A stretch of DNA of 64,000 bases, taken from Acidobacteriota bacterium (lineage in GTDB: Bacteria > Acidobacteriota > Aminicenantia > Aminicenantales > Saccharicenantaceae). A model generated the notes under the pieces. The model made no database searches. It saw only the letters and a list, made by a program, of their open reading frames with translations, and was not told the origin of the DNA. The stretch spans positions 62,001-126,000 of the forward strand of contig JAQURD010000003.1 of NCBI GenBank assembly GCA_028749115.1. The letters run 5' to 3'. A program made the position numbers and the translations under genes. How positions within the stretch are numbered: the stretch's first letter is position 1; the number at the start of each line of letters is the position of its first letter. Positions 1-64,000 of the stretch are shown piece after piece.

Positions 1-115
1 TCTTCTTGATAATTTCGGCCATGTTCCTGACAAAATCCTGACTGTAACCATATCCCTGAAAACCCAGCAGGCACAAAAGATGGTGAGCCCTGATATTTAT
101 AATACTGTCATTCAT
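1..115 (-). CDS. DUF1284 family protein, N-terminal part (runs off the window)
   Basis: Only the first 38 or so codons are present; the gene continues past position 1. The start ATG at 115 overlaps the bioY stop codon by 8 nt (ATGAATGA), so the two genes are translationally coupled. The visible protein begins MNDSIINIRAHHLLCLLGF and continues with GYGYSQDF, which matches the N-terminus of the DUF1284 (COG3543) family, where the HHLLC segment is conserved. The family has no firmly established function; the conserved His and Cys suggest metal or Fe-S binding, which is inference. It is the second gene of a bioY operon. The family call is fairly secure although the gene is truncated. Confidence 0.75.
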   Translation of the reverse strand, partial: MNDSIINIRAHHLLCLLGFQGYGYSQDFVRNMAEIIKK

Positions 116-764
116 CTGCCCTCTTCGCATCAACTTCTCCGTTGTAAGCCTCCCTCGGTGTAATAGCTCCGGCCAGAGCGGCAGCAGTTATGATCTTAAA
201 AAGATCCCCAATAATAAATGGCACAGTTCCCATCCAGAGGAGATTCCTGAGAGTCAAGCCTGTGCCTTTCGCTAAGTAAGACCATAGCCCGAGTTGTAAC
301 AATCCTGGTATATGTATCAGGATAAAATCCGCAAATAACATTAAACCAAGCATAGGCAGAAAATTCCTGGCTCTAATGTATTTATCGGTAAAATGACCAA
401 GGAACAAGGCTGCTAAAATAAAGCCAATAAGATATCCTCCAGTCGGTCCAAGAAGAGCACCAACACCTCCGCTAAAGCCAGCCAGCCAGGGAAGACCGGC
501 TACACCGATTATGACGTAGATGACCTGGCTTATGCCTCCCCACCATCTTCCTAAAAGAACCCCGGCCAATAATACCGCCAGGGTCTGACCTGAAATTGGA
601 ACCGGAGTCCAGGGAAGAGAAATTTTTAGCTGCGCAACCAGTCCGGTTAGACAGGCCATGCCCACAGCTAAAGCTATCTTATTTACCAGAGCCAGACCAT
701 GCCGCCATCTAAAAAACAAATATCTTGCTCTGTGTAACTTATCAATCGCAATTATTTCTTGCAT
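108..764 (-). CDS. bioY: BioY-family biotin transporter substrate-binding subunit
   Basis: A 218-residue integral membrane protein with about six hydrophobic segments. BioY is the S component of ECF-type biotin transporters and works alone or with EcfA/EcfT modules, neither of which is in the window. Diagnostic stretches are the N-terminal segment with PVPISGQTLAVLLAG and the later GGVGALLGPTGGYLIGF, both typical of BioY. The start at 764 is chosen because AGGAGG lies 5 nt upstream; an upstream in-frame ATG at 830 would add 22 polar residues lacking a good ribosome-binding site. No biotin-synthesis gene is adjacent, so uptake rather than synthesis is likely. The gene overlaps the DUF1284 gene downstream. 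Confidence 0.9.
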   Translation of the reverse strand: MQEIIAIDKLHRARYLFFRWRHGLALVNKIALAVGMACLTGLVAQLKISLPWTPVPISGQTLAVLLAGVLLGRWWGGISQVIYVIIGVAGLPWLAGFSGGVGALLGPTGGYLIGFILAALFLGHFTDKYIRARNFLPMLGLMLFADFILIHIPGLLQLGLWSYLAKGTGLTLRNLLWMGTVPFIIGDLFKIITAAALAGAITPREAYNGEVDAKRADE

Positions 765-944
765 CCTTTCCTCCTGCCAATAATTGATGTTAGAGCACAG
801 GGTAAGAGTGACGAAGCGGGGCAACTCCACTTCTCTTTAACCTTAGGACATGCACGCCATCTGCCTTCTGCCGCCCGCTACTGCCTGTCAACTTTTCACC
901 CTATCTTAAGTCCTGCCAGGTAGGACTCAAAAATTAATGGCCTT
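765..944 (-). other. Probable 5' leader of bioY, no gene seen
   Basis: The stretch between the putative promoter and bioY holds no convincing reading frame. It contains a small hairpin near 911-929 (AGTCCT/AGGACT arms with a 7-base loop) that is not followed by a U-run. I recognise no biotin operator or riboswitch. Confidence 0.3.
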
Positions 945-972
945 ATTATACCTGAATTTTTCTTCTTTTAAA
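945..972 (-). promoter_or_regulatory. Putative promoter for bioY
   Basis: On the minus strand there is a perfect -10 TATAAT (945-950) and a weak -35 TTTAAA (967-972) separated by 16 bases, just downstream of tyrA. The -10 is good and the -35 poor, so confidence is modest. Confidence 0.35.
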
Positions 973-1000
973 CCAGGCCAGCAGATCAAAAAGAAAATTT

Positions 1001-1780
1001 TTATTGTTGCTCCAGATTTTTTCTCAATCTGGCAAAAAATTTTTCCGCTTCTTCGTAATCCTTAGCCTTAATGATATGCTTAAGAAACTCGAGCCGCGAG
1101 CAGATCTTTTCCAGTTGCGGGATTGAGTGCGGATTAAACAGTACTTCTGCCAGCAGAAAATCATCTTCCTGCAGGACTTTCCTGGCGATTTCTTTATGAC
1201 GCTCGAAAGTTGTTCCCGGGACGATCTTTGAAGTCAGACAGGCAGCAAAGGTTATAGATGAAGTAAAAGGAAGTGTCAGGGAATAAGACATCAGCTCATC
1301 ATGTTCACTAAAGGAATATTCAAAGATATTCAGGCGACATTTCTCAAAGAACTTTAGCAAATGCTTTTTAGCTTCTTCATCCGACTCAGAAATGATGATG
1401 AGATTTTCATTTTCTATTTGATTCAGGACAGCAAATCTGGGACCAAACATAGGATGGCAGGAGGCAAAGCGGAAAGGACATTCCCGATAATATTCAGGCA
1501 GCTCACTCTTAATCGAGGTGATATCAGCAATGAAACAATCTCTGTCGAGAAAAGGTGCGGCTGCTTCAAAAGCTTCAATGGTATTTCGGAGGCTCACGGC
1601 ATTGAATAGAAACTCAGGCCGAAAATGACTGAGTTCTTCCAAGCTGGCCAGAGGACGGGCATTTTTTATGTTGGTCAGTCTGCTACTATCGCGGTCATAA
1701 ACCTCCACCTGATGAGAGCCAGCCAGCTCATGCACCAGCCAGGAACCCATATTACCTGCGCCGATAACTGCTATTCTCAT
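1001..1780 (-). CDS. tyrA: Prephenate dehydrogenase (TyrA), compact form
   Basis: A 259-residue protein with an N-terminal Rossmann fold starting MRIAVIGAGNMGSWLVHEL (GxGxxG dinucleotide motif at residues 7-12), followed by the helical TyrA domain. The segment SCHPMFGP (about residue 107) contains the conserved His of the prephenate dehydrogenase active site. It oxidatively decarboxylates prephenate to 4-hydroxyphenylpyruvate for tyrosine synthesis. It lacks any fused chorismate mutase or ACT domain; those lie in the upstream pheA product. The start overlaps the pheA stop by 4 nt (ATGA), giving a tyrosine-phenylalanine operon controlled by the leader at 2909-2998. Arogenate specificity cannot be excluded from sequence alone. 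Confidence 0.9.
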   Translation of the reverse strand: MRIAVIGAGNMGSWLVHELAGSHQVEVYDRDSSRLTNIKNARPLASLEELSHFRPEFLFNAVSLRNTIEAFEAAAPFLDRDCFIADITSIKSELPEYYRECPFRFASCHPMFGPRFAVLNQIENENLIIISESDEEAKKHLLKFFEKCRLNIFEYSFSEHDELMSYSLTLPFTSSITFAACLTSKIVPGTTFERHKEIARKVLQEDDFLLAEVLFNPHSIPQLEKICSRLEFLKHIIKAKDYEEAEKFFARLRKNLEQQ

Positions 1781-2835
1781 CTTTTCTCCTCCTGATAACA
1801 GCCGAGAAACTTATAGAAAGTTGCTTTCTGCTCAACCTCACACAGAGCTTCTTTGACCCTGTCTTCGGAATCTGAGCCCTGAAAATCAGCCAGAAAAAGG
1901 TAATGCCCCGGATGGAATTTCTGTGGTCTTGATTCTATTCTGGTTAGATTAATCCCGCGGTCTGAAAAGACTTTCAGCATCTCACACAAAGCGCCTGCCT
2001 CATCTTTCAAAGCAAAAATAATGGTGCATTTATTTCCACCTTTGACCTTTTTTTCAAGGGCTAGAACAATAAATCTCGTCCGGTTAGTCCTTTCATCCTG
2101 GATGTTTTCTTTTAAGACCTTAAGGCCATAAAATTTTTCACAATCAGCAGAGGCAATAGCTGCAGCCGCACCAGGTCTCAAAGAGGAAAGCATTTTGGCT
2201 GCTCCAGCCGTGTCATAGAAACTCCTTGGTTCAAATTTGTGACGGCGAAGGAATTCCCGGCACTGAGCCAGAGCCTGTGGATGAGAATAAACGACCCTTA
2301 TTTCCCTGTAGTCCGTTTCCGGCAGGGTTAATAAACAGTGATTGACAGGAAGGCTGACCTCACCCACAATCATTAAATCATTGGCAGCTAACAGGTCGTT
2401 AACCTCACTGACCGAACCTTCAATAGAATTTTCAACAGGGACGATACCGAAATCGAAATTTTTATTTTTTATACCTTCAAAAACTTCTTTAAACTCCTGG
2501 CAGGAAAGCGGAACAAGATCCGGGGCATACTTCCGGGCAGCCAGTTCGCTGTAAGCTCCGTGTTCTCCCTGGAATCCGATTAAAAGGCAGCCCCTGGCCT
2601 GGAGCTGCTTGCTTTCTTCCATAATAGTTTTATACAGGTTTTGAATAAACCCGGCTGAAAGAAGCCTGCCTGAAAACCTCATAATATTGTCTAAAACCTG
2701 CTTTTCTCTCTCCTTATCAGTAACTGATAATTTTTGCCCTCTGGTCCTCAGGCCAAGTTCCATTCTTTCATAGATTAGCTTTAAAATCTCGCCATCAAGA
2801 TGGTCGATTTTATTTCGAATTTCATTCAGGTTCAT
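1777..2835 (-). CDS. pheA: Bifunctional chorismate mutase / prephenate dehydratase (P-protein)
   Basis: A 352-residue protein in three parts: an AroQ chorismate mutase helix bundle (about 1-90, beginning MNLNEIRNKIDHLDGEILKL), prephenate dehydratase (about 93-270, with the catalytic Thr in NRTRFIVLA), and a C-terminal ACT domain with GALCEML and RIESRP, the motifs that bind Phe for feedback inhibition. It converts chorismate to prephenate and on to phenylpyruvate. The start at 2835 has AAAGGAGG 6-7 nt upstream; an in-frame codon at 2859 is less likely. In the leader RNA, CCTTT about 16 nt before the site can pair with AAAGG of this ribosome-binding site, a possible extra translational control. 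It is the first structural gene after a Phe/Tyr leader peptide. Confidence 0.95.
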   Translation of the reverse strand: MNLNEIRNKIDHLDGEILKLIYERMELGLRTRGQKLSVTDKEREKQVLDNIMRFSGRLLSAGFIQNLYKTIMEESKQLQARGCLLIGFQGEHGAYSELAARKYAPDLVPLSCQEFKEVFEGIKNKNFDFGIVPVENSIEGSVSEVNDLLAANDLMIVGEVSLPVNHCLLTLPETDYREIRVVYSHPQALAQCREFLRRHKFEPRSFYDTAGAAKMLSSLRPGAAAAIASADCEKFYGLKVLKENIQDERTNRTRFIVLALEKKVKGGNKCTIIFALKDEAGALCEMLKVFSDRGINLTRIESRPQKFHPGHYLFLADFQGSDSEDRVKEALCEVEQKATFYKFLGCYQEEKR

Positions 2836-2907
2836 TATTCCTCCTTTAAAAACAGACAAAGGTTTCAGAAAAAGTTAAAAATTGGATAAAAGGGTAAGGT
2901 ATTATTC

Positions 2908-2928
2908 TTCAGGCGGCTGGCGCCTGAA
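2908..2928 (-). promoter_or_regulatory. Hairpin at the stop codon of the pheA leader
   Basis: The minus-strand RNA has TTCAGGCG and CGCCTGAA arms (8 perfect pairs, a ninth G-U) around a CCAGC loop. The hairpin starts at the last Phe codon of the leader peptide and includes its stop codon, so a ribosome stalled on aromatic codons would block it. It shares CCAGCCGCC with the hairpin of the aroF leader. It is not followed directly by a U-run, so whether it pauses, terminates or protects is unknown. Confidence 0.7.
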
Positions 2929-2998
2929 AGTAATAGGAGGAAAAGTAGAATACGAGGTGATGGAGACAATCGATATCAATCAAGCTTGCTAATTCCAT
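2909..2998 (-). CDS. Phe/Tyr-rich leader peptide of the pheA-tyrA operon
   Basis: A 29-codon frame, ATG at 2998 and TGA at 2909-2911, lying between a consensus promoter and pheA. Residues 16-24 read VFYFSSYYF: three Phe and three Tyr among nine codons (the full peptide has only these aromatic residues). It ends QAPAA at a stable hairpin. This is the layout of ribosome-mediated attenuators such as the enterobacterial pheA leader. The predicted transcription start falls on or next to the A of the ATG, so translation would begin on a leaderless message; no Shine-Dalgarno sequence is possible. The codon content and position are read directly from sequence. The regulatory role is inferred from those features and from the very similar aroF leader. 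Termination or anti-termination downstream is not resolved. Confidence 0.8.
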   Translation of the reverse strand: MELASLIDIDCLHHLVFYFSSYYFQAPAA

Positions 2999-3006
2999 TG
3001 AAGGCA

Positions 3007-3034
3007 ATTATATCTATTTTTATCTTCTTGTCAA
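3007..3034 (-). promoter_or_regulatory. Consensus promoter for the pheA leader
   Basis: The minus strand carries TTGACA (3029-3034), a 16-base spacer, and TATAAT (3007-3012). Both hexamers are perfect. The start site is expected near 2998-3000, i.e. at the leader-peptide ATG. The -35 box begins only 6 bases from the end of the degenerate repeat at 3041-3105. Confidence 0.85.
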
Positions 3035-3040
3035 TATTTC

Positions 3041-3105
3041 GAATTGCCTCACTTAAAATCTACACGAAACTGATTCGTTGCGTCACGAGAAAATCTACAC
3101 GAAAA
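3041..3105 (+). repeat. Degenerate dispersed repeat, copy A (two ~33-bp units)
   Basis: Two imperfect direct units, both ending AAAATCTACACGAAA: the first starts GAATTGCCTCACTT (3041), the second GATTCGTTGCGTCACGAG (3072). Related sequence occurs in opposite orientation at 50221-50322 and as a 14-base exact match at 37179-37192. Tandem short units of this kind resemble the terminal binding sites of some insertion sequences, but no transposase accompanies it. Confidence 0.7.
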
Positions 3106-3495
3106 CGTTTTGCCTTCTGGCAGGTTAAGGATTGAATTTAAATTCAGGTATCAGATTGGCCAGGAAGTGATTAGAACAAACCCTATTCTATACAATTTAT
3201 TAGATTCTTCCCCGAGGCAATAAGTGTTTTCCTGCTTTTTGTTATTTAAACCCGAAAAGTGAACCACTAATGAGGCATCTTCTTTATATAGAAGAATGCC
3301 TGGAACAGATAGACAAGCGTTTCTGTATCTAGCCAATTAAACAACTGCTTGAGGATTGGATGGAAAGGTTAGTCCCAGATCAACTATTTTATCTGTCTTC
3401 TAACCAGAGCCGTTTTTTCTTTCTGGCCTGCTTTAAAAACCAACTCACTTAGGTTAAAATCACTTTTCGGCTCAGAAGTAGAGGAGCAAAAGAAG
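3106..3495. other. Intergenic region with a 14-bp palindrome
   Basis: I find no supported gene between the repeat and the start of the + strand cystathionine-synthase-like gene. TGAATTTAAATTCA at 3133-3146 is a perfect palindrome of unknown meaning. A weak + strand promoter (TTTAAA, 17 bases, TAAAAT near 3439-3467) may serve the downstream gene. A 61-codon minus-strand frame at 3151-3336 has no recognisable domain and no good ribosome-binding site. Confidence 0.35.
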
Positions 3496-4476
3496 ATGAA
3501 TATAAATAAATCATATCAGAGTCCAGTTGAAGCCATAGGTTCAACCCCGCTCGTCAAGCTAAACAAAATTACTGCGGAGCTAAGCAGCCAGATCTTTGCC
3601 AAGCTCGAATTCCTGAATCCCATGGGAAGTATCAAAGACAGGATTGCTAAATATATGATTGAAAAGGCAGAGAAAGATGGCCGGCTAAAGCCAGGTGATT
3701 TAATTATTGAAAACTCATCGGGCAATACAGCTCTGGGCTTAGCTCTGATTGCTATCCAAAAAGGCTATCGTTTGAAGGTCATTGTCCGGGATAGCATCAG
3801 TAAAGAAAAACTTGACCAGTTAAAAGCCTTAGGAGTTGAAATCCAGATGGTGGACCATACTCTCCCCCCTGAATCACCGCAGAGCTACAATAAAATCACT
3901 CCGATTCTGGCCCGCCAGACTCCCAACTGTTATTTTCCTGACCAGCATAATAACAGGGAAAATAACGAGGCTCACTATTACACCACCGGGCCTGAAATCT
4001 GGGAACAGATGGGAGGGAAAATTGATTATTTTGTTTCCGGGATGGGGACAGGTGGAACCATCTGTGGGGCTGGAAAATATCTTAAAGAAAAAGATCCCAG
4101 CATAAAAATAATAGGTATTGATCCAGCCGGCTCTATTTTTTATGATTACTTTCATTCCAGAAAAAAGACAAAACCTGCTCCCTACCTCATAGAAGGACTG
4201 GGCGATGAATTTCTGATTAATTGTGTTGATTTCAGTCTTCTGGATGACCTCTATCAGATTACCGATAAAGAAGCCTTCCTCACGACGAGGGAAATTGCCC
4301 GCCGGGAAGGACTTCTGGTCGGTGGCTCGAGCGGGGCAGCTCTCTGGGGAGTAATGAAATTAGCCAGAAGTTTAGAAAAACCAGCCAGGATCGTCACTAT
4401 TTTCCCTGACGGTGCTTCCCGTTATTTAAGCACCATTTTTAATGACGCCTGGCTCAAAGAAAAAGGCTTCCTTTAG
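3496..4476 (+). CDS. Cystathionine beta-synthase-like PLP enzyme
   Basis: A 326-residue fold-type II PLP enzyme of the cysteine synthase/CBS superfamily. IGSTPLVKLNKI lies near the N-terminus; the PLP lysine is in GSIKDRIAKYM (about residue 47); the substrate-binding loop reads ENSSGNTALGLA; GTGGTICGAGKYL binds the PLP phosphate. The C-terminal half (EGLGDEF, then EGLLVGGSSGAALWG) looks more like cystathionine beta-synthase than O-acetylserine sulfhydrylase. There is no CBS regulatory domain. With homocysteine made by the neighbouring operon and a separate CysK at 17818, a role in homocysteine + serine to cystathionine is the best guess. Start codon follows GAGGAG. It is convergent with asd. 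Confidence 0.75.
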   Translation: MNINKSYQSPVEAIGSTPLVKLNKITAELSSQIFAKLEFLNPMGSIKDRIAKYMIEKAEKDGRLKPGDLIIENSSGNTALGLALIAIQKGYRLKVIVRDSISKEKLDQLKALGVEIQMVDHTLPPESPQSYNKITPILARQTPNCYFPDQHNNRENNEAHYYTTGPEIWEQMGGKIDYFVSGMGTGGTICGAGKYLKEKDPSIKIIGIDPAGSIFYDYFHSRKKTKPAPYLIEGLGDEFLINCVDFSLLDDLYQITDKEAFLTTREIARREGLLVGGSSGAALWGVMKLARSLEKPARIVTIFPDGASRYLSTIFNDAWLKEKGFL

Positions 4477-4679
4477 ATAATCCTGTTTCCCACCCGGCAA
4501 TGAAGCCAAATAAAAGGGGAAGGGAAATAGCAGGCAGGCATTAAAAATGCCCGGTTGTAAAAGAAAGATAAATGTCAGGAGTCCCCTCCACTTCTAACCT
4601 GCATAACTGGCAATAATTCGCCAACAACCCAGGTCAATTTACTCTGCTGTCAGCCTGATAGGTTATTCCCAGAAAAATA
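4477..4679. other. Intergenic, small hairpin only
   Basis: Nothing coding is supported here. GGCATT-AAA-AATGCC (about 4538-4552) forms a short hairpin without a U-run. Confidence 0.3.
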
Positions 4680-4725
4680 AGGGATATGAACCTATTTAAG
4701 AAAATCATATCCTTCTTAATTTTTT
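4680..4725. terminator. Bidirectional terminator between convergent genes
   Basis: GGATATGA (4682-4689) and TCATATCC (4705-4712) form a perfect 8-bp stem with a 15-base loop. On the + strand a T-rich run (to 4725) follows; on the minus strand CTTATTTTTCT follows. It sits between the + gene ending at 4476 and asd ending at 4801, where a shared terminator is expected. Confidence 0.65.
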
Positions 4726-4800
4726 ATCAATGTTAATTGAAAATTCCGAAATATGTTCAGTTTTATGAACAAAGCGGGCTAAATGTTTTTGAGCTTTCAT

Positions 4801-5823
4801 TTACCCCATTAATAAATCGTAAGCTTCAGCGTTCAACAGGGCACAGCCTGCTGCGCCTCTGATGGTATTATGCACCAGGGCGACGAAACGTATTTGTTTT
4901 TCTGCCACCTTAACCAACCGGCCAATACTCACGCTCATCCCGCCGCCTGAATTTCTGTGTAACCTTGGCTGTGGAGCTTCCATATCTGGCCAATAGATTA
5001 CCGGCCTTTCCGGGGCAGCTGGGAGTTTATGACCTCCAAGTGGAGCAAAATCTTCAAAGGCTTTAATCACTTTATCTAAGGCGACTCTTTCGGATGTTTT
5101 AACAAAAACTGAAAGTAAATGCCCGTCCACCACTGGCACCCGGTTGCATTGGGCTTCAAGGCTGAAGCTGGCGGGATCAATATAGCCTTCCTTCAACTTT
5201 CCCAGTATTTTTTTTGATTCATTGACTATCTTTTCTTCTTCATTCTTTATATAGGGAATGATGTTATCCACAATATCCAGAGAAGCTACTCCAGGATAGC
5301 CCGCACCGGAAACAGCCTGCATGGTTACCACCTTAATCTCCTCCAACCCGAATCTATCCATAATTGGCTTAAGGGCCATGACCAGCCCGGTGGTGGAGCA
5401 ATTGGGATTAGTAATGATCTTCCCTTTGGTTTGTTGACTCTGGATAAGGTTTAGATGGTCTAAATTTATTTCCGGCACCACTATCGGCACGTTCTGATCC
5501 AGGCGGTGGTTGGCCGCATTGGAAAAGACGATATAACCGGCCGAAGCTAATTCTTCCTCGATCGGGCCAGCTACATCTGAGGGAAGGGCCGAGAGCACAT
5601 AATCAGCTTCGAAATCAGACCGGCAATCTCTGACTACCATCTCTTTGACTTTATCAAGAACAGGTGTCTCCAGATGCCAGTGGACAGCTTGTCCATATTT
5701 TTTGCCGGAAGAATTATCGGAAGCAGCCAGAACTGAAATCTCAAAAAATGGATGGCCGGAAAGAAGCTGAACGAACCTCTGCCCGACAAGTCCTGTTGCT
5801 CCCAGAATAGCTAACTTTTTCAT
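4801..5823 (-). CDS. asd: Aspartate-semialdehyde dehydrogenase, archaeal/fungal-type
   Basis: A 340-residue protein that reduces aspartyl phosphate to aspartate semialdehyde with NADPH. It starts MKKLAILGATGLVGQRFVQL (nucleotide-binding GATGxVG). The catalytic cysteine is in TNPNCSTTGLVMALKPI (about residue 139), and HNTIRGAAGCALLNAE near the C-terminus is family-typical. Length and the GHKLPAAP region fit the class found in archaea and fungi. AAGGAG lies 7-8 nt before the ATG. It follows, with a 500-nt gap, genes for aspartokinase and for the conversion of its product to homocysteine. Confidence 0.95.
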   Translation of the reverse strand: MKKLAILGATGLVGQRFVQLLSGHPFFEISVLAASDNSSGKKYGQAVHWHLETPVLDKVKEMVVRDCRSDFEADYVLSALPSDVAGPIEEELASAGYIVFSNAANHRLDQNVPIVVPEINLDHLNLIQSQQTKGKIITNPNCSTTGLVMALKPIMDRFGLEEIKVVTMQAVSGAGYPGVASLDIVDNIIPYIKNEEEKIVNESKKILGKLKEGYIDPASFSLEAQCNRVPVVDGHLLSVFVKTSERVALDKVIKAFEDFAPLGGHKLPAAPERPVIYWPDMEAPQPRLHRNSGGGMSVSIGRLVKVAEKQIRFVALVHNTIRGAAGCALLNAEAYDLLMG

Positions 5824-6322
5824 CTTATATCTCCTTCCTTAACTTCTTTATTTTATTCATATTATCTTAATAGCTAAAAAAGACTCACCATCTAGTTTGG
5901 ATCCTCAATCATCTTAATTATTTAGAAATTTATTTCTGACCATGTTAGCCAAACATTAAAATATTAATCTCCAAATTCTCTTCTGCTTATAAATTTTCCA
6001 TCTCTAATTAACTTGCTAATTTTTATCCCGCTCATACCAAGCCACGAGTATTCATCGAGGTAATAGCTCATCAGTTCATCAGGAGCAATTTCCTAGTTAA
6101 GTTATATTCATCCGATATTCTCATCTCAACTTAAAGCTTGCCACTTTTATTGAACTTTCCTGGCTGATATTTGTCCACGCAGCCTGAAACTTCATTAAAT
6201 CTCTTTTGGCCCGGCCTCGGCCACCTCGGCTAAATCTCCAGCAAATTATTCTCCGGGTCTGCCCGCTACCCAGCCTCTGTAAATTCAAAACGCAGAACTC
6301 TGTCCATCTTAAGTCCAAGTGA
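5824..6322 (-). other. Gap between the UPF0280 gene and asd; possible gene remnant
   Basis: No intact gene is supported. On the minus strand 5974-6095 a short frame opens directly after a stop codon and reads PDELMSYYLDEYSWLGMSG then KISKLIRDGKF; it looks protein-like rather than random but has no start context, so it may be the tail of a decayed gene I cannot name. The 79-codon frame at 6121-6360 overlaps the UPF0280 gene and has biased composition; I reject it. Confidence 0.3.
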
Positions 6323-7075
6323 TTAGAAGTCTTTGCTCTCATGAACTTTCTCCGGTTCAAAAAATTTCAAACTGTGCTTGCCAACGACGCCCAGCTTATC
6401 ACCGACAATGATGAGAACCGTTTCTACCTCTTTGTTTAAAGCCAGGTTCAGAACTTTCTCTATGTCTTCCGCCCCTTTCACCATATTGCCATAGGCGGTG
6501 GCAAAAGCATCAGCTACCGTGGCTGTTGGTGAAACTACCGTTACAGCGTCAGCCCGGCCAAAACTCAAAGAATGCCCAACAGTGCCAGAGGAGGTACAGA
6601 TACCCCATTGGCCCGGAGGTATTTCCAGCCCAACCTTACCCGACAGTTTCGAGGCACCGGCATAAACCGAAACTACCATTGGCTTATCGTTTCTCACAAA
6701 GATATCTCCACCATTTTCAACGATAAACTCCCGTGCATCGAAGTTCTCCATCAGAAGCTTGCCTATTTTATCAGCCACGGCCCCGGCCACTGCCGCCATC
6801 GGACCAACGGGGGCCAGCCTGGTTGCCTTAAGCATTTGATCAATAATTTCTGGCTGCCAGGAAAGCTCCAATGGCTCAAGAGAAGTCAAAAAGGCTGGAT
6901 TTTTCTTTATGCATTCATTGAGTTCAGCGTGTATCTTAACCACCGCGTCAAAAACAGCCTCTTCCATCTCTGGTCTGAACCTATCAACCCCAATCCAGAG
7001 ATCTGTCTCCCGGTAGCTAACCGTAAAACTCTGCAGCCGGCCGGAAGGCCAGTCTCGGTAAAATCTATTACTCAC
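6323..7075 (-). CDS. UPF0280 family protein (COG2122), homocysteine synthesis accessory
   Basis: A 250-residue protein starting at a GTG (7073-7075) that overlaps the stop of the DUF39 gene (AGTGAGTAA); GGAG precedes it. The protein begins VSNRFYRDWPSGRLQSF and continues YRETDLWIGV, the usual UPF0280 N-terminus. ENGGDIFVR and GICTSSGTVGHSLSFGRADAVTVV are the ApbE-like core (FAD/flavin-transferase fold). In Methanosarcina the COG2122 protein is needed, together with COG1900 proteins, for homocysteine formation from aspartate semialdehyde and sulfide. The tight coupling here to a DUF39 gene fits that role. The exact chemistry is not settled. A longer frame reaching 7216 exists but would overlap the upstream gene by about 150 nt. 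Confidence 0.8.
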   Translation of the reverse strand: MSNRFYRDWPSGRLQSFTVSYRETDLWIGVDRFRPEMEEAVFDAVVKIHAELNECIKKNPAFLTSLEPLELSWQPEIIDQMLKATRLAPVGPMAAVAGAVADKIGKLLMENFDAREFIVENGGDIFVRNDKPMVVSVYAGASKLSGKVGLEIPPGQWGICTSSGTVGHSLSFGRADAVTVVSPTATVADAFATAYGNMVKGAEDIEKVLNLALNKEVETVLIIVGDKLGVVGKHSLKFFEPEKVHESKDF

Positions 7076-8393
7076 TGGGAGGAAGCTCCACACCCAGCGG
7101 GCAAACATCAGAGCATTCACCACAATTCGTGCATTTTCCTGGAACATAACTGAATTTTCCATCAACCAGGTTAAGAGCATCGAACGCACAGACACTGACA
7201 CAGGCCCCGCAATCAACGCAACAGGGTTTGTCCAGTTTCAACTCCTTGCCACACGTTCTTTTTTCCAGTTGTTTTAAAGTTCGCTCTTCATGAAAAAGCT
7301 CGACAGGCGAAGTCAACAAAAAGCTACCGCTGCTTATCTTCACTTTTAACACCTGACTTATCTCGCGAGCCATGAGCAGGCTGGAAAGGGGCGAGGTTTT
7401 AACCCTTTTCCCGTTTAACTCCAGCCAGCCAGAGCTCAGCCGGGCATAGTTCACTTGACCGATTACCGGCCGCCCAGGCAGACCGTAGTCTTCTATCTCC
7501 GCTTCAATCTCTTCATTACTTCTGGAAACAAAATAGGCTATTTCCTCATTTAAAACAGGAATGGGAACTCCTATCCCGACAAAAAGAGTGACGCCATAGT
7601 TTTTAAAATAGGCAGCCCGGAGATACCGCTGGTTCATTTTCCGTGCGTCACCAATGACGGCCAGTGTTCTGGACGGGCCGACAGGTATTCCATACTTGTT
7701 AACCTTAATATCGTTTCGAAACTGGGTACCCGGCCAGACGACATAGCCTGTCGCTCCACCAAGAAAAATTCTTGTCCCCAGCCCGATGGTCATTAATCGG
7801 GGATCTTTTAACAGAGGGCTTAACTCACCGGATGTGGAATAAGTCACATTGCCAAAATGCGGTAGAAGCTTCCCCATGTAGGTGTATTTAGTCTGGTCAG
7901 AGCTGTTGGTAGCAGCAGCATAGTTTTGATAAGCATTTCTCGGATTAAAAAGGAAGAAGTCATTAATCATATCCTTATTTATATAGCCCTCAAATTCTTT
8001 CCCCGGATAACAGTCTGTCCCTTTACTGGAGGCTTTGAGATATAAATCTTTTCCTTGAATTAGAGCCTCAATGACATGTGCCCCGCCAAAGCTTTTATCA
8101 GCCTTTGATTCCTGCGTCGCCCCCAGAAAGCCATCAACCGCGGCCAGCCCGCCATAGACTTCTACCCCGGACAGTTCAATTTTTTCCAGGCGCATAGGAG
8201 GTGTCGTATGTCCGAAGTTGATGACGGCCCCGCTCGAGCACATAGGAGCAAAGGTCCCGGTCGTAACAACATCGACTCTCTCAGCAATTTGTTCGGGGCT
8301 TGATTCCTTAGCCAGCCGGACAACTTCTTCCGCCGTTAGCACGACGGCTTTGCCCTGCTTAATTTTCTCATTGATTTCGTCAACTGTCTTCAT
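7068..8393 (-). CDS. Homocysteine biosynthesis protein: DUF39 domain fused to a 2x[4Fe-4S] ferredoxin
   Basis: A 441-residue protein. Residues 1-~365 match DUF39 (COG1900), the enzyme that in methanogens sulfurates L-aspartate semialdehyde to homocysteine: note TTGTFAPMCSSGAVINFGH, GCxP-like KGTDCYPGKEFEGYINK, and the long GLGTRIFLGGATGYVVWPGT. The C-terminal ~60 residues carry two ferredoxin clusters, CVDCGACVSVC and CTNCGECSDVC. In Methanosarcina the ferredoxin is encoded separately, so this is a fusion of the two partners. GGAGG lies 8 nt before the ATG at 8393, which is why the shorter start is preferred. It lies between aspartokinase (14-nt overlap) and the UPF0280 gene. Confidence 0.88.
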   Translation of the reverse strand: MKTVDEINEKIKQGKAVVLTAEEVVRLAKESSPEQIAERVDVVTTGTFAPMCSSGAVINFGHTTPPMRLEKIELSGVEVYGGLAAVDGFLGATQESKADKSFGGAHVIEALIQGKDLYLKASSKGTDCYPGKEFEGYINKDMINDFFLFNPRNAYQNYAAATNSSDQTKYTYMGKLLPHFGNVTYSTSGELSPLLKDPRLMTIGLGTRIFLGGATGYVVWPGTQFRNDIKVNKYGIPVGPSRTLAVIGDARKMNQRYLRAAYFKNYGVTLFVGIGVPIPVLNEEIAYFVSRSNEEIEAEIEDYGLPGRPVIGQVNYARLSSGWLELNGKRVKTSPLSSLLMAREISQVLKVKISSGSFLLTSPVELFHEERTLKQLEKRTCGKELKLDKPCCVDCGACVSVCAFDALNLVDGKFSYVPGKCTNCGECSDVCPLGVELPPSE

Positions 8394-9741
8394 GCTCTTT
8401 ACCTCCAAAAAATTCTTTATGGATAGCCTGTAAGGCTCGATTCCTGTCTTTTAGATTTACCAGGAAATAGATGGTTACATGGGAAGCACCAGCCGAGATC
8501 ATTTCGACATTAATACTGTGTCTCGAAACTGCTGAAAATATTCTGGCCGCCACCCCGGGCTTTTTGAGAATCCCGTCTCCGACAGCGGCAATCAGTGAAA
8601 TATCTGTCCTATAAAAGACATCTTCTACTTCGGCTATTCTCATCTTTGAAGTTAATTTTTTGCACTTTTCCACATCCTGGCTGGAGATGAGAACATTGAT
8701 GCTGGTCTGTGAAGTCACCACCGATTTGATGTTTATCCTATGGTCACCAAAAGTCGAGGCAATCTGTCCCAGAAGTCCTGGCACCCGGCCAACATTTGAT
8801 CCTTTAAAACGGATAACAGCCAGATCATCGGTGAAGGAGAGGCTTTTGATAATCGTCCTGGTTACAGAACCGTTAAATGATATGATTGTATCCGGGTTGC
8901 CAATTGAAGTAAAAGAATTCAGGTTGTAAATATAAAGGGGGATATTCTTTTGTCGGACGGGTTCTACTGCCGTTTGATGCAATATTCTGGCTCCAAAATA
9001 GGATAGTTCAGCTGCCTCATCATAGTTCAGCTTCTTAACTGGTTTAACGCTGATCACGCATTTCGGATCACAGGTCATGAAACCGGAGACATCTTTGTAG
9101 AGATCAACCCTTTCGGCCTCAAGGCAATAACCGATAGAAGTAGCTGAATAATCACTGCCACCGCGGCCAAGAAGAGTAACCTGGCCGCCAGCAATACCGT
9201 AAAAACCAGGCACGACATAATTTTTATCTTCCTGAAAAAACGTTTTTAGCTTTTCTTCGGCAGCTTCAAGCTCAACTGTCGCATTTTTAAACCGGCCGTC
9301 AGTTATTAAGCCAAACTCTTCGGGCAGGGCTTCCTCAAAGTCAAGGCCACGCTGGTTAAAATAATGTTTTAAGAGCAAAGAAGAACACTTCTCCCCATGG
9401 CTCAAAACCTGATCGTAAATGAAATCCGGAACCTGACCGATGAGCTTAGTCCCCAGGAGCAAATCTTTTATCTCATAAATTCTTGTTTCCAGCTCTGCGT
9501 TTTTTACATCCAGGAAGCTTTGATAAATTGAGCTAAGCTCGATCAGCAAGCGGTCAACATCAAGATGGTTGACGTTTGCCAGGGCATCAATCAACCTGTC
9601 AGTAACACCATTAACGGCAGAGACAACAACCACCAGTGGCTGCTTATACATTTTGATCACCGATAGAATTTTTGACAGATCCTCTTTCTTTTTTAGATTT
9701 GAACCACCGAATTTGACCACTATTTTTTTCATGTCAACCAT
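8380..9741 (-). CDS. lysC: Aspartate kinase with tandem ACT domains
   Basis: A 453-residue monofunctional aspartokinase. The kinase domain starts KKIVVKFGGSNLKKKEDL; the substrate/ATP loop LLGRGGSDYSATSIGYCL and YKDVSGFMTCDPK are typical. Residues ~300-445 hold two ACT domains (VGRVPGLLGQIASTF and KKPGVAARIFSAVSRHSINV) for end-product inhibition. It phosphorylates aspartate, the first step to homocysteine/methionine and threonine; lysine here uses the aminoadipate route, so it is not needed for lysine. The gene follows a Met-rich leader and a terminator (9894-10059). Start 9741 has AAGG close by; ATG at 9732 is an alternative. Confidence 0.93.
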   Translation of the reverse strand: MVDMKKIVVKFGGSNLKKKEDLSKILSVIKMYKQPLVVVVSAVNGVTDRLIDALANVNHLDVDRLLIELSSIYQSFLDVKNAELETRIYEIKDLLLGTKLIGQVPDFIYDQVLSHGEKCSSLLLKHYFNQRGLDFEEALPEEFGLITDGRFKNATVELEAAEEKLKTFFQEDKNYVVPGFYGIAGGQVTLLGRGGSDYSATSIGYCLEAERVDLYKDVSGFMTCDPKCVISVKPVKKLNYDEAAELSYFGARILHQTAVEPVRQKNIPLYIYNLNSFTSIGNPDTIISFNGSVTRTIIKSLSFTDDLAVIRFKGSNVGRVPGLLGQIASTFGDHRINIKSVVTSQTSINVLISSQDVEKCKKLTSKMRIAEVEDVFYRTDISLIAAVGDGILKKPGVAARIFSAVSRHSINVEMISAGASHVTIYFLVNLKDRNRALQAIHKEFFGGKEHEDS

Positions 9742-9762
9742 CCTTTTCCTTTAAACTCATTA

Positions 9763-9840
9763 CTAAGGCGTAACCAACCTGCCAGAATCAAAGACAACCT
9801 GTGCTTTAAAATGACCCTTTTTAACACTACTGCCGCTCAT
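9763..9840 (-). CDS. Possible 25-residue small ORF between the attenuator and lysC
   Basis: ATG at 9840 has a good GAGGAG six bases upstream and opens 25 codons (MSGSSVKKGHFKAQVVFDSG, then RLVTP) ending 21 nt before lysC. Composition is unremarkable and I recognise no homologue. It could be a second leader coupling translation to lysC, or chance. Confidence 0.3.
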   Translation of the reverse strand: MSGSSVKKGHFKAQVVFDSGRLVTP

Positions 9841-9893
9841 GGATTTCTCCTCTCTCTGGCTGCCCGGCCTGCCTCCTGATTCCCTCCCTATAT

Positions 9894-9924
9894 AAAAAAA
9901 GGGCGTTCTCTTTTGAGAACGCCC
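9894..9924 (-). terminator. Intrinsic terminator (attenuator) ahead of lysC
   Basis: The minus strand reads GGGCGTTCTC-AAAA-GAGAACGCCC followed by seven Ts: a perfect 10-bp stem with a tetraloop. It lies between the leader peptide and the operon start, so it must be read through for expression. Its 5' arm GGGCGTT (9918-9924) can instead pair with AACGCCC (9969-9975) inside the leader-peptide frame, and that segment also has a competing hairpin, CCCCG/CGGGG (9952-9971). These mutually exclusive pairings are the hallmark of an attenuator. Confidence 0.9.
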
Positions 9925-9945
9925 TTCTGATATCTCCAGGTAAGG

Positions 9946-10059
9946 TTAAACCCCCGGCGAACCTCTCGGGGCGTTAAGACGCATTATCATCAGATTTCTC
10001 CACATGTCGAAGGTAATTGAAGCCATAACTATGCTTACCCTCATTTCTCTCTCTATCAT
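9946..10059 (-). CDS. Methionine-rich leader peptide of the lysC-homocysteine operon
   Basis: A 37-codon frame, ATG at 10059 preceded by GGAAG seven nt upstream, stop TAA at 9946-9948. Six residues are Met (positions 1, 6, 12, 19, 24, 26); the last two fall in NLMIMRLNAPRGSPGV. The codons after them contain the antiterminator arm AACGCCCC. The operon makes homocysteine, the methionine precursor, so a Met-sensing leader is a coherent reading. Position between a promoter and a perfect terminator supports a regulatory role; the direction of control (whether stalling at Met codons favours read-through) could not be settled by hand, because a stalled ribosome at codon 26 would also cover part of the antiterminator. 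Confidence 0.65.
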   Translation of the reverse strand: MIEREMRVSIVMASITFDMWRNLMIMRLNAPRGSPGV

Positions 10060-10088
10060 TCTATATCTTCCACTCTTATTTGCTTCTT

Positions 10089-10117
10089 ATCCTAACAAAG
10101 TAAACGAAATTTTTCAA
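10089..10117 (-). promoter_or_regulatory. Promoter for the lysC leader transcript
   Basis: Minus-strand TTGAAA (10112-10117), a 17-base spacer and TAGGAT (10089-10094). The start site would lie near 10082, about 23 nt before the Met-rich leader ATG. Confidence 0.6.
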
Positions 10118-10524
10118 GACCCTGAATTAACCCAGATAATCGCGCAAAATTCCCCTTCAATCGAAAATAATTTTCAGCAAAGAACAAATTTGATGCGGCC
10201 AGTTGCCTGCTAACCGATCAAAAGAAATCAAGTGACTGCTGCAACGAGTTTGAAATTGTTAATTTCTGACCAATTAGTTCAGACATTTTATCCAGGTATT
10301 ATCAAAATTGCGCACCCTCATCGGCCGCTTGAATCTTCAATTCTGGTTTATTAATGTCCGACGATGCTGGTGTACTACAAAACCCTGGGCATCAGGCCCG
10401 AAATGACAATAGTGCTGGCCTGAACCTCTGTTCTGGGCTCGTCAAATTAGACACCGATCTACCTCATAATACTAAGCACCTGTTGATATAACCAAATTAC
10501 ATACTTCTTTTGTCCCACTGGTCT
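10118..10524. other. Intergenic, nothing recognised
   Basis: About 400 bases between the lysC promoter and the glutamine amidotransferase gene. A + strand frame crossing 10004-10213 overlaps the lysC leader and has no ribosome-binding site. I see no RNA gene or repeat here. Confidence 0.4.
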
Positions 10525-11190
10525 TCAGAGATTCAAGATAGCCCCAGAAGGCAGGGGCTTGAAATCATAAGTAGGAAGCGGTTCAGAAGAAATTAATTTC
10601 AAAGAGGGCGACTCAAAAGACCACAGAGCGTAGTACTCAGGATGAGAAGAATGATAACACAATGCATAGATGTTTTGTTTATCAGCCAGGCCGACATTCA
10701 TGGCTTGCACTCCCCGGGAATGTTTAATTACTGTTTCTTTCAGCCGGCCAAGTGCTTTTTCCGGCGGTTCGCTACTTAAATAGCTTTGCAGCATATTCCA
10801 GATTTTCTGAGAACCAATCTCCCCTCTTACAGGAAAAGGAAGACAAATCCCCTTAATAAACCCGTTAAAGACAAAAGAGTAAGGCCCTGAACAAAAAGGC
10901 TGATTGTAGTCGAGGCAGTTTCTTTGTTCGGGAAAAGATGAACTACGAGCATGAAATAGAAAAGACCTACCAGCTGGTAGAGATTTAAGCTTAGCCTCTT
11001 CTTCCCACACAGGTTTTATTGATTTTTTAACCACCCAGTTCCCATCATCAGCAAGATAGGATACGCCCCAGCCATCACCCTGCCAGTCACCTTCTAGACT
11101 CCTGCTCTTTCTGCACATCTCGGAAAAGGCAACAGCCAGTTTCCCAGGCTGGAAATCAGATTTTGATTTTACCATTAAGAATCTGCACAT
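10525..11190 (-). CDS. Class II glutamine amidotransferase (YafJ-like Ntn hydrolase)
   Basis: A 221-residue protein starting MCRFLMVK. Cys2 would be the N-terminal nucleophile after Met removal. Other family marks are QGDGWGVSYL (about residues 37-46), HARSSS and NQPFCSGPYSFVFNGFI. These single-domain proteins hydrolyse glutamine amides; most have no assigned substrate. It follows lysJ on the same strand with a 255-nt gap, so it may be the last gene of the lysine operon or independent. Because LysW here ends in Gln (see 16477-16656), a role in deamidating that residue is a testable speculation, no more. The ribosome-binding site is weak. Confidence 0.8.
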   Translation of the reverse strand: MCRFLMVKSKSDFQPGKLAVAFSEMCRKSRSLEGDWQGDGWGVSYLADDGNWVVKKSIKPVWEEEAKLKSLPAGRSFLFHARSSSFPEQRNCLDYNQPFCSGPYSFVFNGFIKGICLPFPVRGEIGSQKIWNMLQSYLSSEPPEKALGRLKETVIKHSRGVQAMNVGLADKQNIYALCYHSSHPEYYALWSFESPSLKLISSEPLPTYDFKPLPSGAILNL

Positions 11191-11445
11191 ATTTTGATTT
11201 ATGCCTTATTAACATTCAGCTAACCTGCTTTATTCATAAAACTGAGCATGCCTAAAAAGTTTTAATTAACGTTGATAAAGAACTCGACACATAATACGAT
11301 TTTTTTAAACCGGTTTGTGTCGCTGATTTTGCCCAAGGATAATCTATCAGGCCCGGGAAAAAGCAGGTTGAACCGGATTATCTGTGAATGTTCCACGCTA
11401 ATTAAAACCCGGTCAACCATGATAAGCTCATTGCTCTTTTATTTC

Positions 11446-12627
11446 TTACTCCAGGCTCTTAAAAACCTCTTCAAGCTTTTCGAGACATTCATCTATTTGA
11501 CTTTTCTCTACAATATAAGGAGGCAAAAAGCGGACAACATTACTCCCGGCTGGTATGGCCAGTATTTTTCTTTTTTGAAGCTCTTTAGTGATAAAATCTC
11601 TTTTCTCTTTGACTTCCATACCGATCATCAAGCCTTTGCCCCTGATTTCAACTATCAGGTCTGATTTAATCTCTCTTAGCCTGTCTAAAAAATAATCGCC
11701 GATTCCTTTCACATAGAGGAAAAGATCATCATGGAGTAATTCCAGCGTAGCCAGCAGGCCGGCACAGGCTAGAGGATTACCACCAAAAGTAGAAGTGTGA
11801 ATTGATCGCGGTATCTTCTCTGAAACACTTCTTGAAACCAGCGTCGCTCCGAAAGGCAGGCCCCCGGCCAGACCCTTTCCCAGGCAAAGGACATCCATTT
11901 CATCTATCTCTTCATCTGAAGCTAGAAATGAACCTGTCCGACCAGCTCCAGCCTGAATCTCGTCAAGAATAATCAACACCCCCTTTTGCTGACAAATTTT
12001 CCTGATTTCTCTCAGGTAACCTTCGGTTGGAACGTTAATCCCGCCTTCACCTTGTATTGGTTCAAGGAGAAAAGCAGCTACAGTATTATCGGCTGCTTCT
12101 TCCAGAGAATCGAGGTCGTTATAGGGTATAAATTTAAAATCCCATAATAAAGGCTCAAAAGGCATCCGGTATTTTGGCTGGTAAGTAGCGGACAAAGCTC
12201 CAAGGGTCTTACCATGAAATCCCCCACCGCAAGAAAGGAATTTCTTACGGCCGGTGGCTAAAACAGCAAACTTAAGAGCAGCTTCAATCGCCTCCGCCCC
12301 TGAACTGGAAAATTGAACTCTACTTAATCCATGACCACATCTTGAAACCAGCTCTTGAGCAGCCAGAGCTCTGAGATCATTATTAAAACTGCCATGTAGA
12401 GTCATCAACTCAGGCAATTCAGCCGCTATTTTCTGAGTTAGGTAAGGATGGTTATATCCGAATATGTTGACACCATAATTACTCATCAGATCAAGATACT
12501 TTTCTCCTGATTCATCAATCAAATAGCAGCCTTCACCCCGGACAAAAGTAATGCCTCTGTTGACATATGAATCAACCAGATATTTTCTCTGCATAATCTC
12601 GAATCTTTTTCCCTGCTCAACCAGCAT
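11446..12627 (-). CDS. lysJ: [LysW]-aminoadipate semialdehyde aminotransferase
   Basis: A 393-residue class III PLP aminotransferase similar to ArgD/LysJ. PLP-binding features: SSGAEAIEAALKFAVLATG, LDEIQAGAGRTG, and the Schiff-base lysine in CLGKGLAGGLPFGA (about residue 242); STFGGNPLACAG is conserved. In the LysW pathway it aminates the semialdehyde to give LysW-bound lysine. AAAGGA lies before the ATG. It is the last of the lysW-X-Y-HCS-Z-J set. The carboxypeptidase LysK, which releases lysine, is not in the window. Confidence 0.9.
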   Translation of the reverse strand: MLVEQGKRFEIMQRKYLVDSYVNRGITFVRGEGCYLIDESGEKYLDLMSNYGVNIFGYNHPYLTQKIAAELPELMTLHGSFNNDLRALAAQELVSRCGHGLSRVQFSSSGAEAIEAALKFAVLATGRKKFLSCGGGFHGKTLGALSATYQPKYRMPFEPLLWDFKFIPYNDLDSLEEAADNTVAAFLLEPIQGEGGINVPTEGYLREIRKICQQKGVLIILDEIQAGAGRTGSFLASDEEIDEMDVLCLGKGLAGGLPFGATLVSRSVSEKIPRSIHTSTFGGNPLACAGLLATLELLHDDLFLYVKGIGDYFLDRLREIKSDLIVEIRGKGLMIGMEVKEKRDFITKELQKRKILAIPAGSNVVRFLPPYIVEKSQIDECLEKLEEVFKSLE

Positions 12628-12657
12628 AGATTTTTCCTTTAGCTCTCTTTATCTGCC

Positions 12658-13458
12658 TTAACTTATAACTGTCCCTTTTCCTTCCAGAGCATTTAAGACG
12701 GGATTTTCTATCCGCCCGTCGCCCCAGAAAATAACCTCCACCCCACCCTCCATAGCTCTTTTGGCCCCAAGTATTTTCTTTTTCATCCTGCCTCTGGCCA
12801 GCGGCAAATAATCTTCAATTTTTTCTTTTTCGAGCCAGGGAACGCGTGTGCTTGCATCATCTGGATTTTCCAGAAGCCCTGGATTTTCAAACAGGACAAC
12901 CAGCTTTCTAATTTTTAGTTTCTCGGCCATAATCGCTATAGCCCAATCATTATCAGTATTAACAATTTCTTTTTCAAAACTTATAGCCGGCGAACAGATG
13001 ACCGGAAGATAGTTGTTTTCTACGAGAAGATTGATTAATTCTGTATTAATTTCTTCTACCCTGCCAGTTAGATTATCTTTAAGGAGGATCACCTTGTCAC
13101 CTTCCCTGGCCATTATTTCTTTTTTAGCTTTAGCCTGCCAGAGCCCGCCATCTATTCCAGACAGGCCAACGGCCCTGACACCTTCCTTCTGGAGTCTGGC
13201 GACGATCTTTTTGTTTATCAGACCGGCATAAGCCATTAAAAAGACCTCAAGCAGTTGCTGGTCAGTATAGACGCTGGTTATGCCTGAGGGAGAGACAACA
13301 GTTTTAATCGGAATAGACAGCCGGCTGGCCAGGTTATCTCGATAATAGCTGGCTCCGTGAACCAGAACCACTTTTTCCCTGGAAATCAAATAAGAAATGT
13401 CACGGGCAATTCCATCCCAGTTAATTTCTTTGCCACCGCCAGCCTTTACCAGAAGCAT
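12658..13458 (-). CDS. lysZ: [LysW]-aminoadipate kinase
   Basis: A 266-residue amino-acid kinase of the ArgB/LysZ family. It begins MLLVKAGGGKEINWDGIARD (phosphate-binding KxGG), with VLVHGASYYRDNLA, DGGLWQAK and the nucleotide-binding NTDNDWAIAIMAEKL. RMKKKILGAKRAMEGGVEVI near the C-terminus is typical of ArgB-like kinases. It phosphorylates the side chain carboxyl of aminoadipate carried on LysW. It sits 2 nt from the homocitrate synthase stop. The use for lysine rather than ornithine follows from the homocitrate synthase in the same operon. Confidence 0.9.
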   Translation of the reverse strand: MLLVKAGGGKEINWDGIARDISYLISREKVVLVHGASYYRDNLASRLSIPIKTVVSPSGITSVYTDQQLLEVFLMAYAGLINKKIVARLQKEGVRAVGLSGIDGGLWQAKAKKEIMAREGDKVILLKDNLTGRVEEINTELINLLVENNYLPVICSPAISFEKEIVNTDNDWAIAIMAEKLKIRKLVVLFENPGLLENPDDASTRVPWLEKEKIEDYLPLARGRMKKKILGAKRAMEGGVEVIFWGDGRIENPVLNALEGKGTVIS

Positions 13459-13460
13459 GG

Positions 13461-14483
13461 TTAATCCTGCCCGTATTTTTCCATGAAAGTCATAACGTCT
13501 TCCTCGGTTGTTTTCCCTGAGACCAGACTCTTGATGATTAAATTCCGTCTAGCACCAATGACCGCAGGTGGAATCGGCTCATATTTTTGGGGACCAAAAT
13601 TTATCAGGGCATTGAGGTGTATCCCGGCTTTATGAGCAAAGCCGTTGTCAAGGTTAGTCATTAAATTTATCGGCACCTCAATCTGGCAAATTCTGGCTAC
13701 ATAATTTTCAGCCTCGGTCAAAACTTTCAAATTGTATCTGGAAGTCAAGTCCGGATCTATCTTATAAAGATTGACCAGAAGACTGCTCAAAGGAGTTATA
13801 CCGGTTCTCTCCCCAATACCGAGCAAAGAAGTGTCAACCCAGTTAGCCCCGGCCCTTAGAGCAGATATGGAATTACTGATGGAATGTCCAAGGTCATTGT
13901 GGAAATGGACTTCAAGGTCAGCGCTAAACCTCGACCGGATTTCTCCTATCTTCTCATAGACTTCCCAGGGTAAGGCCGTGCCGAGCGTGTCAGGTATGCC
14001 AATTCTCTCCACCTTTAAAGCGTCAGCCAACTCATAAATCTGAAGGATTAGTTCAAAAGGCTGATGGAACATATCCTCGGCACTGATTCTCGTTTCAACT
14101 TTATGCTTTTTGGCCAGCAGAAGATTATTCTCCAGAGTTTTCAGATATTCTTCCGGAGTTAATTTAAGGGAAGCAATTCTTTCGGGGTCAGCTGTGCAAA
14201 GTATATTCAGTCCATCAACCTGGCATTCTAATGATTTTTCTATGTCCTTTTGATTATTTCTAATATGGGCCAGGATTTTCGTCCGGGAATTTCCCTTGAG
14301 GTTGACCAGCTTTCTCACCATTTCAGCCACCTCTTCTTTTACCGGATTACTGACTTCAATGTAATCAACTCCGATGGCCATTAAATAACTGAAGATCTCG
14401 AGATGTTCCTCCAGGCGAAAGCTGGCTCTGGAAAACTGGAGACCTTCCCTCAAGGTTGAATCAATTATTCCTTTGAAATTCAT
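13461..14483 (-). CDS. Homocitrate synthase family protein
   Basis: A 340-residue DRE-TIM metallolyase that condenses acetyl-CoA with 2-oxoglutarate, the first step of the aminoadipate route. It starts MNFKGIIDSTLREGLQFSRA and has VHFHNDLGHSISNSI (metal-binding HxHND), GIGERTGITPLSSLL and GFAHKAGIHLNAL. These segments and YEPIPPAVIGARRNLIIKS follow Thermus homocitrate synthase more closely than 2-isopropylmalate synthase. There is no C-terminal LeuA allosteric domain. Homoaconitase and homoisocitrate dehydrogenase are not in the window and must be elsewhere. GGGAG precedes the ATG. Confidence 0.85.
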   Translation of the reverse strand: MNFKGIIDSTLREGLQFSRASFRLEEHLEIFSYLMAIGVDYIEVSNPVKEEVAEMVRKLVNLKGNSRTKILAHIRNNQKDIEKSLECQVDGLNILCTADPERIASLKLTPEEYLKTLENNLLLAKKHKVETRISAEDMFHQPFELILQIYELADALKVERIGIPDTLGTALPWEVYEKIGEIRSRFSADLEVHFHNDLGHSISNSISALRAGANWVDTSLLGIGERTGITPLSSLLVNLYKIDPDLTSRYNLKVLTEAENYVARICQIEVPINLMTNLDNGFAHKAGIHLNALINFGPQKYEPIPPAVIGARRNLIIKSLVSGKTTEEDVMTFMEKYGQD

Positions 14484-14505
14484 TTCAATCTCCCTATCAT
14501 TATTT

Positions 14506-15570
14506 TTAGACCGGATGAAGTCCGGTAAACTCCAGGCCGGTTTCCTCTGGAAAGCCAGACATCAGATTAAGGCACTGGACAGCATTGCCGGCCGCGCCCT
14601 TGACTAAATTATCAATTGCTCCGATGATGACCAGCCTGGAAGTCCTATTTTCGAGTTCAAAACCCAGATCACAAAAATTTGTCCCCTGTAAAATTTTAGG
14701 TTCAGGATAACGATATAATCCCCGGTTCATTTTAATTATCCGGACAAAAGGTTCATTTCCATATTCTTTTTTCAAAATTGCCCTGATTTCTTTTTCACCA
14801 ATTTCTTTATCAAGAAAAGCGTGAATAGTGACCAGAATTCCTCTGACCATTTCCACCGCCGTAGCTGAAATACTAACTGCCACCTCACCTGAAAAAGGCC
14901 TGAAGGCCTGCTCAATTTCAGCCTGGTGGCGGTGGTTGGTTGGTTTATAAGAACGGATGGCCCCTGCTCTTTCCGGATGATGGCTGGCCCAGGAAGCCTT
15001 ACTCCCGGCCTGAGAACTGCTCATTTTAGCATCAATAATGATGGGATGGCTTTTAATGATGTTGTTTTTTATAAAAGGATAGAGACAGAGAATGGAAACT
15101 GCCGCTTCGCAGCCTGGTCCGGCTACGTAACGCGCAGATTTTATTTCTCGGCGGTAAATCTCTGGCAGGCCATAAACAAAGCGGGAAAGCCAATCAGGCA
15201 GTACATGTTCTTTCCCGTACCAGTGCTGCCACTCAGCCGCATCCTTGAGCCTGAAGTCAGCTCCCAGGTCAATAACTTTTTCCGACAGGCTGAGCCATTT
15301 TTCCATGGAATTCATCGATTCGCCATTGGGCAGTGCTAAGAAAATTAAATCGCTATGTCTGACCTCATCCGGATTGGAGAATTTTAAATCCGTCACCCCC
15401 CTTAAATTTGGATGAAGCAAGGAAACATCCAGATTGACAAATTTCCTGCTGGTAACCTGGCTGATTCTTACCCCGGGATGTCTGAGAAGCAGACGCAGTA
15501 GTTCACCCCCGACGTATCCTGAGCCTCCGATAACCGTTACTTCCAGCTTGTCATTTTTCATGTTCATCAT
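14506..15570 (-). CDS. lysY: [LysW]-aminoadipate 6-phosphate reductase
   Basis: A 354-residue ArgC-like semialdehyde dehydrogenase. VTVIGGSGYVGGELLRLLL binds NADPH; the catalytic Cys is in YVAGPGCEAAVSILCLYPF (about residue 149). It reduces the LysW-linked aminoadipyl phosphate to the semialdehyde. HHPERAGAIRSYKPTNHRHQ distinguishes LysY-type proteins from ordinary ArgC. The start at 15570 lies 1 nt after the lysX stop, so translation is probably coupled; two further ATGs within four codons are alternatives. Confidence 0.9.
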   Translation of the reverse strand: MMNMKNDKLEVTVIGGSGYVGGELLRLLLRHPGVRISQVTSRKFVNLDVSLLHPNLRGVTDLKFSNPDEVRHSDLIFLALPNGESMNSMEKWLSLSEKVIDLGADFRLKDAAEWQHWYGKEHVLPDWLSRFVYGLPEIYRREIKSARYVAGPGCEAAVSILCLYPFIKNNIIKSHPIIIDAKMSSSQAGSKASWASHHPERAGAIRSYKPTNHRHQAEIEQAFRPFSGEVAVSISATAVEMVRGILVTIHAFLDKEIGEKEIRAILKKEYGNEPFVRIIKMNRGLYRYPEPKILQGTNFCDLGFELENRTSRLVIIGAIDNLVKGAAGNAVQCLNLMSGFPEETGLEFTGLHPV

Positions 15571-15571
15571 C

Positions 15572-16438
15572 TCAGCTGTTATTTTTAAAACGATTTTCTT
15601 TTAGATATCTCAAGCAATAATCAACAATGGCCGAGGAGATGCTAACTCCAGTTGGTCCTTCAGAATTTCTGAATTCCATAGTGTGATTGACTTCATTCAC
15701 TTTGAATCCATCTTCAGTTTCAAATATATCAAGAGCTAATAATCCCCCACCGACCGCCTGAGCCGCCTGGCCGGCGATTTCCACCAGTTCATCACTTAGC
15801 AGGCAGTTTTCAGTTTTTGCTCCTCTGGCTGTGTTGGTTATCCAGTGCTCCGATATCCGGTAAACGGCGCAGATAACTTCCGGGCCAATAACAAAGGCTC
15901 TTATATCATGCCCATTTTTTTCGACATATTCCTGCATATAGAGAGCCTTGTGCTGTGGGCCTCCGAGTAAATCTTTATGCTCAAAAATGGCTTCAAGCGC
16001 ATCCAGGTCATTTATTTTGGCCAGAAGCCGACCCCAGGAACCAAGTGGTGGTTTGATAATCACCGGAAAGCCGCCCAGATAATCAACTGCTTCGATAGCT
16101 TTTTCCAGATCAAAGGCCAGAGCAAATTTTGGGGTAGGAACACCTGCTTTTAATAAACACATAGAAGTTAAGAACTTGTCCTGACAGATAGTCGCCACTT
16201 TCAAACTGTTTAAAACAGGAACTCCAAGTGATTCAAAAAAGGAAATGGCATAGTTGCCTTTAACTGTGGAAACCGACCTTTCCAGAGCCAGGTCGAAATT
16301 AACCTCAAAGCGAACAGGATCTAATATTATCTCTCTTAAGTCGATGAGATTCACCTCCACTCCTTTTTTGATTGAAGATTCGATAATGAGCTTCTCTTCC
16401 TTTCTTATGGTCGAGTGCAACAGAGCCAGCCTGGTCAT
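15572..16438 (-). CDS. lysX: Aminoadipate-LysW ligase
   Basis: A 288-residue ATP-grasp ligase of the RimK/LysX family. ATP-grasp features include GFPVIIKPPLGSWGRLL, YMQEYV and the metal-binding VNEVNHTMEFRNS. ISEHWITNTARGA is the LysX/ArgX signature. It attaches the amino group of alpha-aminoadipate to the side-chain carboxyl of the last residue of LysW. That acceptor residue is Gln in this window's LysW, which is chemically unexpected. The adjacent homocitrate synthase argues for aminoadipate rather than glutamate as substrate. Confidence 0.92.
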   Translation of the reverse strand: MTRLALLHSTIRKEEKLIIESSIKKGVEVNLIDLREIILDPVRFEVNFDLALERSVSTVKGNYAISFFESLGVPVLNSLKVATICQDKFLTSMCLLKAGVPTPKFALAFDLEKAIEAVDYLGGFPVIIKPPLGSWGRLLAKINDLDALEAIFEHKDLLGGPQHKALYMQEYVEKNGHDIRAFVIGPEVICAVYRISEHWITNTARGAKTENCLLSDELVEIAGQAAQAVGGGLLALDIFETEDGFKVNEVNHTMEFRNSEGPTGVSISSAIVDYCLRYLKENRFKNNS

Positions 16439-16476
16439 CCTTCTAAATCCTTATCTTCTTATCCTCTGGTTCCAGC

Positions 16477-16656
16477 TTATTGTCCCCAGTCTTCTTCGAT
16501 GGCCGGAGCCTCCTTCAAAGAAACCTGATGGTCATATATGGAATCAACTACCAAGATGGAATGGCAATCAGGACAGCTAAAAATTTCTGAAACCAAAACA
16601 TCTTCTTTAAGATTAACCTCGGCCTCACAGACCGGACAAGTTCCTTCCACGCTCAT
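16477..16656 (-). CDS. lysW: Amino-group carrier protein LysW with C-terminal Gln
   Basis: A 59-residue acidic carrier. Two CPxC knuckles, CPVC (7-10) and CPDC (28-31), form the zinc site. The tail reads EAPAIEEDWGQ and then TAA (16477-16479). LysW proteins characteristically end in EDWGE, whose final Glu side chain carries the aminoadipate; here the last codon is CAA, one base from GAA. AAGGAGG lies 9 nt before the ATG. It is the first gene of the lysine operon, 38 nt before lysX. Family identity is certain; whether the Gln is real, deamidated later or an error is open. Confidence 0.93.
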   Translation of the reverse strand: MSVEGTCPVCEAEVNLKEDVLVSEIFSCPDCHSILVVDSIYDHQVSLKEAPAIEEDWGQ

Positions 16657-16692
16657 AGGTTGTTCCTCCTTAAAATTTAATTTTCGAAAGGC

Positions 16693-16721
16693 ATTATGAA
16701 GAGGGGCCAGAAATAAGTCAA
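16693..16721 (-). promoter_or_regulatory. Promoter of the lysW operon
   Basis: Minus-strand TTGACT (16716-16721), 17-base spacer, CATAAT (16693-16698). The start site would lie near 16686, giving a ~30-nt leader with no peptide or terminator. Confidence 0.7.
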
Positions 16722-16754
16722 ATATTTAAATAAATTTTACTTTTTTCTTATTAT

Positions 16755-16772
16755 ATGTTAAATTTTTAACAT
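16755..16772. promoter_or_regulatory. 18-bp palindrome overlapping a start codon; candidate operator
   Basis: ATGTTAAATTTTTAACAT is an inverted repeat (ATGTTAAA/TTTAACAT around TT). Its right end supplies the first two bases of the start codon of the ACT-like gene. It lies in the 114-nt gap shared with the divergent lysW promoter, so one regulator could act on both. Confidence 0.5.
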
Positions 16773-17439
16773 GATTACAGTCTCAGAAGTCACTGAAAGT
16801 ATCATCAAGAAATCCCCTTATTTAGAAGAGGCTCTCTCTCTTGGTATCATCAATCTCTCGGGGCTGGCCAGGATTATTAAACCAGAAATAGAAAAACAAT
16901 TGATGAAGACCGTCCAGGATGGGGCCATAATAATGGGACTAAAGCGTTTATCACAGAAAATCAAAGTGGCTAAAAAAGGGCAGAAAAGGCTTTTCCCCGA
17001 ACCACCAGATCTGATGGTCAGATCAAACCTTCTGGAAATAACTATTCCTAATTCAGACACCTTGTTGCTCAAGCAGAAAAGGCTACTCGACAAAATCAAG
17101 TCCATGAAGAATTATTTTCTTACTTTTACGCAGGGTATTTACGAAACAACCATCATCGTCAGCAAAAATCTGGAAGAGAGTCTGGCTGAGATATTCAAGG
17201 AAGAGAAAATAATTTCAAAATTTGATAGCCTCTCCTCCATTACCATCCAGCTGCCGCCAAGCTCCACCTCCATCCCCGGTATCTATAATTATATTTTGAG
17301 ACCTCTCGCATGGGAGGGCATCAACCTGATTGAAGTTGTCTCCACTTTTAATGAATTCACTATTATCCTTCAGGATAAAAACATCCATCAGGCTTTTTCC
17401 ATTTTAAAGGGGCTATTTGAGCCAGCAAAGAGAGGATGA
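16771..17439 (+). CDS. ACT-like regulatory protein divergent from the lysine operon
   Basis: A 222-residue cytoplasmic protein I know only as a conserved hypothetical type. The N-terminal ~70 residues (ITVSEVTESIIKKSPYLEEA, then LINLSGLARIIKPEIEKQL and GAIIMGLKRLSQKI) look helical and could be a winged-helix-like module. The C-terminal half (STSIPGIYNYILRPLAWEGI, then NLIEVVSTFNEFTIILQDK) has the pattern of an ACT domain. No Shine-Dalgarno sequence precedes the ATG and the predicted start site is at the ATG, so the message may be leaderless. A palindrome overlaps the start. Its place opposite lysW suggests an amino-acid-sensing regulator of that operon, which is inference. Confidence 0.6.
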   Translation: MITVSEVTESIIKKSPYLEEALSLGIINLSGLARIIKPEIEKQLMKTVQDGAIIMGLKRLSQKIKVAKKGQKRLFPEPPDLMVRSNLLEITIPNSDTLLLKQKRLLDKIKSMKNYFLTFTQGIYETTIIVSKNLEESLAEIFKEEKIISKFDSLSSITIQLPPSSTSIPGIYNYILRPLAWEGINLIEVVSTFNEFTIILQDKNIHQAFSILKGLFEPAKRG

Positions 17440-17489
17440 AACCTCTACCAGGGTCGAGTTAGTGACTATTTTTTACTAACGGTCTGCAT

Positions 17490-17507
17490 AAGGGTATCCC
17501 CTTTTTA
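17490..17507 (+). terminator. Probable terminator after the ACT-like gene
   Basis: AAGGG-TATC-CCCTT followed by TTTAATT forms a short stem with a U-rich tail about 50 nt after the stop codon, between convergent genes. A second weaker stem, GTTAGT/ACTAAC, lies just before at 17458-17480. Confidence 0.45.
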
Positions 17508-17817
17508 ATTATTGCCTGAGCAGTAGGCAATCTGAAGAAGCTAGCCGTGTCCGAACCTTCTCCAGGGTCAAAGCAGTTAGGAAGAAACTGATAGCTAGAC
17601 ATAAGGCTAAAAGACGCTTTTCCACCGTTCGCTCCCTCTTCTTTTCTTTTTTGCCTGTAAGCGGGTGACGAGTGCAATGCATTATCATTAATTTCTTCCT
17701 GGCAGCTCTTTTTCAACAAGCATGTTAACCGGCATAGCTCCAGGCAGGTTAAAAAGATGCACAGTAAATCCTGGCATCGTATTTTTCAAACTGTTACAGG
17801 CATCAAAGGATACGGCC
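17508..17817. other. Intergenic between convergent genes
   Basis: Directly after the cysK stop the minus strand has a frame in another phase (about 17702-17830) reading FTVHLFNLPGAMPVNMLVEK; it lacks a start and a ribosome-binding site. An 86-codon frame at 17459-17719 has no recognisable features. Neither is called a gene. Confidence 0.3.
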
Positions 17818-18735
17818 TCACGGAGGGCACTTGGCACATAAAGACCTGAAGAGCCTGGCGCTTAAATAGCGCTCCCCTCTATCAGGCAATAAAGCCACGA
17901 TTACTCCGCTCTTCATATCTCTTGCCAGGCGCAGTGCCCCGGCTACGGCAGCACCGCTTGACATGCCAACCAGTAGGCCCTCCTCGGTGGCCAGTAACCT
18001 GGTCATCTTAAAAGCCTCCTCATCTTCCACGGTAACTTTTTCATCTAAAGCTCCGGGGTTATAGATCTTTGGCATCATGGATTCTTCCAGGTTTTTCAGT
18101 CCCTGGATAGCGTGCCCTTTTCTGGGTTCAACACCTATCACCTTGACTTCTGGCTTTTTCTCTTTCAGATACCTGCCAACACCCATCAGAGTTCCTGTGC
18201 TCCCCATTCCGGCGACAAAAGCTTCAATCTCTCCACCGGTTTGCGAAAAAACTTCCGGTCCGGTAGTTTCGTAATGAGAAATGACATTATTTTCATTCTC
18301 AAATTGATTTGGCAGGTAATACTTATCCGGTTCTTCTTCCAGAATCTGACAGGCTTTTTTTATGGCTCCATCTGTGCCTTCTTCACCAGGAGTAAGCAGC
18401 ACCTCTGCCCCGAAGGCTTCAAGTATTTGCCGCCTCTCAGGTGTAACACAAGCTGGTATGACCAGCTTAACCTTATATCCTTTTACTGCTCCAATCATGG
18501 CTAAAGCTATGCCCATGTTTCCCGAGGTCGGCTCAAGAATAATTTTATCTCTGGTCAACTCCCCGGAGGCTTCGGCCTGTTTGATCATGTAATAGGCTGG
18601 CCTATCCTTGACAGAGCCGCCCGGATTTAGCCCCTCCAGCTTACCATAAATTTTTACTTTGGAGTTCTGATTCAAATGGTTTAATTCCACCAGCGGTGTG
18701 TGGCCGATGGCTTCCAGCAAGTTATGATTCTTCAT
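17818..18735 (-). CDS. cysK: Cysteine synthase
   Basis: A 305-residue fold-type II PLP enzyme making cysteine from an activated serine and sulfide. EAIGHTPLVELNHLN opens it, the PLP lysine is in GGSVKDRPAYYMI, the substrate loop is EPTSGNMGIALAMIGA, and GMGSTGTLMGVGRYLKE binds phosphate. EGLLVGMSSGAAVAGAL and a C-terminal LCAKCPP follow. CysK versus CysM cannot be fixed. ATG at 18735 has GAGGG upstream; an upstream in-frame ATG at 18780 is less likely. It is the last gene of the aro-trp operon, 81 nt after trpA; the terminal Cys-x-x-Cys is unusual but of unknown meaning. Confidence 0.88.
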   Translation of the reverse strand: MKNHNLLEAIGHTPLVELNHLNQNSKVKIYGKLEGLNPGGSVKDRPAYYMIKQAEASGELTRDKIILEPTSGNMGIALAMIGAVKGYKVKLVIPACVTPERRQILEAFGAEVLLTPGEEGTDGAIKKACQILEEEPDKYYLPNQFENENNVISHYETTGPEVFSQTGGEIEAFVAGMGSTGTLMGVGRYLKEKKPEVKVIGVEPRKGHAIQGLKNLEESMMPKIYNPGALDEKVTVEDEEAFKMTRLLATEEGLLVGMSSGAAVAGALRLARDMKSGVIVALLPDRGERYLSARLFRSLCAKCPP

Positions 18736-18816
18736 CTTTATCCCTCTTTTATTCCTTTCTATTTGCTGATAAAAATTCAAAAACCTAAGCTTTTAGCTCA
18801 TATTATAGCTGCCGTG

Positions 18817-19605
18817 TCAACTCAGTTGCTCGATAACCTGGTTGGCTTCCTTAATAAATTCCTGAACATTTTCTTTTCCGCCTGAATTAAAAAGATTAAT
18901 TAAATGGCTGCCGATAACAGCCAGATCCACCCGGCTGATTAGACTTCTTATCTGCTCAACCGAGGATATCCCGAAGCCTGCCGCTAGCGGAAGGCCTGCA
19001 TAAGCCTTTACCTGATCAATGAAATCGGCGCTTTTTTTCTCCATTCCTTCCCTGGCCCCGGTGACACCCACCCTGAGCGTGATATAGATAAAACCTTCAG
19101 CTATCTTTAATAACTTCTTCAATCTTGGAAGAGATAGGCCAGCTGACAACACCTGAATCCCGACAAGGTTACACTCTTTAAGCCAAAAATAATAATCATC
19201 ATAACCTCTCTCATCAAAAGGCAGGTCAGGAATGATTAAGCCGCTGACCCCGCAAGCAGCGCTTTCGGAAACAAATCGCTCCAAACCCATGGTGTAAGCC
19301 AGATTGGCATAGGTCATAAAAAGAAGTGGAATTTTAACCTCGTCTCTTATTTCCTCTATCATCTTCAGACAGAGCTTCGGCGTCAGGCCATTTTGAAGAG
19401 CCTTATGATTGGCTGCCATGATAGTTGGCCCGTCAGCTAAGGGATCAGAGAAGGGAATCTGCACCTCGATCATATCAGCCCCGGCTTCAGCCATGGCTAG
19501 TATCAAATTCTGGCTGGTTTCAAGATCTGGATACCCAGCTACTACGTGAGTCATAATCTTCAGCTTTTTTTTCTTAGAAAAAACTTCATCAATCCGGCTG
19601 GCCAT
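18817..19605 (-). CDS. trpA: Tryptophan synthase alpha subunit
   Basis: A 262-residue TIM barrel that releases indole from indole-3-glycerol phosphate. Signature QIPFSDPLADGPTIMAAN includes the catalytic Asp (PFSDPxADG); the catalytic Glu is in the preceding MIEVQIPFSD strand. GLIIPDLPFDERGY and YITLRVGVTGARE complete the active site; the loop has LRVGVTG where many homologues have SRxGVTG. The start overlaps trpB by 17 nt, so the subunits are translationally coupled. Confidence 0.95.
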   Translation of the reverse strand: MASRIDEVFSKKKKLKIMTHVVAGYPDLETSQNLILAMAEAGADMIEVQIPFSDPLADGPTIMAANHKALQNGLTPKLCLKMIEEIRDEVKIPLLFMTYANLAYTMGLERFVSESAACGVSGLIIPDLPFDERGYDDYYFWLKECNLVGIQVLSAGLSLPRLKKLLKIAEGFIYITLRVGVTGAREGMEKKSADFIDQVKAYAGLPLAAGFGISSVEQIRSLISRVDLAVIGSHLINLFNSGGKENVQEFIKEANQVIEQLS

Positions 19606-20866
19606 GGTTGACCTCCTCCTTCAAAAATCTCATCCAGCCTTCGTTATCAAGTTCCTTAGCGGCAATAAACAGATCCTTATCACCCCGGCCTGAGATGTTA
19701 ACAACCATTATTTGCCGTCTGGAAAATTTCCTGGCAATTTTAAGGGCATAAGCCACGGCATGGGCCGATTCGAGGGCGGGTATAATTCCCTCGGCCTGGC
19801 AGAGAGTCTTGAAGGCTGACAGGGCTTCCGTATCTGTCACCTGGTCAAAGCAGATTCTCCCGGCATCATGAAGGTCAGCCAGCTCCGGTCCAAGACCCGC
19901 ATAATCAAGACCGGCACTGATCGAATGGGTGGGCTGCACCTGCCCCTCATGATCCAGGATAAAATAGGATTTATAGCCCTGGACAATACCCTTTCTGGGA
20001 TTTTTCCCAAGCCGCCTGGCATTTTCCCCTCGGCCCGGGCCCCGGCCCCCAGCTTCCACCCCGTAGAGCCTTACATTTTTATCCTTCAAGAAAGGATAGA
20101 AAAGCCCGATGGAGTTAGAACCGCCGCCGACGCAGGCCACCAGGACATCAGGCAGCCTGTTTTCATAAATCTTTATCTGGGCTTTAACTTCCTGGCCAAT
20201 GACCGACTGAAAATCTCTGACCATCAGTGGATAGGGAAAAGGGCCAACGGCTGAACCTAGTAAATAATGCGTGTCCTTCAGATGTTCAATCCAGTATTTT
20301 AAGGCAGCATTGACCGCATCTTTCAGAGTTTTTGTACCGTCTCTCACCGGAACTATCTCTGCTCCCATGGTTTTCATAAAAAAGACGTTGGGATACTGCC
20401 TTTTTATATCAACCTCGCCCATAAATATCCGGCTTCGGAGACCAAACCTCGCCGCGACCGCCGCCGTAGCCAGCCCATGCTGTCCGGCTCCCGTTTCCGC
20501 CACAAGGCAACTCTTACCCATTTTTCTGGCCAGCAAGGCCTGCCCAAGAGCATTGTTTATTTTATGGGCACCGGTCTGGCAGAGCGATTCAAGTTTTAGA
20601 TAAATCTTACATCCTCTACCGAGCCTGGTGAGATTCTCAGCGAAATAGAGAGGTGTTGGGCGGCCAGCATAGTTTTTTCTTAAATTTTCCAGCTCTTTCT
20701 GGAATTCCTGGCTTTCCCGGTAGTGAAAATAAGCCCCGGACAATTCTTCCAGAGCAGGGACGAGCATTTCAGGCACATATCTTCCGCCATAGTCACCAAA
20801 ATAGCGGCTTTCTTCAACCGCTTCTGACCTCTGCTTTCTCTTTTGTTTCATTTTTGACCTCGCCAT
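19589..20866 (-). CDS. trpB: Tryptophan synthase beta subunit
   Basis: A 425-residue PLP enzyme joining indole and serine. RYFGDYGGRYVPEMLVPAL opens the conserved part after a basic 20-residue N-terminal tail. The PLP lysine is in TGAHKINNALGQALLA; GAGQHGLATAAVAA, CVGGGSNSIGLF and NISGRGDKDLF are typical. The stretch before the lysine reads LKLESLCQTGAHK; the usual LKREDLxHTGAHK has lost its Arg, Asp and His, though the catalytic Glu is kept. It overlaps trpF by 19 nt. Confidence 0.95.
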   Translation of the reverse strand: MARSKMKQKRKQRSEAVEESRYFGDYGGRYVPEMLVPALEELSGAYFHYRESQEFQKELENLRKNYAGRPTPLYFAENLTRLGRGCKIYLKLESLCQTGAHKINNALGQALLARKMGKSCLVAETGAGQHGLATAAVAARFGLRSRIFMGEVDIKRQYPNVFFMKTMGAEIVPVRDGTKTLKDAVNAALKYWIEHLKDTHYLLGSAVGPFPYPLMVRDFQSVIGQEVKAQIKIYENRLPDVLVACVGGGSNSIGLFYPFLKDKNVRLYGVEAGGRGPGRGENARRLGKNPRKGIVQGYKSYFILDHEGQVQPTHSISAGLDYAGLGPELADLHDAGRICFDQVTDTEALSAFKTLCQAEGIIPALESAHAVAYALKIARKFSRRQIMVVNISGRGDKDLFIAAKELDNEGWMRFLKEEVNHGQPD

Positions 20867-21471
20867 TTTTCGACCTCTCTTAAAAAGTTTATCATTTTAG
20901 TAGGATTTTTCTTACCAGGAGATTCTTCCAGAGAGCTACAAACATCAACACCAAAAGGCTTCATCTTAATGATTTCTCCGATATTTAAATCAGACAGGCC
21001 ACCAGCCACCACAATTTTCTTCCCGGTTTTTAAAGCTTCTCTTAAAAGCGACCTGGCGAGCTGCTTTCCTGTTCCGCCGTAGGCCACTCCGGAAAATGAA
21101 TCAAGGAGAAAGATGTCACCCGGGAATTTTTTTAGCTTCTCCACATCCGAGGTATCCTTAGCCCTGATAGCTTTCCAGTAAGGAAGACCTAACTGGCGGC
21201 AGAAATCTGGCCCCTCATCTCCCTGGAGCTGGACAATATCCAGCCCGACGTAGTCATAAATCTCCCTGATTATTGACACCTGTTCATTTACAAATACCCC
21301 AACTTTAATGGCCGAATATTTCGTTTGTCTGACCAGCTTTCGGGCCAGTTCTGGTTCTAGAAAACGCGGCGAGTTCTTATAGAATATAAATCCAGCATAA
21401 TCAGCCCCCAGTTGACAGGCCAGTTTATAATCAGCCAGGTTAGTTAGGCCGCAGATTTTAACCTTAACCAT
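20848..21471 (-). CDS. trpF: Phosphoribosylanthranilate isomerase
   Basis: A 207-residue TIM barrel that performs the Amadori rearrangement of phosphoribosylanthranilate. It starts MVKVKICGLTNLADYKLA with catalytic Cys7; LLDSFSGVAYGGTGKQL holds the general-acid Asp, and VVAGGLSDLNIGEII plus GVDVCSSLEESPGKK bind the phosphate. Overlaps both trpC (8 nt) and trpB, a fully coupled trp segment. Confidence 0.95.
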   Translation of the reverse strand: MVKVKICGLTNLADYKLACQLGADYAGFIFYKNSPRFLEPELARKLVRQTKYSAIKVGVFVNEQVSIIREIYDYVGLDIVQLQGDEGPDFCRQLGLPYWKAIRAKDTSDVEKLKKFPGDIFLLDSFSGVAYGGTGKQLARSLLREALKTGKKIVVAGGLSDLNIGEIIKMKPFGVDVCSSLEESPGKKNPTKMINFLREVEKWRGQK

Positions 21472-22231
21472 TCATAAGCTCCCTGATCGCTCCGGCTACA
21501 TCTTTTTGCCTTAAAAGATACTCACCGATTAAAGCCCCCGAAAAACCTTCTTTCTTTAATATACTGATTTGCTCCGGGGAATTGATTCCAGATTCACTGA
21601 TGAGACTAATTCCCGGCGGGAAGTATTTTTTCAGGCGCAAAGATGTTCCGAAGTCCACCTGAAATGTTTGGAGATTACGGTTATTAATACCAATAATTGA
21701 TGGCTCTAGCTTAAGTGCTTTTTCCACATCTTCCTCGTTATGGACTTCCACCAGAACCTGCATCTTCAGAGCTAAGGAAGTCTCATACATCGTTTTTAAA
21801 TTCTCCTTTGACAGGCAGGCCGCAATTAACAGAATAAAATCGGCTCCCAGATTATATGATTCATAGACCTGATAGGGGTGAACCAGAAAGTCCTTGCGCA
21901 GGACTGGAATCTGCACTTTATCCTTGACTCGACTCAGGTATTCTTTTCGTCCGGAAAAAAAGTTTTTCTCGGTAACAACCGAAATGGCTGAAGCACCTGC
22001 TCTCTGATAACTCAAAGCCAGCTCGACCGGGTCTAAGTCCTCTTTAATCAGTCCTTTTGAGGGCGAACTCTTTTTAACCTCAGTTATTAAGCTGAACTGC
22101 TGTTTGAGGCATTTCAAAATATCAAGCGGCTTGTCCCTTTCTTTTAAAGAAAAGCTGCCCGGGGAAAAGGAACGGAAATTGGCCTCTTCGTCTCTATTTA
22201 TGCTGGCAATTATTTTATCCAGAATGTTCAT
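21464..22231 (-). CDS. trpC: Indole-3-glycerol phosphate synthase
   Basis: A 255-residue TIM barrel. SLITEVKKSSPSKGLIKED contains the catalytic lysine and SPS motif; PVLRKDFLVHPYQVYES and IIGINNRNLQTFQVD are diagnostic; SLISESGINSPEQI and GALIGEYLLR bind phosphate. It closes the indole ring from CdRP. The start overlaps the trpGD stop by 4 nt. Confidence 0.95.
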   Translation of the reverse strand: MNILDKIIASINRDEEANFRSFSPGSFSLKERDKPLDILKCLKQQFSLITEVKKSSPSKGLIKEDLDPVELALSYQRAGASAISVVTEKNFFSGRKEYLSRVKDKVQIPVLRKDFLVHPYQVYESYNLGADFILLIAACLSKENLKTMYETSLALKMQVLVEVHNEEDVEKALKLEPSIIGINNRNLQTFQVDFGTSLRLKKYFPPGISLISESGINSPEQISILKKEGFSGALIGEYLLRQKDVAGAIRELMNG

Positions 22232-23826
22232 AGACTCTCCCGGTTAGAAAACATGATTAGCTCATCCAGTTTTTGTCTGGCTTTTCCTGAGTCAATCGAA
22301 TTGGCAGCCAGATCAAGTGCTTCTTTATAGCTCGAAGCAACTTCTGAAACATAGATAGCAGCCGCCGCATTAAGCAACACCGCCTCCCTCTTAGGACCCT
22401 TACTGCCTTCAAGAATGGACAGCACAATTTCACAATTGGTTTTTAAATCTCCACCCTTAAGACTTTCTGGCCGGCAGCAGGAAAAACCAAAATCCTGAGG
22501 GTTGAAGATAGAGTTTTTTAGCCAGCCATTATTTATCTCAATAATTTTGGTTGGGCCGGTTAAGGTAATTTCATCCAGGCCATCCTGGCCATGAACAACC
22601 ATTGCTCTCCTGGTACCAAGAGCCAGGAGCGACCTGGCCATTTTTTCCATAATATCTTCACTGAAGACACCTATGATCTGACAGTCTGCCCCAGCCGGGT
22701 TAGCCAATGGTCCCAGAATGTTAAAAACTGTCCTGATACCTATTTCGACCCGCACAGGCAATGCATGCTTCATTGACTGATTTAGCTTTGGAGCAAAAAG
22801 AAAAGCGATACCAATTTCATTCAAAGCTTTTTCCATAACTTCATGAGAAGCAGCAATATTTACTCCCAGGGCTTCCAATAGGTCAGCACTGCCGCAGCGT
22901 GAAGTTACTGAGCGGTTGCCATGTTTGGCCACCGTCACGCCGGCCCCAGCGGCAACAAGAGCGGCCGCCGTGGAGATATTAAAAGTGCCTTTAGCATCAC
23001 CGCCTGTTCCACAGGTATCAACCACCAGTTTGCCTTCCGGCCTTGAAATCCTGGTAGCTCTTCTCCTCATCACCCTGGCCAGTCCGGTTAGCTCAGAGAC
23101 TGCTTCTCCCTTGCTCCCCAGAGCCGTCAGAAAAGAGGCTATTTGTGAGGCAGTAGCTTTCCCCGAGGTTATTTCAGTCATAACCTTTTCCGCCTCATTC
23201 TCATCCAGGTCAATACCCCGGTAGATCTTGCCAATGGCTGCCTGGATAATTGATGGATTTGGTCTGGGGCTTAAAAAGTTAGCCAGAAGCTCTAGGCCGG
23301 ATTCTGTCCCGATTGATTCGGGATGAAACTGCACTCCCTCCAGGCTGTAGAGTTTGTGCCTGACCCCCATAATATCTCCTTCTTCTGTCCAGGCTGAAAT
23401 TTCCAGCTCCTCTGGAAGAGAAGTTTTTTTGATGACTAATGAGTGATATCTTATCGCCCGAAAGGGATTTTTTATTCCACTGAATATCCCGTTTCCGTCA
23501 TGATAGATATCGGATGGTTTGCCATGATAGAGGGCAGGCGCTCTGACTATCTCTCCTCCAAGCGCCTGGCCAATACACTGATGGCCAAGGCAGACACCAA
23601 AGATGGGTATCTTGCCTTTGAACTGCCGGATAATTTCCAGACTTATTCCCGCCCCCTCCGGCCTGCCTGGCCCGGGTGAAATAACAATATGAGAAGGTTG
23701 GAGTTCGTTGATGTCTTCAATCGTCAGGGCATTATTTCTTCTGACCGTAATTTCATGGCCCAGTTTCCTGACATATTGAAAAATATTGTAGGTAAAGGAA
23801 TCAAAGTTATCAATTAAAAGGATCAT
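22228..23826 (-). CDS. trpGD: Fused anthranilate synthase glutaminase / anthranilate phosphoribosyltransferase (TrpG-TrpD)
   Basis: A 532-residue bifunctional protein. Residues 1-~190 are the class I glutaminase: MILLIDNFDSFTYNIFQYV, nucleophile Cys in GVCLGHQCIGQALGG (about 78), catalytic His and Glu in GVQFHPESIGTE. Residues ~200-530 are TrpD: CGTGGDAKGTFNIST binds phosphoribosyl pyrophosphate and AKHGNRSVTSRCGSADLLEA binds anthranilate. It supplies ammonia to TrpE and then transfers phosphoribose to anthranilate. The same fusion is known in enteric bacteria. GGAGG lies 4-5 nt before ATG 23826; the frame extends upstream to 23853 without a better start. Confidence 0.94.
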   Translation of the reverse strand: MILLIDNFDSFTYNIFQYVRKLGHEITVRRNNALTIEDINELQPSHIVISPGPGRPEGAGISLEIIRQFKGKIPIFGVCLGHQCIGQALGGEIVRAPALYHGKPSDIYHDGNGIFSGIKNPFRAIRYHSLVIKKTSLPEELEISAWTEEGDIMGVRHKLYSLEGVQFHPESIGTESGLELLANFLSPRPNPSIIQAAIGKIYRGIDLDENEAEKVMTEITSGKATASQIASFLTALGSKGEAVSELTGLARVMRRRATRISRPEGKLVVDTCGTGGDAKGTFNISTAAALVAAGAGVTVAKHGNRSVTSRCGSADLLEALGVNIAASHEVMEKALNEIGIAFLFAPKLNQSMKHALPVRVEIGIRTVFNILGPLANPAGADCQIIGVFSEDIMEKMARSLLALGTRRAMVVHGQDGLDEITLTGPTKIIEINNGWLKNSIFNPQDFGFSCCRPESLKGGDLKTNCEIVLSILEGSKGPKREAVLLNAAAAIYVSEVASSYKEALDLAANSIDSGKARQKLDELIMFSNRESL

Positions 23827-23842
23827 CGTTTCCTCCTTGCCT

Positions 23843-25303
23843 TCAGTCTGCATCTTCCAGCGTTTTGAAAAGAGCGGCTGCTTTATTTATAGTTTCTTCA
23901 TATTCTTTTTCAGCCACCGAATCAGCTACAATACCGGCACCAGCCTGAATAGTAGCCTGACCATCCTTAAGCAGAATTGTCCTGATGGTGATACAGGAGT
24001 CAAAATTGCCATTAAATCCTAGATAAAAAACCATCCCTCCATAAGGTCCTCTTTTTGACCTCTCCATTTCACTGATTATTTCCATCGCCCTAATTTTGGG
24101 AGCACCGGTCAAAGTGCCGGCTGGAAAGGTAGCCTTAATAACATCAAAGACATCAAAGTTTTCATCGAGCTCAGCCTTGACGGTCGAAACAAGATGCATA
24201 ACATGGGAGTACTTCTCGACACTCATAAAATCATTAACCTCAACGCTTCCTAGCCTGGCCACCCGGCCCAGGTCATTTCGGGCCAGATCAACCAGCATGA
24301 TATGCTCGGCTCTTTCCTTGGGATCGGCCAGAAGGCTACTCGCCAGTTGATGATCTTCCGCGAGAGAAGCCCCTCTTTTTCTGGTGCCGGCAATAGGTCT
24401 GGTTAGAAGTTCTCTGTTCTGAACTCTAACCATCACTTCCGGTGATGAACCAATAAGTGAAAAACTATCAAAATCCAGAAAGAAAAGATAAGGAGAGGGA
24501 TTGATGACTCTTAACTTTTGATAGATTTCAAAGGGAGAAGACTCTGTCCTGGCAGTAAACTTCTGGGAAACGACCACCTGAATAATTTCACCCTGGCTGA
24601 TATATTCCTGACAGCAGCTGACACGTTTTAAAAATTCCTCCTTCTCCATGTCAGGCTTGATAAGAACTTTCGTGTGCTTTTCCTTTTTTTCTTTTAAGTT
24701 CAGCGGGCGGGAGAGAAGAGTCAGGATGTCTTCAATTCTGGCCAGTGCCCTTTCATATTCTTTAAGAGGAGTTTCTCCGGGTGAAGTGGTAACAATGACA
24801 AAAAGAGACCTTTTAACAGAATCGTAGATTAGAAGTACCTCTGGAATGACCATAAGACCATCAGGAATTCCTGTTCCATCATTTAGAACAGGAATATCCT
24901 CAAAATAGCTGGCCGTCTCATAGCCTAAATAACCGATGGCCCCGCCGTAAAAAGTAGGCAGGCTTTCATAAGCAGGTGCTTTCCAGCCCGAAAAATATTT
25001 TCTAACAGCTTCAAGTGGATTTTTGAGTCTTTCCTTGAAAACAATGACGGGCTGGCTGGCTCTGTTTTCAACAATTTCAACTGACTGGCCATTCAGACTG
25101 ATAGTGCTTTTTCTGCCTAGCCCGACAATGGAAAAACGACCGACATTTTCTCCCCGCTCAATGGATTCGAGGAGAAATTTAGCTCCGGTCTTATGAAAAA
25201 TAGACAGTGGAGTTTCAAAATCAGCCATGACTTCCTTAAAGACAGGAATGATGGTGTAAGATTTAGCTTCAGCTAAATATTGTTCCTTTGATGGAAAAAC
25301 CAT
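23843..25303 (-). CDS. trpE: Anthranilate synthase component I
   Basis: A 486-residue chorismate-utilising enzyme. FLLESIERGENVGRFSIVG holds the LLES motif that binds inhibitory Trp. The catalytic part includes GEIIQVVVSQKF, PSPYLFFLDF, GSSPEVMVRV, RPIAGTRKRG, LVDLARNDLGRV and FPAGTLTGAPKIRAMEII. It converts chorismate to anthranilate with ammonia from the TrpG half of the next gene, 16 nt downstream. Retention of LLES implies enzyme-level feedback in addition to the leader control upstream of aroF. Confidence 0.95.
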   Translation of the reverse strand: MVFPSKEQYLAEAKSYTIIPVFKEVMADFETPLSIFHKTGAKFLLESIERGENVGRFSIVGLGRKSTISLNGQSVEIVENRASQPVIVFKERLKNPLEAVRKYFSGWKAPAYESLPTFYGGAIGYLGYETASYFEDIPVLNDGTGIPDGLMVIPEVLLIYDSVKRSLFVIVTTSPGETPLKEYERALARIEDILTLLSRPLNLKEKKEKHTKVLIKPDMEKEEFLKRVSCCQEYISQGEIIQVVVSQKFTARTESSPFEIYQKLRVINPSPYLFFLDFDSFSLIGSSPEVMVRVQNRELLTRPIAGTRKRGASLAEDHQLASSLLADPKERAEHIMLVDLARNDLGRVARLGSVEVNDFMSVEKYSHVMHLVSTVKAELDENFDVFDVIKATFPAGTLTGAPKIRAMEIISEMERSKRGPYGGMVFYLGFNGNFDSCITIRTILLKDGQATIQAGAGIVADSVAEKEYEETINKAAALFKTLEDAD

Positions 25304-25314
25304 TTTATCCCCCT

Positions 25315-26298
25315 TTAAACTAATTGACTTTTTCGAAGAAGTAGCAAATCAGCCAGAACAATGGCTACGGCAGCTTCGACGATGACCGGAATTCTCAGAG
25401 CGATACAGACGTCATGCCTGCCTTTGATTTCCAGATATTCCCGGCGGCCTGTTTTCAGATTAAAAGTCAACTGTGGTCGGGGAATACTGGCCGTAGGTTT
25501 AACTGCCAGCCGGAAGACAAGCGGATTGCCATTGGTCAGACCGCCATTTATGCCGCCAGCCCGGTTAGTGGCCGTCCCCCCGTCCCGGCTAATTATTAAA
25601 TCGTTATGTTCGCTTCCCTTCATACTGGCCGAAGCAAAGCCAGCCCCAAATTCAATGGCCTTCACAGCGGGAATCGAAAAAACCAGGTGAGAAATAAGCG
25701 ACTCAACTGAGTCAAAAAAAGGCTCACCCAGGCTGGCCGGGACTCTGTTAGCCTGGCATTCAATTATTCCGCCGATTGAGTCCCTCTCTTTGACTGCCTG
25801 GTCAACAGCTTTTTGAATGTTTTTCTCTCCGCCAGCCTCAATAAGCCTGGCTCTGATGGCGGCAGGCCTGATGATTTTTTTAGCAACGACTCCAGCCGCT
25901 ACCAGCCCGACTGTCAGCCTCCCGGAAAAATGGCCTCCACCACGGAAATCATTGAAGCCATAAAATTTCTGACTGGCGGTCAGATCAGCCTGACCCGGCC
26001 TGGGTATATCTTTAAAAATTTCATAATCCTCACTTCTCATTTCTTGGTTGCTAAATTCCAAACAGAGTGGTGCCCCGGTTGTTTTCCCATTAAAATGCCC
26101 GCTTCTAATTTGAACGGTATCAGCTTCGACCCGACTGGTGGTGCCAGCCTTACCACCTTTCCGCCTGGCCAGGTCTTTCTGAAAGTCGGCCGGCTTTAGA
26201 GGTAAGCCAGGAGGACAACCATCAATCAGTATGCCAGCAATCTTCCCATGAGATTCTCCATAAATATGAACCCGGAACAAGCGGCCAAAACTATTCAT
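25315..26298 (-). CDS. aroC: Chorismate synthase
   Basis: A 327-residue flavin-dependent enzyme. Start 26298 (MNSFGRLFRVHIYGESHGKI) has GGAGG and overlaps the aroA stop; upstream in-frame codons would extend it 20 residues into aroA. GESHG, RRKGGKAGTTSRVEAD, RPGQADLTASQKF and FRGGGHFSGRLTVG are diagnostic, and the C-terminal RHDVCIALRIPVIVEA carries an active-site His. It makes chorismate from EPSP and needs reduced FMN. It ends the shikimate part and precedes trpE by 11 nt. Confidence 0.95.
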   Translation of the reverse strand: MNSFGRLFRVHIYGESHGKIAGILIDGCPPGLPLKPADFQKDLARRKGGKAGTTSRVEADTVQIRSGHFNGKTTGAPLCLEFSNQEMRSEDYEIFKDIPRPGQADLTASQKFYGFNDFRGGGHFSGRLTVGLVAAGVVAKKIIRPAAIRARLIEAGGEKNIQKAVDQAVKERDSIGGIIECQANRVPASLGEPFFDSVESLISHLVFSIPAVKAIEFGAGFASASMKGSEHNDLIISRDGGTATNRAGGINGGLTNGNPLVFRLAVKPTASIPRPQLTFNLKTGRREYLEIKGRHDVCIALRIPVIVEAAVAIVLADLLLLRKSQLV

Positions 26299-27559
26299 CG
26301 ACTTTACCTCCAATTTTCCTGAAATCATCGAAAAAGTTTGGATAGGATTTAGAGACACAGGCCGGGTCTTTTATCAAAATCTTTCCATCAGCTATGATGC
26401 CCGCTACAGCTGCGGCTATGGCCATTCTGTGATCATGATGAGGATCGACAATTCCAGAAGATAAATGACTCCGGCGAATTTCCATCCAGTCGCCATTAAT
26501 AGAAATATCTGCCCCAAGTTTGGAGAATTCTTCAGACAGGACTTTAGCCCGGTGGCTTTCTTTATGGGACAGCCGGCTTACGCCTTTAATTCTGGTCAGC
26601 CCCTCGCAGGCACAGGCCAGGACGGCCAGCGGTGGAAAAAGATCCGGGCAATCAGTAGCATCAAAGGTAAACGCCTTGAGGGCAGAATTTTCAACCTTGA
26701 TTCTTTTTGAATTCTCTTTGTCTTCTCTATCGCCAGCTTCACCTGGAGAGCTATCAATACTCACATAAGCTCCGCAGGCCTCAAGAGCTTCCAGAATTTT
26801 TCTGTCACCCTGGCAGGAATCCAGATCCAGACCACCAACAGTCACGCTGCCTCCAACTGCACCGGCTACCAGCAAAAAGGCGGCCGCACTCCAGTCGCCC
26901 TCTATTCTGTATTCCCTCGCCTGAAATTTTTGCTCGCCCCTGATGTAAAATCTCCGGTAATTTTCATTAACGATAGAAATTCCAAAATCACTGCTTACTT
27001 TCAAGGTGATATCTATATAGGCTTTGCTTTTTAAGCTTTCGACTTCAAGGACAGAATCTCCCTTGGCGCAAGGCAAGGCCAGCAGCAAACCGGTTAGAAA
27101 CTGAGAAGTGGTGGAGCCATCAACCATCGCCTTTCCTCCCCGAAGTGGACCTTTAAGCCTTAAAGGGGGATAGCCGGCCTGGCTCTCACATTGAACACCA
27201 AGTGTCTGAAGCGGCTTTTCCATCATCCCGACCGGACGTCTCAACAAGGTGCCACTGCCAGTAAGGATGATTTCTTGAGGGGTGAGGGAAGCTAAGGCCG
27301 GAAACATCCGCAGGCAAAGTCCCGATTCTCCACAGTTCAACTCTCTCTTGACAGGCTTTATTCCTCCTTTTATTTTTAGACGGTCACCCTCCTTCCAGAT
27401 TTTTGCTCCGAGGTCTTGAGCTATTCTCAGGGAAGCTAAGGAGTCATCACAGAAAGAAGGATTAATAATTTCAGTTATGCCAGCTGAAAGAAGAGCCGCT
27501 GCGACAACTCTTTGCATAAAACTTTTGGAAGGTGGAGCTGCCACCGTTCCGCTAATCAT
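26291..27559 (-). CDS. aroA: EPSP synthase (3-phosphoshikimate 1-carboxyvinyltransferase)
   Basis: A 422-residue two-domain enzyme. MISGTVAAPPSKSFMQRVV includes the PEP/shikimate-binding PPSKSxxQR; CGESGLCLRMFPALASL, VDGSTTSQFLTGLLLALP, DATDCPDLFPPLAVLA and SHKESHRAKVLSEEF are all in expected order. HHDHRMAIAAAVAGI near the end completes it. GGGGAGG precedes ATG 27559, which overlaps the aroEK stop by 8 nt. No glyphosate-class statement is attempted. Confidence 0.95.
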   Translation of the reverse strand: MISGTVAAPPSKSFMQRVVAAALLSAGITEIINPSFCDDSLASLRIAQDLGAKIWKEGDRLKIKGGIKPVKRELNCGESGLCLRMFPALASLTPQEIILTGSGTLLRRPVGMMEKPLQTLGVQCESQAGYPPLRLKGPLRGGKAMVDGSTTSQFLTGLLLALPCAKGDSVLEVESLKSKAYIDITLKVSSDFGISIVNENYRRFYIRGEQKFQAREYRIEGDWSAAAFLLVAGAVGGSVTVGGLDLDSCQGDRKILEALEACGAYVSIDSSPGEAGDREDKENSKRIKVENSALKAFTFDATDCPDLFPPLAVLACACEGLTRIKGVSRLSHKESHRAKVLSEEFSKLGADISINGDWMEIRRSHLSSGIVDPHHDHRMAIAAAVAGIIADGKILIKDPACVSKSYPNFFDDFRKIGGKVDE

Positions 27560-28931
27560 TGAACACCTCCCCAACTTCGCTCTCTATTTTGTCTGTCACT
27601 TCTTCCAGGCTCTTCTCGCTATTAACCATCAGATCAGCCGTAGTAAAATAGAGCTCTTTTCTTGTTTCATAGAGATTTTCAATTTCCTGCTGATTGCCTT
27701 TATCCAATAAAGGTCTTTTTGTTCCGCTGGCTCTTTTAAGACATGTTTTGAGAGTCGAATACAAAAAAATGACAGTCGAATTTTCCTTAAGAATCTGACG
27801 GCTCTCTTCATCCATAATGGCCCCGGCTCCAGGTGAGAAAACAGCTCCTCTCTCGGCAGCCAATTTTCTGATGGTCACCTTTTCCTCAGCTCTGAAATAA
27901 GCTTCACCTTTTTTATTAAATATCTCCTCTATGCTCATTTTTTCCCTGCTCTCAATCAGTCTGTCGGTATCAATGAATTTCGAACCCATTTTTAAAGCCA
28001 GTCTTTCTCCAATAGAAGTCTTACCACTGCCCATAAACCCGACGAGTGTAATATTTCTCCTTTTCTTTGTGGTATCATCCTGATCAAAAAAAGAAGAAAA
28101 ATTAGAAAGGACTTGTACCGCTGACGTCTGGCCGATAGGAGCTGGCTGCCTGCCTGAATCATGTGATCTAAAAGTTCCCGGCTCCACCTGTCCCCCCTTT
28201 TGCTGACTGAAAAAAATCTCCCGGGCCCCTACCGCCTGATGGTAGAGCCACTCTTCCCCACTAATAACCTGACAACCAGCAGATGCGGCCAGCGGTAAGA
28301 TGACAGGTTGTTTATAATTGGCTTCAAGGACAACCTGATCCTTTTTCAGCCAGTTCTTTTTTATAAATCCTTCCCCAGAAGTTATAGCTGAAATGATAAT
28401 CTCAGCTTCTCTTATAATGGCTGCCAAAGAATCTGGTTCCGCCGCCTGGCAGCCCAGAGACGCAGCTAATTTTCTTGCCTTTTCTGCGGTTCTATTGACA
28501 ATCGTTACTTCTGCCCCTTTCTGGATTAGGCCAAAAGCCGCCGATGCCCCGGCCCCACCTGCTCCGATGACCAAACATTTTTTCCCGGCTAGTTGAATAT
28601 TCCTTCTCTCCAGAGCCATAACGACTCCGGCTGGATCAGTGTTAAACCCTTTAATTCCATCTTTCCATTTGATAATGGTATTCACGCTGCCCGTAGCCAG
28701 AGCCACTTCATCAAGTTCTGAAAGATAGGAAATAATCTCGGTTTTAAAAGGGGCAGTAATATTCATGCCATCAAAGCTAAAAGAATTAAAAATAAAAATT
28801 ATTTCACCGGCTGAATCGGCCGCTACCCGCCCATAGGCAGCTTCCATAGGAAAATTTCTAAAAAAATGTTTAAAGATGCGAGGGCTTTTACTATGGAGAA
28901 TGGGCGAGCCAGCGACGGCAAAAAACTTCAT
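27552..28931 (-). CDS. Fused shikimate dehydrogenase / shikimate kinase (AroE-AroK)
   Basis: A 459-residue fusion. Residues 1-~245 are AroE: AGSPILHSKSPRIFKHF, catalytic Lys in MNITAPFKTEI, GFNTDPAGVV, NADP site VIGAGGAGASAAFGL and EEWLYHQAVGAREIF. A ~40-residue Gly/Ser/Gln-rich linker follows. Residues ~295-459 are AroK: P-loop LVGFMGSGKTSIGERLA, DTDRLIE and AEEKVTIRKLA. It reduces 3-dehydroshikimate and then phosphorylates shikimate, two consecutive steps on one chain. I know of few bacterial AroE-AroK fusions, so domain order and linker are worth noting. Confidence 0.93.
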   Translation of the reverse strand: MKFFAVAGSPILHSKSPRIFKHFFRNFPMEAAYGRVAADSAGEIIFIFNSFSFDGMNITAPFKTEIISYLSELDEVALATGSVNTIIKWKDGIKGFNTDPAGVVMALERRNIQLAGKKCLVIGAGGAGASAAFGLIQKGAEVTIVNRTAEKARKLAASLGCQAAEPDSLAAIIREAEIIISAITSGEGFIKKNWLKKDQVVLEANYKQPVILPLAASAGCQVISGEEWLYHQAVGAREIFFSQQKGGQVEPGTFRSHDSGRQPAPIGQTSAVQVLSNFSSFFDQDDTTKKRRNITLVGFMGSGKTSIGERLALKMGSKFIDTDRLIESREKMSIEEIFNKKGEAYFRAEEKVTIRKLAAERGAVFSPGAGAIMDEESRQILKENSTVIFLYSTLKTCLKRASGTKRPLLDKGNQQEIENLYETRKELYFTTADLMVNSEKSLEEVTDKIESEVGEVFND

Positions 28932-29599
28932 TTCTTACTTCTCCTCCGTTTCTCCCTCAAAAAACCCAGGATTGCCTCGAGGCTTTTTTTATCAAGTTGA
29001 CCTTCCGCTGTTTCACTGCCTGGTTTAAAGGAAGCGTAGGTGAAGGGTGCCCCAAGCAAAGGAGCAGCCACTCTGGTAATCTTCCCTTTCTCCCCCATTC
29101 CTAAAGAAATAATTTTTCCGGCCGCCGCTTCATCAAGGCCATAAAGAGAAAGAAGAGCAATAATATCCTGATTGGAATTAACCTGGCAGGCTATCTTGGC
29201 AATATCCGCTCCCTCACGGAAACATTTCTTAACCATTCTGTTGAGTTCTATGGCCGGAGGTGATTCTTGATAGTTGTGGTAGGAGAGAATGACCAGGCAT
29301 CCTTTCTCGCGGGCCTGGCTGATAACGTCCTGTTTAAAAGCTGCCGGTGATTCGATTTCTAAATCAACATATTTTGCCCCGCAGCAGATAGCTTCAAGCA
29401 AATACTGCTTTCTGTTTTCTTCAGACATAGAGCCTGGACGACAGGTAACAATTAAGTTCAGGGGCAAGGAAAAAAGTTGTTTAATTTCGTCCAGAGTCAA
29501 GCTGGCTTTGTCCAGTCTGAGTTCCGCCAGATCAAGACCTTTTAATTTTTTTAGACTGTCTGAAACATTTGAAACTTCAAGACTCACACAGATCATCAA
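28928..29599 (-). CDS. aroD: 3-dehydroquinate dehydratase, type I
   Basis: A 223-residue class I dehydroquinase. LAELRLDKASL is the substrate-binding start, CRPGSMSEENRKQYLLEAI follows, the Schiff-base lysine is in ADIAKIACQVNSNQD and the catalytic His in VILSYHNYQESP. GEKGKITRVAAPLLGAPFTY closes the barrel. It dehydrates 3-dehydroquinate. Overlaps aroEK by 4 nt and aroB by 23 nt. Confidence 0.93.
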   Translation of the reverse strand: MMICVSLEVSNVSDSLKKLKGLDLAELRLDKASLTLDEIKQLFSLPLNLIVTCRPGSMSEENRKQYLLEAICCGAKYVDLEIESPAAFKQDVISQAREKGCLVILSYHNYQESPPAIELNRMVKKCFREGADIAKIACQVNSNQDIIALLSLYGLDEAAAGKIISLGMGEKGKITRVAAPLLGAPFTYASFKPGSETAEGQLDKKSLEAILGFLREKRRRSKK

Positions 29600-30626
29600 T
29601 AGCTTCCTCCACTTCTGAAAACGATAGTCTCTCTACTGAGGCTTCACCTATCGACTTTAAAAGGACAAAATCAATCATCTGACCGGACTTCTTTTTGTCC
29701 TGACGTACCGGTTCAACAATTCTATCCCGCTTATCGCAGTCAACTTTCATCGAGATGGGTAAATTAAACTTTTGAAGAAGCTTCCTGATTCTTGAAGCTT
29801 CGGCCTCTGCTAACATATTTTTTTTAACCGAAAGATTAGCAGCCAGGATCATTCCCAGACTCACCGCCTCTCCATGAGTAATCCGATAGGCCTTTTCCAG
29901 GGCATGGGCAAAAGTATGGCCAAAATTAAGCTTTTTCCTCTGCCCCATGTCCTTTTCATCCAGAGAGACAATAGCCGTTTTTATTCTGACGGTCTCGTCA
30001 ACAATTCTTCTCAATAGATCGTTATCGAGCCTGAGAGCCCGCTCTGATTCTTTTTCCAGCAATTCGAAAAGGTCACGACTGGTGATCGCCGCACATTTAA
30101 TGATTTCTGAAAAGCCATTGACCAGCTCTTTCGCCGGTAGAGTTTTCAGGAATGAAAAATCAATCAGGACAAAATCTGGTTGATTGACCACCCCGATCAT
30201 ATTTTTATAGCCATCTAGATTGACGCCGTTTTTCCCACCAATGGCCGCATCAACCTGGGCCAGAAGGGTGGTGGGTACAAAACCAAACCTGAGTCCCCTC
30301 ATAAAGGTTGAAGCAACAAAGCCAGTAATATCGCTAACCACACCGCCGCCAATTCCCAGAATGAAGGTAGATCTGTCTGCAGAGACACGCAGCAGTTGTC
30401 TATAGATTGATTCAACGGTGAGCAGAGTTTTCGTGCCCTCGCCAGATTGGAGAATGATAACATCTCCGGCCGGTGTGAAAAGCTGGCTGTAGAGACGGTT
30501 AACATTATCATCAGTAATGATGATTATTTCCTGGCCTGCAAGATAAGCTGAAAGTTGACTCATAGACTCATCAATAAGGATCTGGCATCTTCCAGTTTCA
30601 CCGCAAAAATCAATTTTTTGACTCAT
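29577..30626 (-). CDS. aroB: 3-dehydroquinate synthase
   Basis: A 349-residue NAD- and metal-dependent enzyme. GIGGGVVSDITGFVASTFMR, the PTTLLAQVDAAIGGKNGVN segment, and metal ligands in NFGHTFAHALEK and ITHGEAVSLGM are typical. It cyclises DAHP to dehydroquinate. Four nt separate it from aroF. Its C-terminal part overlaps the aroD start. Confidence 0.95.
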   Translation of the reverse strand: MSQKIDFCGETGRCQILIDESMSQLSAYLAGQEIIIITDDNVNRLYSQLFTPAGDVIILQSGEGTKTLLTVESIYRQLLRVSADRSTFILGIGGGVVSDITGFVASTFMRGLRFGFVPTTLLAQVDAAIGGKNGVNLDGYKNMIGVVNQPDFVLIDFSFLKTLPAKELVNGFSEIIKCAAITSRDLFELLEKESERALRLDNDLLRRIVDETVRIKTAIVSLDEKDMGQRKKLNFGHTFAHALEKAYRITHGEAVSLGMILAANLSVKKNMLAEAEASRIRKLLQKFNLPISMKVDCDKRDRIVEPVRQDKKKSGQMIDFVLLKSIGEASVERLSFSEVEEAIDDLCES

Positions 30627-30629
30627 AGT

Positions 30630-31460
30630 TCAGCTCACAGAATTCAAAGAATTAGTCACATAATTTCTCAGAGCCAGGATCTTTTTAGCTGCTCTCGTAA
30701 ACATCTCGGGCGTCAGGGTCTGCTCCCTGTCGCTTAAAGCCTCAGCCGGGTTATAATGAACTTCAATCATCAGCCCATCAGCGCCGACGGCTACGGCCGC
30801 TAAACTCATTGGTTCGACCAGGCTCTGTCTCCCTGTGGCGTGCGAAGGGTCAACAATCACGGGCAGGTGACTTACCTCTTTAACCGACGGCACAATACTC
30901 AGGTCAAGAGTGTTTCGAGTATAAGTCTCAAAAGTTCTTATTCCCCGCTCGCAAAGAATGACATTAAGATTGCCTTCAGCCAGAATATATTCAGCACAAT
31001 CCAGCCATTCAGCCATGGTCGAGTTCATCCCTCTCTTGAGCAGGACAGGTTTTCCAATTTTCCCCACTTCCTTAAGCAGAGAAAAATTCTGCATGTTTCG
31101 CGCTCCAATCTGAAGGACATCAGCAAATTCGCTGACCCAGCCGGCATCGCGTGTATCAATAACTTCAGTCACCACCGGTAGGCCTGTTTCTTCTCTGGCT
31201 TTAGCCAGAATCTTAAGTCCCTTAATTCCCAGCCCCTGGAAAGAGTAAGGAGAAGTTCGAGGTTTAAAAGCACCACCTCTTAACATATTGGCTCCGGCTT
31301 CTTTGACCGCCATGGCGGTTAGAATAGTCTGTTTCTCACTCTCCACACTGCAGGGACCGGCAATCAGGGCAAAATCCTTTCCGACCTCAATGCCGGAAAC
31401 ATTGACTGTTGTTCGTTTCTGGCCGCTGCTTTCCAGTGAATATAATTTAGCTCTGGTCAT
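30630..31460 (-). CDS. aroF: DAHP synthase, type I-beta, without regulatory domain
   Basis: A 276-residue enzyme that condenses PEP and erythrose 4-phosphate, the entry to the pathway. [76 protein letters not shown] and [10 protein letters not shown] are diagnostic of the KDO8P-synthase-like (I-beta) class. Members with feedback control usually carry an extra ferredoxin-like N-terminal domain (Thermotoga type, ~338 residues); here the catalytic part starts within about 25 residues. Control may therefore rest on the aromatic leader upstream. GGGAG precedes the ATG. First gene of the 13-gene aro-trp-cysK operon. Confidence 0.94.
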
Positions 31461-31492
31461 TTTTTCTCTCCCTGATACAAGCTAATTGAAGA

Positions 31493-31534
31493 CTACCATG
31501 TGGTTATAAACGAGTTTGATAATTTGCATGACAT
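31493..31534 (-). CDS. Possible 13-residue mini-ORF before aroF ending in Trp
   Basis: ATG 31534 follows a strong GGGAGG and opens MSCKLSNSFITTW before TAG at 31493-31495. A second ATG four bases later opens MQIIKLVYNHMVVFN in another frame. Either could be a second, ribosome-loading leader; the strong ribosome-binding site with no long frame is the only evidence. Confidence 0.3.
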   Translation of the reverse strand: MSCKLSNSFITTW

Positions 31535-31558
31535 ACTTCCTCCCTTGGCAGCCTGACT

Positions 31559-31586
31559 AAAAAGGCCGGCAACAAAATAGACCTTT
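31559..31586 (-). terminator. Terminator-like stem between the aroF leader peptide and aroF
   Basis: Minus-strand AAAGGTC (31580-31586) and GGCCTTT (31561-31567) pair over 7 bp (one G-U) around a 12-base loop and end in a five-T run. It is the best candidate for the attenuator's terminator, but it is weak. Confidence 0.45.
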
Positions 31587-31621
31587 ACTGAGAAATAGAG
31601 AAAAATGGGGAGATTATAGAC

Positions 31622-31711
31622 TTATAGGGCGGCTGGGACCGCCCAGAAATAAAAACAGAAAGAAGACAAAGCTACAGGTTGAACACTGAGCCGTCTTTTT
31701 TCCTGGTTCAT
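31622..31711 (-). CDS. Phe/Tyr/Trp leader peptide of the aro-trp operon
   Basis: A 29-codon frame from ATG 31711 to TAA 31622-31624. Residues 18-23 read FCFYFW: three Phe, one Tyr and one Trp in six codons, with no other aromatic residue in the peptide. It ends AVPAAL across a GC-rich hairpin. It stands between a consensus promoter and aroF, whose operon makes the precursors of all three aromatic amino acids and tryptophan itself. The predicted transcription start is within about 3 nt of the ATG, so the mRNA would be leaderless. Length (29 codons) and hairpin core CCAGCCGCC match the pheA leader. The sequence facts are direct; attenuation is inferred. Confidence 0.82.
   Translation of the reverse strand: MNQEKRRLSVQPVALSSFCFYFWAVPAAL
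31627..31644 (-). promoter_or_regulatory. Hairpin following the aromatic codons in the aroF leader
   Basis: GGGCGG-TCCCAG-CCGCCC on the minus strand, a perfect 6-bp GC stem. Its 5' arm overlaps the Trp codon (TGG-GCG-G), so a ribosome waiting at that codon would prevent it from forming. Confidence 0.7.
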
Positions 31712-31718
31712 GCTGAAC

Positions 31719-31747
31719 TTTATAGCAAACCTTCTGGCAGTTGTCAA
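31719..31747 (-). promoter_or_regulatory. Promoter of the aro-trp operon
   Basis: Minus-strand TTGACA (31742-31747), 17-base spacer, TATAAA (31719-31724). The start site is expected at 31711-31714, at the leader-peptide ATG. Confidence 0.8.
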
Positions 31748-31854
31748 GAATATTTTTTAAAATTGTTATTTACAGTTGAAAAGTAAACTGCATATACTGT
31801 TCCTTAGCCTCCTAATTAAAAAATCCTCCTTATCATCTCAGATGGCTTTAGTAC

Positions 31855-32955
31855 CTATTTCTTTTTTACAGCCAGAGTGTATATGTCAACCTGGCTCCTT
31901 TCGGGGTAAGAACAGATATAAGCATTATTGTTACTGTCAATCGAAATTATCTGGCCGGGAGCTTCTTCCTCCTCTAAGAGAAGCTTCCCGTCTGGAGAAA
32001 ATAAGTCCAGGCAAGTATTATAACTGGCAGGCTTTCCGTCTTGGTAAATCTGGTTATATCTTTGAAGAACTAAGTTTCCGTCTTCGGCAAAGTGTAAACC
32101 TATTATGTAGGAAACAACGCGAGTACCACCCAGGTTAGTTACCTTTTTTTGTACAATATTCTTAATATCTTCCAGCTGTTTGTCAGGATTATAACCCTTG
32201 ATAGTTCTTTTTATTTTTTGTATTGAGTTCCCTTCAGTATCAACTATATGTATCACCAGAGGGTTTTCAGGAACATCATAGGTAATGGCAATTTTCGATC
32301 GATCGTGACCCAAAGCCGCCTGTGCACTCAAATATACTAGAGATTGTATATTATCTCGGAGTTCTTTCGGCGAATTCATTTTCGGGGCAAATGGATGAAA
32401 TTCACGAAAAAAAGATTTTAAGAAATCCCCCTTAGATGAATATAAATGAAAGTAGCTGTCATCTTTAAGCATCGGAGCCACCAGAAGTAATATGTTTTCT
32501 TCGTGGTCAATAAAAATTTTCTTTATGGATAGTGGCTTAATGAGCTTTATGCTTTTGAGATACTCTAGATTATTATCTAAAACATTTATTCTCATATTAC
32601 CATTATCTGCAATAAAAACATTCCCCTTGGCATCAATAGCCAAGGACGATGGCGAATTCATATCGCCCGGCCCCTGTCCTTGTCTTCCTGCCTCGCCTAA
32701 AAAGCCAAGCTCATTTGAAAATTTCCTGACACAATTATTCCTTGAGTCGAGAATGAATATATTGCCCCAGGCATCTGCTTTGACATCGGCGATATCGAAA
32801 AACAATTCTTCTCTTTTATCTTCTGAGCCTATTTTCCCTTTCAGAATAAATTCAAGCTCATAGTCTTCTTGATGGCAAAATGCATAAACAGCAGGGGAAA
32901 AAAGGAAGATGATAAAAGCGATAATAGCAGACTCAAGCTTTCTATTTTTGCCCAT
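31855..32955 (-). CDS. Secreted six-bladed beta-propeller (NHL-like) protein
   Basis: A 366-residue exported protein. A signal peptide spans about 1-27 (hydrophobic AIIAFIIFLFSPAVYA). Repeats of the NHL/6-bladed type follow: DAWGNIFILDSRNNCVRKF, GEAGRQGQGPGDMNSPSSLA, DAKGNVFIADNGNMRINVLD and later FAEDGNLVLQRYNQIY. GRQGQGPGDMNSP is typical of the BF3164/'6-bladed beta-propeller' proteins common in Bacteroidetes and Aminicenantes. Ligand and function are unknown. ATG 32955 has AAGGAAG upstream; the frame also opens at a GTG one codon earlier. Downstream of the Cys-rich peptide and thioredoxin-like genes on the same strand, so the three may be one unit. Confidence 0.8.
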   Translation of the reverse strand: MGKNRKLESAIIAFIIFLFSPAVYAFCHQEDYELEFILKGKIGSEDKREELFFDIADVKADAWGNIFILDSRNNCVRKFSNELGFLGEAGRQGQGPGDMNSPSSLAIDAKGNVFIADNGNMRINVLDNNLEYLKSIKLIKPLSIKKIFIDHEENILLLVAPMLKDDSYFHLYSSKGDFLKSFFREFHPFAPKMNSPKELRDNIQSLVYLSAQAALGHDRSKIAITYDVPENPLVIHIVDTEGNSIQKIKRTIKGYNPDKQLEDIKNIVQKKVTNLGGTRVVSYIIGLHFAEDGNLVLQRYNQIYQDGKPASYNTCLDLFSPDGKLLLEEEEAPGQIISIDSNNNAYICSYPERSQVDIYTLAVKKK

Positions 32956-32996
32956 CACAACACTTCCTTCGATTAAAGCTTATCCAGCTTACCAGA

Positions 32997-33212
32997 TCAA
33001 TTACAATTTCCCAAACAGTCCATCATATGATCTGTACAATAGTTTAAAAGATCGGGTCTCATACGCATGCAATTGTTGAACCAGCTATAACAGTAGTTTT
33101 CACAGTCTCCAGCCGAAGCAAAAAGCAGATCTGATGATAAAACAAGTACTCCTGCTAAGATAAGAATCGTTACACAAAAGATAAGCACTTTTTTCAGGCT
33201 TTTCTGTTGCAT
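32997..33212 (-). CDS. Small secreted Cys-rich peptide with symmetric Cys spacing
   Basis: A 71-residue precursor starting at ATG 33212 after AAGGAGG. A signal peptide (hydrophobic VLIFCVTILILAGVLVL) ends about FASA. The mature ~37 residues contain six Cys spaced C-x3-C-x6-C-x10-C-x6-C-x3-C, a mirror-symmetric pattern with paired CENYC and CLGNC ends. This would suit a disulfide-stapled helical hairpin, which is inference. I do not recognise the family. The gene is followed by the propeller gene and preceded, 14 nt away, by a membrane-anchored thioredoxin-like gene that could handle its disulfides. It might be a signalling or antimicrobial peptide; no evidence decides. Confidence 0.7.
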   Translation of the reverse strand: MQQKSLKKVLIFCVTILILAGVLVLSSDLLFASAGDCENYCYSWFNNCMRMRPDLLNYCTDHMMDCLGNCN

Positions 33213-33226
33213 ACCTTTCCTCCTTA

Positions 33227-33808
33227 TCAATTTTTTAAGATAATATTTTTCAAATTTAAGTAATCGTCGACATTAAGGTCGCCGCTCTTAGCCCACTCAA
33301 TCTTACCATCTTTCGTAACTAATATAGTGAGACTTGATCCACTCGTTGTATAGAACATTTTTGAGAACTTGCTGATATCAGACGGTACATATAAAGGAAA
33401 TTGCACTTTAAAAGCTTCTTTTATATCCGTCGCTTGAGGTATTCCTCCCTTAACTAGACCTACTACGGCGGCCTCGCTTCTTATCTGTTGATAAAGCCTT
33501 TCTCCAATAGCAATATTTTTTTCACATGGGGCACAAGAAACATTTATAATAAAGACAAGAGATTTTTTCCTGTTATTAATAAAGCTTAGCTTTTCATTAA
33601 AACCTTCAAGAGTTACAACCTCTATTTCAGGTTCAGGAACTTTATCATTTAATCGAAGGGAGGATGGCTCTCTTTTAGTAAATAAATCTATAATATTATG
33701 CTGCTTTAATAAACAGATAATTATTATTAAGAAAACAGATAATAATACAACTACAATTTTCCCTGGCTTTTTTTCTTTGACACCCTTTGCCTCTTGCTCT
33801 TTTAGCAT
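33227..33808 (-). CDS. Membrane-anchored thioredoxin-like protein (CAPC)
   Basis: A 193-residue protein with a single N-terminal membrane segment (about 18-36, KIVVVLLSVFLIIIICLL) and an extracytoplasmic thioredoxin/TlpA-like domain. The redox motif is C92-A-P-C95 in INVSCAPCEKNIA, and the fold is supported by LVFIINV before it and SSLTILVTKDGKIEWAKSG near the end. It lacks the usual WC of thioredoxins. It lies directly upstream of the Cys-rich peptide. A role in forming or reducing its disulfides is plausible. Confidence 0.75.
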   Translation of the reverse strand: MLKEQEAKGVKEKKPGKIVVVLLSVFLIIIICLLKQHNIIDLFTKREPSSLRLNDKVPEPEIEVVTLEGFNEKLSFINNRKKSLVFIINVSCAPCEKNIAIGERLYQQIRSEAAVVGLVKGGIPQATDIKEAFKVQFPLYVPSDISKFSKMFYTTSGSSLTILVTKDGKIEWAKSGDLNVDDYLNLKNIILKN

Positions 33809-33947
33809 ATCTCCTAACAGATTCTTTTGTCAAGAAATTTTTTAAAAACTTTTGCATTCATGATGGTCGTATGTAATTTGAACAGATTTATATATCATCT
33901 TATAATATCTTAGCTCATAGAAAACATAAGGGGGGTAAAGCCCGGCC
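33809..33947. other. Divergent intergenic region
   Basis: AT-rich spacer between the thioredoxin-like gene (-) and the membrane protein gene (+). It should hold promoters for both; I cannot pick them with confidence. Confidence 0.25.
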
Positions 33948-35762
33948 ATGAGTCTGATAACTCTTTTTCCTGAACAAGAGACCGCAGCCAGAAGCACTTT
34001 CAAACAGAAAATCCATAAGGGCTGCTTGTGCATCAAGCAAACTCTGCGCGGATTTACCGGAGCACTTTTTCTTTCCAGTATCTTCCATCTTGTCTTAGCT
34101 TTTCTCCTGTCGGTGACGGCGGTAGCTTATTATCCCCGTGTAGAGGCTGGAAATGAGGCAGCTGCAGGTCAAAATGACATTTATCTTTTTGCCCGGGCAC
34201 TTGATGAGCTGGCCAGGGAAAAAGGGATTGACGAAGAGCTGGCCAGACTTATAACCGAAGTTGAAGAAAAGAAATTGCCGGAAGTTGCCCAGAATTTCCT
34301 TCTTCTGGACGAGCAAATATCTGAAGAGGAAAAAGTAGAAATTTATAAAAAACTACTCGAAAACTATTTTTCGCAGGCTGCCAGAGCTTCAACAGGCGGG
34401 AAAACTCTCTCGGAAGAAAAGCTGCAGAGAAGTAGAGAAGAAGATAAAGAGGAGAGTATCAGGATTCATTCAGGTGAAAAAGTTTTTTTAAGTCCTTCAC
34501 CTTCAGGCGACGGAAAATCTGAACTTTATATACTCGGCCAGGAAGAGGCAAGAGAACTGGAGAGGCTGGAAAAGGCTGGAGCCTTAAAAAATCCGCCTGA
34601 TTTTGGTCCTGGTCACCTCATCCAACTCAAGCCCGGAACCCGCCCGACTAAGGTGCCAGCTCAATACTACTACCGGCTGTGCCCTTATGAAGAAATTGTG
34701 GCTCGAGGGGCCCTGAACTTTTCTATTATTAAGGGCTTCCCGACCTTTATCTTCCCGCCGGCTGAAAATGAGCAGGCCAAGGAAACACTGGAACAAGCTT
34801 CTGGCCAGGCCGAGCAACTTTTCCCGCAGGGAAACTTCCGCGTCTTCTTTTACGGAGAAGCAGAATTTCATGAGCAAAAAGCAGAGGAAACAGGTCAGAA
34901 GAAAAGGGAGCCGGTCCATTTTGGTCTGGCCGCACATAAGTGGTCTGAAATTCTGGATGGCCTGATGGCCTATCCGGAGGAAGTGCAGTTTTCTATTTTT
35001 GAAAAAGATTATCTTAACAAATACGATTGGGACAATCCCGACCTGGCCGCTTTTACCAGAAATTTTATTAATTCTAACCTGAATGGCGTCATCTTTATTG
35101 AAGATGAATTTACCGCCGCCTTCGACGCGCTGGAGGAACTTTTCTACAAGAAGCCGATCTTTGAGAGGATGACCGTTCTGATCGAGAGTCATCCTCCCTC
35201 GCCCGTTAGAGATGAGCTTCTCTTCTGCCTGGCCTCTTCTTTAGATATGGAAAGAAGAGTCATCAAAAACCTGGCCAGGGTTTATCCTCAAGCGAAGGAC
35301 ATTTATCTCAAGAAAGCTTCGCTTGATTATGTTTTTAACTCGCTGCCTAAAGCTTTTGTTTTGAAGCAGGTTTATGAGGACCTCAAGGAAAGCCTCAGCC
35401 GGAAAGGCTATTCGTCCCTGGATGAGGCCCTGGAGAAATATGAGGAAGCAGAGCTCAAAATCTATGAGGATTTAGCCGGCCGGGGCGGGCAGACGAGGGC
35501 CAGGGCTCTTTATGCTATCGGGCTGGCTTACTGGGAAAAGGGAGAGAAGAAGAAAGCCCTTGAGACCTGGAAAAAAATAGAACGGCCCTACGCCAGCCTT
35601 TCTATCAAAAATCTGCTCGACGTCATCAACCAGACTCCGCCGGCCAAGCTCGATGAGGAAATTGAGATGGAGATTAATTACCGGTCTAGCAAGAACAGTA
35701 AGTATCTCTATCGGCGCCAAGTTCAATTCAACAAGTGGTCCCGCCGCCAGCGGCCCATATAA
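33948..35762 (+). CDS. Membrane-anchored protein with TPR-like C-terminus, function unknown
   Basis: A 604-residue protein I do not recognise. One transmembrane segment (about 37-61, GALFLSSIFHLVLAFLLSV) follows a short basic N-terminus. A large acidic, helical region comes next with charged stretches such as LSEEKLQRSREEDKEESIRI, then a folded middle part. The last ~130 residues read like TPR helices (RARALYAIGLAYWEKGEKKK, LETWKKIERPYASLS). It lies 15 nt upstream of a DNA methyltransferase and is likely co-transcribed with it. Nothing resembles a restriction nuclease. GGGGGG runs about 15 nt upstream of the ATG. Confidence 0.55.
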   Translation: MSLITLFPEQETAARSTFKQKIHKGCLCIKQTLRGFTGALFLSSIFHLVLAFLLSVTAVAYYPRVEAGNEAAAGQNDIYLFARALDELAREKGIDEELARLITEVEEKKLPEVAQNFLLLDEQISEEEKVEIYKKLLENYFSQAARASTGGKTLSEEKLQRSREEDKEESIRIHSGEKVFLSPSPSGDGKSELYILGQEEARELERLEKAGALKNPPDFGPGHLIQLKPGTRPTKVPAQYYYRLCPYEEIVARGALNFSIIKGFPTFIFPPAENEQAKETLEQASGQAEQLFPQGNFRVFFYGEAEFHEQKAEETGQKKREPVHFGLAAHKWSEILDGLMAYPEEVQFSIFEKDYLNKYDWDNPDLAAFTRNFINSNLNGVIFIEDEFTAAFDALEELFYKKPIFERMTVLIESHPPSPVRDELLFCLASSLDMERRVIKNLARVYPQAKDIYLKKASLDYVFNSLPKAFVLKQVYEDLKESLSRKGYSSLDEALEKYEEAELKIYEDLAGRGGQTRARALYAIGLAYWEKGEKKKALETWKKIERPYASLSIKNLLDVINQTPPAKLDEEIEMEINYRSSKNSKYLYRRQVQFNKWSRRQRPI

Positions 35763-35777
35763 AAGGTGGGTTGACTT

Positions 35778-36722
35778 ATGGAAAGAAGATTGAAATTCTC
35801 AACAGCCAAACGGAAATCAGCGGGAACCACTACCAGTGCTTTTGGTTCTCCGGGGCGAATTAATCACGACTCAAGCAAATTCTACGGGAGTCGTCTATAT
35901 GAAGACTTGCCGAGGGAAGAGCAGGTGGAATATATTGAAAACCCTGTCAGCAATGATCGCCTCGACAGAGTTTTTTGCCGTTCAAGCGAAAAAATGGAAG
36001 AGCTGCCTGAAAACAGCATCCACCTGATGGTTACTTCCCCTCCTTATAATGTAGGAAAAGAATATGATCAGGATCTAACGCTTACCGAATACCGGGAATT
36101 CTTGAAGCGAGTCTGGGAAGAGGTTTATAGAGTCCTGGTTCCTGGAGGGAGGGCTTGCATAAATATTGCTAACCTGGGAAGAAAGCCATATCTGCCTCTC
36201 CACATTTTTCTGATAAAGGACATGATAGATCTTGGTTTTCTGATGAGAGGCGAAATCATCTGGAATAAGGGTTCAAGCGTCAGTCCCTCGACAGCCTGGG
36301 GGACCTGGCAGTCGGCTAAAAACCCCATCCTGAGAGACATTCATGAGTATATTCTGGTCTTTTCAAAAAAAACTTTTACCAGAAAAGCCCCGAAGAACCG
36401 AGAAAACACAATTTCCAAAGAGGAATTTTTGGAATTTACCAAAAGTATCTGGACCTTTCCGGCAGAATCGGCTACCAAAGTTGGCCATCCAGCACCATTT
36501 CCGATCGAATTGCCCTACAGATTAATCCAGTTATATACCTTTGAAGACGAAATAGTTCTGGACCCATTTATAGGTAGTGGACAGACGGCCATAGCCGCTC
36601 TGAAATCAGATCGCCATTTTGTGGGTTATGACATCAACAAAGATTATGTTCGCTTAGCCGAAAGACGAATAAAAGAATATATGGATGACAGGTCAATTCC
36701 AAAACTTCTTGACCTGAATTAA
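35778..36722 (+). CDS. DNA methyltransferase, SPPY type (probable N4-cytosine)
   Basis: A 314-residue beta-class amino-methyltransferase. Motif IV reads TSPPYNVGKEYD (about residues 88-99); motif I is at the C-terminal side as DPFIGSGQTAIAAL. SPPY is usual for N4-cytosine enzymes whereas DPPY is usual for N6-adenine. LVPGGRACINIANLGRKPY and HEYILVFSKK fit the family. A basic 60-residue N-terminal tail (RRLKFSTAKRKSAG) precedes the catalytic part. No endonuclease gene is adjacent, so it may be an orphan with an epigenetic role. Start follows AGGTGGG. Confidence 0.85.
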   Translation: MERRLKFSTAKRKSAGTTTSAFGSPGRINHDSSKFYGSRLYEDLPREEQVEYIENPVSNDRLDRVFCRSSEKMEELPENSIHLMVTSPPYNVGKEYDQDLTLTEYREFLKRVWEEVYRVLVPGGRACINIANLGRKPYLPLHIFLIKDMIDLGFLMRGEIIWNKGSSVSPSTAWGTWQSAKNPILRDIHEYILVFSKKTFTRKAPKNRENTISKEEFLEFTKSIWTFPAESATKVGHPAPFPIELPYRLIQLYTFEDEIVLDPFIGSGQTAIAALKSDRHFVGYDINKDYVRLAERRIKEYMDDRSIPKLLDLN

Positions 36723-36733
36723 ACAAATTACGC

Positions 36734-36794
36734 AGAAAGTGCTGCCCTATCGCTCCTATTTATAACCTCTATAAGCTAAAAATAAGCACTTTCT
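36734..36794. repeat. 10-bp perfect inverted repeat downstream of the methyltransferase
   Basis: AGAAAGTGCT (36734-36743) and AGCACTTTCT (36785-36794) flank 41 AT-rich bases. It could fold as a terminator or be ends of a small lost element. The rest of 36795-36973 shows no gene. Confidence 0.4.
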
Positions 36795-36973
36795 CTTAGG
36801 ACACTAAAATGCAACGAAAAATATTATCTGGCAGAAAGTCAAATCTATATAAGCGTTATCAATATCTTTAATCCTCCTATCAAAAGATGGCGTAATTATT
36901 AAGTCTCCCGCGTCTCAAAATCGGCCTAACACTAAAGATTGCAAGCCTCAGTGTATATGACGTTATGTTATTT

Positions 36974-37168
36974 TCAACGCAGCCTGTATTTGTAGAGCGT
37001 ATAAAAACCCTCAGCTCCGATAGAACTTTCAGACAGACAGTAGAGGATTCTGTTCGCTTTGTCATAATAATAATCTGGCCGTTCGTAAGTACTGCTGAAA
37101 TTTTCTAAAGGAGCTTCTTTAAGGAAATTCCCCTGGTGGTCGTAACCGAGGTGACGAGCAAAGCCCAT
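36974..37168 (-). pseudogene. C-terminal remnant of a beta-propeller gene
   Basis: A 64-codon frame reading LGYDHQGNFLKEAPLENF, then YYYDKANRILYCLSES and FYTLYKYRLR, which resembles the last blade of the secreted propeller proteins nearby. No signal peptide or earlier blades exist. A stop codon (TAG) directly precedes its first ATG, and a copy of the dispersed repeat lies 11 bases further upstream, so the 5' part of the gene appears to have been removed at the repeat. Confidence 0.55.
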
Positions 37169-37178
37169 CTACATATCT

Positions 37179-37192
37179 AAGTGAGGCAATTC
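37179..37192 (-). repeat. Dispersed repeat, copy C (14-base exact match)
   Basis: GAATTGCCTCACTT on the minus strand is identical to the start of repeat copy A (3041-3054). Similarity fades after this. It lies at the broken end of the propeller remnant. Confidence 0.55.
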
Positions 37193-37266
37193 GCGGGCTT
37201 GATTTTTCAGGCGGTTAAACGGTAAGGTAAAAGACGGTAATAGTAATATAGACAAAAGGAATTCAC

Positions 37267-38205
37267 ATGAGAAAAGAGAGAAACTTCCCGCATCTCTACG
37301 GCCCGGTGCCTTCCAGACGCCTGGGTTATTCTCTGGGTGTTGACCTTCTACCCTTTAAGACCTGCAGCCTGAGCTGTATTTACTGCCAGCTGGGCAACAG
37401 CCCGAAAAAAACCATCAGAAGGATAAATCCTTATTCTGAAAAAAAGATGCTTGAAGAGATAAAGGAATTCCTTAAAACCGGAGCCAGGGTGGACTTCATC
37501 ACTTTTTCCGGCTCTGGAGAGCCAACCCTTAATAAATCCATCGGCTGGCTGATAAGAGAAATAAGAAAGTTCACTAATATTCCGGTGGCCGTTTTGACCA
37601 ACAGCACCCTGCTGTCTCGAGCCGAGGTCAGAAAAGAGCTGGCCGCGGCCGATGTGGTCGTTCCTTCCCTTGATGCTGCCACCCAGCGAATTTTCGAAAA
37701 GATCAATCGCCCGCACCCTTCACTCAAGATTGAAAAGATAATAGAAGGACTGGTCAAATTCAGAAAAGAATTTAAGGGCCAGATCTGGCTGGAGATTATG
37801 CTGGCGAAAGGAGTAAACGACTCGCCAGCTGAGATTAAAAAATTAAAGGAAGCAGCCGACAGAATCAATCCGGATAAAATCCAGCTCAATACAGTGATTA
37901 GACCTCCCGCCGAAAAGACGGCCAGGCCTCTGACACCTGAAGAAATGAATAAAATAAAAGAATTTTTTGGAGAGAAAGCCGAGGTCGTGGCCAGCTTCAG
38001 AAAGAAAGAGCAGGAAAAAGCACCTCAAAATATCGCCGAAGCTATTCTGGCCATGGTTCGCCGCAGGCCCGTCAGCCTGGAAGATCTGGAAAACTCTCTC
38101 GGCCAGACCAGAGAAGAATTAAGCCTGGAAATCCAAAAACTTCTGCAGCAGAAAAAAATCAAGCAGATCAGGCATCTTGATCGCGACTACTTTGAGCCCG
38201 TCTGA
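37267..38205 (+). CDS. Radical SAM protein (COG0731 type)
   Basis: A 312-residue radical SAM enzyme. The cluster ligands are C33, C37 and C40 in TCSLSCIYCQLG; ITFSGSGEPTLN is the SAM-binding GGE-like motif; VLTNSTLL and VVPSLDAAT follow the barrel order. LYGPVPSRRLGYSLGVDLLP at the N-terminus is characteristic of COG0731 proteins annotated as Fe-S oxidoreductases of unknown substrate. The last ~65 residues (RRPVSLEDLENSLGQTREEL) look like a winged helix. The start at 37267 follows a weak AAGGAATTCAC; no operon partner is evident. Confidence 0.85.
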   Translation: MRKERNFPHLYGPVPSRRLGYSLGVDLLPFKTCSLSCIYCQLGNSPKKTIRRINPYSEKKMLEEIKEFLKTGARVDFITFSGSGEPTLNKSIGWLIREIRKFTNIPVAVLTNSTLLSRAEVRKELAAADVVVPSLDAATQRIFEKINRPHPSLKIEKIIEGLVKFRKEFKGQIWLEIMLAKGVNDSPAEIKKLKEAADRINPDKIQLNTVIRPPAEKTARPLTPEEMNKIKEFFGEKAEVVASFRKKEQEKAPQNIAEAILAMVRRRPVSLEDLENSLGQTREELSLEIQKLLQQKKIKQIRHLDRDYFEPV

Positions 38206-38416
38206 AGCAGTGGCAGACTATATCACCGCTGCTGAGGCTCGGTTGCCCTTGTCTTTTATTTATAGCCTTAGTGATTACTCTAAAGGCCGCCGCCACAAAT
38301 CATAGCGAGTAACATGAATAAAGAGCTGTTTTCTCCTTCGATTGATTTTAAGGAAATTGTTTTTCTTCTTACAGTTTTTCAAGGGCGACAAAAATAAACC
38401 GTATTGGTTACCTGAG

Positions 38417-39505
38417 CTAATCTAGGTTCAGTCTGAACTTTTCTAGCCGGGGGTAATCTTCCTCTGACAGCACCCGAGCATAAAGGTTGTTGAGATTATC
38501 GATGTAAATCTGAGCAATTGACTCGCCTTTTTTGACATCAAAAATTTCATTGGGCATCTTAAACCTGTCAACAAGATTTAAATCAGAGTCATAAACATCA
38601 ATGAAGAGGATATCTCTTTTAGGATTAACGAAGGGAACCAGAAGGGAGCCGTCGCTTTTAACACTCAAATCAAAAACACTGGCCTGGTCAGAGGCTTGAA
38701 TTGAAATTCCCTTCTCATCTACCGAGAAGCTGATCCTGGCAGAGGTGTCGAAATCAGTCTGGCCAGAAACATCTTTGATTATTTCCCCTTTCGAATTGTA
38801 CTTTACCGGGTGATAAGGAAACAGTTGAGAAAATATCGGTTCTTTTTTGGGAGTTGAAACCAGTCTGGTAAAATTACACTTTCTGTAGATCTGGCGGAAA
38901 GGCTCAGGCATGGAAAGGTTGGAGATGTCTCTAACCAGACCAGGCCTTGGTTCTATAAATATCCCCGTGGCTTTTTCTATTTCACCAATATGTTTTGAGA
39001 TATGAATCAGTTTATGGTTTTTCTCAAGAATCATAGAGGACAAGAAATAAGTTTCATCAACCAGCTCCAGGTCGTCATAATAAACTGAAGTCTTAGCCAA
39101 TGAGAGAAACTTACCTTCAGGTGAATAGACATTAATCCGGTGTTGTTAATTATCAATCAGGTAGATTCGGCCATCTTCAAGCATCTTAATTTTAGAGGCA
39201 TCCTTTGATAGTTCACCTGGGCCCTGACCTATTCGACCAAAGGAAAAAAGGAACTGTCCGTCGTTGGCAAAACATTGAACGCGGCCATTTCCAGAATCCA
39301 GGATGAAGATTCGCCCCTCTTTATCTACGAAAGAAGAGCGGGGCTTAAAAAAATCTCCGTTACTTCTATCAGAACCGAGCACGAGCAACCTTTCCACCTT
39401 TAGAGGCTTAAACTGCAACCCCTTTGAGCCGGGATAACAATTCAGAAAAGCATCATTGGAAAAGAGGACCAGAATGAAACCCAGAAACAAGGCGACTCTT
39501 TTCAT
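38417..39505 (-). pseudogene. Secreted beta-propeller gene split by an in-frame stop
   Basis: Reading from ATG 39505 the protein has a signal peptide (ALFLGFILVLFSNDAFLN) and first blades (VDKEGRIFILDSGNGRVQCF, GRIGQGPGELSKDASKI, MLEDGRIYLIDN), then a TAA at 39146-39148. The same frame continues as QHRINVYSPEGKFLSLAKTS to a stop at 38417. DN-x-QHRI fits the usual NHL blade, so the TAA replaced a sense codon; no frameshift is involved. Together the two parts give about 362 residues, the size of the intact propeller at 31855. It may be a young pseudogene, a read-through gene or a base-call error. Confidence 0.75.
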
Positions 39506-39665
39506 TTTGAAACTCCGGGGTTATGATACAAAAATACTGGTAAAGACCCCATTGATTTTACTCCCCAGGACAAGCTGTAAAGGCCTTTAGTTTATTTCCT
39601 TAGTGTATTTGCTTTCAATATGCTCAGATTTACAGGTTCTCCCTTTAGCTCGGTCAAAAATTTCC

Positions 39666-39695
39666 TTGACATATTTTTTTTAGCTGTGGTAGTAT
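39666..39695 (+). promoter_or_regulatory. Promoter for the exported-protein cluster
   Basis: TTGACA (39666-39671), an 18-base spacer and TAGTAT (39690-39695). The start would be near 39703, giving a ~170-nt leader before the first gene of the five-gene cluster. Confidence 0.6.
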
Positions 39696-39875
39696 GCCAG
39701 GGCACGGGCAAGGAAGTTTGAAACTATGAGCCGCGGTTTCTTTCCACTCAGAAGGGGCAGAGCTTCTTCACCCCTTTCTTTCCTTTTTTGGTTGTCTCGT
39801 CACCTAAACTTATTGATAGATTTCTGCTGCATTTGGTGGGGCGGACCATTTAATTTAGTTAAGGGAGGAGGAAAA

Positions 39876-42077
39876 ATGATTTTGAGACCAACGATGAAGA
39901 GAGGAAAGATTTACTATTTTTCTATTTTGGCTTTCATTATTTCAATGCTGGCCACCTCTCCTGGCCTCAGGGCGGCCGATGTAGTTATTTATGATTTTGT
40001 AAAAAAAGCCCCGGAAGCCAAATGGTACCGGGCCATTAGCTCGGCCGGTCAACTCCCCTGGAATGGTGCTGATAATGACAGCCGCGGATTTGCCCGCCAT
40101 TTAGCCAATGTTGTCCTGGAGGACGGTAAGACCTATCCTCTGGTCCTTCAAACTCATCCTGAATGGAAAAACAACGGCAATATAATCGGAGTTTTCCCCG
40201 GGGTAAAAGTCCCGCCCGGAGCCACTCTCAAAGCTTCTGTCGGCTTTATTAAAGGCGCTACCCAGACCGATGGCGTCAAGTTTTATGTATCAGTCGTTAA
40301 CCCCGCTGGCGGTGGGGCTGTTTTATTATCAGAACAGGCTGCTTTGTCCGACGGCCATCTGGATCAGATTTCAGCTGACCTTTCTCCCTATGCTGGGCAG
40401 ACGTTAGATTTCAGGTTGAGTGTGTCCGCCGCCGGCCGGGCAGCTCAGGATTGGGCGGTCTGGGCTGCTGCTGCCATCTATGCTCCATTATCTGTGGATA
40501 AGGTTAGCCCGGTGGCCAATAAAAGCAAGACCAGAGTGCCGGCAACCACGGCCACTCAACCAAAACCTTCTGGCGGAATAGATATGCAACTGGTAATGCC
40601 GTCCGTAATCAAAACCATACCTGTGATCCCGGATAGAGCCACCCCAACTAGCCACGAGATAGAGGATATCGGACCGCTGAGCATTGAAGAGCCACTGACT
40701 CTGCTCAACCGGGTTTTCAAGGACAACAAAAAACCTAACACCTATTACTACCTTCCCCGGGAAATCAATCTTATCCGGGATAAAGCGGCCGGTGGCTACC
40801 GGATCAGTGCCGTCTGGACCACCGATCAGAGGGTCAAAACCACCATGACTCTTAAAGCCAATATCGACCCGGCGGATGTCAAATTGATGGAAGAAGCTCT
40901 GAAAGCAGACAGAGGATCACAATCAGTCCTCAAGTCGCTCCCTTATGATGGAGCAACCATAATAGATATGCAGGGCTGGGAAGATTGGGAAATTGAAAAT
41001 ATCCGGATACCGAGTTTTGGTTCTCTGGAAACTGAACTGCCCATCAATATTGCCATGACTCCAGATACCCTGGCTGAGTTGAAACCACTTCTCGAAAAAG
41101 AAGGGTTAACCGCCGGAATGAAAATCAAGTCCGGAACGGTCGAAAGAGAGATTCCCATCAGGATTGGACTGAAATATTTTACTGGCCGCTGGTATTCTGG
41201 CGTGGAAGAACTGGGCTTTTCTATTGATGAAAAAAATTCTGTGCTTTACCTACACGGCGTCAGGAATCAGTCTGATTTTCCGATCAAGGTTTCTTCGGTG
41301 AACTTGCGTTTCCGGCTTCCTGGCGGTGAGGATGTTTACAAAAACCTCAAGTGTCTCAAAGAAACGGTTATTGAGCCCGGTCAGGCCCTGGATCTGGAAG
41401 TTCAGTTTGCCCCGAAAGGCCTGCTGCTGGCTGAGTACCGGAAGGCTTTCCCGACTGCACCCCCTGCTCCTAAGAAAAAGAGCCCATTACTCGAAAAGGG
41501 ATTGGGAGCCTTGAAAGACGAGCTGGAAAAGAAACTGGATAAGGACAAGCTCGGGGAAGCTCAAGAACTGCTGGCTAAGGATGAGACCGGCAAGCCGGCC
41601 AGTCCGAAGGTGGACGCTTTCTTCAGACAATACGCCCGCAGCTTCTGGATGGAAATAGAACCAGATTTCAGTTGCCAGCCCTGTCTGGACAGGATCTGGA
41701 GCAATATTGAAGTCGTCTCATATATCGAAAGAATGAGAAAGCTGCAAGTTGAAGCTCTATCCAGCGTTTTTAATCCGACTGCTTACGACTTTCCGCTGGA
41801 GGTGGAAAAAGTGCGGGTAGAAATCCGCTCACCCTATCTCAGCGCTCAGAGCCGGAGCGGGCTGGTGACCGGAATAGACTTCAATAAGAGTAAGCTTAAG
41901 GATCAGGTGACAGTTTACCTGCCAACCGCCAGCGGAGAACAATTCAATTTTGAATATAAGATCAAGGCTGTCTTAAAAACCGGACAGATTGCTGAATCAC
42001 CCGGCTGGGAAACAGTGACCGATAGCTTAGACCTGACCATTGGTCCCTATCAGATCAAAAATCTTTTCAACAATTAG
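39876..42077 (+). CDS. Large exported protein, first gene of the 'YYYxP' cluster
   Basis: A 733-residue secreted protein of unknown function. The signal peptide covers about 1-34 (IYYFSILAFIISMLATSPGL, then RAADV). Residues ~35-210 form a jelly-roll-like region (LKASVGFIKGATQTDGVKFY, SADLSPYAGQTLDFRLSVS), possibly carbohydrate-binding. Near residue 285 comes FKDNKKPNTYYYLPREINL, the module shared with the next four genes. A Lys-rich stretch (PPAPKKKSPLLEKG) interrupts the second half, which ends with a strand-rich domain. ATG 39876 has GGGAGGAGG; the frame also runs 50 codons upstream to 39726 without a stop. Role unknown. Confidence 0.6.
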   Translation: MILRPTMKRGKIYYFSILAFIISMLATSPGLRAADVVIYDFVKKAPEAKWYRAISSAGQLPWNGADNDSRGFARHLANVVLEDGKTYPLVLQTHPEWKNNGNIIGVFPGVKVPPGATLKASVGFIKGATQTDGVKFYVSVVNPAGGGAVLLSEQAALSDGHLDQISADLSPYAGQTLDFRLSVSAAGRAAQDWAVWAAAAIYAPLSVDKVSPVANKSKTRVPATTATQPKPSGGIDMQLVMPSVIKTIPVIPDRATPTSHEIEDIGPLSIEEPLTLLNRVFKDNKKPNTYYYLPREINLIRDKAAGGYRISAVWTTDQRVKTTMTLKANIDPADVKLMEEALKADRGSQSVLKSLPYDGATIIDMQGWEDWEIENIRIPSFGSLETELPINIAMTPDTLAELKPLLEKEGLTAGMKIKSGTVEREIPIRIGLKYFTGRWYSGVEELGFSIDEKNSVLYLHGVRNQSDFPIKVSSVNLRFRLPGGEDVYKNLKCLKETVIEPGQALDLEVQFAPKGLLLAEYRKAFPTAPPAPKKKSPLLEKGLGALKDELEKKLDKDKLGEAQELLAKDETGKPASPKVDAFFRQYARSFWMEIEPDFSCQPCLDRIWSNIEVVSYIERMRKLQVEALSSVFNPTAYDFPLEVEKVRVEIRSPYLSAQSRSGLVTGIDFNKSKLKDQVTVYLPTASGEQFNFEYKIKAVLKTGQIAESPGWETVTDSLDLTIGPYQIKNLFNN

Positions 42078-42127
42078 AGGGGAGACCGAAATTAACCAGT
42101 TGATTTCATAAGAATAAGGAGGAAGAC

Positions 42128-43813
42128 ATGTGTGGCTCTGAAAAGAAAAGGGCAAGAGTTTTTCTTGTGTTTTTTGCCCTCACTTTTTTATTGATAGCCG
42201 CTGGACTGCAGGCTGAAGTCCTGCTCGACAGGGAACCGGTTCAGGTCGCCAGGACTCTGCTTTTCCGGGATCATGCTGATGAACATGGTTATCACTATAT
42301 GCCTCTGGCCCCAAAAATTGCTACCTGGCCTGACGGCAAACCGAAGTTCACTTTCATTCAGTATGTCAGAACAGGGAAGGAAATCACTGGTGGGATTCTC
42401 CATTTTCTCTGCACCTTCGGTTTGAATCAGACAGAGCTTAAAGAAGCAGAACAGGAACTTACCCGAATAGATAAGGATGGAAAGATTATCGGCCCGGTCA
42501 TGTTTGTCTCGGGCCAGTTTTATATCATCTCGGCCTCAGCCGGGGAAGGTGGAATATTCAGCCGGAGAGTGGTAGGCACAGGAAAAGCTCCAATCCTGGC
42601 CGGTTCGGAAGCGGCCGTTTCTATTGCTCTGACTGAAGAAGGCTCAACCCTTTTGATGGAATCTTTCAAGAAACCAACTTCCGATGTTTCTGTTCAGTTT
42701 CTTATGACCTACCAGGGGCTAACCCCGGCTTACCAGGCGCTCCTGACCGTTGATTGGGATAAAGTCTATAACCATAAAGAATTCAAAGCTAAGGGGGGGA
42801 ATTTTCTGGTAAGTGCCCAGATTCATAAGATATACGATGAATTAAGAGAACAAGGTGCCATCAAGCTGGAAGTTATTGGCGAAGACACTAAAATGGATGA
42901 ACTTCTTGATACGGCTTATAACACCATTACCAAGATGATGTTTGAAGCTAAACCGGTTAAACCTGAGGAGATGGGCCAGGCTCAGGCCTCAACCAGTTCC
43001 AGCCGGCTGGGTAACCTGTCCGGGACAGCTCACTTTGGCTATTTCCAGAAGCAGGTAAATTTGAGCGGCAAATATACTGTTGACCTGACCAGACGGAAAC
43101 GGGACCAGCGTGAAGTTCCACTGACCGGAAATATTGGCGGAGTCTATCAGCAATATGGTCAGAATTCAGAGTTTTTCTCAGTGGTTGACCTGGATGACCC
43201 GACTTTTGAAGAACGAACAATTAATGTCATTTTAGATGGAGAAGATCTACAAACTTTTCAGCAATTTCTAAATTTTGCCGGCATAACTTTTAAAAAAGAA
43301 TATGAAAGTGGAGAGATGAAACCTGTAACTGAGGACCTGATTTTTGACCGCACCAAGTTCGGGCAAAACGGAAACAAGCTGTCACTCAAATACCGGCGGA
43401 AGGGCGACCAGACTGAAAAATGGTTGGAATATGAATACAAGCCAATCTGGAGCTATGCGGGTGGCCTGGAAGTGGCCGGGGAGTGGATCAAGACCAGCCA
43501 GCCTGTTATTACCCTCACCCCGCCCCACAAATACAGATATATTGAAGTCCTGGCTGAAGAAGAAAATATGAACAGAAATAGGATCATCAGAATTGCTGTT
43601 CAATTCCGCCATAAAAATTTCGGCCGGCAGCTGCAAAAAGAAGTTGTGCTGCGTAAAGGGGAGCCTCTCAATACTAACTATGTTTATTTCCACGAGCCGA
43701 ATAATCTTGAGTATGAATACAACATAACCTGGCTTTTTAAGGACAATACCAGAGTTTCCTCTGGCTGGAAGAAGGCTACCGATCCATTTATTTATGCCTA
43801 TTATGAAAAGTAA
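42128..43813 (+). CDS. Exported 'YYYxP' paralogue 1, function unknown
   Basis: A 561-residue exported protein with a signal peptide (about 1-29, VFLVFFALTFLLIAAGLQA). After it: FRDHADEHGYHYMPLAPKI, TWPDGKPKFTFIQYV, ISASAGEGGIFSRRVVGTG, AAVSIALTEEGSTLLMESF and TSDVSVQFLMTYQGLTPAYQ. The C-terminal half has VDLDDPTFEERTINVILDG, WLEYEYKPIWSYAGG and a last domain ending SSGWKKATDPFIYAYYEK. The proteins at 45026 and 47850 share all of these segments in order, so the three are full-length paralogues. I know no function for them. AAGGAGG precedes the ATG. Confidence 0.65.
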   Translation: MCGSEKKRARVFLVFFALTFLLIAAGLQAEVLLDREPVQVARTLLFRDHADEHGYHYMPLAPKIATWPDGKPKFTFIQYVRTGKEITGGILHFLCTFGLNQTELKEAEQELTRIDKDGKIIGPVMFVSGQFYIISASAGEGGIFSRRVVGTGKAPILAGSEAAVSIALTEEGSTLLMESFKKPTSDVSVQFLMTYQGLTPAYQALLTVDWDKVYNHKEFKAKGGNFLVSAQIHKIYDELREQGAIKLEVIGEDTKMDELLDTAYNTITKMMFEAKPVKPEEMGQAQASTSSSRLGNLSGTAHFGYFQKQVNLSGKYTVDLTRRKRDQREVPLTGNIGGVYQQYGQNSEFFSVVDLDDPTFEERTINVILDGEDLQTFQQFLNFAGITFKKEYESGEMKPVTEDLIFDRTKFGQNGNKLSLKYRRKGDQTEKWLEYEYKPIWSYAGGLEVAGEWIKTSQPVITLTPPHKYRYIEVLAEEENMNRNRIIRIAVQFRHKNFGRQLQKEVVLRKGEPLNTNYVYFHEPNNLEYEYNITWLFKDNTRVSSGWKKATDPFIYAYYEK

Positions 43814-43838
43814 GCATCCTGAATGAAAGGAGAATCTA

Positions 43839-44864
43839 TTGGCTTTTAATAAAGCGGCCGGCCTTTTAGTCCTGTTACTGCTGATAGGCACGACAGGCCT
43901 TCTGGCCGATCCTGTTCTGACCAGACCTGAGACCGTAGCTGACCGGATTATTATTTATCCGGACCATAAAAATCCAAAACTTTTCTACTACGTCCCGACA
44001 CAACTAAATCTAAGTCAGACTTTTGGCCAGCCCAATTTCTTTTTCTATAAATATGTTTATATTAAAGACCGGGGAACGGATGATCCCAGGTCCACCACCG
44101 GCGGAGTTCTGACCCTTTCGGTTGAATTTGGAGATGCGACCGAAATTCTGAAAAAAGAAAAAGGACTCCAGTTCGAGTATCGTCCTGTTCCGGTTGAGAC
44201 TATTGACATAAGCCTGAGTTATACCGGCCTGGAAAATAAAGAACAAGCAGAAACTGAAGGGGAGGAAAAAGCCCTCGGTTCAAATAAAATTTTATGGACA
44301 GGAAAGAGCTTCACCTTTCCTCTAAGTGGTGCCTCAGCTTCTTATTTATGGAAGATTTATGAAGAGAAAAAAGCGGCTGGTTTGAGTGTCGAGTGTTCCT
44401 TTTCTTACAGCGGTTATGAACTGGACCAGGAGGGCAAATTGCAGCCCGGAGAAAGAAGCGGACGGCTGAGCCTGGATGTACCGGTTTCTATGGAACAATA
44501 TCCGGGGCTATTTCAGGTCATCAACCTGGCCCAGAAGTTTTCTTTCAATTACCGAAAGATGAGTGTAATTTGTTTTGATTTCGTCAACGGGCTTAATGAC
44601 GATGTGGTCAAAATGACGGTGGAAGTGGAGAGTACCACCGCCAGAGGGCAGAAGGATATAAAAAGTGTGGTCTTTTCGGCTGATACCCAACCCCAGTACA
44701 ACCTGGAGTTTAACGTTCCGGAGGCTAAAGGCGGGAAATACAGGTTCAGATTGACAAAAGTATATACTGATGGCCATTCAGAGCGGAGTCCTTGGCAGGA
44801 AGGCGACAATGCCTTTCTTGATCTGTCGAGCTACGAACTGGTGATTAAAAATAATGCGACCTGA
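43839..44864 (+). CDS. Exported short member of the 'YYYxP' cluster (TTG start)
   Basis: A 341-residue exported protein starting at TTG 43839, chosen because GGAG lies 7 nt upstream and no ATG or GTG lies near. The signal peptide ends about LLADPVL. IYPDHKNPKLFYYVPTQLNL is the cluster's shared module; a long strand-rich region follows and the end resembles the last domain of the paralogues (FRLTKVYTDGHSERSPWQEG). It lacks the central domains of the 560-residue members, so it is a shorter architecture of the same family. Function unknown; co-transcribed with its neighbours by spacing (25 nt). Confidence 0.6.
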   Translation: MAFNKAAGLLVLLLLIGTTGLLADPVLTRPETVADRIIIYPDHKNPKLFYYVPTQLNLSQTFGQPNFFFYKYVYIKDRGTDDPRSTTGGVLTLSVEFGDATEILKKEKGLQFEYRPVPVETIDISLSYTGLENKEQAETEGEEKALGSNKILWTGKSFTFPLSGASASYLWKIYEEKKAAGLSVECSFSYSGYELDQEGKLQPGERSGRLSLDVPVSMEQYPGLFQVINLAQKFSFNYRKMSVICFDFVNGLNDDVVKMTVEVESTTARGQKDIKSVVFSADTQPQYNLEFNVPEAKGGKYRFRLTKVYTDGHSERSPWQEGDNAFLDLSSYELVIKNNAT

Positions 44865-45025
44865 ACAAGTTATGAGTAAAGGAGAAAGCCGGGTGGTTAG
44901 GTTAAAGCCGGTTCGTTTAGGGTTTGAAGGAAAATACTTTTTGATTAACCTGTGCCTGCTTTATGGAGAGAGGAGCCATAAGCTGTGGTAACAGGGCAAA
45001 GGTTATAAGTAACAGGAGGAAAAAA

Positions 45026-47812
45026 ATGAAAAGAAAGTTAACAACCTTCTCAGTTGTGTTGTTCCTTCTATTAATGACCGGCGGCCGGCTGGCGGCAGAA
45101 GTGGCAGTGGAGGAGGTGATACAGGCGGGAAGATTTGTGTTTTACCGTGACCATGCTGACCCGCATAAATATTATTATGTACCCGACCAGCCTCGTCTGG
45201 CCACCCGGAGTGATGGGACACCAGAATTCACGCTCATCAAATACACTAAAACCGGCAGCACAACCAGGGGCGGCGTGATCCATTTTCTGGTTACCTGGGG
45301 TTTTACCGATAATGAGCTGAGGTTGGCCGAGTCAGCTTTGAAATCTGTGGACGCGCAGGCTAAACTGGCCGGGCCGGTGCCGTTTAAGGAAGGGACATTC
45401 CAGATAATCTCGGCCACGGCCGGTCAGAATGGAATCTTCAGCCAGCGGATAGTGGGCGAGGGAAAGGCGCCATTGCTGCCAGGGCAGAAGGCGGCCGTCT
45501 CCATAGCCTTAACTGAAGAGGGGGCGTCTTTATTGTGGGAGTCGTTCCAGAATCCAACCTCTGATGTTTCAGTTCAGTATGTTTTGAAGTTTTCAGGAAT
45601 AACGCCGGCTTTCCAGGCTAAACTTAAAGTGGATTGGGACAAGGTCTATTCTCAGCACGATATCAAGCTGGGAGCCGAGGGGACAATCAAGATGGTCAAG
45701 CTGAAAGCAGATGTAGGGGCGATGTTAGAAGAGTTAAGACAGAAAGGAGCTATCCAGCTGGACGTACTGGGCGAGAATGAGAATATGGGAAAACTGCTGG
45801 AGACCGCCTACAATCACATCTTGCAGCTGATGTGTGACCGGGTGCCAACCGGAGGAGGAACTGCCCCTTCTACCAGCAGTTCATTTCTATGGCAGAGAAA
45901 TATTACTAATCAACCATTTTTATGGAATAAAGCCAGCTGGTTTGAGCAGGAAACCTTAAGGACTGATCTTTTTGATTGGCTTTCTCCAGAGAAAAACTCT
46001 GGTGGTCCCAATGTTCTAAAATCTATCCAGGAGCAGAGTCAGCCGGTTCCCTGCGACAACCAGAGTAGTGAAATATCTAAGAACCATGAAAGAACAGCTC
46101 TGGCTCTATTCAGGACCGAGAAGTATAAACAGGCCATTCGTTATTATGAATTAGCCTACGAGGCCTGTCCTGACCCTAAGCATCTTTACTCCATCGGCTG
46201 GATAAAAGCTTATAAATTACGTGAATTTGTTTCAGCCAAACAGACTTTTGCACTCTTTCTGGAAAAGTCGGCTAATTTCCCGGCCTATGAAGGCCTTAGA
46301 AATGAAGCCTCTAATTTTGTGACACTTGTTGAAGAGTCCCAAGCCGCCTTAGAAGAGATGGATAACCTGGCCAATCAGGGAAAATATCACGAGGCTTTGA
46401 AACTGATTGGAGATTATTTTCAAAACACTCCCTCCCCAGTCTGGTTGTATAATTCGGCTTATATGTATACAGAGCTTGGCTTAAGCACCGGAGATGTCTC
46501 TCAGTTAACCAAGGCCAAGGGTATCTTGAATGAAGTTAAGCAGAGAGTAGAACAAATCGGGGCTACTAATACACCAGTTTATGAACAGTGTCTGATGCTT
46601 TCAGAAAGAATCGAAGAAGGAATAATAAAACTGGGACCACCAAAGCAGGCTCAACAGGCAGTCCAGACCGCTGATGCAGCCACAGACCGAACAGGAGCAG
46701 TTAAGGCCAGTGAGGAGGAAGCCAGGCGGGCCCGCCGTCTGCAGGCCCAGACCGAAACTGGTGGAGCCACAACCACGGGAGCTCAGACGGCAACCGGAGC
46801 AGCCACCACTGATAAGAAGGCTGCAGACCTTAAAGGAGGGGTCAAGACCGATACCAGCACCAAGCCTGCCGGTACTATTGAGGGCGGAACCAAAACCCCT
46901 TTGCCAGGGGACAAATCAACGCCACCGGCCACCACCGCTGCTGGTCAGGCCGCAACCGCCCCTGGACAGACGCAGGCTGGTCAAGCTGCGTCCACCCAGG
47001 CCGCAGCCGCCACGCCAACTATCAACGTCAAGCTGGGTTACACTTTCAAGCGCATCAAGCTTTCGGGCAAGTATGAAGTGGACATGCGGCGTCGCCTTCG
47101 GGAAGACCGGGAAATCGTGATGAGCGGCAATATCAGCGGCATCTATAAGGAGTTCGGGGAAGACAAAAGATTTTTCAGCGTGGTCAGCCTGGATGACCCG
47201 GCTTTCCAGGAGAGAACGGTGGAAGTGATTCTGGATGGGCAGGATGCTGATGACTTTAAAAATTATGTGAACAGCGTCTCAGTGATATTCCGTAAACAGA
47301 GAATGGGTGGGCCGGTGATGACTGGCGAGGTTAAATTTTTTGAGCAGCAGTTTGCCGAGAAAGGCAACCGTTTGAGCTATAAATATAGCCGGGTTAATGA
47401 GGCTTCAACCGAGTGGTTGAATTACGAGTACAGGACGAAGTGGAATCTATATGGCGGTGTGGAATGGGAAAGTGATTGGGTCAAGACGTCAGATTCAGTT
47501 CTGACTCTGACACCACCGGTGCGGCGGCGGGCGATAGAAATTTCAGTGGATGAGGATAATATCCTCCAGAACAAAGTCAAAGCAGTAGCCATTCAGATCA
47601 AGCATAATATTTTTGGCCGGGACATCTTAAAAGAAGTGGTTATAGATTATGACAAAGGTGACCCTCTGCAGTTCAACTACACTTACATGCATGAAGATGG
47701 TAAACCCGGGTATAACTACCGGTTAATCTGGCTTTTGCTGGACGGCAAGGAGGTAGAAACGAACTGGACCAAAGGGGAAAGTCCCTTCCTCTTTGCCGTT
47801 TTCAGCAAATAG
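45026..47812 (+). CDS. Exported 'YYYxP' paralogue 2 with inserted TPR and low-complexity regions
   Basis: A 928-residue exported protein. ATG 45026 follows AGGAGG; the frame extends upstream to 44963 without a ribosome-binding site. Signal peptide ~1-24. Residues ~30-270 match the N-terminal half of its paralogues (FYRDHADPHKYYYVPDQPRL, SIALTEEGASLLWESFQ). A ~390-residue insertion follows: TPR-like helices (ALALFRTEKYKQAIRYYELA, LANQGKYHEALKLIGDYF) and then a Thr/Ala/Gln/Gly-rich linker (GQAATAPGQTQAGQAASTQA). From about residue 665 the paralogous C-terminal half resumes (LSGKYEVDMRRRLREDREI, VVSLDDPAFQERTVEVILDG). The insertion sits at the junction of two domains. Function unknown. Confidence 0.65.
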   Translation: MKRKLTTFSVVLFLLLMTGGRLAAEVAVEEVIQAGRFVFYRDHADPHKYYYVPDQPRLATRSDGTPEFTLIKYTKTGSTTRGGVIHFLVTWGFTDNELRLAESALKSVDAQAKLAGPVPFKEGTFQIISATAGQNGIFSQRIVGEGKAPLLPGQKAAVSIALTEEGASLLWESFQNPTSDVSVQYVLKFSGITPAFQAKLKVDWDKVYSQHDIKLGAEGTIKMVKLKADVGAMLEELRQKGAIQLDVLGENENMGKLLETAYNHILQLMCDRVPTGGGTAPSTSSSFLWQRNITNQPFLWNKASWFEQETLRTDLFDWLSPEKNSGGPNVLKSIQEQSQPVPCDNQSSEISKNHERTALALFRTEKYKQAIRYYELAYEACPDPKHLYSIGWIKAYKLREFVSAKQTFALFLEKSANFPAYEGLRNEASNFVTLVEESQAALEEMDNLANQGKYHEALKLIGDYFQNTPSPVWLYNSAYMYTELGLSTGDVSQLTKAKGILNEVKQRVEQIGATNTPVYEQCLMLSERIEEGIIKLGPPKQAQQAVQTADAATDRTGAVKASEEEARRARRLQAQTETGGATTTGAQTATGAATTDKKAADLKGGVKTDTSTKPAGTIEGGTKTPLPGDKSTPPATTAAGQAATAPGQTQAGQAASTQAAAATPTINVKLGYTFKRIKLSGKYEVDMRRRLREDREIVMSGNISGIYKEFGEDKRFFSVVSLDDPAFQERTVEVILDGQDADDFKNYVNSVSVIFRKQRMGGPVMTGEVKFFEQQFAEKGNRLSYKYSRVNEASTEWLNYEYRTKWNLYGGVEWESDWVKTSDSVLTLTPPVRRRAIEISVDEDNILQNKVKAVAIQIKHNIFGRDILKEVVIDYDKGDPLQFNYTYMHEDGKPGYNYRLIWLLLDGKEVETNWTKGESPFLFAVFSK

Positions 47813-47849
47813 AAATTATCATATATAAAGAAAAGAATAGGAGGCAAAG

Positions 47850-49550
47850 ATGCACCAGAAAAAACTGATGGGTATCCTGCTGGCTGCTTTCTGGCTGGCT
47901 GGTTTGGTGCCCTATGCGGCAGCGGAAGTTGAACTTGATTCGGTTCCGCTTCAGGTGGCCAATGCCATCCTTTTTAAGGACCATGCCGACCCCAATGTTT
48001 ATTATTACATGCCGAATCAACCCCGGCTGGCTTATTGGCCCGACGGAACACCAAAACTAACTTTTCTCAAATATACCAAAGCCGGAAAAGAAGAATCAAA
48101 GGGCGGTATTCTGCACTTTTTTGTTAAATACGGTCTGGATGAACAGGAATTGAACAAAGTCAGGCAGGGATTGAAGGAGATAAATCCTGAGGCCACTATC
48201 AAGGGCCCACTGGTTTTCAAAAAAGGCTCTTTTATGGTCATTTCGGCGGCAGTCGGAGAAGGTGGGGCTTTTACCAGGAAGATTATTGGCGAAGGCAAAG
48301 CCCCCTTGATTTCAGGTTCGGAGGTTTCGGTGTCCATCGCTGTTACTCCTGAAGGAGCTACGTTTCTGGAAGAAGCTTTACGGCAGCCCACTTATCCGGT
48401 GAGCGTCAGGTTTGAGATGACCTATGAAGGCCTCACCCCTAAGTACCAGGCCACCGCCACCATTCACTGGTCTAAGGTCCGGGAGTATTTTGACCAGTAC
48501 AATAAATGGAAGATTTACAAAAAAAAGAAACTGGGAATCTGGACCTGGTATGTTAAAACCGGAACAGGAGAATATCGTGAGATTAAAGATGAATTGACCT
48601 CTAAGGGTGCGGTCAGGATTGACATTACTGGAGAAGACCAGAACCTGGACGGCCTGATGCAGAGCCTGGTCGACACGATCATGCGCGAAATGTTCGACAC
48701 CAAGCTAGATTTGCCAGAAGAAGATGAAGGAGAAAAAGGGGAAGAAGGAAAGGAACAAGACCGGCCCTATGGCGTCAGCACTACCAGAAAAAAGGTCAAC
48801 CGAACAGATGACTGGTCAATCAACATGACCAAGCGCTTGCGGCAGGAGCGTGATACCGGACCGATGGATGCCAGTATCGGCGATATAATGAGAAAGTTCA
48901 AGAACAATAAAAAGGTTTTTGACATTATCAATCTGGATGACCCTGACCTTCAGGATAGGGTTGTTTATGCCATACTGGACAGTGAAGATTTTGAGACTTT
49001 CAAGAAATATATAAATTTTGTAACTGTCAGTTTCAAGAAGACACATAAAACTGGAGAGCCTACCACCCGTGATGTGATCTTCAACGCCCAGACTTTTGCC
49101 GAACAGGGCAATATGCTGTCTTTCGTCTACCCACGGCTGGGAGAAGGAACCACCTGGTTAAGCTATGAGTATAAGACTACCTGGAGTTTTAAGGGCGGCA
49201 TCAAAGTGGACAGCCCGTGGAGCAGGAGCGAGGAAGCAGCTATAAATCTCTTTCCGCCTCACCGCTACCGGGAAATAGACGTCATTGCCGATGAAGAGAA
49301 TGTTCGAGCCTACAACATTAAGTTAATAACTGTCACCTTCAAGAACAAATTTGCTGACTGGGACAAGACCGGCGAAGTCAAGCTGCTGCCCTTTGAAACA
49401 CTCCTGGCCAAATATGAATATATCCATCCAGAAAATGATATGAATTACCAGTATCAGGTAACCTGGCTGCTCGGAGATGGGAGGAGGGTGTCCTCCGGCT
49501 GGCAAAGGACAACTGAACCATTTGTTTATGCTCTTTATCAGGAGAGGTGA
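47850..49550 (+). CDS. Exported 'YYYxP' paralogue 3, function unknown
   Basis: A 566-residue exported protein; ATG after TAGGAGG, signal peptide about 1-25 (ILLAAFWLAGLVPYAAA). It carries FKDHADPNVYYYMPNQPRL, YWPDGTPKLTFLKYT, ISAAVGEGGAFTRKIIGEG, SIAVTPEGATFLEEAL and the C-terminal segments INLDDPDLQDRVVYAILDS and WLSYEYKTTWSFKGG, and ends SSGWQRTTEPFVYALYQER. An acidic linker (PEEDEGEKGEEGKEQD) separates the two halves at the place where the paralogue at 45026 has its insertion. Last gene of the five. Confidence 0.65.
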   Translation: MHQKKLMGILLAAFWLAGLVPYAAAEVELDSVPLQVANAILFKDHADPNVYYYMPNQPRLAYWPDGTPKLTFLKYTKAGKEESKGGILHFFVKYGLDEQELNKVRQGLKEINPEATIKGPLVFKKGSFMVISAAVGEGGAFTRKIIGEGKAPLISGSEVSVSIAVTPEGATFLEEALRQPTYPVSVRFEMTYEGLTPKYQATATIHWSKVREYFDQYNKWKIYKKKKLGIWTWYVKTGTGEYREIKDELTSKGAVRIDITGEDQNLDGLMQSLVDTIMREMFDTKLDLPEEDEGEKGEEGKEQDRPYGVSTTRKKVNRTDDWSINMTKRLRQERDTGPMDASIGDIMRKFKNNKKVFDIINLDDPDLQDRVVYAILDSEDFETFKKYINFVTVSFKKTHKTGEPTTRDVIFNAQTFAEQGNMLSFVYPRLGEGTTWLSYEYKTTWSFKGGIKVDSPWSRSEEAAINLFPPHRYREIDVIADEENVRAYNIKLITVTFKNKFADWDKTGEVKLLPFETLLAKYEYIHPENDMNYQYQVTWLLGDGRRVSSGWQRTTEPFVYALYQER

Positions 49551-49679
49551 AGTTAGATCCTGAGGCCAGAGTTTCAAATTTGGCTGGTGGAGAGGATCGT
49601 AGACTACCGCCATTCATAACCTGACCGGCGGCCTGTTCAGGGCCAAAACCAGGAAAGGGTGTAGACACTGGCCCAGGTA
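49551..49679 (+). other. Spacer before the AbiEii remnant
   Basis: No gene or terminator recognised. This is where the missing N-terminal part of the AbiEii-like protein would have been encoded, but no such frame exists. Confidence 0.3.
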
Positions 49680-50198
49680 ATGACGGTCAAGTTTGACCAG
49701 AGCCTTATCAGGCAGGTTCCCCGTAATCAGGTATTGAAAATAAAGCTGGAAGTGGACATAAATCCACCGCCTGGCTTTTTGACCGAGATGCGGTACTTGT
49801 TGCGGCCGATTCCGTTTGCTGTCCGGGTCTTCACCCTGCCAGATATGTTTGCCAGTAAAACGCACGCTGTCTTAGGCCGTGGCTGGAAGAGTCAAATGAA
49901 AGGAAGAGACTGGTATGATCTCGTCTGGTTTGCAGCTTACCACCCTGAGTTGCGGTTAGCTCATCTCGAGCAAAGAATGCGCCAGACGGGTCACTGGACA
50001 GGACCGGCACCTTTAACAGAAGATGATTTACACCACCTGCTGGTGCAACGAATCGAGAAGGTAAATATCGAGCAAATCAAGCAGGAGGTGGAACCATTCG
50101 TCAAAGATCCGGCTTCCTCAGCCGTCTGGTCAAAGGACTTTTTTCTGGATATTGCCTCCAGGATAAAGCCCATTCAGCCAGCACCTTCACTGGATTAA
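49680..50198 (+). pseudogene. Truncated AbiEii/nucleotidyltransferase toxin remnant
   Basis: A 172-codon frame whose middle reads LPDMFASKTHAVLGRGWKSQ, then GRDWYDLVWFAAYHPELRL and LEQRMRQTGHW, the C-terminal half of AbiEii-type nucleotidyltransferase toxins. The N-terminal half with the catalytic GGTxL and DxD motifs is absent, and no AbiEi antitoxin gene is near. It lies just before repeat copy B, so loss may be linked to that element. An expressed fragment would lack catalytic residues. Confidence 0.75.
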
Positions 50199-50220
50199 GG
50201 CCCTGCAATCTGGTTTTCGC

Positions 50221-50322
50221 TTCAAATAGATTATATCGCGAGTCAACGAATCGCTCTCGTGTAGATTTCTTACTAAAGAATCAAATCAATTTCATATAGA
50301 TTTTCTCGTGAGGCAATGAATT
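50221..50322 (-). repeat. Degenerate dispersed repeat, copy B (three ~34-bp units)
   Basis: On the minus strand three imperfect units: one with TCACGAGAAAATCTA (15 bases identical to copy A), one ending AAATCTACACGA, and a third starting GATTCGTTGACTCGCGA. Total 102 bp. It is inverted relative to copy A at 3041-3105. Confidence 0.7.
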
Positions 50323-50479
50323 ACTGCGGTCTTGATTGGTAAAGGTGTAAGTTGAGTTAATCCAGATTTAAGAATCAGGCTATTCAGGCCGGCAGAGGTA
50401 AATTTGACAGAGCTGCGGCCGAGATTTAAAATTTCTGCTGGCTAACGACTAAAGTCAGGTGTTCTTTAAGGAGGATCAG
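50323..50479 (+). other. Upstream region of the ankyrin-TPR gene
   Basis: No gene seen. A promoter must lie here or in the repeat, but no clear hexamer pair stands out. Confidence 0.25.
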
Positions 50480-52237
50480 ATGAAATGGTCAAGGTCGGTG
50501 AGCGTTTTTGTTGCCCTGTTCACCCTTTTGGCTATCTCGGCTCTGGCCGCCGGAATGACACCCCTTCAGAAAGCCATTCAGAAGGGGGACATCAAAAAGG
50601 TCACTGAGCTTTTAGATAAAGGGGCTAATATTAATGAATGGAATTTTGGCACGCCTCTAATTATGGCTGCCTCATCTGGCAAGCTGGAGATAGCCAAGCT
50701 TCTCATTGAGCGCGGAGCCGATTTAAATATGATCGGACAGAACGGCTGGACAGCTCTCGGCTGTGCGGCCGCCGAAAACCAAAGTGAAATAGTTGACCTT
50801 TTAATCAGCAAGGGGGCAGATGTCGATCAGGCTATCCAGGGGATGAAAACCTGGGCCGAATGGTCACACAGCCTCGGAACTAACCTTGACAAGAAATTAA
50901 GTCAAGGAGCAATGTTAATTCAAAAACGTGCCGGGCAGGCCTATTACTCCTCCGGTCAGTACGAGAAAGCAGCCACTGCCTTCAGGGCCCAGATTCAGTC
51001 CGAGCCTCAGGAACCCCAGAACTATGTCTGGCTGGCCTTTTCTGATCTAGCCATAAAAAAATATGACGAGGCCCGGGCCGCAGCCGAAGCAGCTCTTAAG
51101 CTGGTTCCTGACAATGTTGAGGCTTTTCAGGCTTTGGCCGATACCTTAGCTGCCACCGGGGATTACCCCGGAGCGATTAATTCCCTTAACAAAGCCGTTT
51201 CCCTCAATCCTAAAAATCCCTGGGTCGAGATGCGGCTGGGGAATATTTTCTATAACCTGGGAAACTATGACGAAGCCATCAGCCATTTTCGCACTGCTTC
51301 AGAGCTAGCCCCGGATGAGCTTTCGCCTCTAAGAAGTGTGATGAACGTTGCCGCTCGAGCCGGAAAATACGACGAGGCCATCTCCGCGGCCAGCACTTTG
51401 CTCGCCAAGCTTCAGCCAAAAGACAGCGCAGAAGTGCTCGGCCTTAGAAGTTTTCTTTATCGGGAAAAAGGTCTTCTCACTGAAGCCGCCGCTGATGCTG
51501 ATAAAGCAGCTTCCATCGATCCGGCTCAGGATTGGACACACGTCGCCCGCGCGGCTGTCGCTTTAGATGGCGGAGATAATGACCTGGCTCTGAACGAGCT
51601 GTCAGCAGTTAAAGACCCGGAGAATATGGTGGCGGCCGTTCTTAAGGTTGTGGCTGTAGCCAGAAAAGGTGACCTGGCCGGGGCTGAATCAGCTTTCAGC
51701 TCGATCATCAGAAAAGTGGCCTCCTCAACTAATGCTCTTGTCATCCGGAACGCCAGCCTGGCGCTTGACCTGCTTAAACCTGTCCGCCAGGCTCATCTTG
51801 ATAAAGCAGCTTCCTTAGTTGCCGGGTCAAACTGGACAGAAGCCCTGAATGAATATGCTGCCGCCTTTAGAATTAGTAACAAGGCCGGGCGGGAAGAACT
51901 CCTCTCCACGGTCAGTACTCTCTTTAAGAGTCATCCGGAATTAGCCGAACTCCCCGAGGAAGCCCGCAAGTATTCTCTCCGGGCTGAGGTTCTAATCCAG
52001 GAAAAAGACCTGACCGGAGCAGTTGAGGAATTTAATCAGGCACTTAGCCTGGCTCCGTTTTGTCCTGTTCTCTACTATAATCAGGCCGTGCTCTTAGCCC
52101 ATCTCAAACAATATAACCAGGCAGTTGAACAGATGAAAACTTTTCTCACCCTGGCTCCAGAGGATCAAAAAGCCCGTGAGGCCAAAGACATGATTTATCA
52201 ATGGGAATTCAGGCTCGAGCGCCAGGCCGGCAAATAA
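50480..52237 (+). CDS. Secreted ankyrin-repeat and TPR protein
   Basis: A 585-residue protein; ATG 50480 follows AAGGAGG, so the in-frame codon 21 nt upstream is rejected. Signal peptide ~1-24 (VFVALFTLLAISALAA). Residues ~25-125 form about three ankyrin repeats (TPLQKAIQKGDIKKVTELLD, TPLIMAASSGKLEIAKLLIE, TALGCAAAENQSEIVDLLIS). From ~145 on are about ten TPR motifs (AYYSSGQYEKAATAFRAQIQ, NIFYNLGNYDEAISHFRTAS, LYYNQAVLLAHLKQYNQAVE). A periplasmic scaffold is likely; partner unknown. It may serve the exported family upstream, which shares TPR helices in one member, but this is only proximity. Confidence 0.75.
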   Translation: MKWSRSVSVFVALFTLLAISALAAGMTPLQKAIQKGDIKKVTELLDKGANINEWNFGTPLIMAASSGKLEIAKLLIERGADLNMIGQNGWTALGCAAAENQSEIVDLLISKGADVDQAIQGMKTWAEWSHSLGTNLDKKLSQGAMLIQKRAGQAYYSSGQYEKAATAFRAQIQSEPQEPQNYVWLAFSDLAIKKYDEARAAAEAALKLVPDNVEAFQALADTLAATGDYPGAINSLNKAVSLNPKNPWVEMRLGNIFYNLGNYDEAISHFRTASELAPDELSPLRSVMNVAARAGKYDEAISAASTLLAKLQPKDSAEVLGLRSFLYREKGLLTEAAADADKAASIDPAQDWTHVARAAVALDGGDNDLALNELSAVKDPENMVAAVLKVVAVARKGDLAGAESAFSSIIRKVASSTNALVIRNASLALDLLKPVRQAHLDKAASLVAGSNWTEALNEYAAAFRISNKAGREELLSTVSTLFKSHPELAELPEEARKYSLRAEVLIQEKDLTGAVEEFNQALSLAPFCPVLYYNQAVLLAHLKQYNQAVEQMKTFLTLAPEDQKAREAKDMIYQWEFRLERQAGK

Positions 52238-52344
52238 TAAGCCCCGAAGTTAAGTTTATAACCTGGTTGAAGCTACAAGTTAAGGCACACCGGCTTGGGC
52301 TATATTTTAAAGTCACAACGGCTCCCTGAGACTGCATCCAGGCC

Positions 52345-52361
52345 GGGCTCAAATTGAGCCC
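52345..52361. terminator. Hairpin between convergent genes
   Basis: GGGCTCA-AAT-TGAGCCC is a perfect 7-bp stem between the ankyrin/TPR gene (+) and the P-type ATPase gene (-), which converge here. Neither strand has a strong U-run; the + side has CCTTTTG shortly after. Confidence 0.4.
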
Positions 52362-52413
52362 TCAGCCTTTTGAGCTCTTAGCCTTGAATTTAATTCGAAA
52401 GGCCAGCTACAAT

Positions 52414-54873
52414 CTAACTGCGTCCGGCCATTTCCGCTGCTAATTTTTCATTCTTCCCTGAACCAGCTATTTTCCTTAGCTCCAGTAGCCCAACAATAAT
52501 CATCATCGCCACGGCAATTGAGACCAGTTGAGCCGGGCTAATGTAAGCGAGGTTAAACCGCTCATGTAAACCAGGGATATAAATAGCCGCCACCAGAAAA
52601 CCGATCGCCCCAGCTGCCCAGATGTTCATGACCTTATTGGTAAATGCGCCCTGGGCCAGGACGGATTCTTTATCGGAACGGGAGATAAAAGCCAGAATAA
52701 TATGGCCAAAGATCCAGGCGGCAAAAGCAAAGGTCTGAGACTCGGTCACAGTTAGATTCCTGCCTCTCGCATAGAAATAAACCGCTGTTACCCCGGCAAA
52801 CAGGACAGCTCCTTTGATTAAGATATCTCTCACCACCCGGCGGTTGATGATATTCTCTTTAGGATTTCGAGGCAGCCTGGTAAAGATATCCTTTTCCTTA
52901 GGTTCTGCCACAAAGCCAGCCGAGGCAGCCAGATCCATAAACAGCTCCAGAACAATGATCTGAATCGGAGCTAAAGGCATCGGAATACCAGCCAGGGCCG
53001 GCAGCAAAAAGATCAAAATCAGCGCAACTTTGACCGCTAAGTAATATTTAATTCCTTTCTGGAGATTGTCAAAAAACTTTCGGCCTTCAAAAATTCCCTG
53101 AGTAATGGTGATGTAATTATCATCAGCCAGCACCACCTCAGCTGCCTCTTTAGCTACATCCGTTCCGCGAATGCCCATGGCAATGCCAATATCAGCCCCC
53201 TTGAGAGCTAAAGCATCGTTCAGACCGTCGCCGGTGACCGCCACCACTTCTCCATTTTTCTGCAGAGCCTGAACAATCCGGTATTTGTGCTGGGGAGTGG
53301 TTCGAGCGAAAACCGAAACTGTTTTAACTGTTTGCTGCAAGTCTTCATCACTCAGCTTATCCAGCTCTTCGCCGGTTAAAACCCGCTCGTCTCCTCTGAT
53401 AATACCAACTTCCTTAGCGATATAACGGGCAGTTAAAGGGTGATCGCCAGTGACCATAATAGTCCGGACACCGGCCTGAGCCACCCGGGCAATGGTTTCT
53501 TTAACTTCGCTTCTCGGCGGATCTTCAAAGCTAATCAGCCCGGCAAAATTTAAGTTCTTTTCAAGCTGGCTAAAATCAAGCTGCTCTTCGCCGGGGCTTA
53601 ACTTTTTACAGGCTACAGCTATCACCCGCCGGCCCCTGGCCGTTTCTTCGGCCAGTTTGTTTTTAATCTCGTCGCTGATGTTCTGACTCATGGCCAGGAT
53701 TTCTTCCGGGGCACCGCTGGCGAACAATTCATAGTCATTGCCACTTTTTCTGATAATTGATTTGGTCTTCCGGCCGCTGCCCAGGTTCCGCTGGCGAACA
53801 ATCTCGGAGGCCGCCTCAACTATCTTCAACTCAGCTGCCTTATTTTTAATTTCCTGCTCCATAGGCGATAGAGAATAAGGGGAAATTGCTCCCAGTGCTT
53901 TCTTTATGATTTCTTCCTGACTGCCCGGATAAAGCAAAACGATGCGCATCTTGTTCTCAGTAATGGTGCCGGTTTTATCGGTCACAATGACCGTGGCATT
54001 ACCCAGGATTTCGGCTGCCTTAATTCTTTTTACCAGAAAATTATTCTTGGACAGGGTATAGGCCCCCAGCCCTAAGACCATGGTGATAACGATCGGTAAT
54101 TCTTCCGGAATGGTGGCGAAAGCTAAGGACAGCCCGGTTAAAATCATAGTTTTAAGCTCCTGGCCGCGGATGATGCCCACCACCGGAATTAGAATGGAAA
54201 AGAAAACAGCTAAATAAACCAGTTTACCGGCTAAGGATTTCATGGCCAGTTGCAAAGCCGTCTTGGGCGGCCTGACTTCTTTCAGACTGGCGGCAATTTC
54301 ACCCAGTTTAGTCCGGCGGCCGGTAGCCGTGACCTCAGCCTGCCCTTCACCGGAAACAACCACCGTTCCGGCATAAATCTCATCATTGTTATTTTTGTCC
54401 TGGGGGAAGGATTCGCCGGTCAGGGCCGATTCATCAACCTGCAAACTGATGCTCTGCTCAACCCGGCCATCAGCCGCTATCCTGGTGCCTGGAGTTAAAA
54501 TCAAAATGTCGCCAGGGACTACTGCCTCCGACTCGATTTCTGTTATTATTCCGTCCCTGAGAACTCTGGTTTTAGGGGCAGCAATCTTTTCCAGAGAGGA
54601 AATGGCTTTTTTGGCCCGGTACTCGTTGTAAACTTCGGCCAGGACCAGTAAGAAAATGACGGCAAAGATGGTAATGGCATCGGCCAGTTTGCCCCACAGG
54701 CTATAGACAATACCGACTACCAGCAAGAGAAGAATCATCGGTTCGGTTACTTCGTGCCTGGCTATGCCAAAAAAGCTGATTTTTGACGGCTGAAAAATCT
54801 GATTAGGACCAAATTGCTGGAGTCTTTGCCTGGCCTCTTCAGCGGTCAGCCCTTTTTTTTCTTTTTGATTCAT
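52414..54873 (-). CDS. Cation-transporting P-type ATPase (P2A-like)
   Basis: An 819-residue membrane pump. The actuator TGES is at 152-155, the ion-binding kink reads TIPEELPIVITM (about 254-265), the phosphorylated Asp is D299 in DKTGTITENKM, and GDGLNDALALKGADIGIAMG is the hinge. About ten transmembrane segments are expected, with none of the N-terminal heavy-metal CxxC domains. The architecture resembles Ca2+-type ATPases, with PEELP in place of the PEGLP of SERCA, so the ion is uncertain. It lies 20 nt downstream of a CDF exporter and a PadR regulator, which suggests a metal-efflux operon. Confidence 0.88.
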   Translation of the reverse strand: MNQKEKKGLTAEEARQRLQQFGPNQIFQPSKISFFGIARHEVTEPMILLLLVVGIVYSLWGKLADAITIFAVIFLLVLAEVYNEYRAKKAISSLEKIAAPKTRVLRDGIITEIESEAVVPGDILILTPGTRIAADGRVEQSISLQVDESALTGESFPQDKNNNDEIYAGTVVVSGEGQAEVTATGRRTKLGEIAASLKEVRPPKTALQLAMKSLAGKLVYLAVFFSILIPVVGIIRGQELKTMILTGLSLAFATIPEELPIVITMVLGLGAYTLSKNNFLVKRIKAAEILGNATVIVTDKTGTITENKMRIVLLYPGSQEEIIKKALGAISPYSLSPMEQEIKNKAAELKIVEAASEIVRQRNLGSGRKTKSIIRKSGNDYELFASGAPEEILAMSQNISDEIKNKLAEETARGRRVIAVACKKLSPGEEQLDFSQLEKNLNFAGLISFEDPPRSEVKETIARVAQAGVRTIMVTGDHPLTARYIAKEVGIIRGDERVLTGEELDKLSDEDLQQTVKTVSVFARTTPQHKYRIVQALQKNGEVVAVTGDGLNDALALKGADIGIAMGIRGTDVAKEAAEVVLADDNYITITQGIFEGRKFFDNLQKGIKYYLAVKVALILIFLLPALAGIPMPLAPIQIIVLELFMDLAASAGFVAEPKEKDIFTRLPRNPKENIINRRVVRDILIKGAVLFAGVTAVYFYARGRNLTVTESQTFAFAAWIFGHIILAFISRSDKESVLAQGAFTNKVMNIWAAGAIGFLVAAIYIPGLHERFNLAYISPAQLVSIAVAMMIIVGLLELRKIAGSGKNEKLAAEMAGRS

Positions 54874-54893
54874 GTCAAACCTCCATCCTCGGC

Positions 54894-55778
54894 TTAATGC
54901 AGGTGCTCATAGTCATTACCGGCACAAATTTCACATTCAGATTGAATGACGGTATGACTGATATTGTATTTAGATTTAACCATCTCATTTATCTCAGAGA
55001 CTATCTGGTTAATCGAATCGATATCATTCCTATCTATTAAGACATGCGTACTGAGGGCGTAGAGGTCAGAGGACAGGCTCCAGACATGGAGGTCATGAAT
55101 TCCGTTGACGCCTTTAACAGATTGAATATCCCCGGCCAGATTTTCCAGATCAATGTTTTTGGGGGTAGCTTCCATGAAGATATCGATTGATTCTTTGATG
55201 AGTCGGACAGAACTGACCAGGATGAAGGCTCCGATCAAAGCGCTGATCAGCGGGTCAAAAATATTATTGCCGGTAATGATAATTAAGATGGCGGCCAGGA
55301 TCACACCGATCGAGGTCAGAGTATCGCTCAGAACATGAAGGTAGGCTCCCCTGACATTGAGATTCTCTCGCTCATAGCCATGCATTTTTAGGACCACATA
55401 CAAATTGGCCAGCAGCCCGATAACGGCGATGACGAGCATTTCCGGACCTTTTACCGACCGGGGCGAGAGAAACCGCTGATAGGATTCATAAAAAATATAG
55501 ATGGTGATGAGGGCGAGAGCCACTCCGTTAATAATGGCTGAGAAAATTTCTCCCCGGTAATAGCCATAGGAAAATTTGCGGCTGGCTTTTTTCTGCGAAA
55601 GACGGACTGAAAAATAGGTCAGGAGCATGGCCAGCAAATCAACCAGAACATGACCGGCATCGCTCAATAAGGCCAGGCTGTTGGTAAAAATAGAGCCGGC
55701 GACTTCCATCAACAAAATGAACAAAGACAGGAAAATAAAGACTTTGAATCTTTTCTCCAAAATCTCCCTGGCGATCAT
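54894..55778 (-). CDS. Cation diffusion facilitator (Zn/Co/Cd efflux type)
   Basis: A 294-residue CDF transporter with six transmembrane helices. The metal site pairs LLSDAGHVLVDLLAML in helix 2 with HVLSDTLTSIGVIL in helix 5 (HxxxD patterns). The cytoplasmic C-terminal domain has HDLHVWSLSSDLYALSTHVL, and ends with SECEICAGNDYEHLH, a Cys/His tail likely to bind metal. ATG overlaps the padR stop by 4 nt. Zinc is the usual substrate of this SDAGH subfamily; the metal is not proven. Confidence 0.9.
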   Translation of the reverse strand: MIAREILEKRFKVFIFLSLFILLMEVAGSIFTNSLALLSDAGHVLVDLLAMLLTYFSVRLSQKKASRKFSYGYYRGEIFSAIINGVALALITIYIFYESYQRFLSPRSVKGPEMLVIAVIGLLANLYVVLKMHGYERENLNVRGAYLHVLSDTLTSIGVILAAILIIITGNNIFDPLISALIGAFILVSSVRLIKESIDIFMEATPKNIDLENLAGDIQSVKGVNGIHDLHVWSLSSDLYALSTHVLIDRNDIDSINQIVSEINEMVKSKYNISHTVIQSECEICAGNDYEHLH

Positions 55779-56083
55779 TTCATGACCTCTTCTATCAATT
55801 CTTTAATCCTGGCTTTGGCTTCACCCAGCATTTGCTGGCCTTTGGCCGTTGTTCTGTAATATTTCCGGATCTTACCATCAATTACTTTCTGCTGGCACTG
55901 GAGATAATTTTCTTTTTCTAAAGAGTGGAGTACCGGATAGAGCGTCCCGGGACTCAGCTTATATCCATGGCGGTCCAACTCTTCTATGAGCCACAGGCCA
56001 TAAACTGGCTGCTCAGCCGCATGATGAAGTATATGTATCTTGATAAAACCAAGAAAAAATTCATGAGTCAAATCATGTTTCAT
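55775..56083 (-). CDS. PadR-family transcriptional regulator
   Basis: A 102-residue winged-helix protein. VYGLWLIEELDRHGYKLSPG, then TLYPVLHSLEKENYL and RKYYRTTAKGQQML are the PadR DNA-binding core. Short members of this class usually bind as dimers to palindromes over their own promoter. HEFFLGFIKIHILHHAAEQ at the N-terminus is His-rich and may sense metal, which is inference. First gene of the CDF/P-type ATPase operon and probably its repressor. Confidence 0.88.
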   Translation of the reverse strand: MKHDLTHEFFLGFIKIHILHHAAEQPVYGLWLIEELDRHGYKLSPGTLYPVLHSLEKENYLQCQQKVIDGKIRKYYRTTAKGQQMLGEAKARIKELIEEVMK

Positions 56084-56090
56084 CTATTAT

Positions 56091-56142
56091 GTCGCTAATC
56101 GATATCGGTATCTAATATAGCAAAAATAACAGATAATGTCAA
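56091..56142 (-). promoter_or_regulatory. padR operon promoter with overlapping palindromic operator
   Basis: Minus-strand TTGACA (56137-56142), 17-base spacer and TATATT (56114-56119). Immediately downstream, GATACCGATATC is the centre of an imperfect inverted repeat (TATTAGATA and TATCGATTA arms, 56095-56119). Placement over the transcription start fits autorepression by the PadR protein. Confidence 0.7.
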
Positions 56143-56270
56143 ACTAAAAAACAATCAAGATTCAAGATAAAACCAGGCCAGAATTACCATCTAAGCTGGT
56201 TCTGCCAAATTTAATTATTCCGTTTGAGGCCAGCTCTAGTTCATTAATATTAATTAAGCAGACAACGTTC

Positions 56271-57641
56271 TCAGGTGGAATTTTTTTTCTTAAACAACTT
56301 GAATAAAAAGTAAGCCGGGACACCAGCCACTACCGTGAGCAGAGCGATCAGAGATGGACGCGGACTTTGAAGAAAACCAAGCACCAGAATACTAACCCCG
56401 GCTATCAGGTATAGAATTTGAGCCACCGGAAAACCAGGCAATTTTAGGTTTTCTGGATATATTTTCCTTAACTTAAAAACACACAGGACAGCCAGAATCG
56501 GAAAAATGCCAAGAGCAAAACCCATGTAGGTAAGAATATGCTCAAAAGTGCCCGAGACAACAATAACGGCGGCGATTATCCCCTGCAGCCAGATGGAAAG
56601 AGTAGGGACTCTGGTCACTGGATTCACTTTGGCAGCAAAAGGGAAAAAGAGCTTGTCAGCAGCCATGGCATAATAGACCCTCGGCCCGATGATGATGAAA
56701 GCACTGATGGATGAGAAGAGGGCAAAAGCTATCATAATAGACATAAATATTTCCCAGCCAGGACCAAGCAGCTTGCCGGCGGCCAGCCCCCCAACCGAGA
56801 TAACACCCTTCATTTCTGGTGGCGGGATGGCATAAACAAAGAGAATATTCAATCCCAGGTAAAGCAGCATGACCACCGCGGTTCCAAGCAGAAGTGAAAG
56901 AGGCAGGTTTTTCCTGGGCTTTTTAATTTCCGAACCAAGATAGGCTGAAGCGTTCCACCCGCTATAAGCAAACATGATCCACATTAAAGACAGGCCAATC
57001 ACTTTTAGCGAAGAAAAGTCGGCTGGCAGCCACTCACCGGAAGAAAAGTTAGCCCAATTTCCTTTACTACTGGCCAGCCCGATAATAATCAAAAACAGAA
57101 TTAAGCCAATCTTGCCGGTAGTCAGGACATTCTGGACACGTGCCCCTGGTTTCAAACCCTGAATATGGATGAGAGTAAAAAGCAAGATGACCACGACAGC
57201 TATTGATTTTTTGATGATCGCCGGGCCGAAAATAATACCCAGGTTTAAAGGCTGTCCCAGGCCTGGAAAAGCTCTCGCCAGGTATTCGCTAAAGCCGATA
57301 GCAGAGGTGGCAATGGGTGCTGAAAATCCTACAAAAAAAGACACCCAGCCGCTGAGAAAACCAACTAAGGGGTGAAACAGCCTGGACAAGAAATAATATT
57401 CCCCCCCCGCTTTGGGAAAAGCAGCTCCCAGCTCTCCATAACTGAGCGCCCCGCAAAATGCTACTATTCCGCCCAGCAGCCAGAGAACAAGCATTAATAA
57501 TGGATGATTTAAATCCCGGAGAAGAAGTCCTGATGTAGTAAAAATGCCGGCACCAATCATGTTGGCTACAACAATGTTGATGAGAGAAGCCAGACCCAGT
57601 GACTTACCGAGTTCGATTTGAGATTTTTCAGAAACGGCCAT
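56271..57641 (-). CDS. APC-family amino acid permease
   Basis: A 456-residue, twelve-helix transporter. IVVANMIGAGIFTTSGLLLR is the helix 1 substrate site (GAGIF), SYGELGAAFPKAGGEYYFL helix 2-3, and MFAYSGWNASAYLGSEIKKP helix 6. These are typical of the L-type (LAT/SteT-like) exchangers in the APC superfamily. The substrate cannot be read from sequence. It stands alone, divergent from the lipoprotein methyltransferase gene. Confidence 0.88.
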   Translation of the reverse strand: MAVSEKSQIELGKSLGLASLINIVVANMIGAGIFTTSGLLLRDLNHPLLMLVLWLLGGIVAFCGALSYGELGAAFPKAGGEYYFLSRLFHPLVGFLSGWVSFFVGFSAPIATSAIGFSEYLARAFPGLGQPLNLGIIFGPAIIKKSIAVVVILLFTLIHIQGLKPGARVQNVLTTGKIGLILFLIIIGLASSKGNWANFSSGEWLPADFSSLKVIGLSLMWIMFAYSGWNASAYLGSEIKKPRKNLPLSLLLGTAVVMLLYLGLNILFVYAIPPPEMKGVISVGGLAAGKLLGPGWEIFMSIMIAFALFSSISAFIIIGPRVYYAMAADKLFFPFAAKVNPVTRVPTLSIWLQGIIAAVIVVSGTFEHILTYMGFALGIFPILAVLCVFKLRKIYPENLKLPGFPVAQILYLIAGVSILVLGFLQSPRPSLIALLTVVAGVPAYFLFKLFKKKNST

Positions 57642-57797
57642 TACTCCACCTTTTCTTTAATAGGCAAAAATCTACTAAATTAGTTTCAAACAGTCAAGAA
57701 TATTTAGTTCGTCACCTTGATAAGGGCTTTGACAGACAGCCGGTTCTTATGATATTTGAGATAGAAGTCTTCAAAAGAAACAAATAAAGGAGGAAAA

Positions 57798-58688
57798 ATG
57801 GCCAGAGAATTTAAAAATTTGTGGCTATTGATCTTCTTTTTAATTCTGCTTCTGAGCTGCCTGCAGCCAGTCTCTCTTCATTCCCAGCAAGTCAAGCTGG
57901 ATGTGCCCTTCGTCCCGACCCCTTATGAGGTTGTTGATGAGATGCTCAGGCTGGCTGAACTCAAAAAGGGAGATGTCCTGTACGATCTGGGCTGCGGCGA
58001 TGGTAGAATTGTTATTGAAGCGGCCAAAAGGGCTGGCATCCGGGCGGTGGGCATAGATATTGACCCGGAAAGAATTGAGGAAAGCAAGGAAAATGCCAGA
58101 AAAGCCGGGGTTGAGAAACTGGTCGAATTCAGATGCCAGAACATTTTCGAGGCCGATTTTAGTGAGGCCACTGTGGTCACCATGTATCTTTTGCCCGATG
58201 TCAATATTCGTCTGCGGCCAACCATCCTCAGAAAGCTCAAACCGGGGACAAGAATCGTTTCTCATTCTTTTGATATGGATGACTGGCAACCTGAACAGAT
58301 GACCTATATAGCTTCCGAGCTCTATCCTCACACCATTTATCTCTGGATAGTTCCGGCTAATGTTTCCGGGCTCTGGGAATGGAAGATGAATTTAAACGGC
58401 CAGAAAATAACCTCCAGGTTGGAAATAGAGCAGCGCTTCCAAAAATTCAGAGGAAGCCTGTCGCTTGGAGAAGAAATCATCTCTGTGCCTGAAAGCCAGG
58501 TTAATGGAAATCTAATCGAAATCGTTGTCACACCCAAAAAATTAAAAGAGACAACTCTTAGATTTTCAGGCCGGGACGAGCGGGACAGAATTAGCGGCGA
58601 GATTCAGATAGTAAGTCATGTCAGGAATTCTACTGAAAGCTGGGAAGCCCAACGCCAGGCTGAGACGGCCACAGATATAGACCGCTGA
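57798..58688 (+). CDS. Class I SAM methyltransferase domain with lipoprotein-type signal
   Basis: A 296-residue protein. Residues 1-31 form an export signal with a possible lipobox (ILLLSC, Cys21). Residues ~40-180 are a class I methyltransferase: VLYDLGCGDGRIVIEAA is motif I, AVGIDIDPERIEES motif II, and VVTMYLLPDVNIRLRPTIL motif IV. A C-terminal ~100-residue strand-rich region follows. Methyltransferases of this kind with signal peptides occur in several phyla, but S-adenosylmethionine is not thought to be available outside the cytoplasm, so the function is unclear. AAAGGAGG precedes the ATG. Confidence 0.8.
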   Translation: MAREFKNLWLLIFFLILLLSCLQPVSLHSQQVKLDVPFVPTPYEVVDEMLRLAELKKGDVLYDLGCGDGRIVIEAAKRAGIRAVGIDIDPERIEESKENARKAGVEKLVEFRCQNIFEADFSEATVVTMYLLPDVNIRLRPTILRKLKPGTRIVSHSFDMDDWQPEQMTYIASELYPHTIYLWIVPANVSGLWEWKMNLNGQKITSRLEIEQRFQKFRGSLSLGEEIISVPESQVNGNLIEIVVTPKKLKETTLRFSGRDERDRISGEIQIVSHVRNSTESWEAQRQAETATDIDR

Positions 58689-58865
58689 ACTGACCTGGTA
58701 TTTTTTGCTTTTCTTTTTTCTTTTTTTATGTTATTAGATATTCTTAATCTTCCTTCGGGGTCAGACCATTGATTAAAGAAACAAGCGAATCGAAGGTCGA
58801 ACCATTTTTTACTAGCCTGCCAGGGAAATTTTTATAATAAAAAATTTTTGCCTAAGGAGTTTTCT
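58689..58865 (+). other. Upstream region of ilvE
   Basis: A TATAAT at about 58832 lies 29 nt before the ilvE start, with only a weak -35 (TTTACT, 19 bases away). A 14-codon frame at 58728-58772 (MLLDILNLPSGSDH) has several Leu codons but no ribosome-binding site or promoter, so it is not claimed as a leader. Confidence 0.3.
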
Positions 58866-59834
58866 ATGTTTTCTAACACCCATTTTTCAAAGGCTAAAAA
58901 ATATTGGTACATGGGGAAGTTTTATGATTGGTCCGAGCCAATTTTCCATCCCATGATGCACGCTCTCCACTACGGGACCAGCACTTTCGAAGGCATCAGA
59001 GCTTACTTGACACCACATGGCCCGGCAATCTTTCGCCTGAAGGAACATGTCGATCGTCTTTTCCATTCAGCTTCAGTTATAAAAATGAAGGTGCTGCCTT
59101 TTACCAAAGAAGAGATTATTCAGGCCTGTAAGGATGTCATAAGAGAGAATGGCCTGGACCAGGCTTATATCCGTCCTCTGATGTTTTACTCCTACGGAAA
59201 TCTCGGACTGGTTCCGTCCTTCTGCCCGATTGAACTGCTCATCGGTGCCTGGGAATGGGGCGCTTATCTTGGGGAAACAGGCGATAAGGGTGTTTTTGGC
59301 TGTATTGTGCCTAAACGCCGGATTCATATTTCTCAACTTGATCTATCTGCCAAGCTCGGTGGCGTTTATGTTCAATCAACGATTAACGGCCTGGAAGCCA
59401 GAGAGCGCGGTTATGATGAAGCAATTTTCCTCAATTTAGAAGGCCGGATTGCTGAAGGTCCCGGAGAAAATATTTGTTTGATTAAAAATAATGTCCTCCA
59501 TGCCAACTCTGCCTCTGAATCAGTTCTGGAAGGCATTACCAGAAGCAGCCTGCTCGAGATAGCTCCTGATCTCGGTCTGAAAACCCTCATTGCTCCTATA
59601 ACCAAGGAAGATCTATTTTCTGCTGATGAGGCTTTTTACTGTGGAACAGCCGCCGAGATTTCGCCTATAACCAAGGTTGCTGATCTGTCCGAAAAACTGG
59701 AAAATCCGCCGGTATATATTATTGGCAGTGGGAAGCCTGGAGTCCTGACCATGAAATTAGCTGAAGCCTACCGGCAAATAGTTACGGGGAAAAATCCAAA
59801 ATATGAAAAATGGCTGGCCTATGTAAATAAATGA
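58866..59834 (+). CDS. ilvE: Branched-chain amino acid aminotransferase
   Basis: A 322-residue fold-type IV PLP enzyme. MHALHYGTSTFEGIRAYLT, the PLP lysine in SAKLGGVYVQSTINGLEARE, GYDEAIFLNLEGRIAEGPGENI and ADEAFYCGTAAEISPIT are diagnostic of IlvE. It moves amino groups between glutamate and the keto acids of Leu, Ile and Val. TAAGGAG lies 7 nt before ATG 58866; the in-frame codon 18 nt upstream is less likely. It stands alone without other branched-chain genes. Confidence 0.93.
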   Translation: MFSNTHFSKAKKYWYMGKFYDWSEPIFHPMMHALHYGTSTFEGIRAYLTPHGPAIFRLKEHVDRLFHSASVIKMKVLPFTKEEIIQACKDVIRENGLDQAYIRPLMFYSYGNLGLVPSFCPIELLIGAWEWGAYLGETGDKGVFGCIVPKRRIHISQLDLSAKLGGVYVQSTINGLEARERGYDEAIFLNLEGRIAEGPGENICLIKNNVLHANSASESVLEGITRSSLLEIAPDLGLKTLIAPITKEDLFSADEAFYCGTAAEISPITKVADLSEKLENPPVYIIGSGKPGVLTMKLAEAYRQIVTGKNPKYEKWLAYVNK

Positions 59835-59993
59835 AGGGCTGAAAGCTCCTCTAGGGCTAAGAAATAATTCCGGATTGTTTACCTGAAGCTCTGGTCAGGG
59901 TGGCGGATATTTTTATCTTAACTTCATGGATTTAGAGGTCAAAATAAGGCTATAATTTTCGTGATTTAAGTCTAAAGAATAAAGGCCAGGTCA

Positions 59994-62165
59994 ATGGACA
60001 AATTGAAAGTTAGACGGAGACTAAAGACAATAACCTCCAGTGGATTTGCCTTTTTATTACTTTTTAACTTCCTTTTTAACCTGGTTTTTGCACAGAATAT
60101 CTTAAACTCCATAGCTGATAAACAGAACTATCTGAGAAAGAGGGCCTCATCCGCCGATACTACCGGTGGGAATCGTGATTTTCTGACCATACCGGCCGGG
60201 CAAACAGCTGTCCTGGCTGATCTTAAAGGCCCGGCCATTATAGATCATATCTGGATGACGATAGCCGCTGAGCCATTTTATGGCCGCAAGCTAATCCTGA
60301 GGATCTACTGGGATGGAGAAGATACGCCTTCGATTGAAGTGCCAGTTGGCGATTTTTTTGCTGTTGGCCATGGCCTGGAGAGAAATCTTCTTTCCCTGCC
60401 ATTAATTCGGTCTTCTGAGGGGCGAGCTCTAAATTCTTACTGGACAATGCCCTTTCGCTGGTCAGCCCGGATAACTATGACCAACGAAGGCAGTCGAGCA
60501 GTTCGTTCATTTTACTACCAGATAGATTACCGTCAGGTTGAAGATATCAAATCCGACGAGCTTTATTTTCATGCCCAGTACCGGCAGGAATTTCCTTGTG
60601 AAGCCGGCCGCAACTACCTGATTCTGGATGCCGTTGGCCAGGGGCATTATGCTGGCTGTGTCTTAAGTGTCCTGCAGCAATCAACCGGCTGGTGGGGTGA
60701 AGGGGACGATATGATTTATGTTGATGGCCGTGAAACCCCTGAAATTACCGGCACCGGTAGTGAAGACTATTTTTCCAATGCCTGGGGGGAGCGAGAAGGA
60801 AGCCATCTTTATTACGGCTGCTCTCTGCAGGAAGAAGATTTTCAGGCCGGGGCTAAAGCTACGGTTTTTCGCTTTCATCTGCCTGACCCGGTCCCTTTTT
60901 TCAAGTCAATCAAGGTGACGATTGAACATGGCCACGCCAATGACCGTTTTGATTACTACAGCTCGGTTGCCTACTGGTACCAGGCTGAACCGCATAAACC
61001 ATTACCTCCCCTGCCACCAGCCGATAAGCGGCTGCCCCTGGCTCTTGAAACAGGCGATAAGTTTTTCCTTCCAGTCTGGCTGAAGGTAGAAAACAGCCAG
61101 CCGGCTCAAATCGAATATCTTGATAAAGTCAGCGGAACAAGGCTCAGTGGGTCATCACTGACTTCTCTTCTAACCTCTTTTTATGATCAAAGTGGCCAGC
61201 GTTATCAAGCCATAACTACCCAGGGGGCATCTGCAGGCACAAGAATTTCAATGAGTCTTAAATCTGGTCTGGCTGACCTCTACAACCTTAAAATTTATTA
61301 TTTAAAGGGGCCAGGCTTAAGTAACTGGCAGCTTCTAAAAGAAACAAAAACCATGGCCAGAACAGAAATCAAAGCTGAAGCCCACTCTGAAGGTCTTGAA
61401 GGTAAAGATGGACAAAAAACTGAGCAAGCCGGGGAAAATAAGGCCAGCCAGGCAGAAGCAACCCGGCCAGAGTTATCACCTGTTAATTATCTCAGCCTGG
61501 CCCAGGTCAATGCTTACGCGCCAGAAATATCGATTGATTCTCTGACCATCAGGGACCAGGAACTTCTTGCCGGGGAAAATAATTATATTCTCGAGGTGAC
61601 CGGCAAGGAACCGAAATCAACAGGCTTTGACCTGGCTATTGTCAGCGTCAATCTGATACCGATCAGGCAAAATTTTGCTCTGGACTGGAATATTATTGGC
61701 CCGTTCGAAGCCCGGGATATAACTTTCCTAACCGTTCCCTATCCGCCCGAAACCGAAACAAATTTAAGTAAAAGCTATACTGGTAAAAACAATCAGCCGG
61801 CTATCTGGAAAAGTATTAAAGCCAGTGCTTCAGGTTATGTGGCTTTAAATGATCTACTTCAACCAAATGAGCAGGCTGTAGCCTACGGTCTGACCTATCT
61901 GTATTCACCTCAGGAAAGACCGGCCACTCTTCTTCTTGGTAGTGATGACGGAGTAAAACTCTGGGTAAATGATGTTCTGGTCCACACCAATCCTGCCTAC
62001 CGGGGAGCTTATCCAGATCAGGACCGTATCAGTGTCAATTTAATGGCGGGCTGGAATAAGGTTTTAATTAAAGTACTACAGGGTAGTGGCGGATGGGGGT
62101 TTTACCTGAGGATACCTGACCCCGGAGGCGAATATCGCTGGAGTGCTAAGTCAGCAGCTAAATGA
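59994..62165 (+). CDS. Secreted GH172 (DUF2961) family protein with a C-terminal PA14-like domain
   Basis: A 723-residue exported protein. The signal peptide is near 15-36 (GFAFLLLFNFLFNLVFAQN). Residues ~40-340 match DUF2961/GH172: HIWMTIAAEPFYGRKLILRI, WDGEDTPSIEVPVGDFFAVG, GEGDDMIYVDGRETPEITGTG and SEDYFSNAWGER. GH172 includes difructose-anhydride and arabinofuranosidase enzymes. A linker rich in Glu/Lys/Ala (about 455-490) leads to a C-terminal domain whose GSDDGVKLWVNDVLVHTN resembles PA14/carbohydrate-binding modules. Substrate unknown; likely polysaccharide breakdown outside the cytoplasm. The ribosome-binding site AAAGG is moderate. Confidence 0.82.
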   Translation: MDKLKVRRRLKTITSSGFAFLLLFNFLFNLVFAQNILNSIADKQNYLRKRASSADTTGGNRDFLTIPAGQTAVLADLKGPAIIDHIWMTIAAEPFYGRKLILRIYWDGEDTPSIEVPVGDFFAVGHGLERNLLSLPLIRSSEGRALNSYWTMPFRWSARITMTNEGSRAVRSFYYQIDYRQVEDIKSDELYFHAQYRQEFPCEAGRNYLILDAVGQGHYAGCVLSVLQQSTGWWGEGDDMIYVDGRETPEITGTGSEDYFSNAWGEREGSHLYYGCSLQEEDFQAGAKATVFRFHLPDPVPFFKSIKVTIEHGHANDRFDYYSSVAYWYQAEPHKPLPPLPPADKRLPLALETGDKFFLPVWLKVENSQPAQIEYLDKVSGTRLSGSSLTSLLTSFYDQSGQRYQAITTQGASAGTRISMSLKSGLADLYNLKIYYLKGPGLSNWQLLKETKTMARTEIKAEAHSEGLEGKDGQKTEQAGENKASQAEATRPELSPVNYLSLAQVNAYAPEISIDSLTIRDQELLAGENNYILEVTGKEPKSTGFDLAIVSVNLIPIRQNFALDWNIIGPFEARDITFLTVPYPPETETNLSKSYTGKNNQPAIWKSIKASASGYVALNDLLQPNEQAVAYGLTYLYSPQERPATLLLGSDDGVKLWVNDVLVHTNPAYRGAYPDQDRISVNLMAGWNKVLIKVLQGSGGWGFYLRIPDPGGEYRWSAKSAAK

Positions 62166-62234
62166 ATATAATTTCAGAGTGGATTCCTGACCCATCTTAG
62201 ACCTGTTTTGTAGCCAGACGATTCGGGCTCTTTT

Positions 62235-63647
62235 TTACTGTTTTAATATTTCCTCAGTTTTGGTTCTAATTATCTCCAGAGCCAGCCGGACATGCCTTTC
62301 CTCTGTCGTTCTCTGGCCGACAACTAACCTGATAGCAAATTTCCCCTTAAGGGTGGTATGGGTCATAAAGACTTTTCCGGTGGAGTTAATAGCCTGAAGC
62401 AACTCCCGGTTGAATACATTTAGTTCCTCCTCTGGGCGACCATCATTTAAACGAAAACAAACCAGACTGAAATAAACCGGGGCTAAAATCTCAAATCTTT
62501 TATCCTTTGCCAGTTCGTCTCTGAAAATTTCCGCCAGATGAATGTGTTTGCGAATAATTTTTCTTATTCCTTCCACCCCATATGACCTTAAAACAAACCA
62601 TAATTTCAGGGAGCGAAAGCGGCGGCCAAGCTGAATTCCCCAGTCACGAAAGTTTTTAACCTCCGTATCCACTCCTGTTTTTAGATATTCTGGATGAATT
62701 TCAAAAGTTCTGGTCAAAATTTCAGGATGACGGATAAAAAAAGCTGAACAATCAAAATTAGTCAGCATCCATTTATGCGGATTAAAAACCAGCGAATCAG
62801 CATATTCAACTCCCTCCAGAGCCCAGCGCTTCTCCGGCAGGATAGCTGCTGTCCCGGCGTAAGCGGCATCAATATGAAGCCAGATTTTATGTTCGGACGC
62901 CAGCTCACCAATGGCTTTCAGCGGATCAACCGCACCGGATGAAGTTGTTCCTACCGTAGCTACGATCGCTGCTGGCTTAAAACCAGCTTTCAGGTCAGTC
63001 CGGATGGCCTTTTCCAGTTCTCCCGGAATCATGGCATATTCATCATCGGTTGCAATATGAACCAGATTCTTACGGCCATAACCAGCTATTTTTACATTCT
63101 TTTCAACGCTCGAATGGGCTTCCTGCGAGGCATAAATCCTCAAAATCCGGGGAAAACCTGCCTCATTGGTAGCAAAATCGGTAGCTTTCTCCCGGGCAGC
63201 CAGCAGGGCACAAAGGGTGGCTGTCGAGGCTGTATCCTGAATAACACCAGCAAAATCCTCTGGCAGGCCTATCATCTGACGAAGCCAGTCCATGACTACT
63301 TCTTCCAGTTCAGTCGCCGAAGGTGAGGTCTCCCAGATCATACCTTGAGTGCCCAGCCCGGCTGAGAGTAATTCTCCCAGAATAGAAGCAGGGCTATTAT
63401 TCGATGGGAAATAGGCAAACCAGCCAGGATGTTGCCAGTGTGTCATTCCGGGAAGAATAATATGATTAAAATCCTTCAGGATATTATCCATCCCCTCAGG
63501 CTGAGATGGAGGGGAAACAGGCAGTTGATCCTTGATTTCGCCTGGTCTGACCGTTGATTTCACCGGGTATTTTTCAGCTTCTTCCAGATAATCGGCCACC
63601 CAATCTATCAGTTGATAACCGTATTTCTTGAAATCTTCTTTTTTCAT
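62235..63647 (-). CDS. Aromatic-L-amino-acid decarboxylase family (group II PLP decarboxylase)
   Basis: A 470-residue fold-type I PLP enzyme. HWQHPGWFAYFPSNNSPASI, SPSATELEEVVMDWLRQMI, WLHIDAAYAGTAAILPE and the Schiff-base lysine in NPHKWMLTNFDCS are characteristic of DDC/tyrosine decarboxylases rather than glutamate decarboxylases. It would convert Tyr, Trp or Dopa to amines; substrate preference is not readable. ATG 63647 has AAGGAG at 8 nt; two earlier in-frame codons have worse spacing. It is convergent with the GH172 gene. Confidence 0.9.
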   Translation of the reverse strand: MKKEDFKKYGYQLIDWVADYLEEAEKYPVKSTVRPGEIKDQLPVSPPSQPEGMDNILKDFNHIILPGMTHWQHPGWFAYFPSNNSPASILGELLSAGLGTQGMIWETSPSATELEEVVMDWLRQMIGLPEDFAGVIQDTASTATLCALLAAREKATDFATNEAGFPRILRIYASQEAHSSVEKNVKIAGYGRKNLVHIATDDEYAMIPGELEKAIRTDLKAGFKPAAIVATVGTTSSGAVDPLKAIGELASEHKIWLHIDAAYAGTAAILPEKRWALEGVEYADSLVFNPHKWMLTNFDCSAFFIRHPEILTRTFEIHPEYLKTGVDTEVKNFRDWGIQLGRRFRSLKLWFVLRSYGVEGIRKIIRKHIHLAEIFRDELAKDKRFEILAPVYFSLVCFRLNDGRPEEELNVFNRELLQAINSTGKVFMTHTTLKGKFAIRLVVGQRTTEERHVRLALEIIRTKTEEILKQ

Positions 63648-63854
63648 AGTCATTTCTCCTTTTTTGGGTCTTAGCAAGGAGGTTTTGCCCTCCGGACTTG
63701 CCTTTTTAACCCAGCAGATACTATTTTATTATCTTTTACCACCTATTTTAAAGTCTTTAAGACATAAAACTGGTTGTTTTTGAGCTTTTTCTGGCTTAAA
63801 ACAGCCATTTTTAATTAATTGTCTGGTGTCTTAAAGAAACATTACTCTTTTTTC
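63648..63854. other. Intergenic upstream of the decarboxylase gene
   Basis: AT-rich, no gene, RNA or repeat recognised. The decarboxylase promoter must be here but is not clear. Confidence 0.3.
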
Positions 63855-63883
63855 TTGATCTTTATAAAGATGTATGATATAAT
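63855..63883 (+). promoter_or_regulatory. Promoter pointing out of the window
   Basis: TTGATC (63855-63860), 17-base spacer, TATAAT (63878-63883) on the + strand. No gene starts before position 64000, so it serves a leader or gene beyond the edge. Confidence 0.6.
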
Positions 63884-64000
63884 ATTTAAGTTGTTGAGAT
63901 GGGAAACGATATAATATTGTAAAGCTTTTTCGGCCTTCATCTTCAGTTTAAGGCTGCCGTTATCCAACTGCAACTAAAATGCCTGCCTGATTGTTCTCAT

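Follow-up and report, generated by a model that had tools for sequence, protein, structure and literature searches.

A leader peptide with a run of phenylalanine, tyrosine and tryptophan codons is predicted to control a whole aro-trp operon in Aminicenantia

We propose that the aro-trp operon in the window, the 64-kb stretch of DNA analysed here, is controlled as a whole by one ribosome-read leader that would sense charged tRNA-Phe, tRNA-Tyr and tRNA-Trp jointly, and we put the probability of this reading at roughly 0.7. A preliminary description of the DNA had suggested a single leader for Phe, Tyr and Trp ahead of these genes, and this suggestion was borne out by conservation of the aromatic run and by Trp codons that track the trp genes. 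The leader element and the operon are laid out as follows.

31742..31747, minus strand: -35 element TTGACA; no other -35 on this strand in 31440-31800 has a matching -10 at 9/12 or better
31719..31724, minus strand: -10 element TATAAA, 17-nt spacer, 7 nt upstream of the ATG at 31711
31622..31711, minus strand: leader ORF MNQEKRRLSVQPVALSSFCFYFWAVPAAL, 29 codons, ATG at 31711, TAA at 31624-31622
31643..31660, minus strand: putative sensor run FCFYFW, residues 18-23 of the leader
31627..31644, minus strand: hairpin GGGCGG[UCCCAG]CCGCCC, perfect 6 bp, first base inside the UGG Trp codon
31567..31626, minus strand: 60-nt post-hairpin tract, candidate Rho loading region, C 13, G 7
31612-31601, minus strand: CTCCCCATTTTT, inside the 60-nt tract
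31562..31585, minus strand: weak hairpin (-4.5 kcal/mol) followed by a short T run, absent from relatives
31493..31534, minus strand: second short ORF, 13 codons, own Shine-Dalgarno, between leader and aroF
30630..31460, minus strand: aroF, DAHP synthase, catalytic domain only (Pfam)
18817..30626, minus strand: aroB-aroD-aroEK-aroA-aroC-trpE-trpGD-trpC-trpF-trpB-trpA (Pfam)

The 29-codon leader with FCFYFW agrees in coordinates and translation with the preliminary description, as does the GC hairpin whose arm overlaps the Trp codon, since the stem (31644-31627) opens inside UGG; the 3' end of this hairpin lies 2 nt ahead of the leader stop codon. Two spacings of one and the same -35 element pass the 9/12 cut-off in 31440-31800, and a stock scanner overlooked the promoter because it demands T at the last -10 position. 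The ATG is too near the promoter to leave space for a ribosome binding site, and the leader ORF is therefore predicted to be leaderless. No promoter was detected between the leader and aroF, the interval (31620-31461) in which a transcription start had been named as refuting the proposal. Downstream, Pfam confirmed the gene order aroF-B-D-EK-A-C-trpE-GD-C-F-B-A, with trpB called from the general PALP family together with its position, and saw the catalytic domain alone in AroF, which had been described as lacking a feedback domain. A second DAHP synthase was considered and rejected, as the genome contains one type I match and no type II match.

A second short ORF is found between the C-rich tract and aroF in five loci that are among the closest (the window, L002, L003, L004 and L119), and in four of the five it stops at most 5 bases from the matched aroF start, possibly reflecting translational coupling with aroF. 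The idea that these ORFs are remnants of a feedback domain was dropped, as the two compared with Pfam (L002, L004) matched nothing there, even at E up to 1.

No known RNA element was recognised at the leader. Rfam returned no matches in the window at gathering thresholds, for T-box or other curated covariance models, which speaks against a T-box or another known RNA leader there; among 12 further loci, the sole matches were an other-strand T-box about 240 nt upstream of the leader of L111 and a tRNA in L039. The folded leader RNA as a whole is no more structured than usual (z -0.66), and the evidence is therefore comparative. T-rich DNA yields Phe-rich short ORFs, and 6 of 177 control stretches also scored in the broad scan of other phyla given below, so that a chance or non-regulatory hydrophobic small ORF has to be weighed. 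We find this hardly credible, given 15 related loci, covariation in the hairpin, the match between Trp codons and products, and a low frequency in shuffled DNA: when the 300-nt upstream region was dinucleotide-shuffled 3000 times, 0.67% of the shuffles contained an ORF that starts with ATG and has five or more aromatics among 7 residues, and 0.2% contained one with Phe, Tyr and Trp all present. When both strands of the 64 kb were scanned for a promoter, an ATG within 3-14 nt and a short ORF, five matches were obtained, and a strong stop-straddling hairpin was present in only two of them, the aroF leader and a sibling leader upstream of pheA; no third such leader was found in the window.

Conservation was followed in 142 genomes of the class Aminicenantia, 30 of which contain AroF at E <= 1e-60. 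The close AroF loci number 32 (L001-L014, L031-L038 and L119-L128), and 16 distant matches (L015-L030, 32-38% identical) lay outside the leader scan. Fifteen of the 32 have the layout of the window and are called class II here (L001-L010, L031, L032, L034, L037 and L119). An exact TTGACA is present in all 15 loci, as is an ATG 4-14 nt past the -10 element. All 15 leaders also carry an aromatic run near the end of the peptide, the run being one criterion by which these loci were picked, and the remaining peptide is unconserved; examples are FYYFYFWAVPAAQ, FFYFWAVPAA, FYFRYWAVPSAR, SSYFYFWA, LYYSYLYYGR, FHLFSFNFGR, SYFYYGRF and FAYYYGRL. The expected conservation of the run in orthologues, for which an alignment of aroF upstream regions had been recommended, was thus seen in 15/15 class II loci. 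Most statistics omit L032, which hardly differs from L006.

A hairpin of 6-12 bp is found at the leader stop in 14 of the 15 class II loci. It starts at or beside the final aromatic codon, and the stop codon is located within the loop or the 3' arm or at most 2 nt behind the hairpin. The arms, which were aligned by hand, covary: each 5' arm pairs better with its own 3' arm than with swapped ones (permutation P = 0.00004; six pairs, 13 non-redundant loci), although class II loci share ancestry and P values therefore overstate independence. The exchanges are T-A/C-G, G-C/A-T and G-C/T-A, with G-C/C-G/T-A at a seventh pair. L009 (G050) is the sole class II leader without a stop hairpin; there, GGCCGGCCTCT near the end of the leader pairs over 11 nt with a downstream AGAGGCCGGTC, which 0 of 300 shuffles equalled.

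The remaining 17 close loci are of several kinds. L011 has a leader of another type. In eight loci (L012-L014, L038 and L125-L128) the AroF frames are longer and no class II layout adjoins aroF, the upstream DNA of L125 being short. Six core-length AroFs have no such leader despite enough upstream DNA (L033, L036, L120 and L122-L124), L120 offering TTG-started candidates only. L035 has 56 nt of upstream sequence, and L121 is not assignable.

The codons of the leaders follow the products of the genes behind them, most clearly for Trp. Trp codons are present in all seven leaders with downstream trp genes (L001, L002, L004, L006, L031, L032 and L119) and in none of the five without them (L007, L008, L010, L034 and the related L011; Fisher P = 0.0013). 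L003, L005, L009 and L037 were excluded from this table because contig ends cut their operons. Addition of four Trp-free pheA-tyrA leaders gave P = 9e-5, under the same caveat of shared ancestry, and a P value of 6e-6 that takes in four trp-operon leaders (L154-L157) is biased because a Trp-weighted search found those four. These comparisons imply that the leader very probably senses the amino acids made by its operon, and they leave its reading as a sensor of aromatic amino acids well supported.

A search for TrpE in 18 genomes found it in 10. TrpE was not detected in G028, G044, G037, G038 or G053, whose leaders are Trp-free, nor in G056, G050 and G068, although the leaders of these three have Trp, which counts against the match. 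The latter genomes are 82-86% complete, and contig ends cut all three operons; Trp lies in the run in G056 (L003) and directly before YYYF in G050 (L009), and trpD sequence is present in the operon of G068 (L032). L037 is Trp-free, and its genome has another aro operon, that one with trp. In L006 and L032 the run is SSYFYFW, and the trp genes are ordered differently and belong to another branch (trpE identity of 40% for the L006 operon versus 57-60% in the window's group). The recurrence of Trp codons beside trp genes of another order and branch suggests repeated joint acquisition of codon and genes.

The match of codons to products is looser for Phe and Tyr than for Trp. L007, the only Phe-only class II leader, is in a genome with prephenate dehydratase and with no TyrA or TrpE detected; the absence of TyrA in G028 is a soft result, because in G019 and G056 tblastn detected a TyrA that escaped PF02153. 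L011 is nearly all Tyr, and the second gene of its operon is tyrA. Phe codons are kept in L008 and L010, in whose genomes no prephenate dehydratase was detected, and neither PDT nor PDH_N was detected in G091, whose leader (L031) has Phe and Tyr.

The sibling leader in the window has the following features.

3007..3034, minus strand: promoter TTGACA-16-TATAAT, 12/12
2909..2998, minus strand: sibling leader MELASLIDIDCLHHLVFYFSSYYFQAPAA, ATG at 2998, upstream of pheA-tyrA
2950-2927, minus strand: run FYFSSYYF, Trp absent
2907..2929, minus strand: hairpin TTTCAGGCG[CCAGC]CGCCTGAAG, 9 bp, stop codon inside
1001..2835, minus strand: pheA (chorismate mutase-prephenate dehydratase-ACT) and tyrA, with Phe and Tyr as products

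Six further pheA loci were fetched, three with a leader (L166, L167 and L168) and three without (L163, L164 and L165). The pheA leaders of G042, G019 and G056 are Trp-free, and Trp is present in the aro leaders of the same genomes. Such natural variants (Trp present or absent with the trp genes, a Phe-only leader and Trp-free pheA-tyrA siblings) make the sensor logic directly testable. Leaders upstream of trpE were also found in G066, G003, G004 and G014 (L154-L157), with Trp/Tyr-rich runs (YWYYWYWY) or FWW. In L154-L156 a terminator, GACCCAC...GTGGGTC with a T run, was judged by eye. This would be a second, classical type of attenuator, and three of the four leaders are in the window's own genus.

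The reading of the leader by the ribosome would work as follows. A ribosome short of any one of the three charged tRNAs would stall within the run and hold the 5' arm of the hairpin open, and an unstarved ribosome would get to the stop codon and depart, upon which the hairpin would close. With less confidence, we infer an off state in which Rho terminates transcription in the C-rich, G-poor tract ahead of aroF translation; starvation for any single aromatic amino acid would then let RNA polymerase read through.

A classical terminator/antiterminator switch that includes the GC hairpin was not supported, and on this point the attenuator of the preliminary description weakens: neither a strong intrinsic terminator nor a shared antiterminator was found. 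A trp-type attenuator, in which stalling would free the 3' arm as antiterminator and an intrinsic terminator before aroF would otherwise form, has several points in its favor: the weak hairpin before a T run in the window, the strong terminators that accompany aromatic-run leaders in other lineages, and the terminators seen by eye in related trp operons (L154-L156). The position of the hairpin, which resembles that of the 1:2 pause hairpin in the trp leader, also counts for this alternative. Nevertheless, an intrinsic terminator of <= -10 kcal/mol was found in 0/15 class II loci, the detector returning nothing in 11 and weak hairpins (-0.5 to -5.2 kcal/mol) in 4. The detector works elsewhere: used identically on the 20 named-set leaders (upstream of AroF relatives in named genomes, below), it found a hairpin of <= -10 kcal/mol before a T run in 17, one of them 260 nt off (L051). 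Moreover, the 3' arm has no downstream partner beyond shuffles in 14/15 class II loci, L009 being the exception, and its pairing with downstream sequence, own versus swapped, is borderline at P = 0.049 with base composition uncontrolled. We therefore rejected a terminator with a 2:3/3:4 switch for Aminicenantia and regard the trp-type alternative as unlikely for the window. Alternative pairing between the 5' leader region and the tract was not clear-cut: own versus swapped gave P = 0.001, but shuffles matched for composition, with a longer downstream stretch, gave a combined P of 0.05 (single loci: L004, 0.037; L031, 0.023).

Control could instead be exerted on translation, with the pyrimidine-rich tract masking the Shine-Dalgarno behind it unless ribosome stalling refolds the RNA. 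Base composition fits such pairing, being C/U-rich in the tract and purine-rich in the Shine-Dalgarnos, and L002 reaches P = 0.05. Across loci, sequestration of the Shine-Dalgarno by the tract did not hold up: own versus permuted pairing gave P = 0.34 (14 loci), and Shine-Dalgarno accessibility was not below that of shuffles (combined P = 0.13, 18 leaders). We hold translational attenuation to be distinctly unlikely for the aroF leader. Upstream of pheA, in L166 (1900-1980) and L167 (1820-1900), GGTTTCCTT, which directly follows the leader stop, is complementary to AAGGAAACC at the pheA Shine-Dalgarno; this 8-9-bp pairing across the ribosome binding site (each with P about 0.01), which counts in favor of the translational alternative, suggests control of pheA at translation in these two loci.

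Rho-dependent termination, our best guess for the off state, is preferred on the combined grounds of the C-rich, G-poor tract, a rho gene in the genome (PF07497, 115.7 bits, G000:C27) and the lack of a strong intrinsic terminator. Over the 60 nt behind the hairpin, C outnumbers G in 15/15 class II loci. C minus G is higher there than in 90 intergenic controls (P = 2e-7) and than in 19 named-set aromatic-run leaders (P = 1e-6); L049 was omitted from the latter because it resembled class II (no terminator, C minus G of 8), an omission that favors the Rho reading. The window's own excess (6) is ordinary, being equalled or passed by 18% of 60-nt windows. The C-rich tract also lies outside what we take to be the footprint of a ribosome stalled in the run, which counts against the Rho step.

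A further alternative is a TnaC-like arrest of the nascent peptide by free aromatic amino acids and not by shortage of charged tRNA. Arrest peptides need specific residues, and the peptides considered here differ strongly among loci outside the run; in addition, induction by end product would be senseless for a biosynthetic operon. A Rho-type tract without an intrinsic terminator is shared with tna, as far as the passages on it in PMC1262725 go, and speaks for this mechanism, which we judge highly improbable on balance. Sensing of charged tRNAs by a translating ribosome remains the preferred reading.

The preliminary description had also proposed that the leader replaces allosteric DAHP synthases, a claim that stood in part. 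The possible AroF start codons lie at most 11 codons before the matched core in 15/15 class II loci; no start lies further upstream, and therefore none of the 15 AroFs has the 67-residue feedback (FL, ferredoxin-like) domain. Against replacement, six further core-length AroFs of the class show no such leader, and leader and FL domain occur together in L143, L086, L111 and L118. Because leaders also precede feedback-domain DAHP synthases, leader and domain are not mutually exclusive. In G003 and G004, which belong to the window's genus, the AroF frames are longer (356-358 aa), and trpE, itself behind leaders such as MCKWLKDIEMTHLYWYYWYWYAQRVGR, is found 5-6 kb upstream of aroF on that strand.

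Similar leaders were sought beyond the class in the named set, which comprises the best 80 of at least 586 AroF relatives in named genomes; 78 were scanned, L047 (the same as L034) and L069 (short) being omitted. Short ORFs that begin with ATG and have five or more aromatics among 7 residues were found in 21/78, compared with 0.48 expected from shuffles. One of the 21 (L109) resembles a longer hydrophobic protein and was left out, giving 20 leaders, whose hosts include Clostridia, an Acidobacteria MAG, Gemmatimonadota, Spirochaetia and deltaproteobacterial MAGs. Phe, Tyr and Trp all occur inside the run, as delimited by us, in 9 of the 20. In the Acidobacteria MAG (L044, 1980-2176), the leader MMSEIRKNGGQFYFWFYFYFN has the run QFYFWFYFYFN and, by eye, an apparent full antiterminator (GGCTGTCTGC/GCAGACAGCC) and a terminator, as in a classical attenuator, with the three residues in one run. 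Six Clostridia loci (L086, L111, L112, L118, L061 and L091) have long aromatic-run leaders (for example, QFYFSFYFNWGFYF) before DAHP synthases. Each of these six has a strong terminator-like hairpin, and a ferredoxin-like domain was present in the three checked (L086, L111 and L118); no Rfam family matched the leader in the four scanned (L086, L111, L118 and L061).

Four of the 20 named-set leaders are labelled as archaeal (L040, L043, L045 and L051), two from Micrarchaeota and two from an "archaeon". The archaeal operon, aroF-B-D-EK-A-C-pheA, lies behind short ORFs with W/F/Y runs, with trp genes immediately upstream in 3 of the 4 named loci, and the AroF of L040 is 71% identical to the window AroF over the matched segment. 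As to the labels, the ribosomal protein S8e was detected in 3 of the 4 archaea-labelled genomes, and in G142 the operon is on a 577-kb contig that carries, about 22 kb away, a threonyl-tRNA synthetase with an archaea-specific editing domain. From the class of G142, a sample of 196 genomes contained AroF at E <= 1e-60 in 40, and the 30 best loci were fetched (L177-L206). An aromatic-run short ORF lies upstream in 23/30 of these AroF loci, compared with 1.6 expected from shuffles and 0/29 in downstream control stretches; one of the 23 (L187) is far upstream and little like the others. Trp is present in 19 of the 23 leaders, and Phe, Tyr and Trp are all present in 18. Among 24 archaeal loci examined, 19 have a run of at least 5 T within 80 nt past the stop and most have a hairpin of at least 7 bp, both counts standing without a chance control; the T runs are T5-T7, often behind a hairpin. 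We regard these archaeal leaders as candidates for ribosome-mediated attenuation.

It is a tentative though real possibility that multi-aromatic leader peptides are a major, largely undescribed form of shikimate control that crosses domains, with one sensor wired to differing outputs. The sensor would act through intrinsic terminators in several phyla of bacteria, through a Rho-type tract in Aminicenantia and through a U-run in or beside a hairpin in Micrarchaeota. If this is true, the archaeal branch would represent amino-acid-responsive, ribosome-mediated attenuation in archaea, possibly brought over with the operon, and the extension across domains, if confirmed, would be more than a variant of known attenuation. 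The survey beyond the class suggests that leaders of this kind have gone unnoticed in many phyla, perhaps in archaea too.

In the literature, neither a leader reading all three aromatic amino acids nor an archaeal amino-acid leader appeared in open-licence PMC titles and abstract starts, among the matches listed, and neither "aromatic" nor "phenylalanine" turned up in a term search of the main text of PMC2965389. According to a general statement in PMC10219788, archaeal genes are regulated by uORFs as well. The statement in the preliminary description that no described attenuator has all three aromatic residues is uncontradicted by the literature found, but such runs are frequent in genomes (9/20 and 18/23 of the leaders above).

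The primary study of the AroR leader of Corynebacterium glutamicum is reportedly that of Neshat et al. 2014. The passages on AroR in PMC4046766 and PMC11802643 describe a Phe-Tyr-Phe run upstream of aroF (cg1129) and a response to Phe limitation and not to Tyr. Like AroR, the window leader has an aromatic run before a DAHP synthase gene; unlike AroR, for which those passages mention no Trp, its run reads Trp too and heads an aro-trp operon. This likeness is one of aromatic run and gene position. In the enterobacterial trp and pheA leaders, the hairpin overlaps the sensor codons, and a terminator/antiterminator switch is present. The codons of these leaders fit the product, as stated in the part of PMC11802643 that treats them, and the window leader is like them in that its codons fit the operon products; each of them reads one amino acid, whereas the window leader would read three. 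For Acholeplasma, the uORFC-13-1 motif is presented in the relevant part of PMC8632094 as predicted uORF control of aroF, with a run containing at least one Phe, and attenuation of E. coli aroF is likewise hypothesised there. As described in that part, uORFC-13-1 differs from the window leader in having Phe only, an RBS and an adjoining intrinsic terminator, and in belonging to another lineage.

Terminator-free leader peptides are represented by the cys leaders of Mycobacterium, for which Rho-dependent control has been proposed and for which the passages concerned report unconserved pyrimidine motifs and no conserved terminator-like hairpin (PMC1262725); those leaders sense Cys, and the window leader is predicted to sense aromatics. 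E. coli tnaC is described in the same passages as having Rho-dependent termination past its leader peptide (PMC1262725), and free Trp is reported to induce via nascent-peptide arrest; the tna operon is catabolic, whereas the window operon is biosynthetic. The missing terminator of the window leader hints at a different read-out, and a leader for three amino acids would illustrate a way for cells to adjust the trunk of a branched pathway through ribosome stalling for whichever product is scarce.
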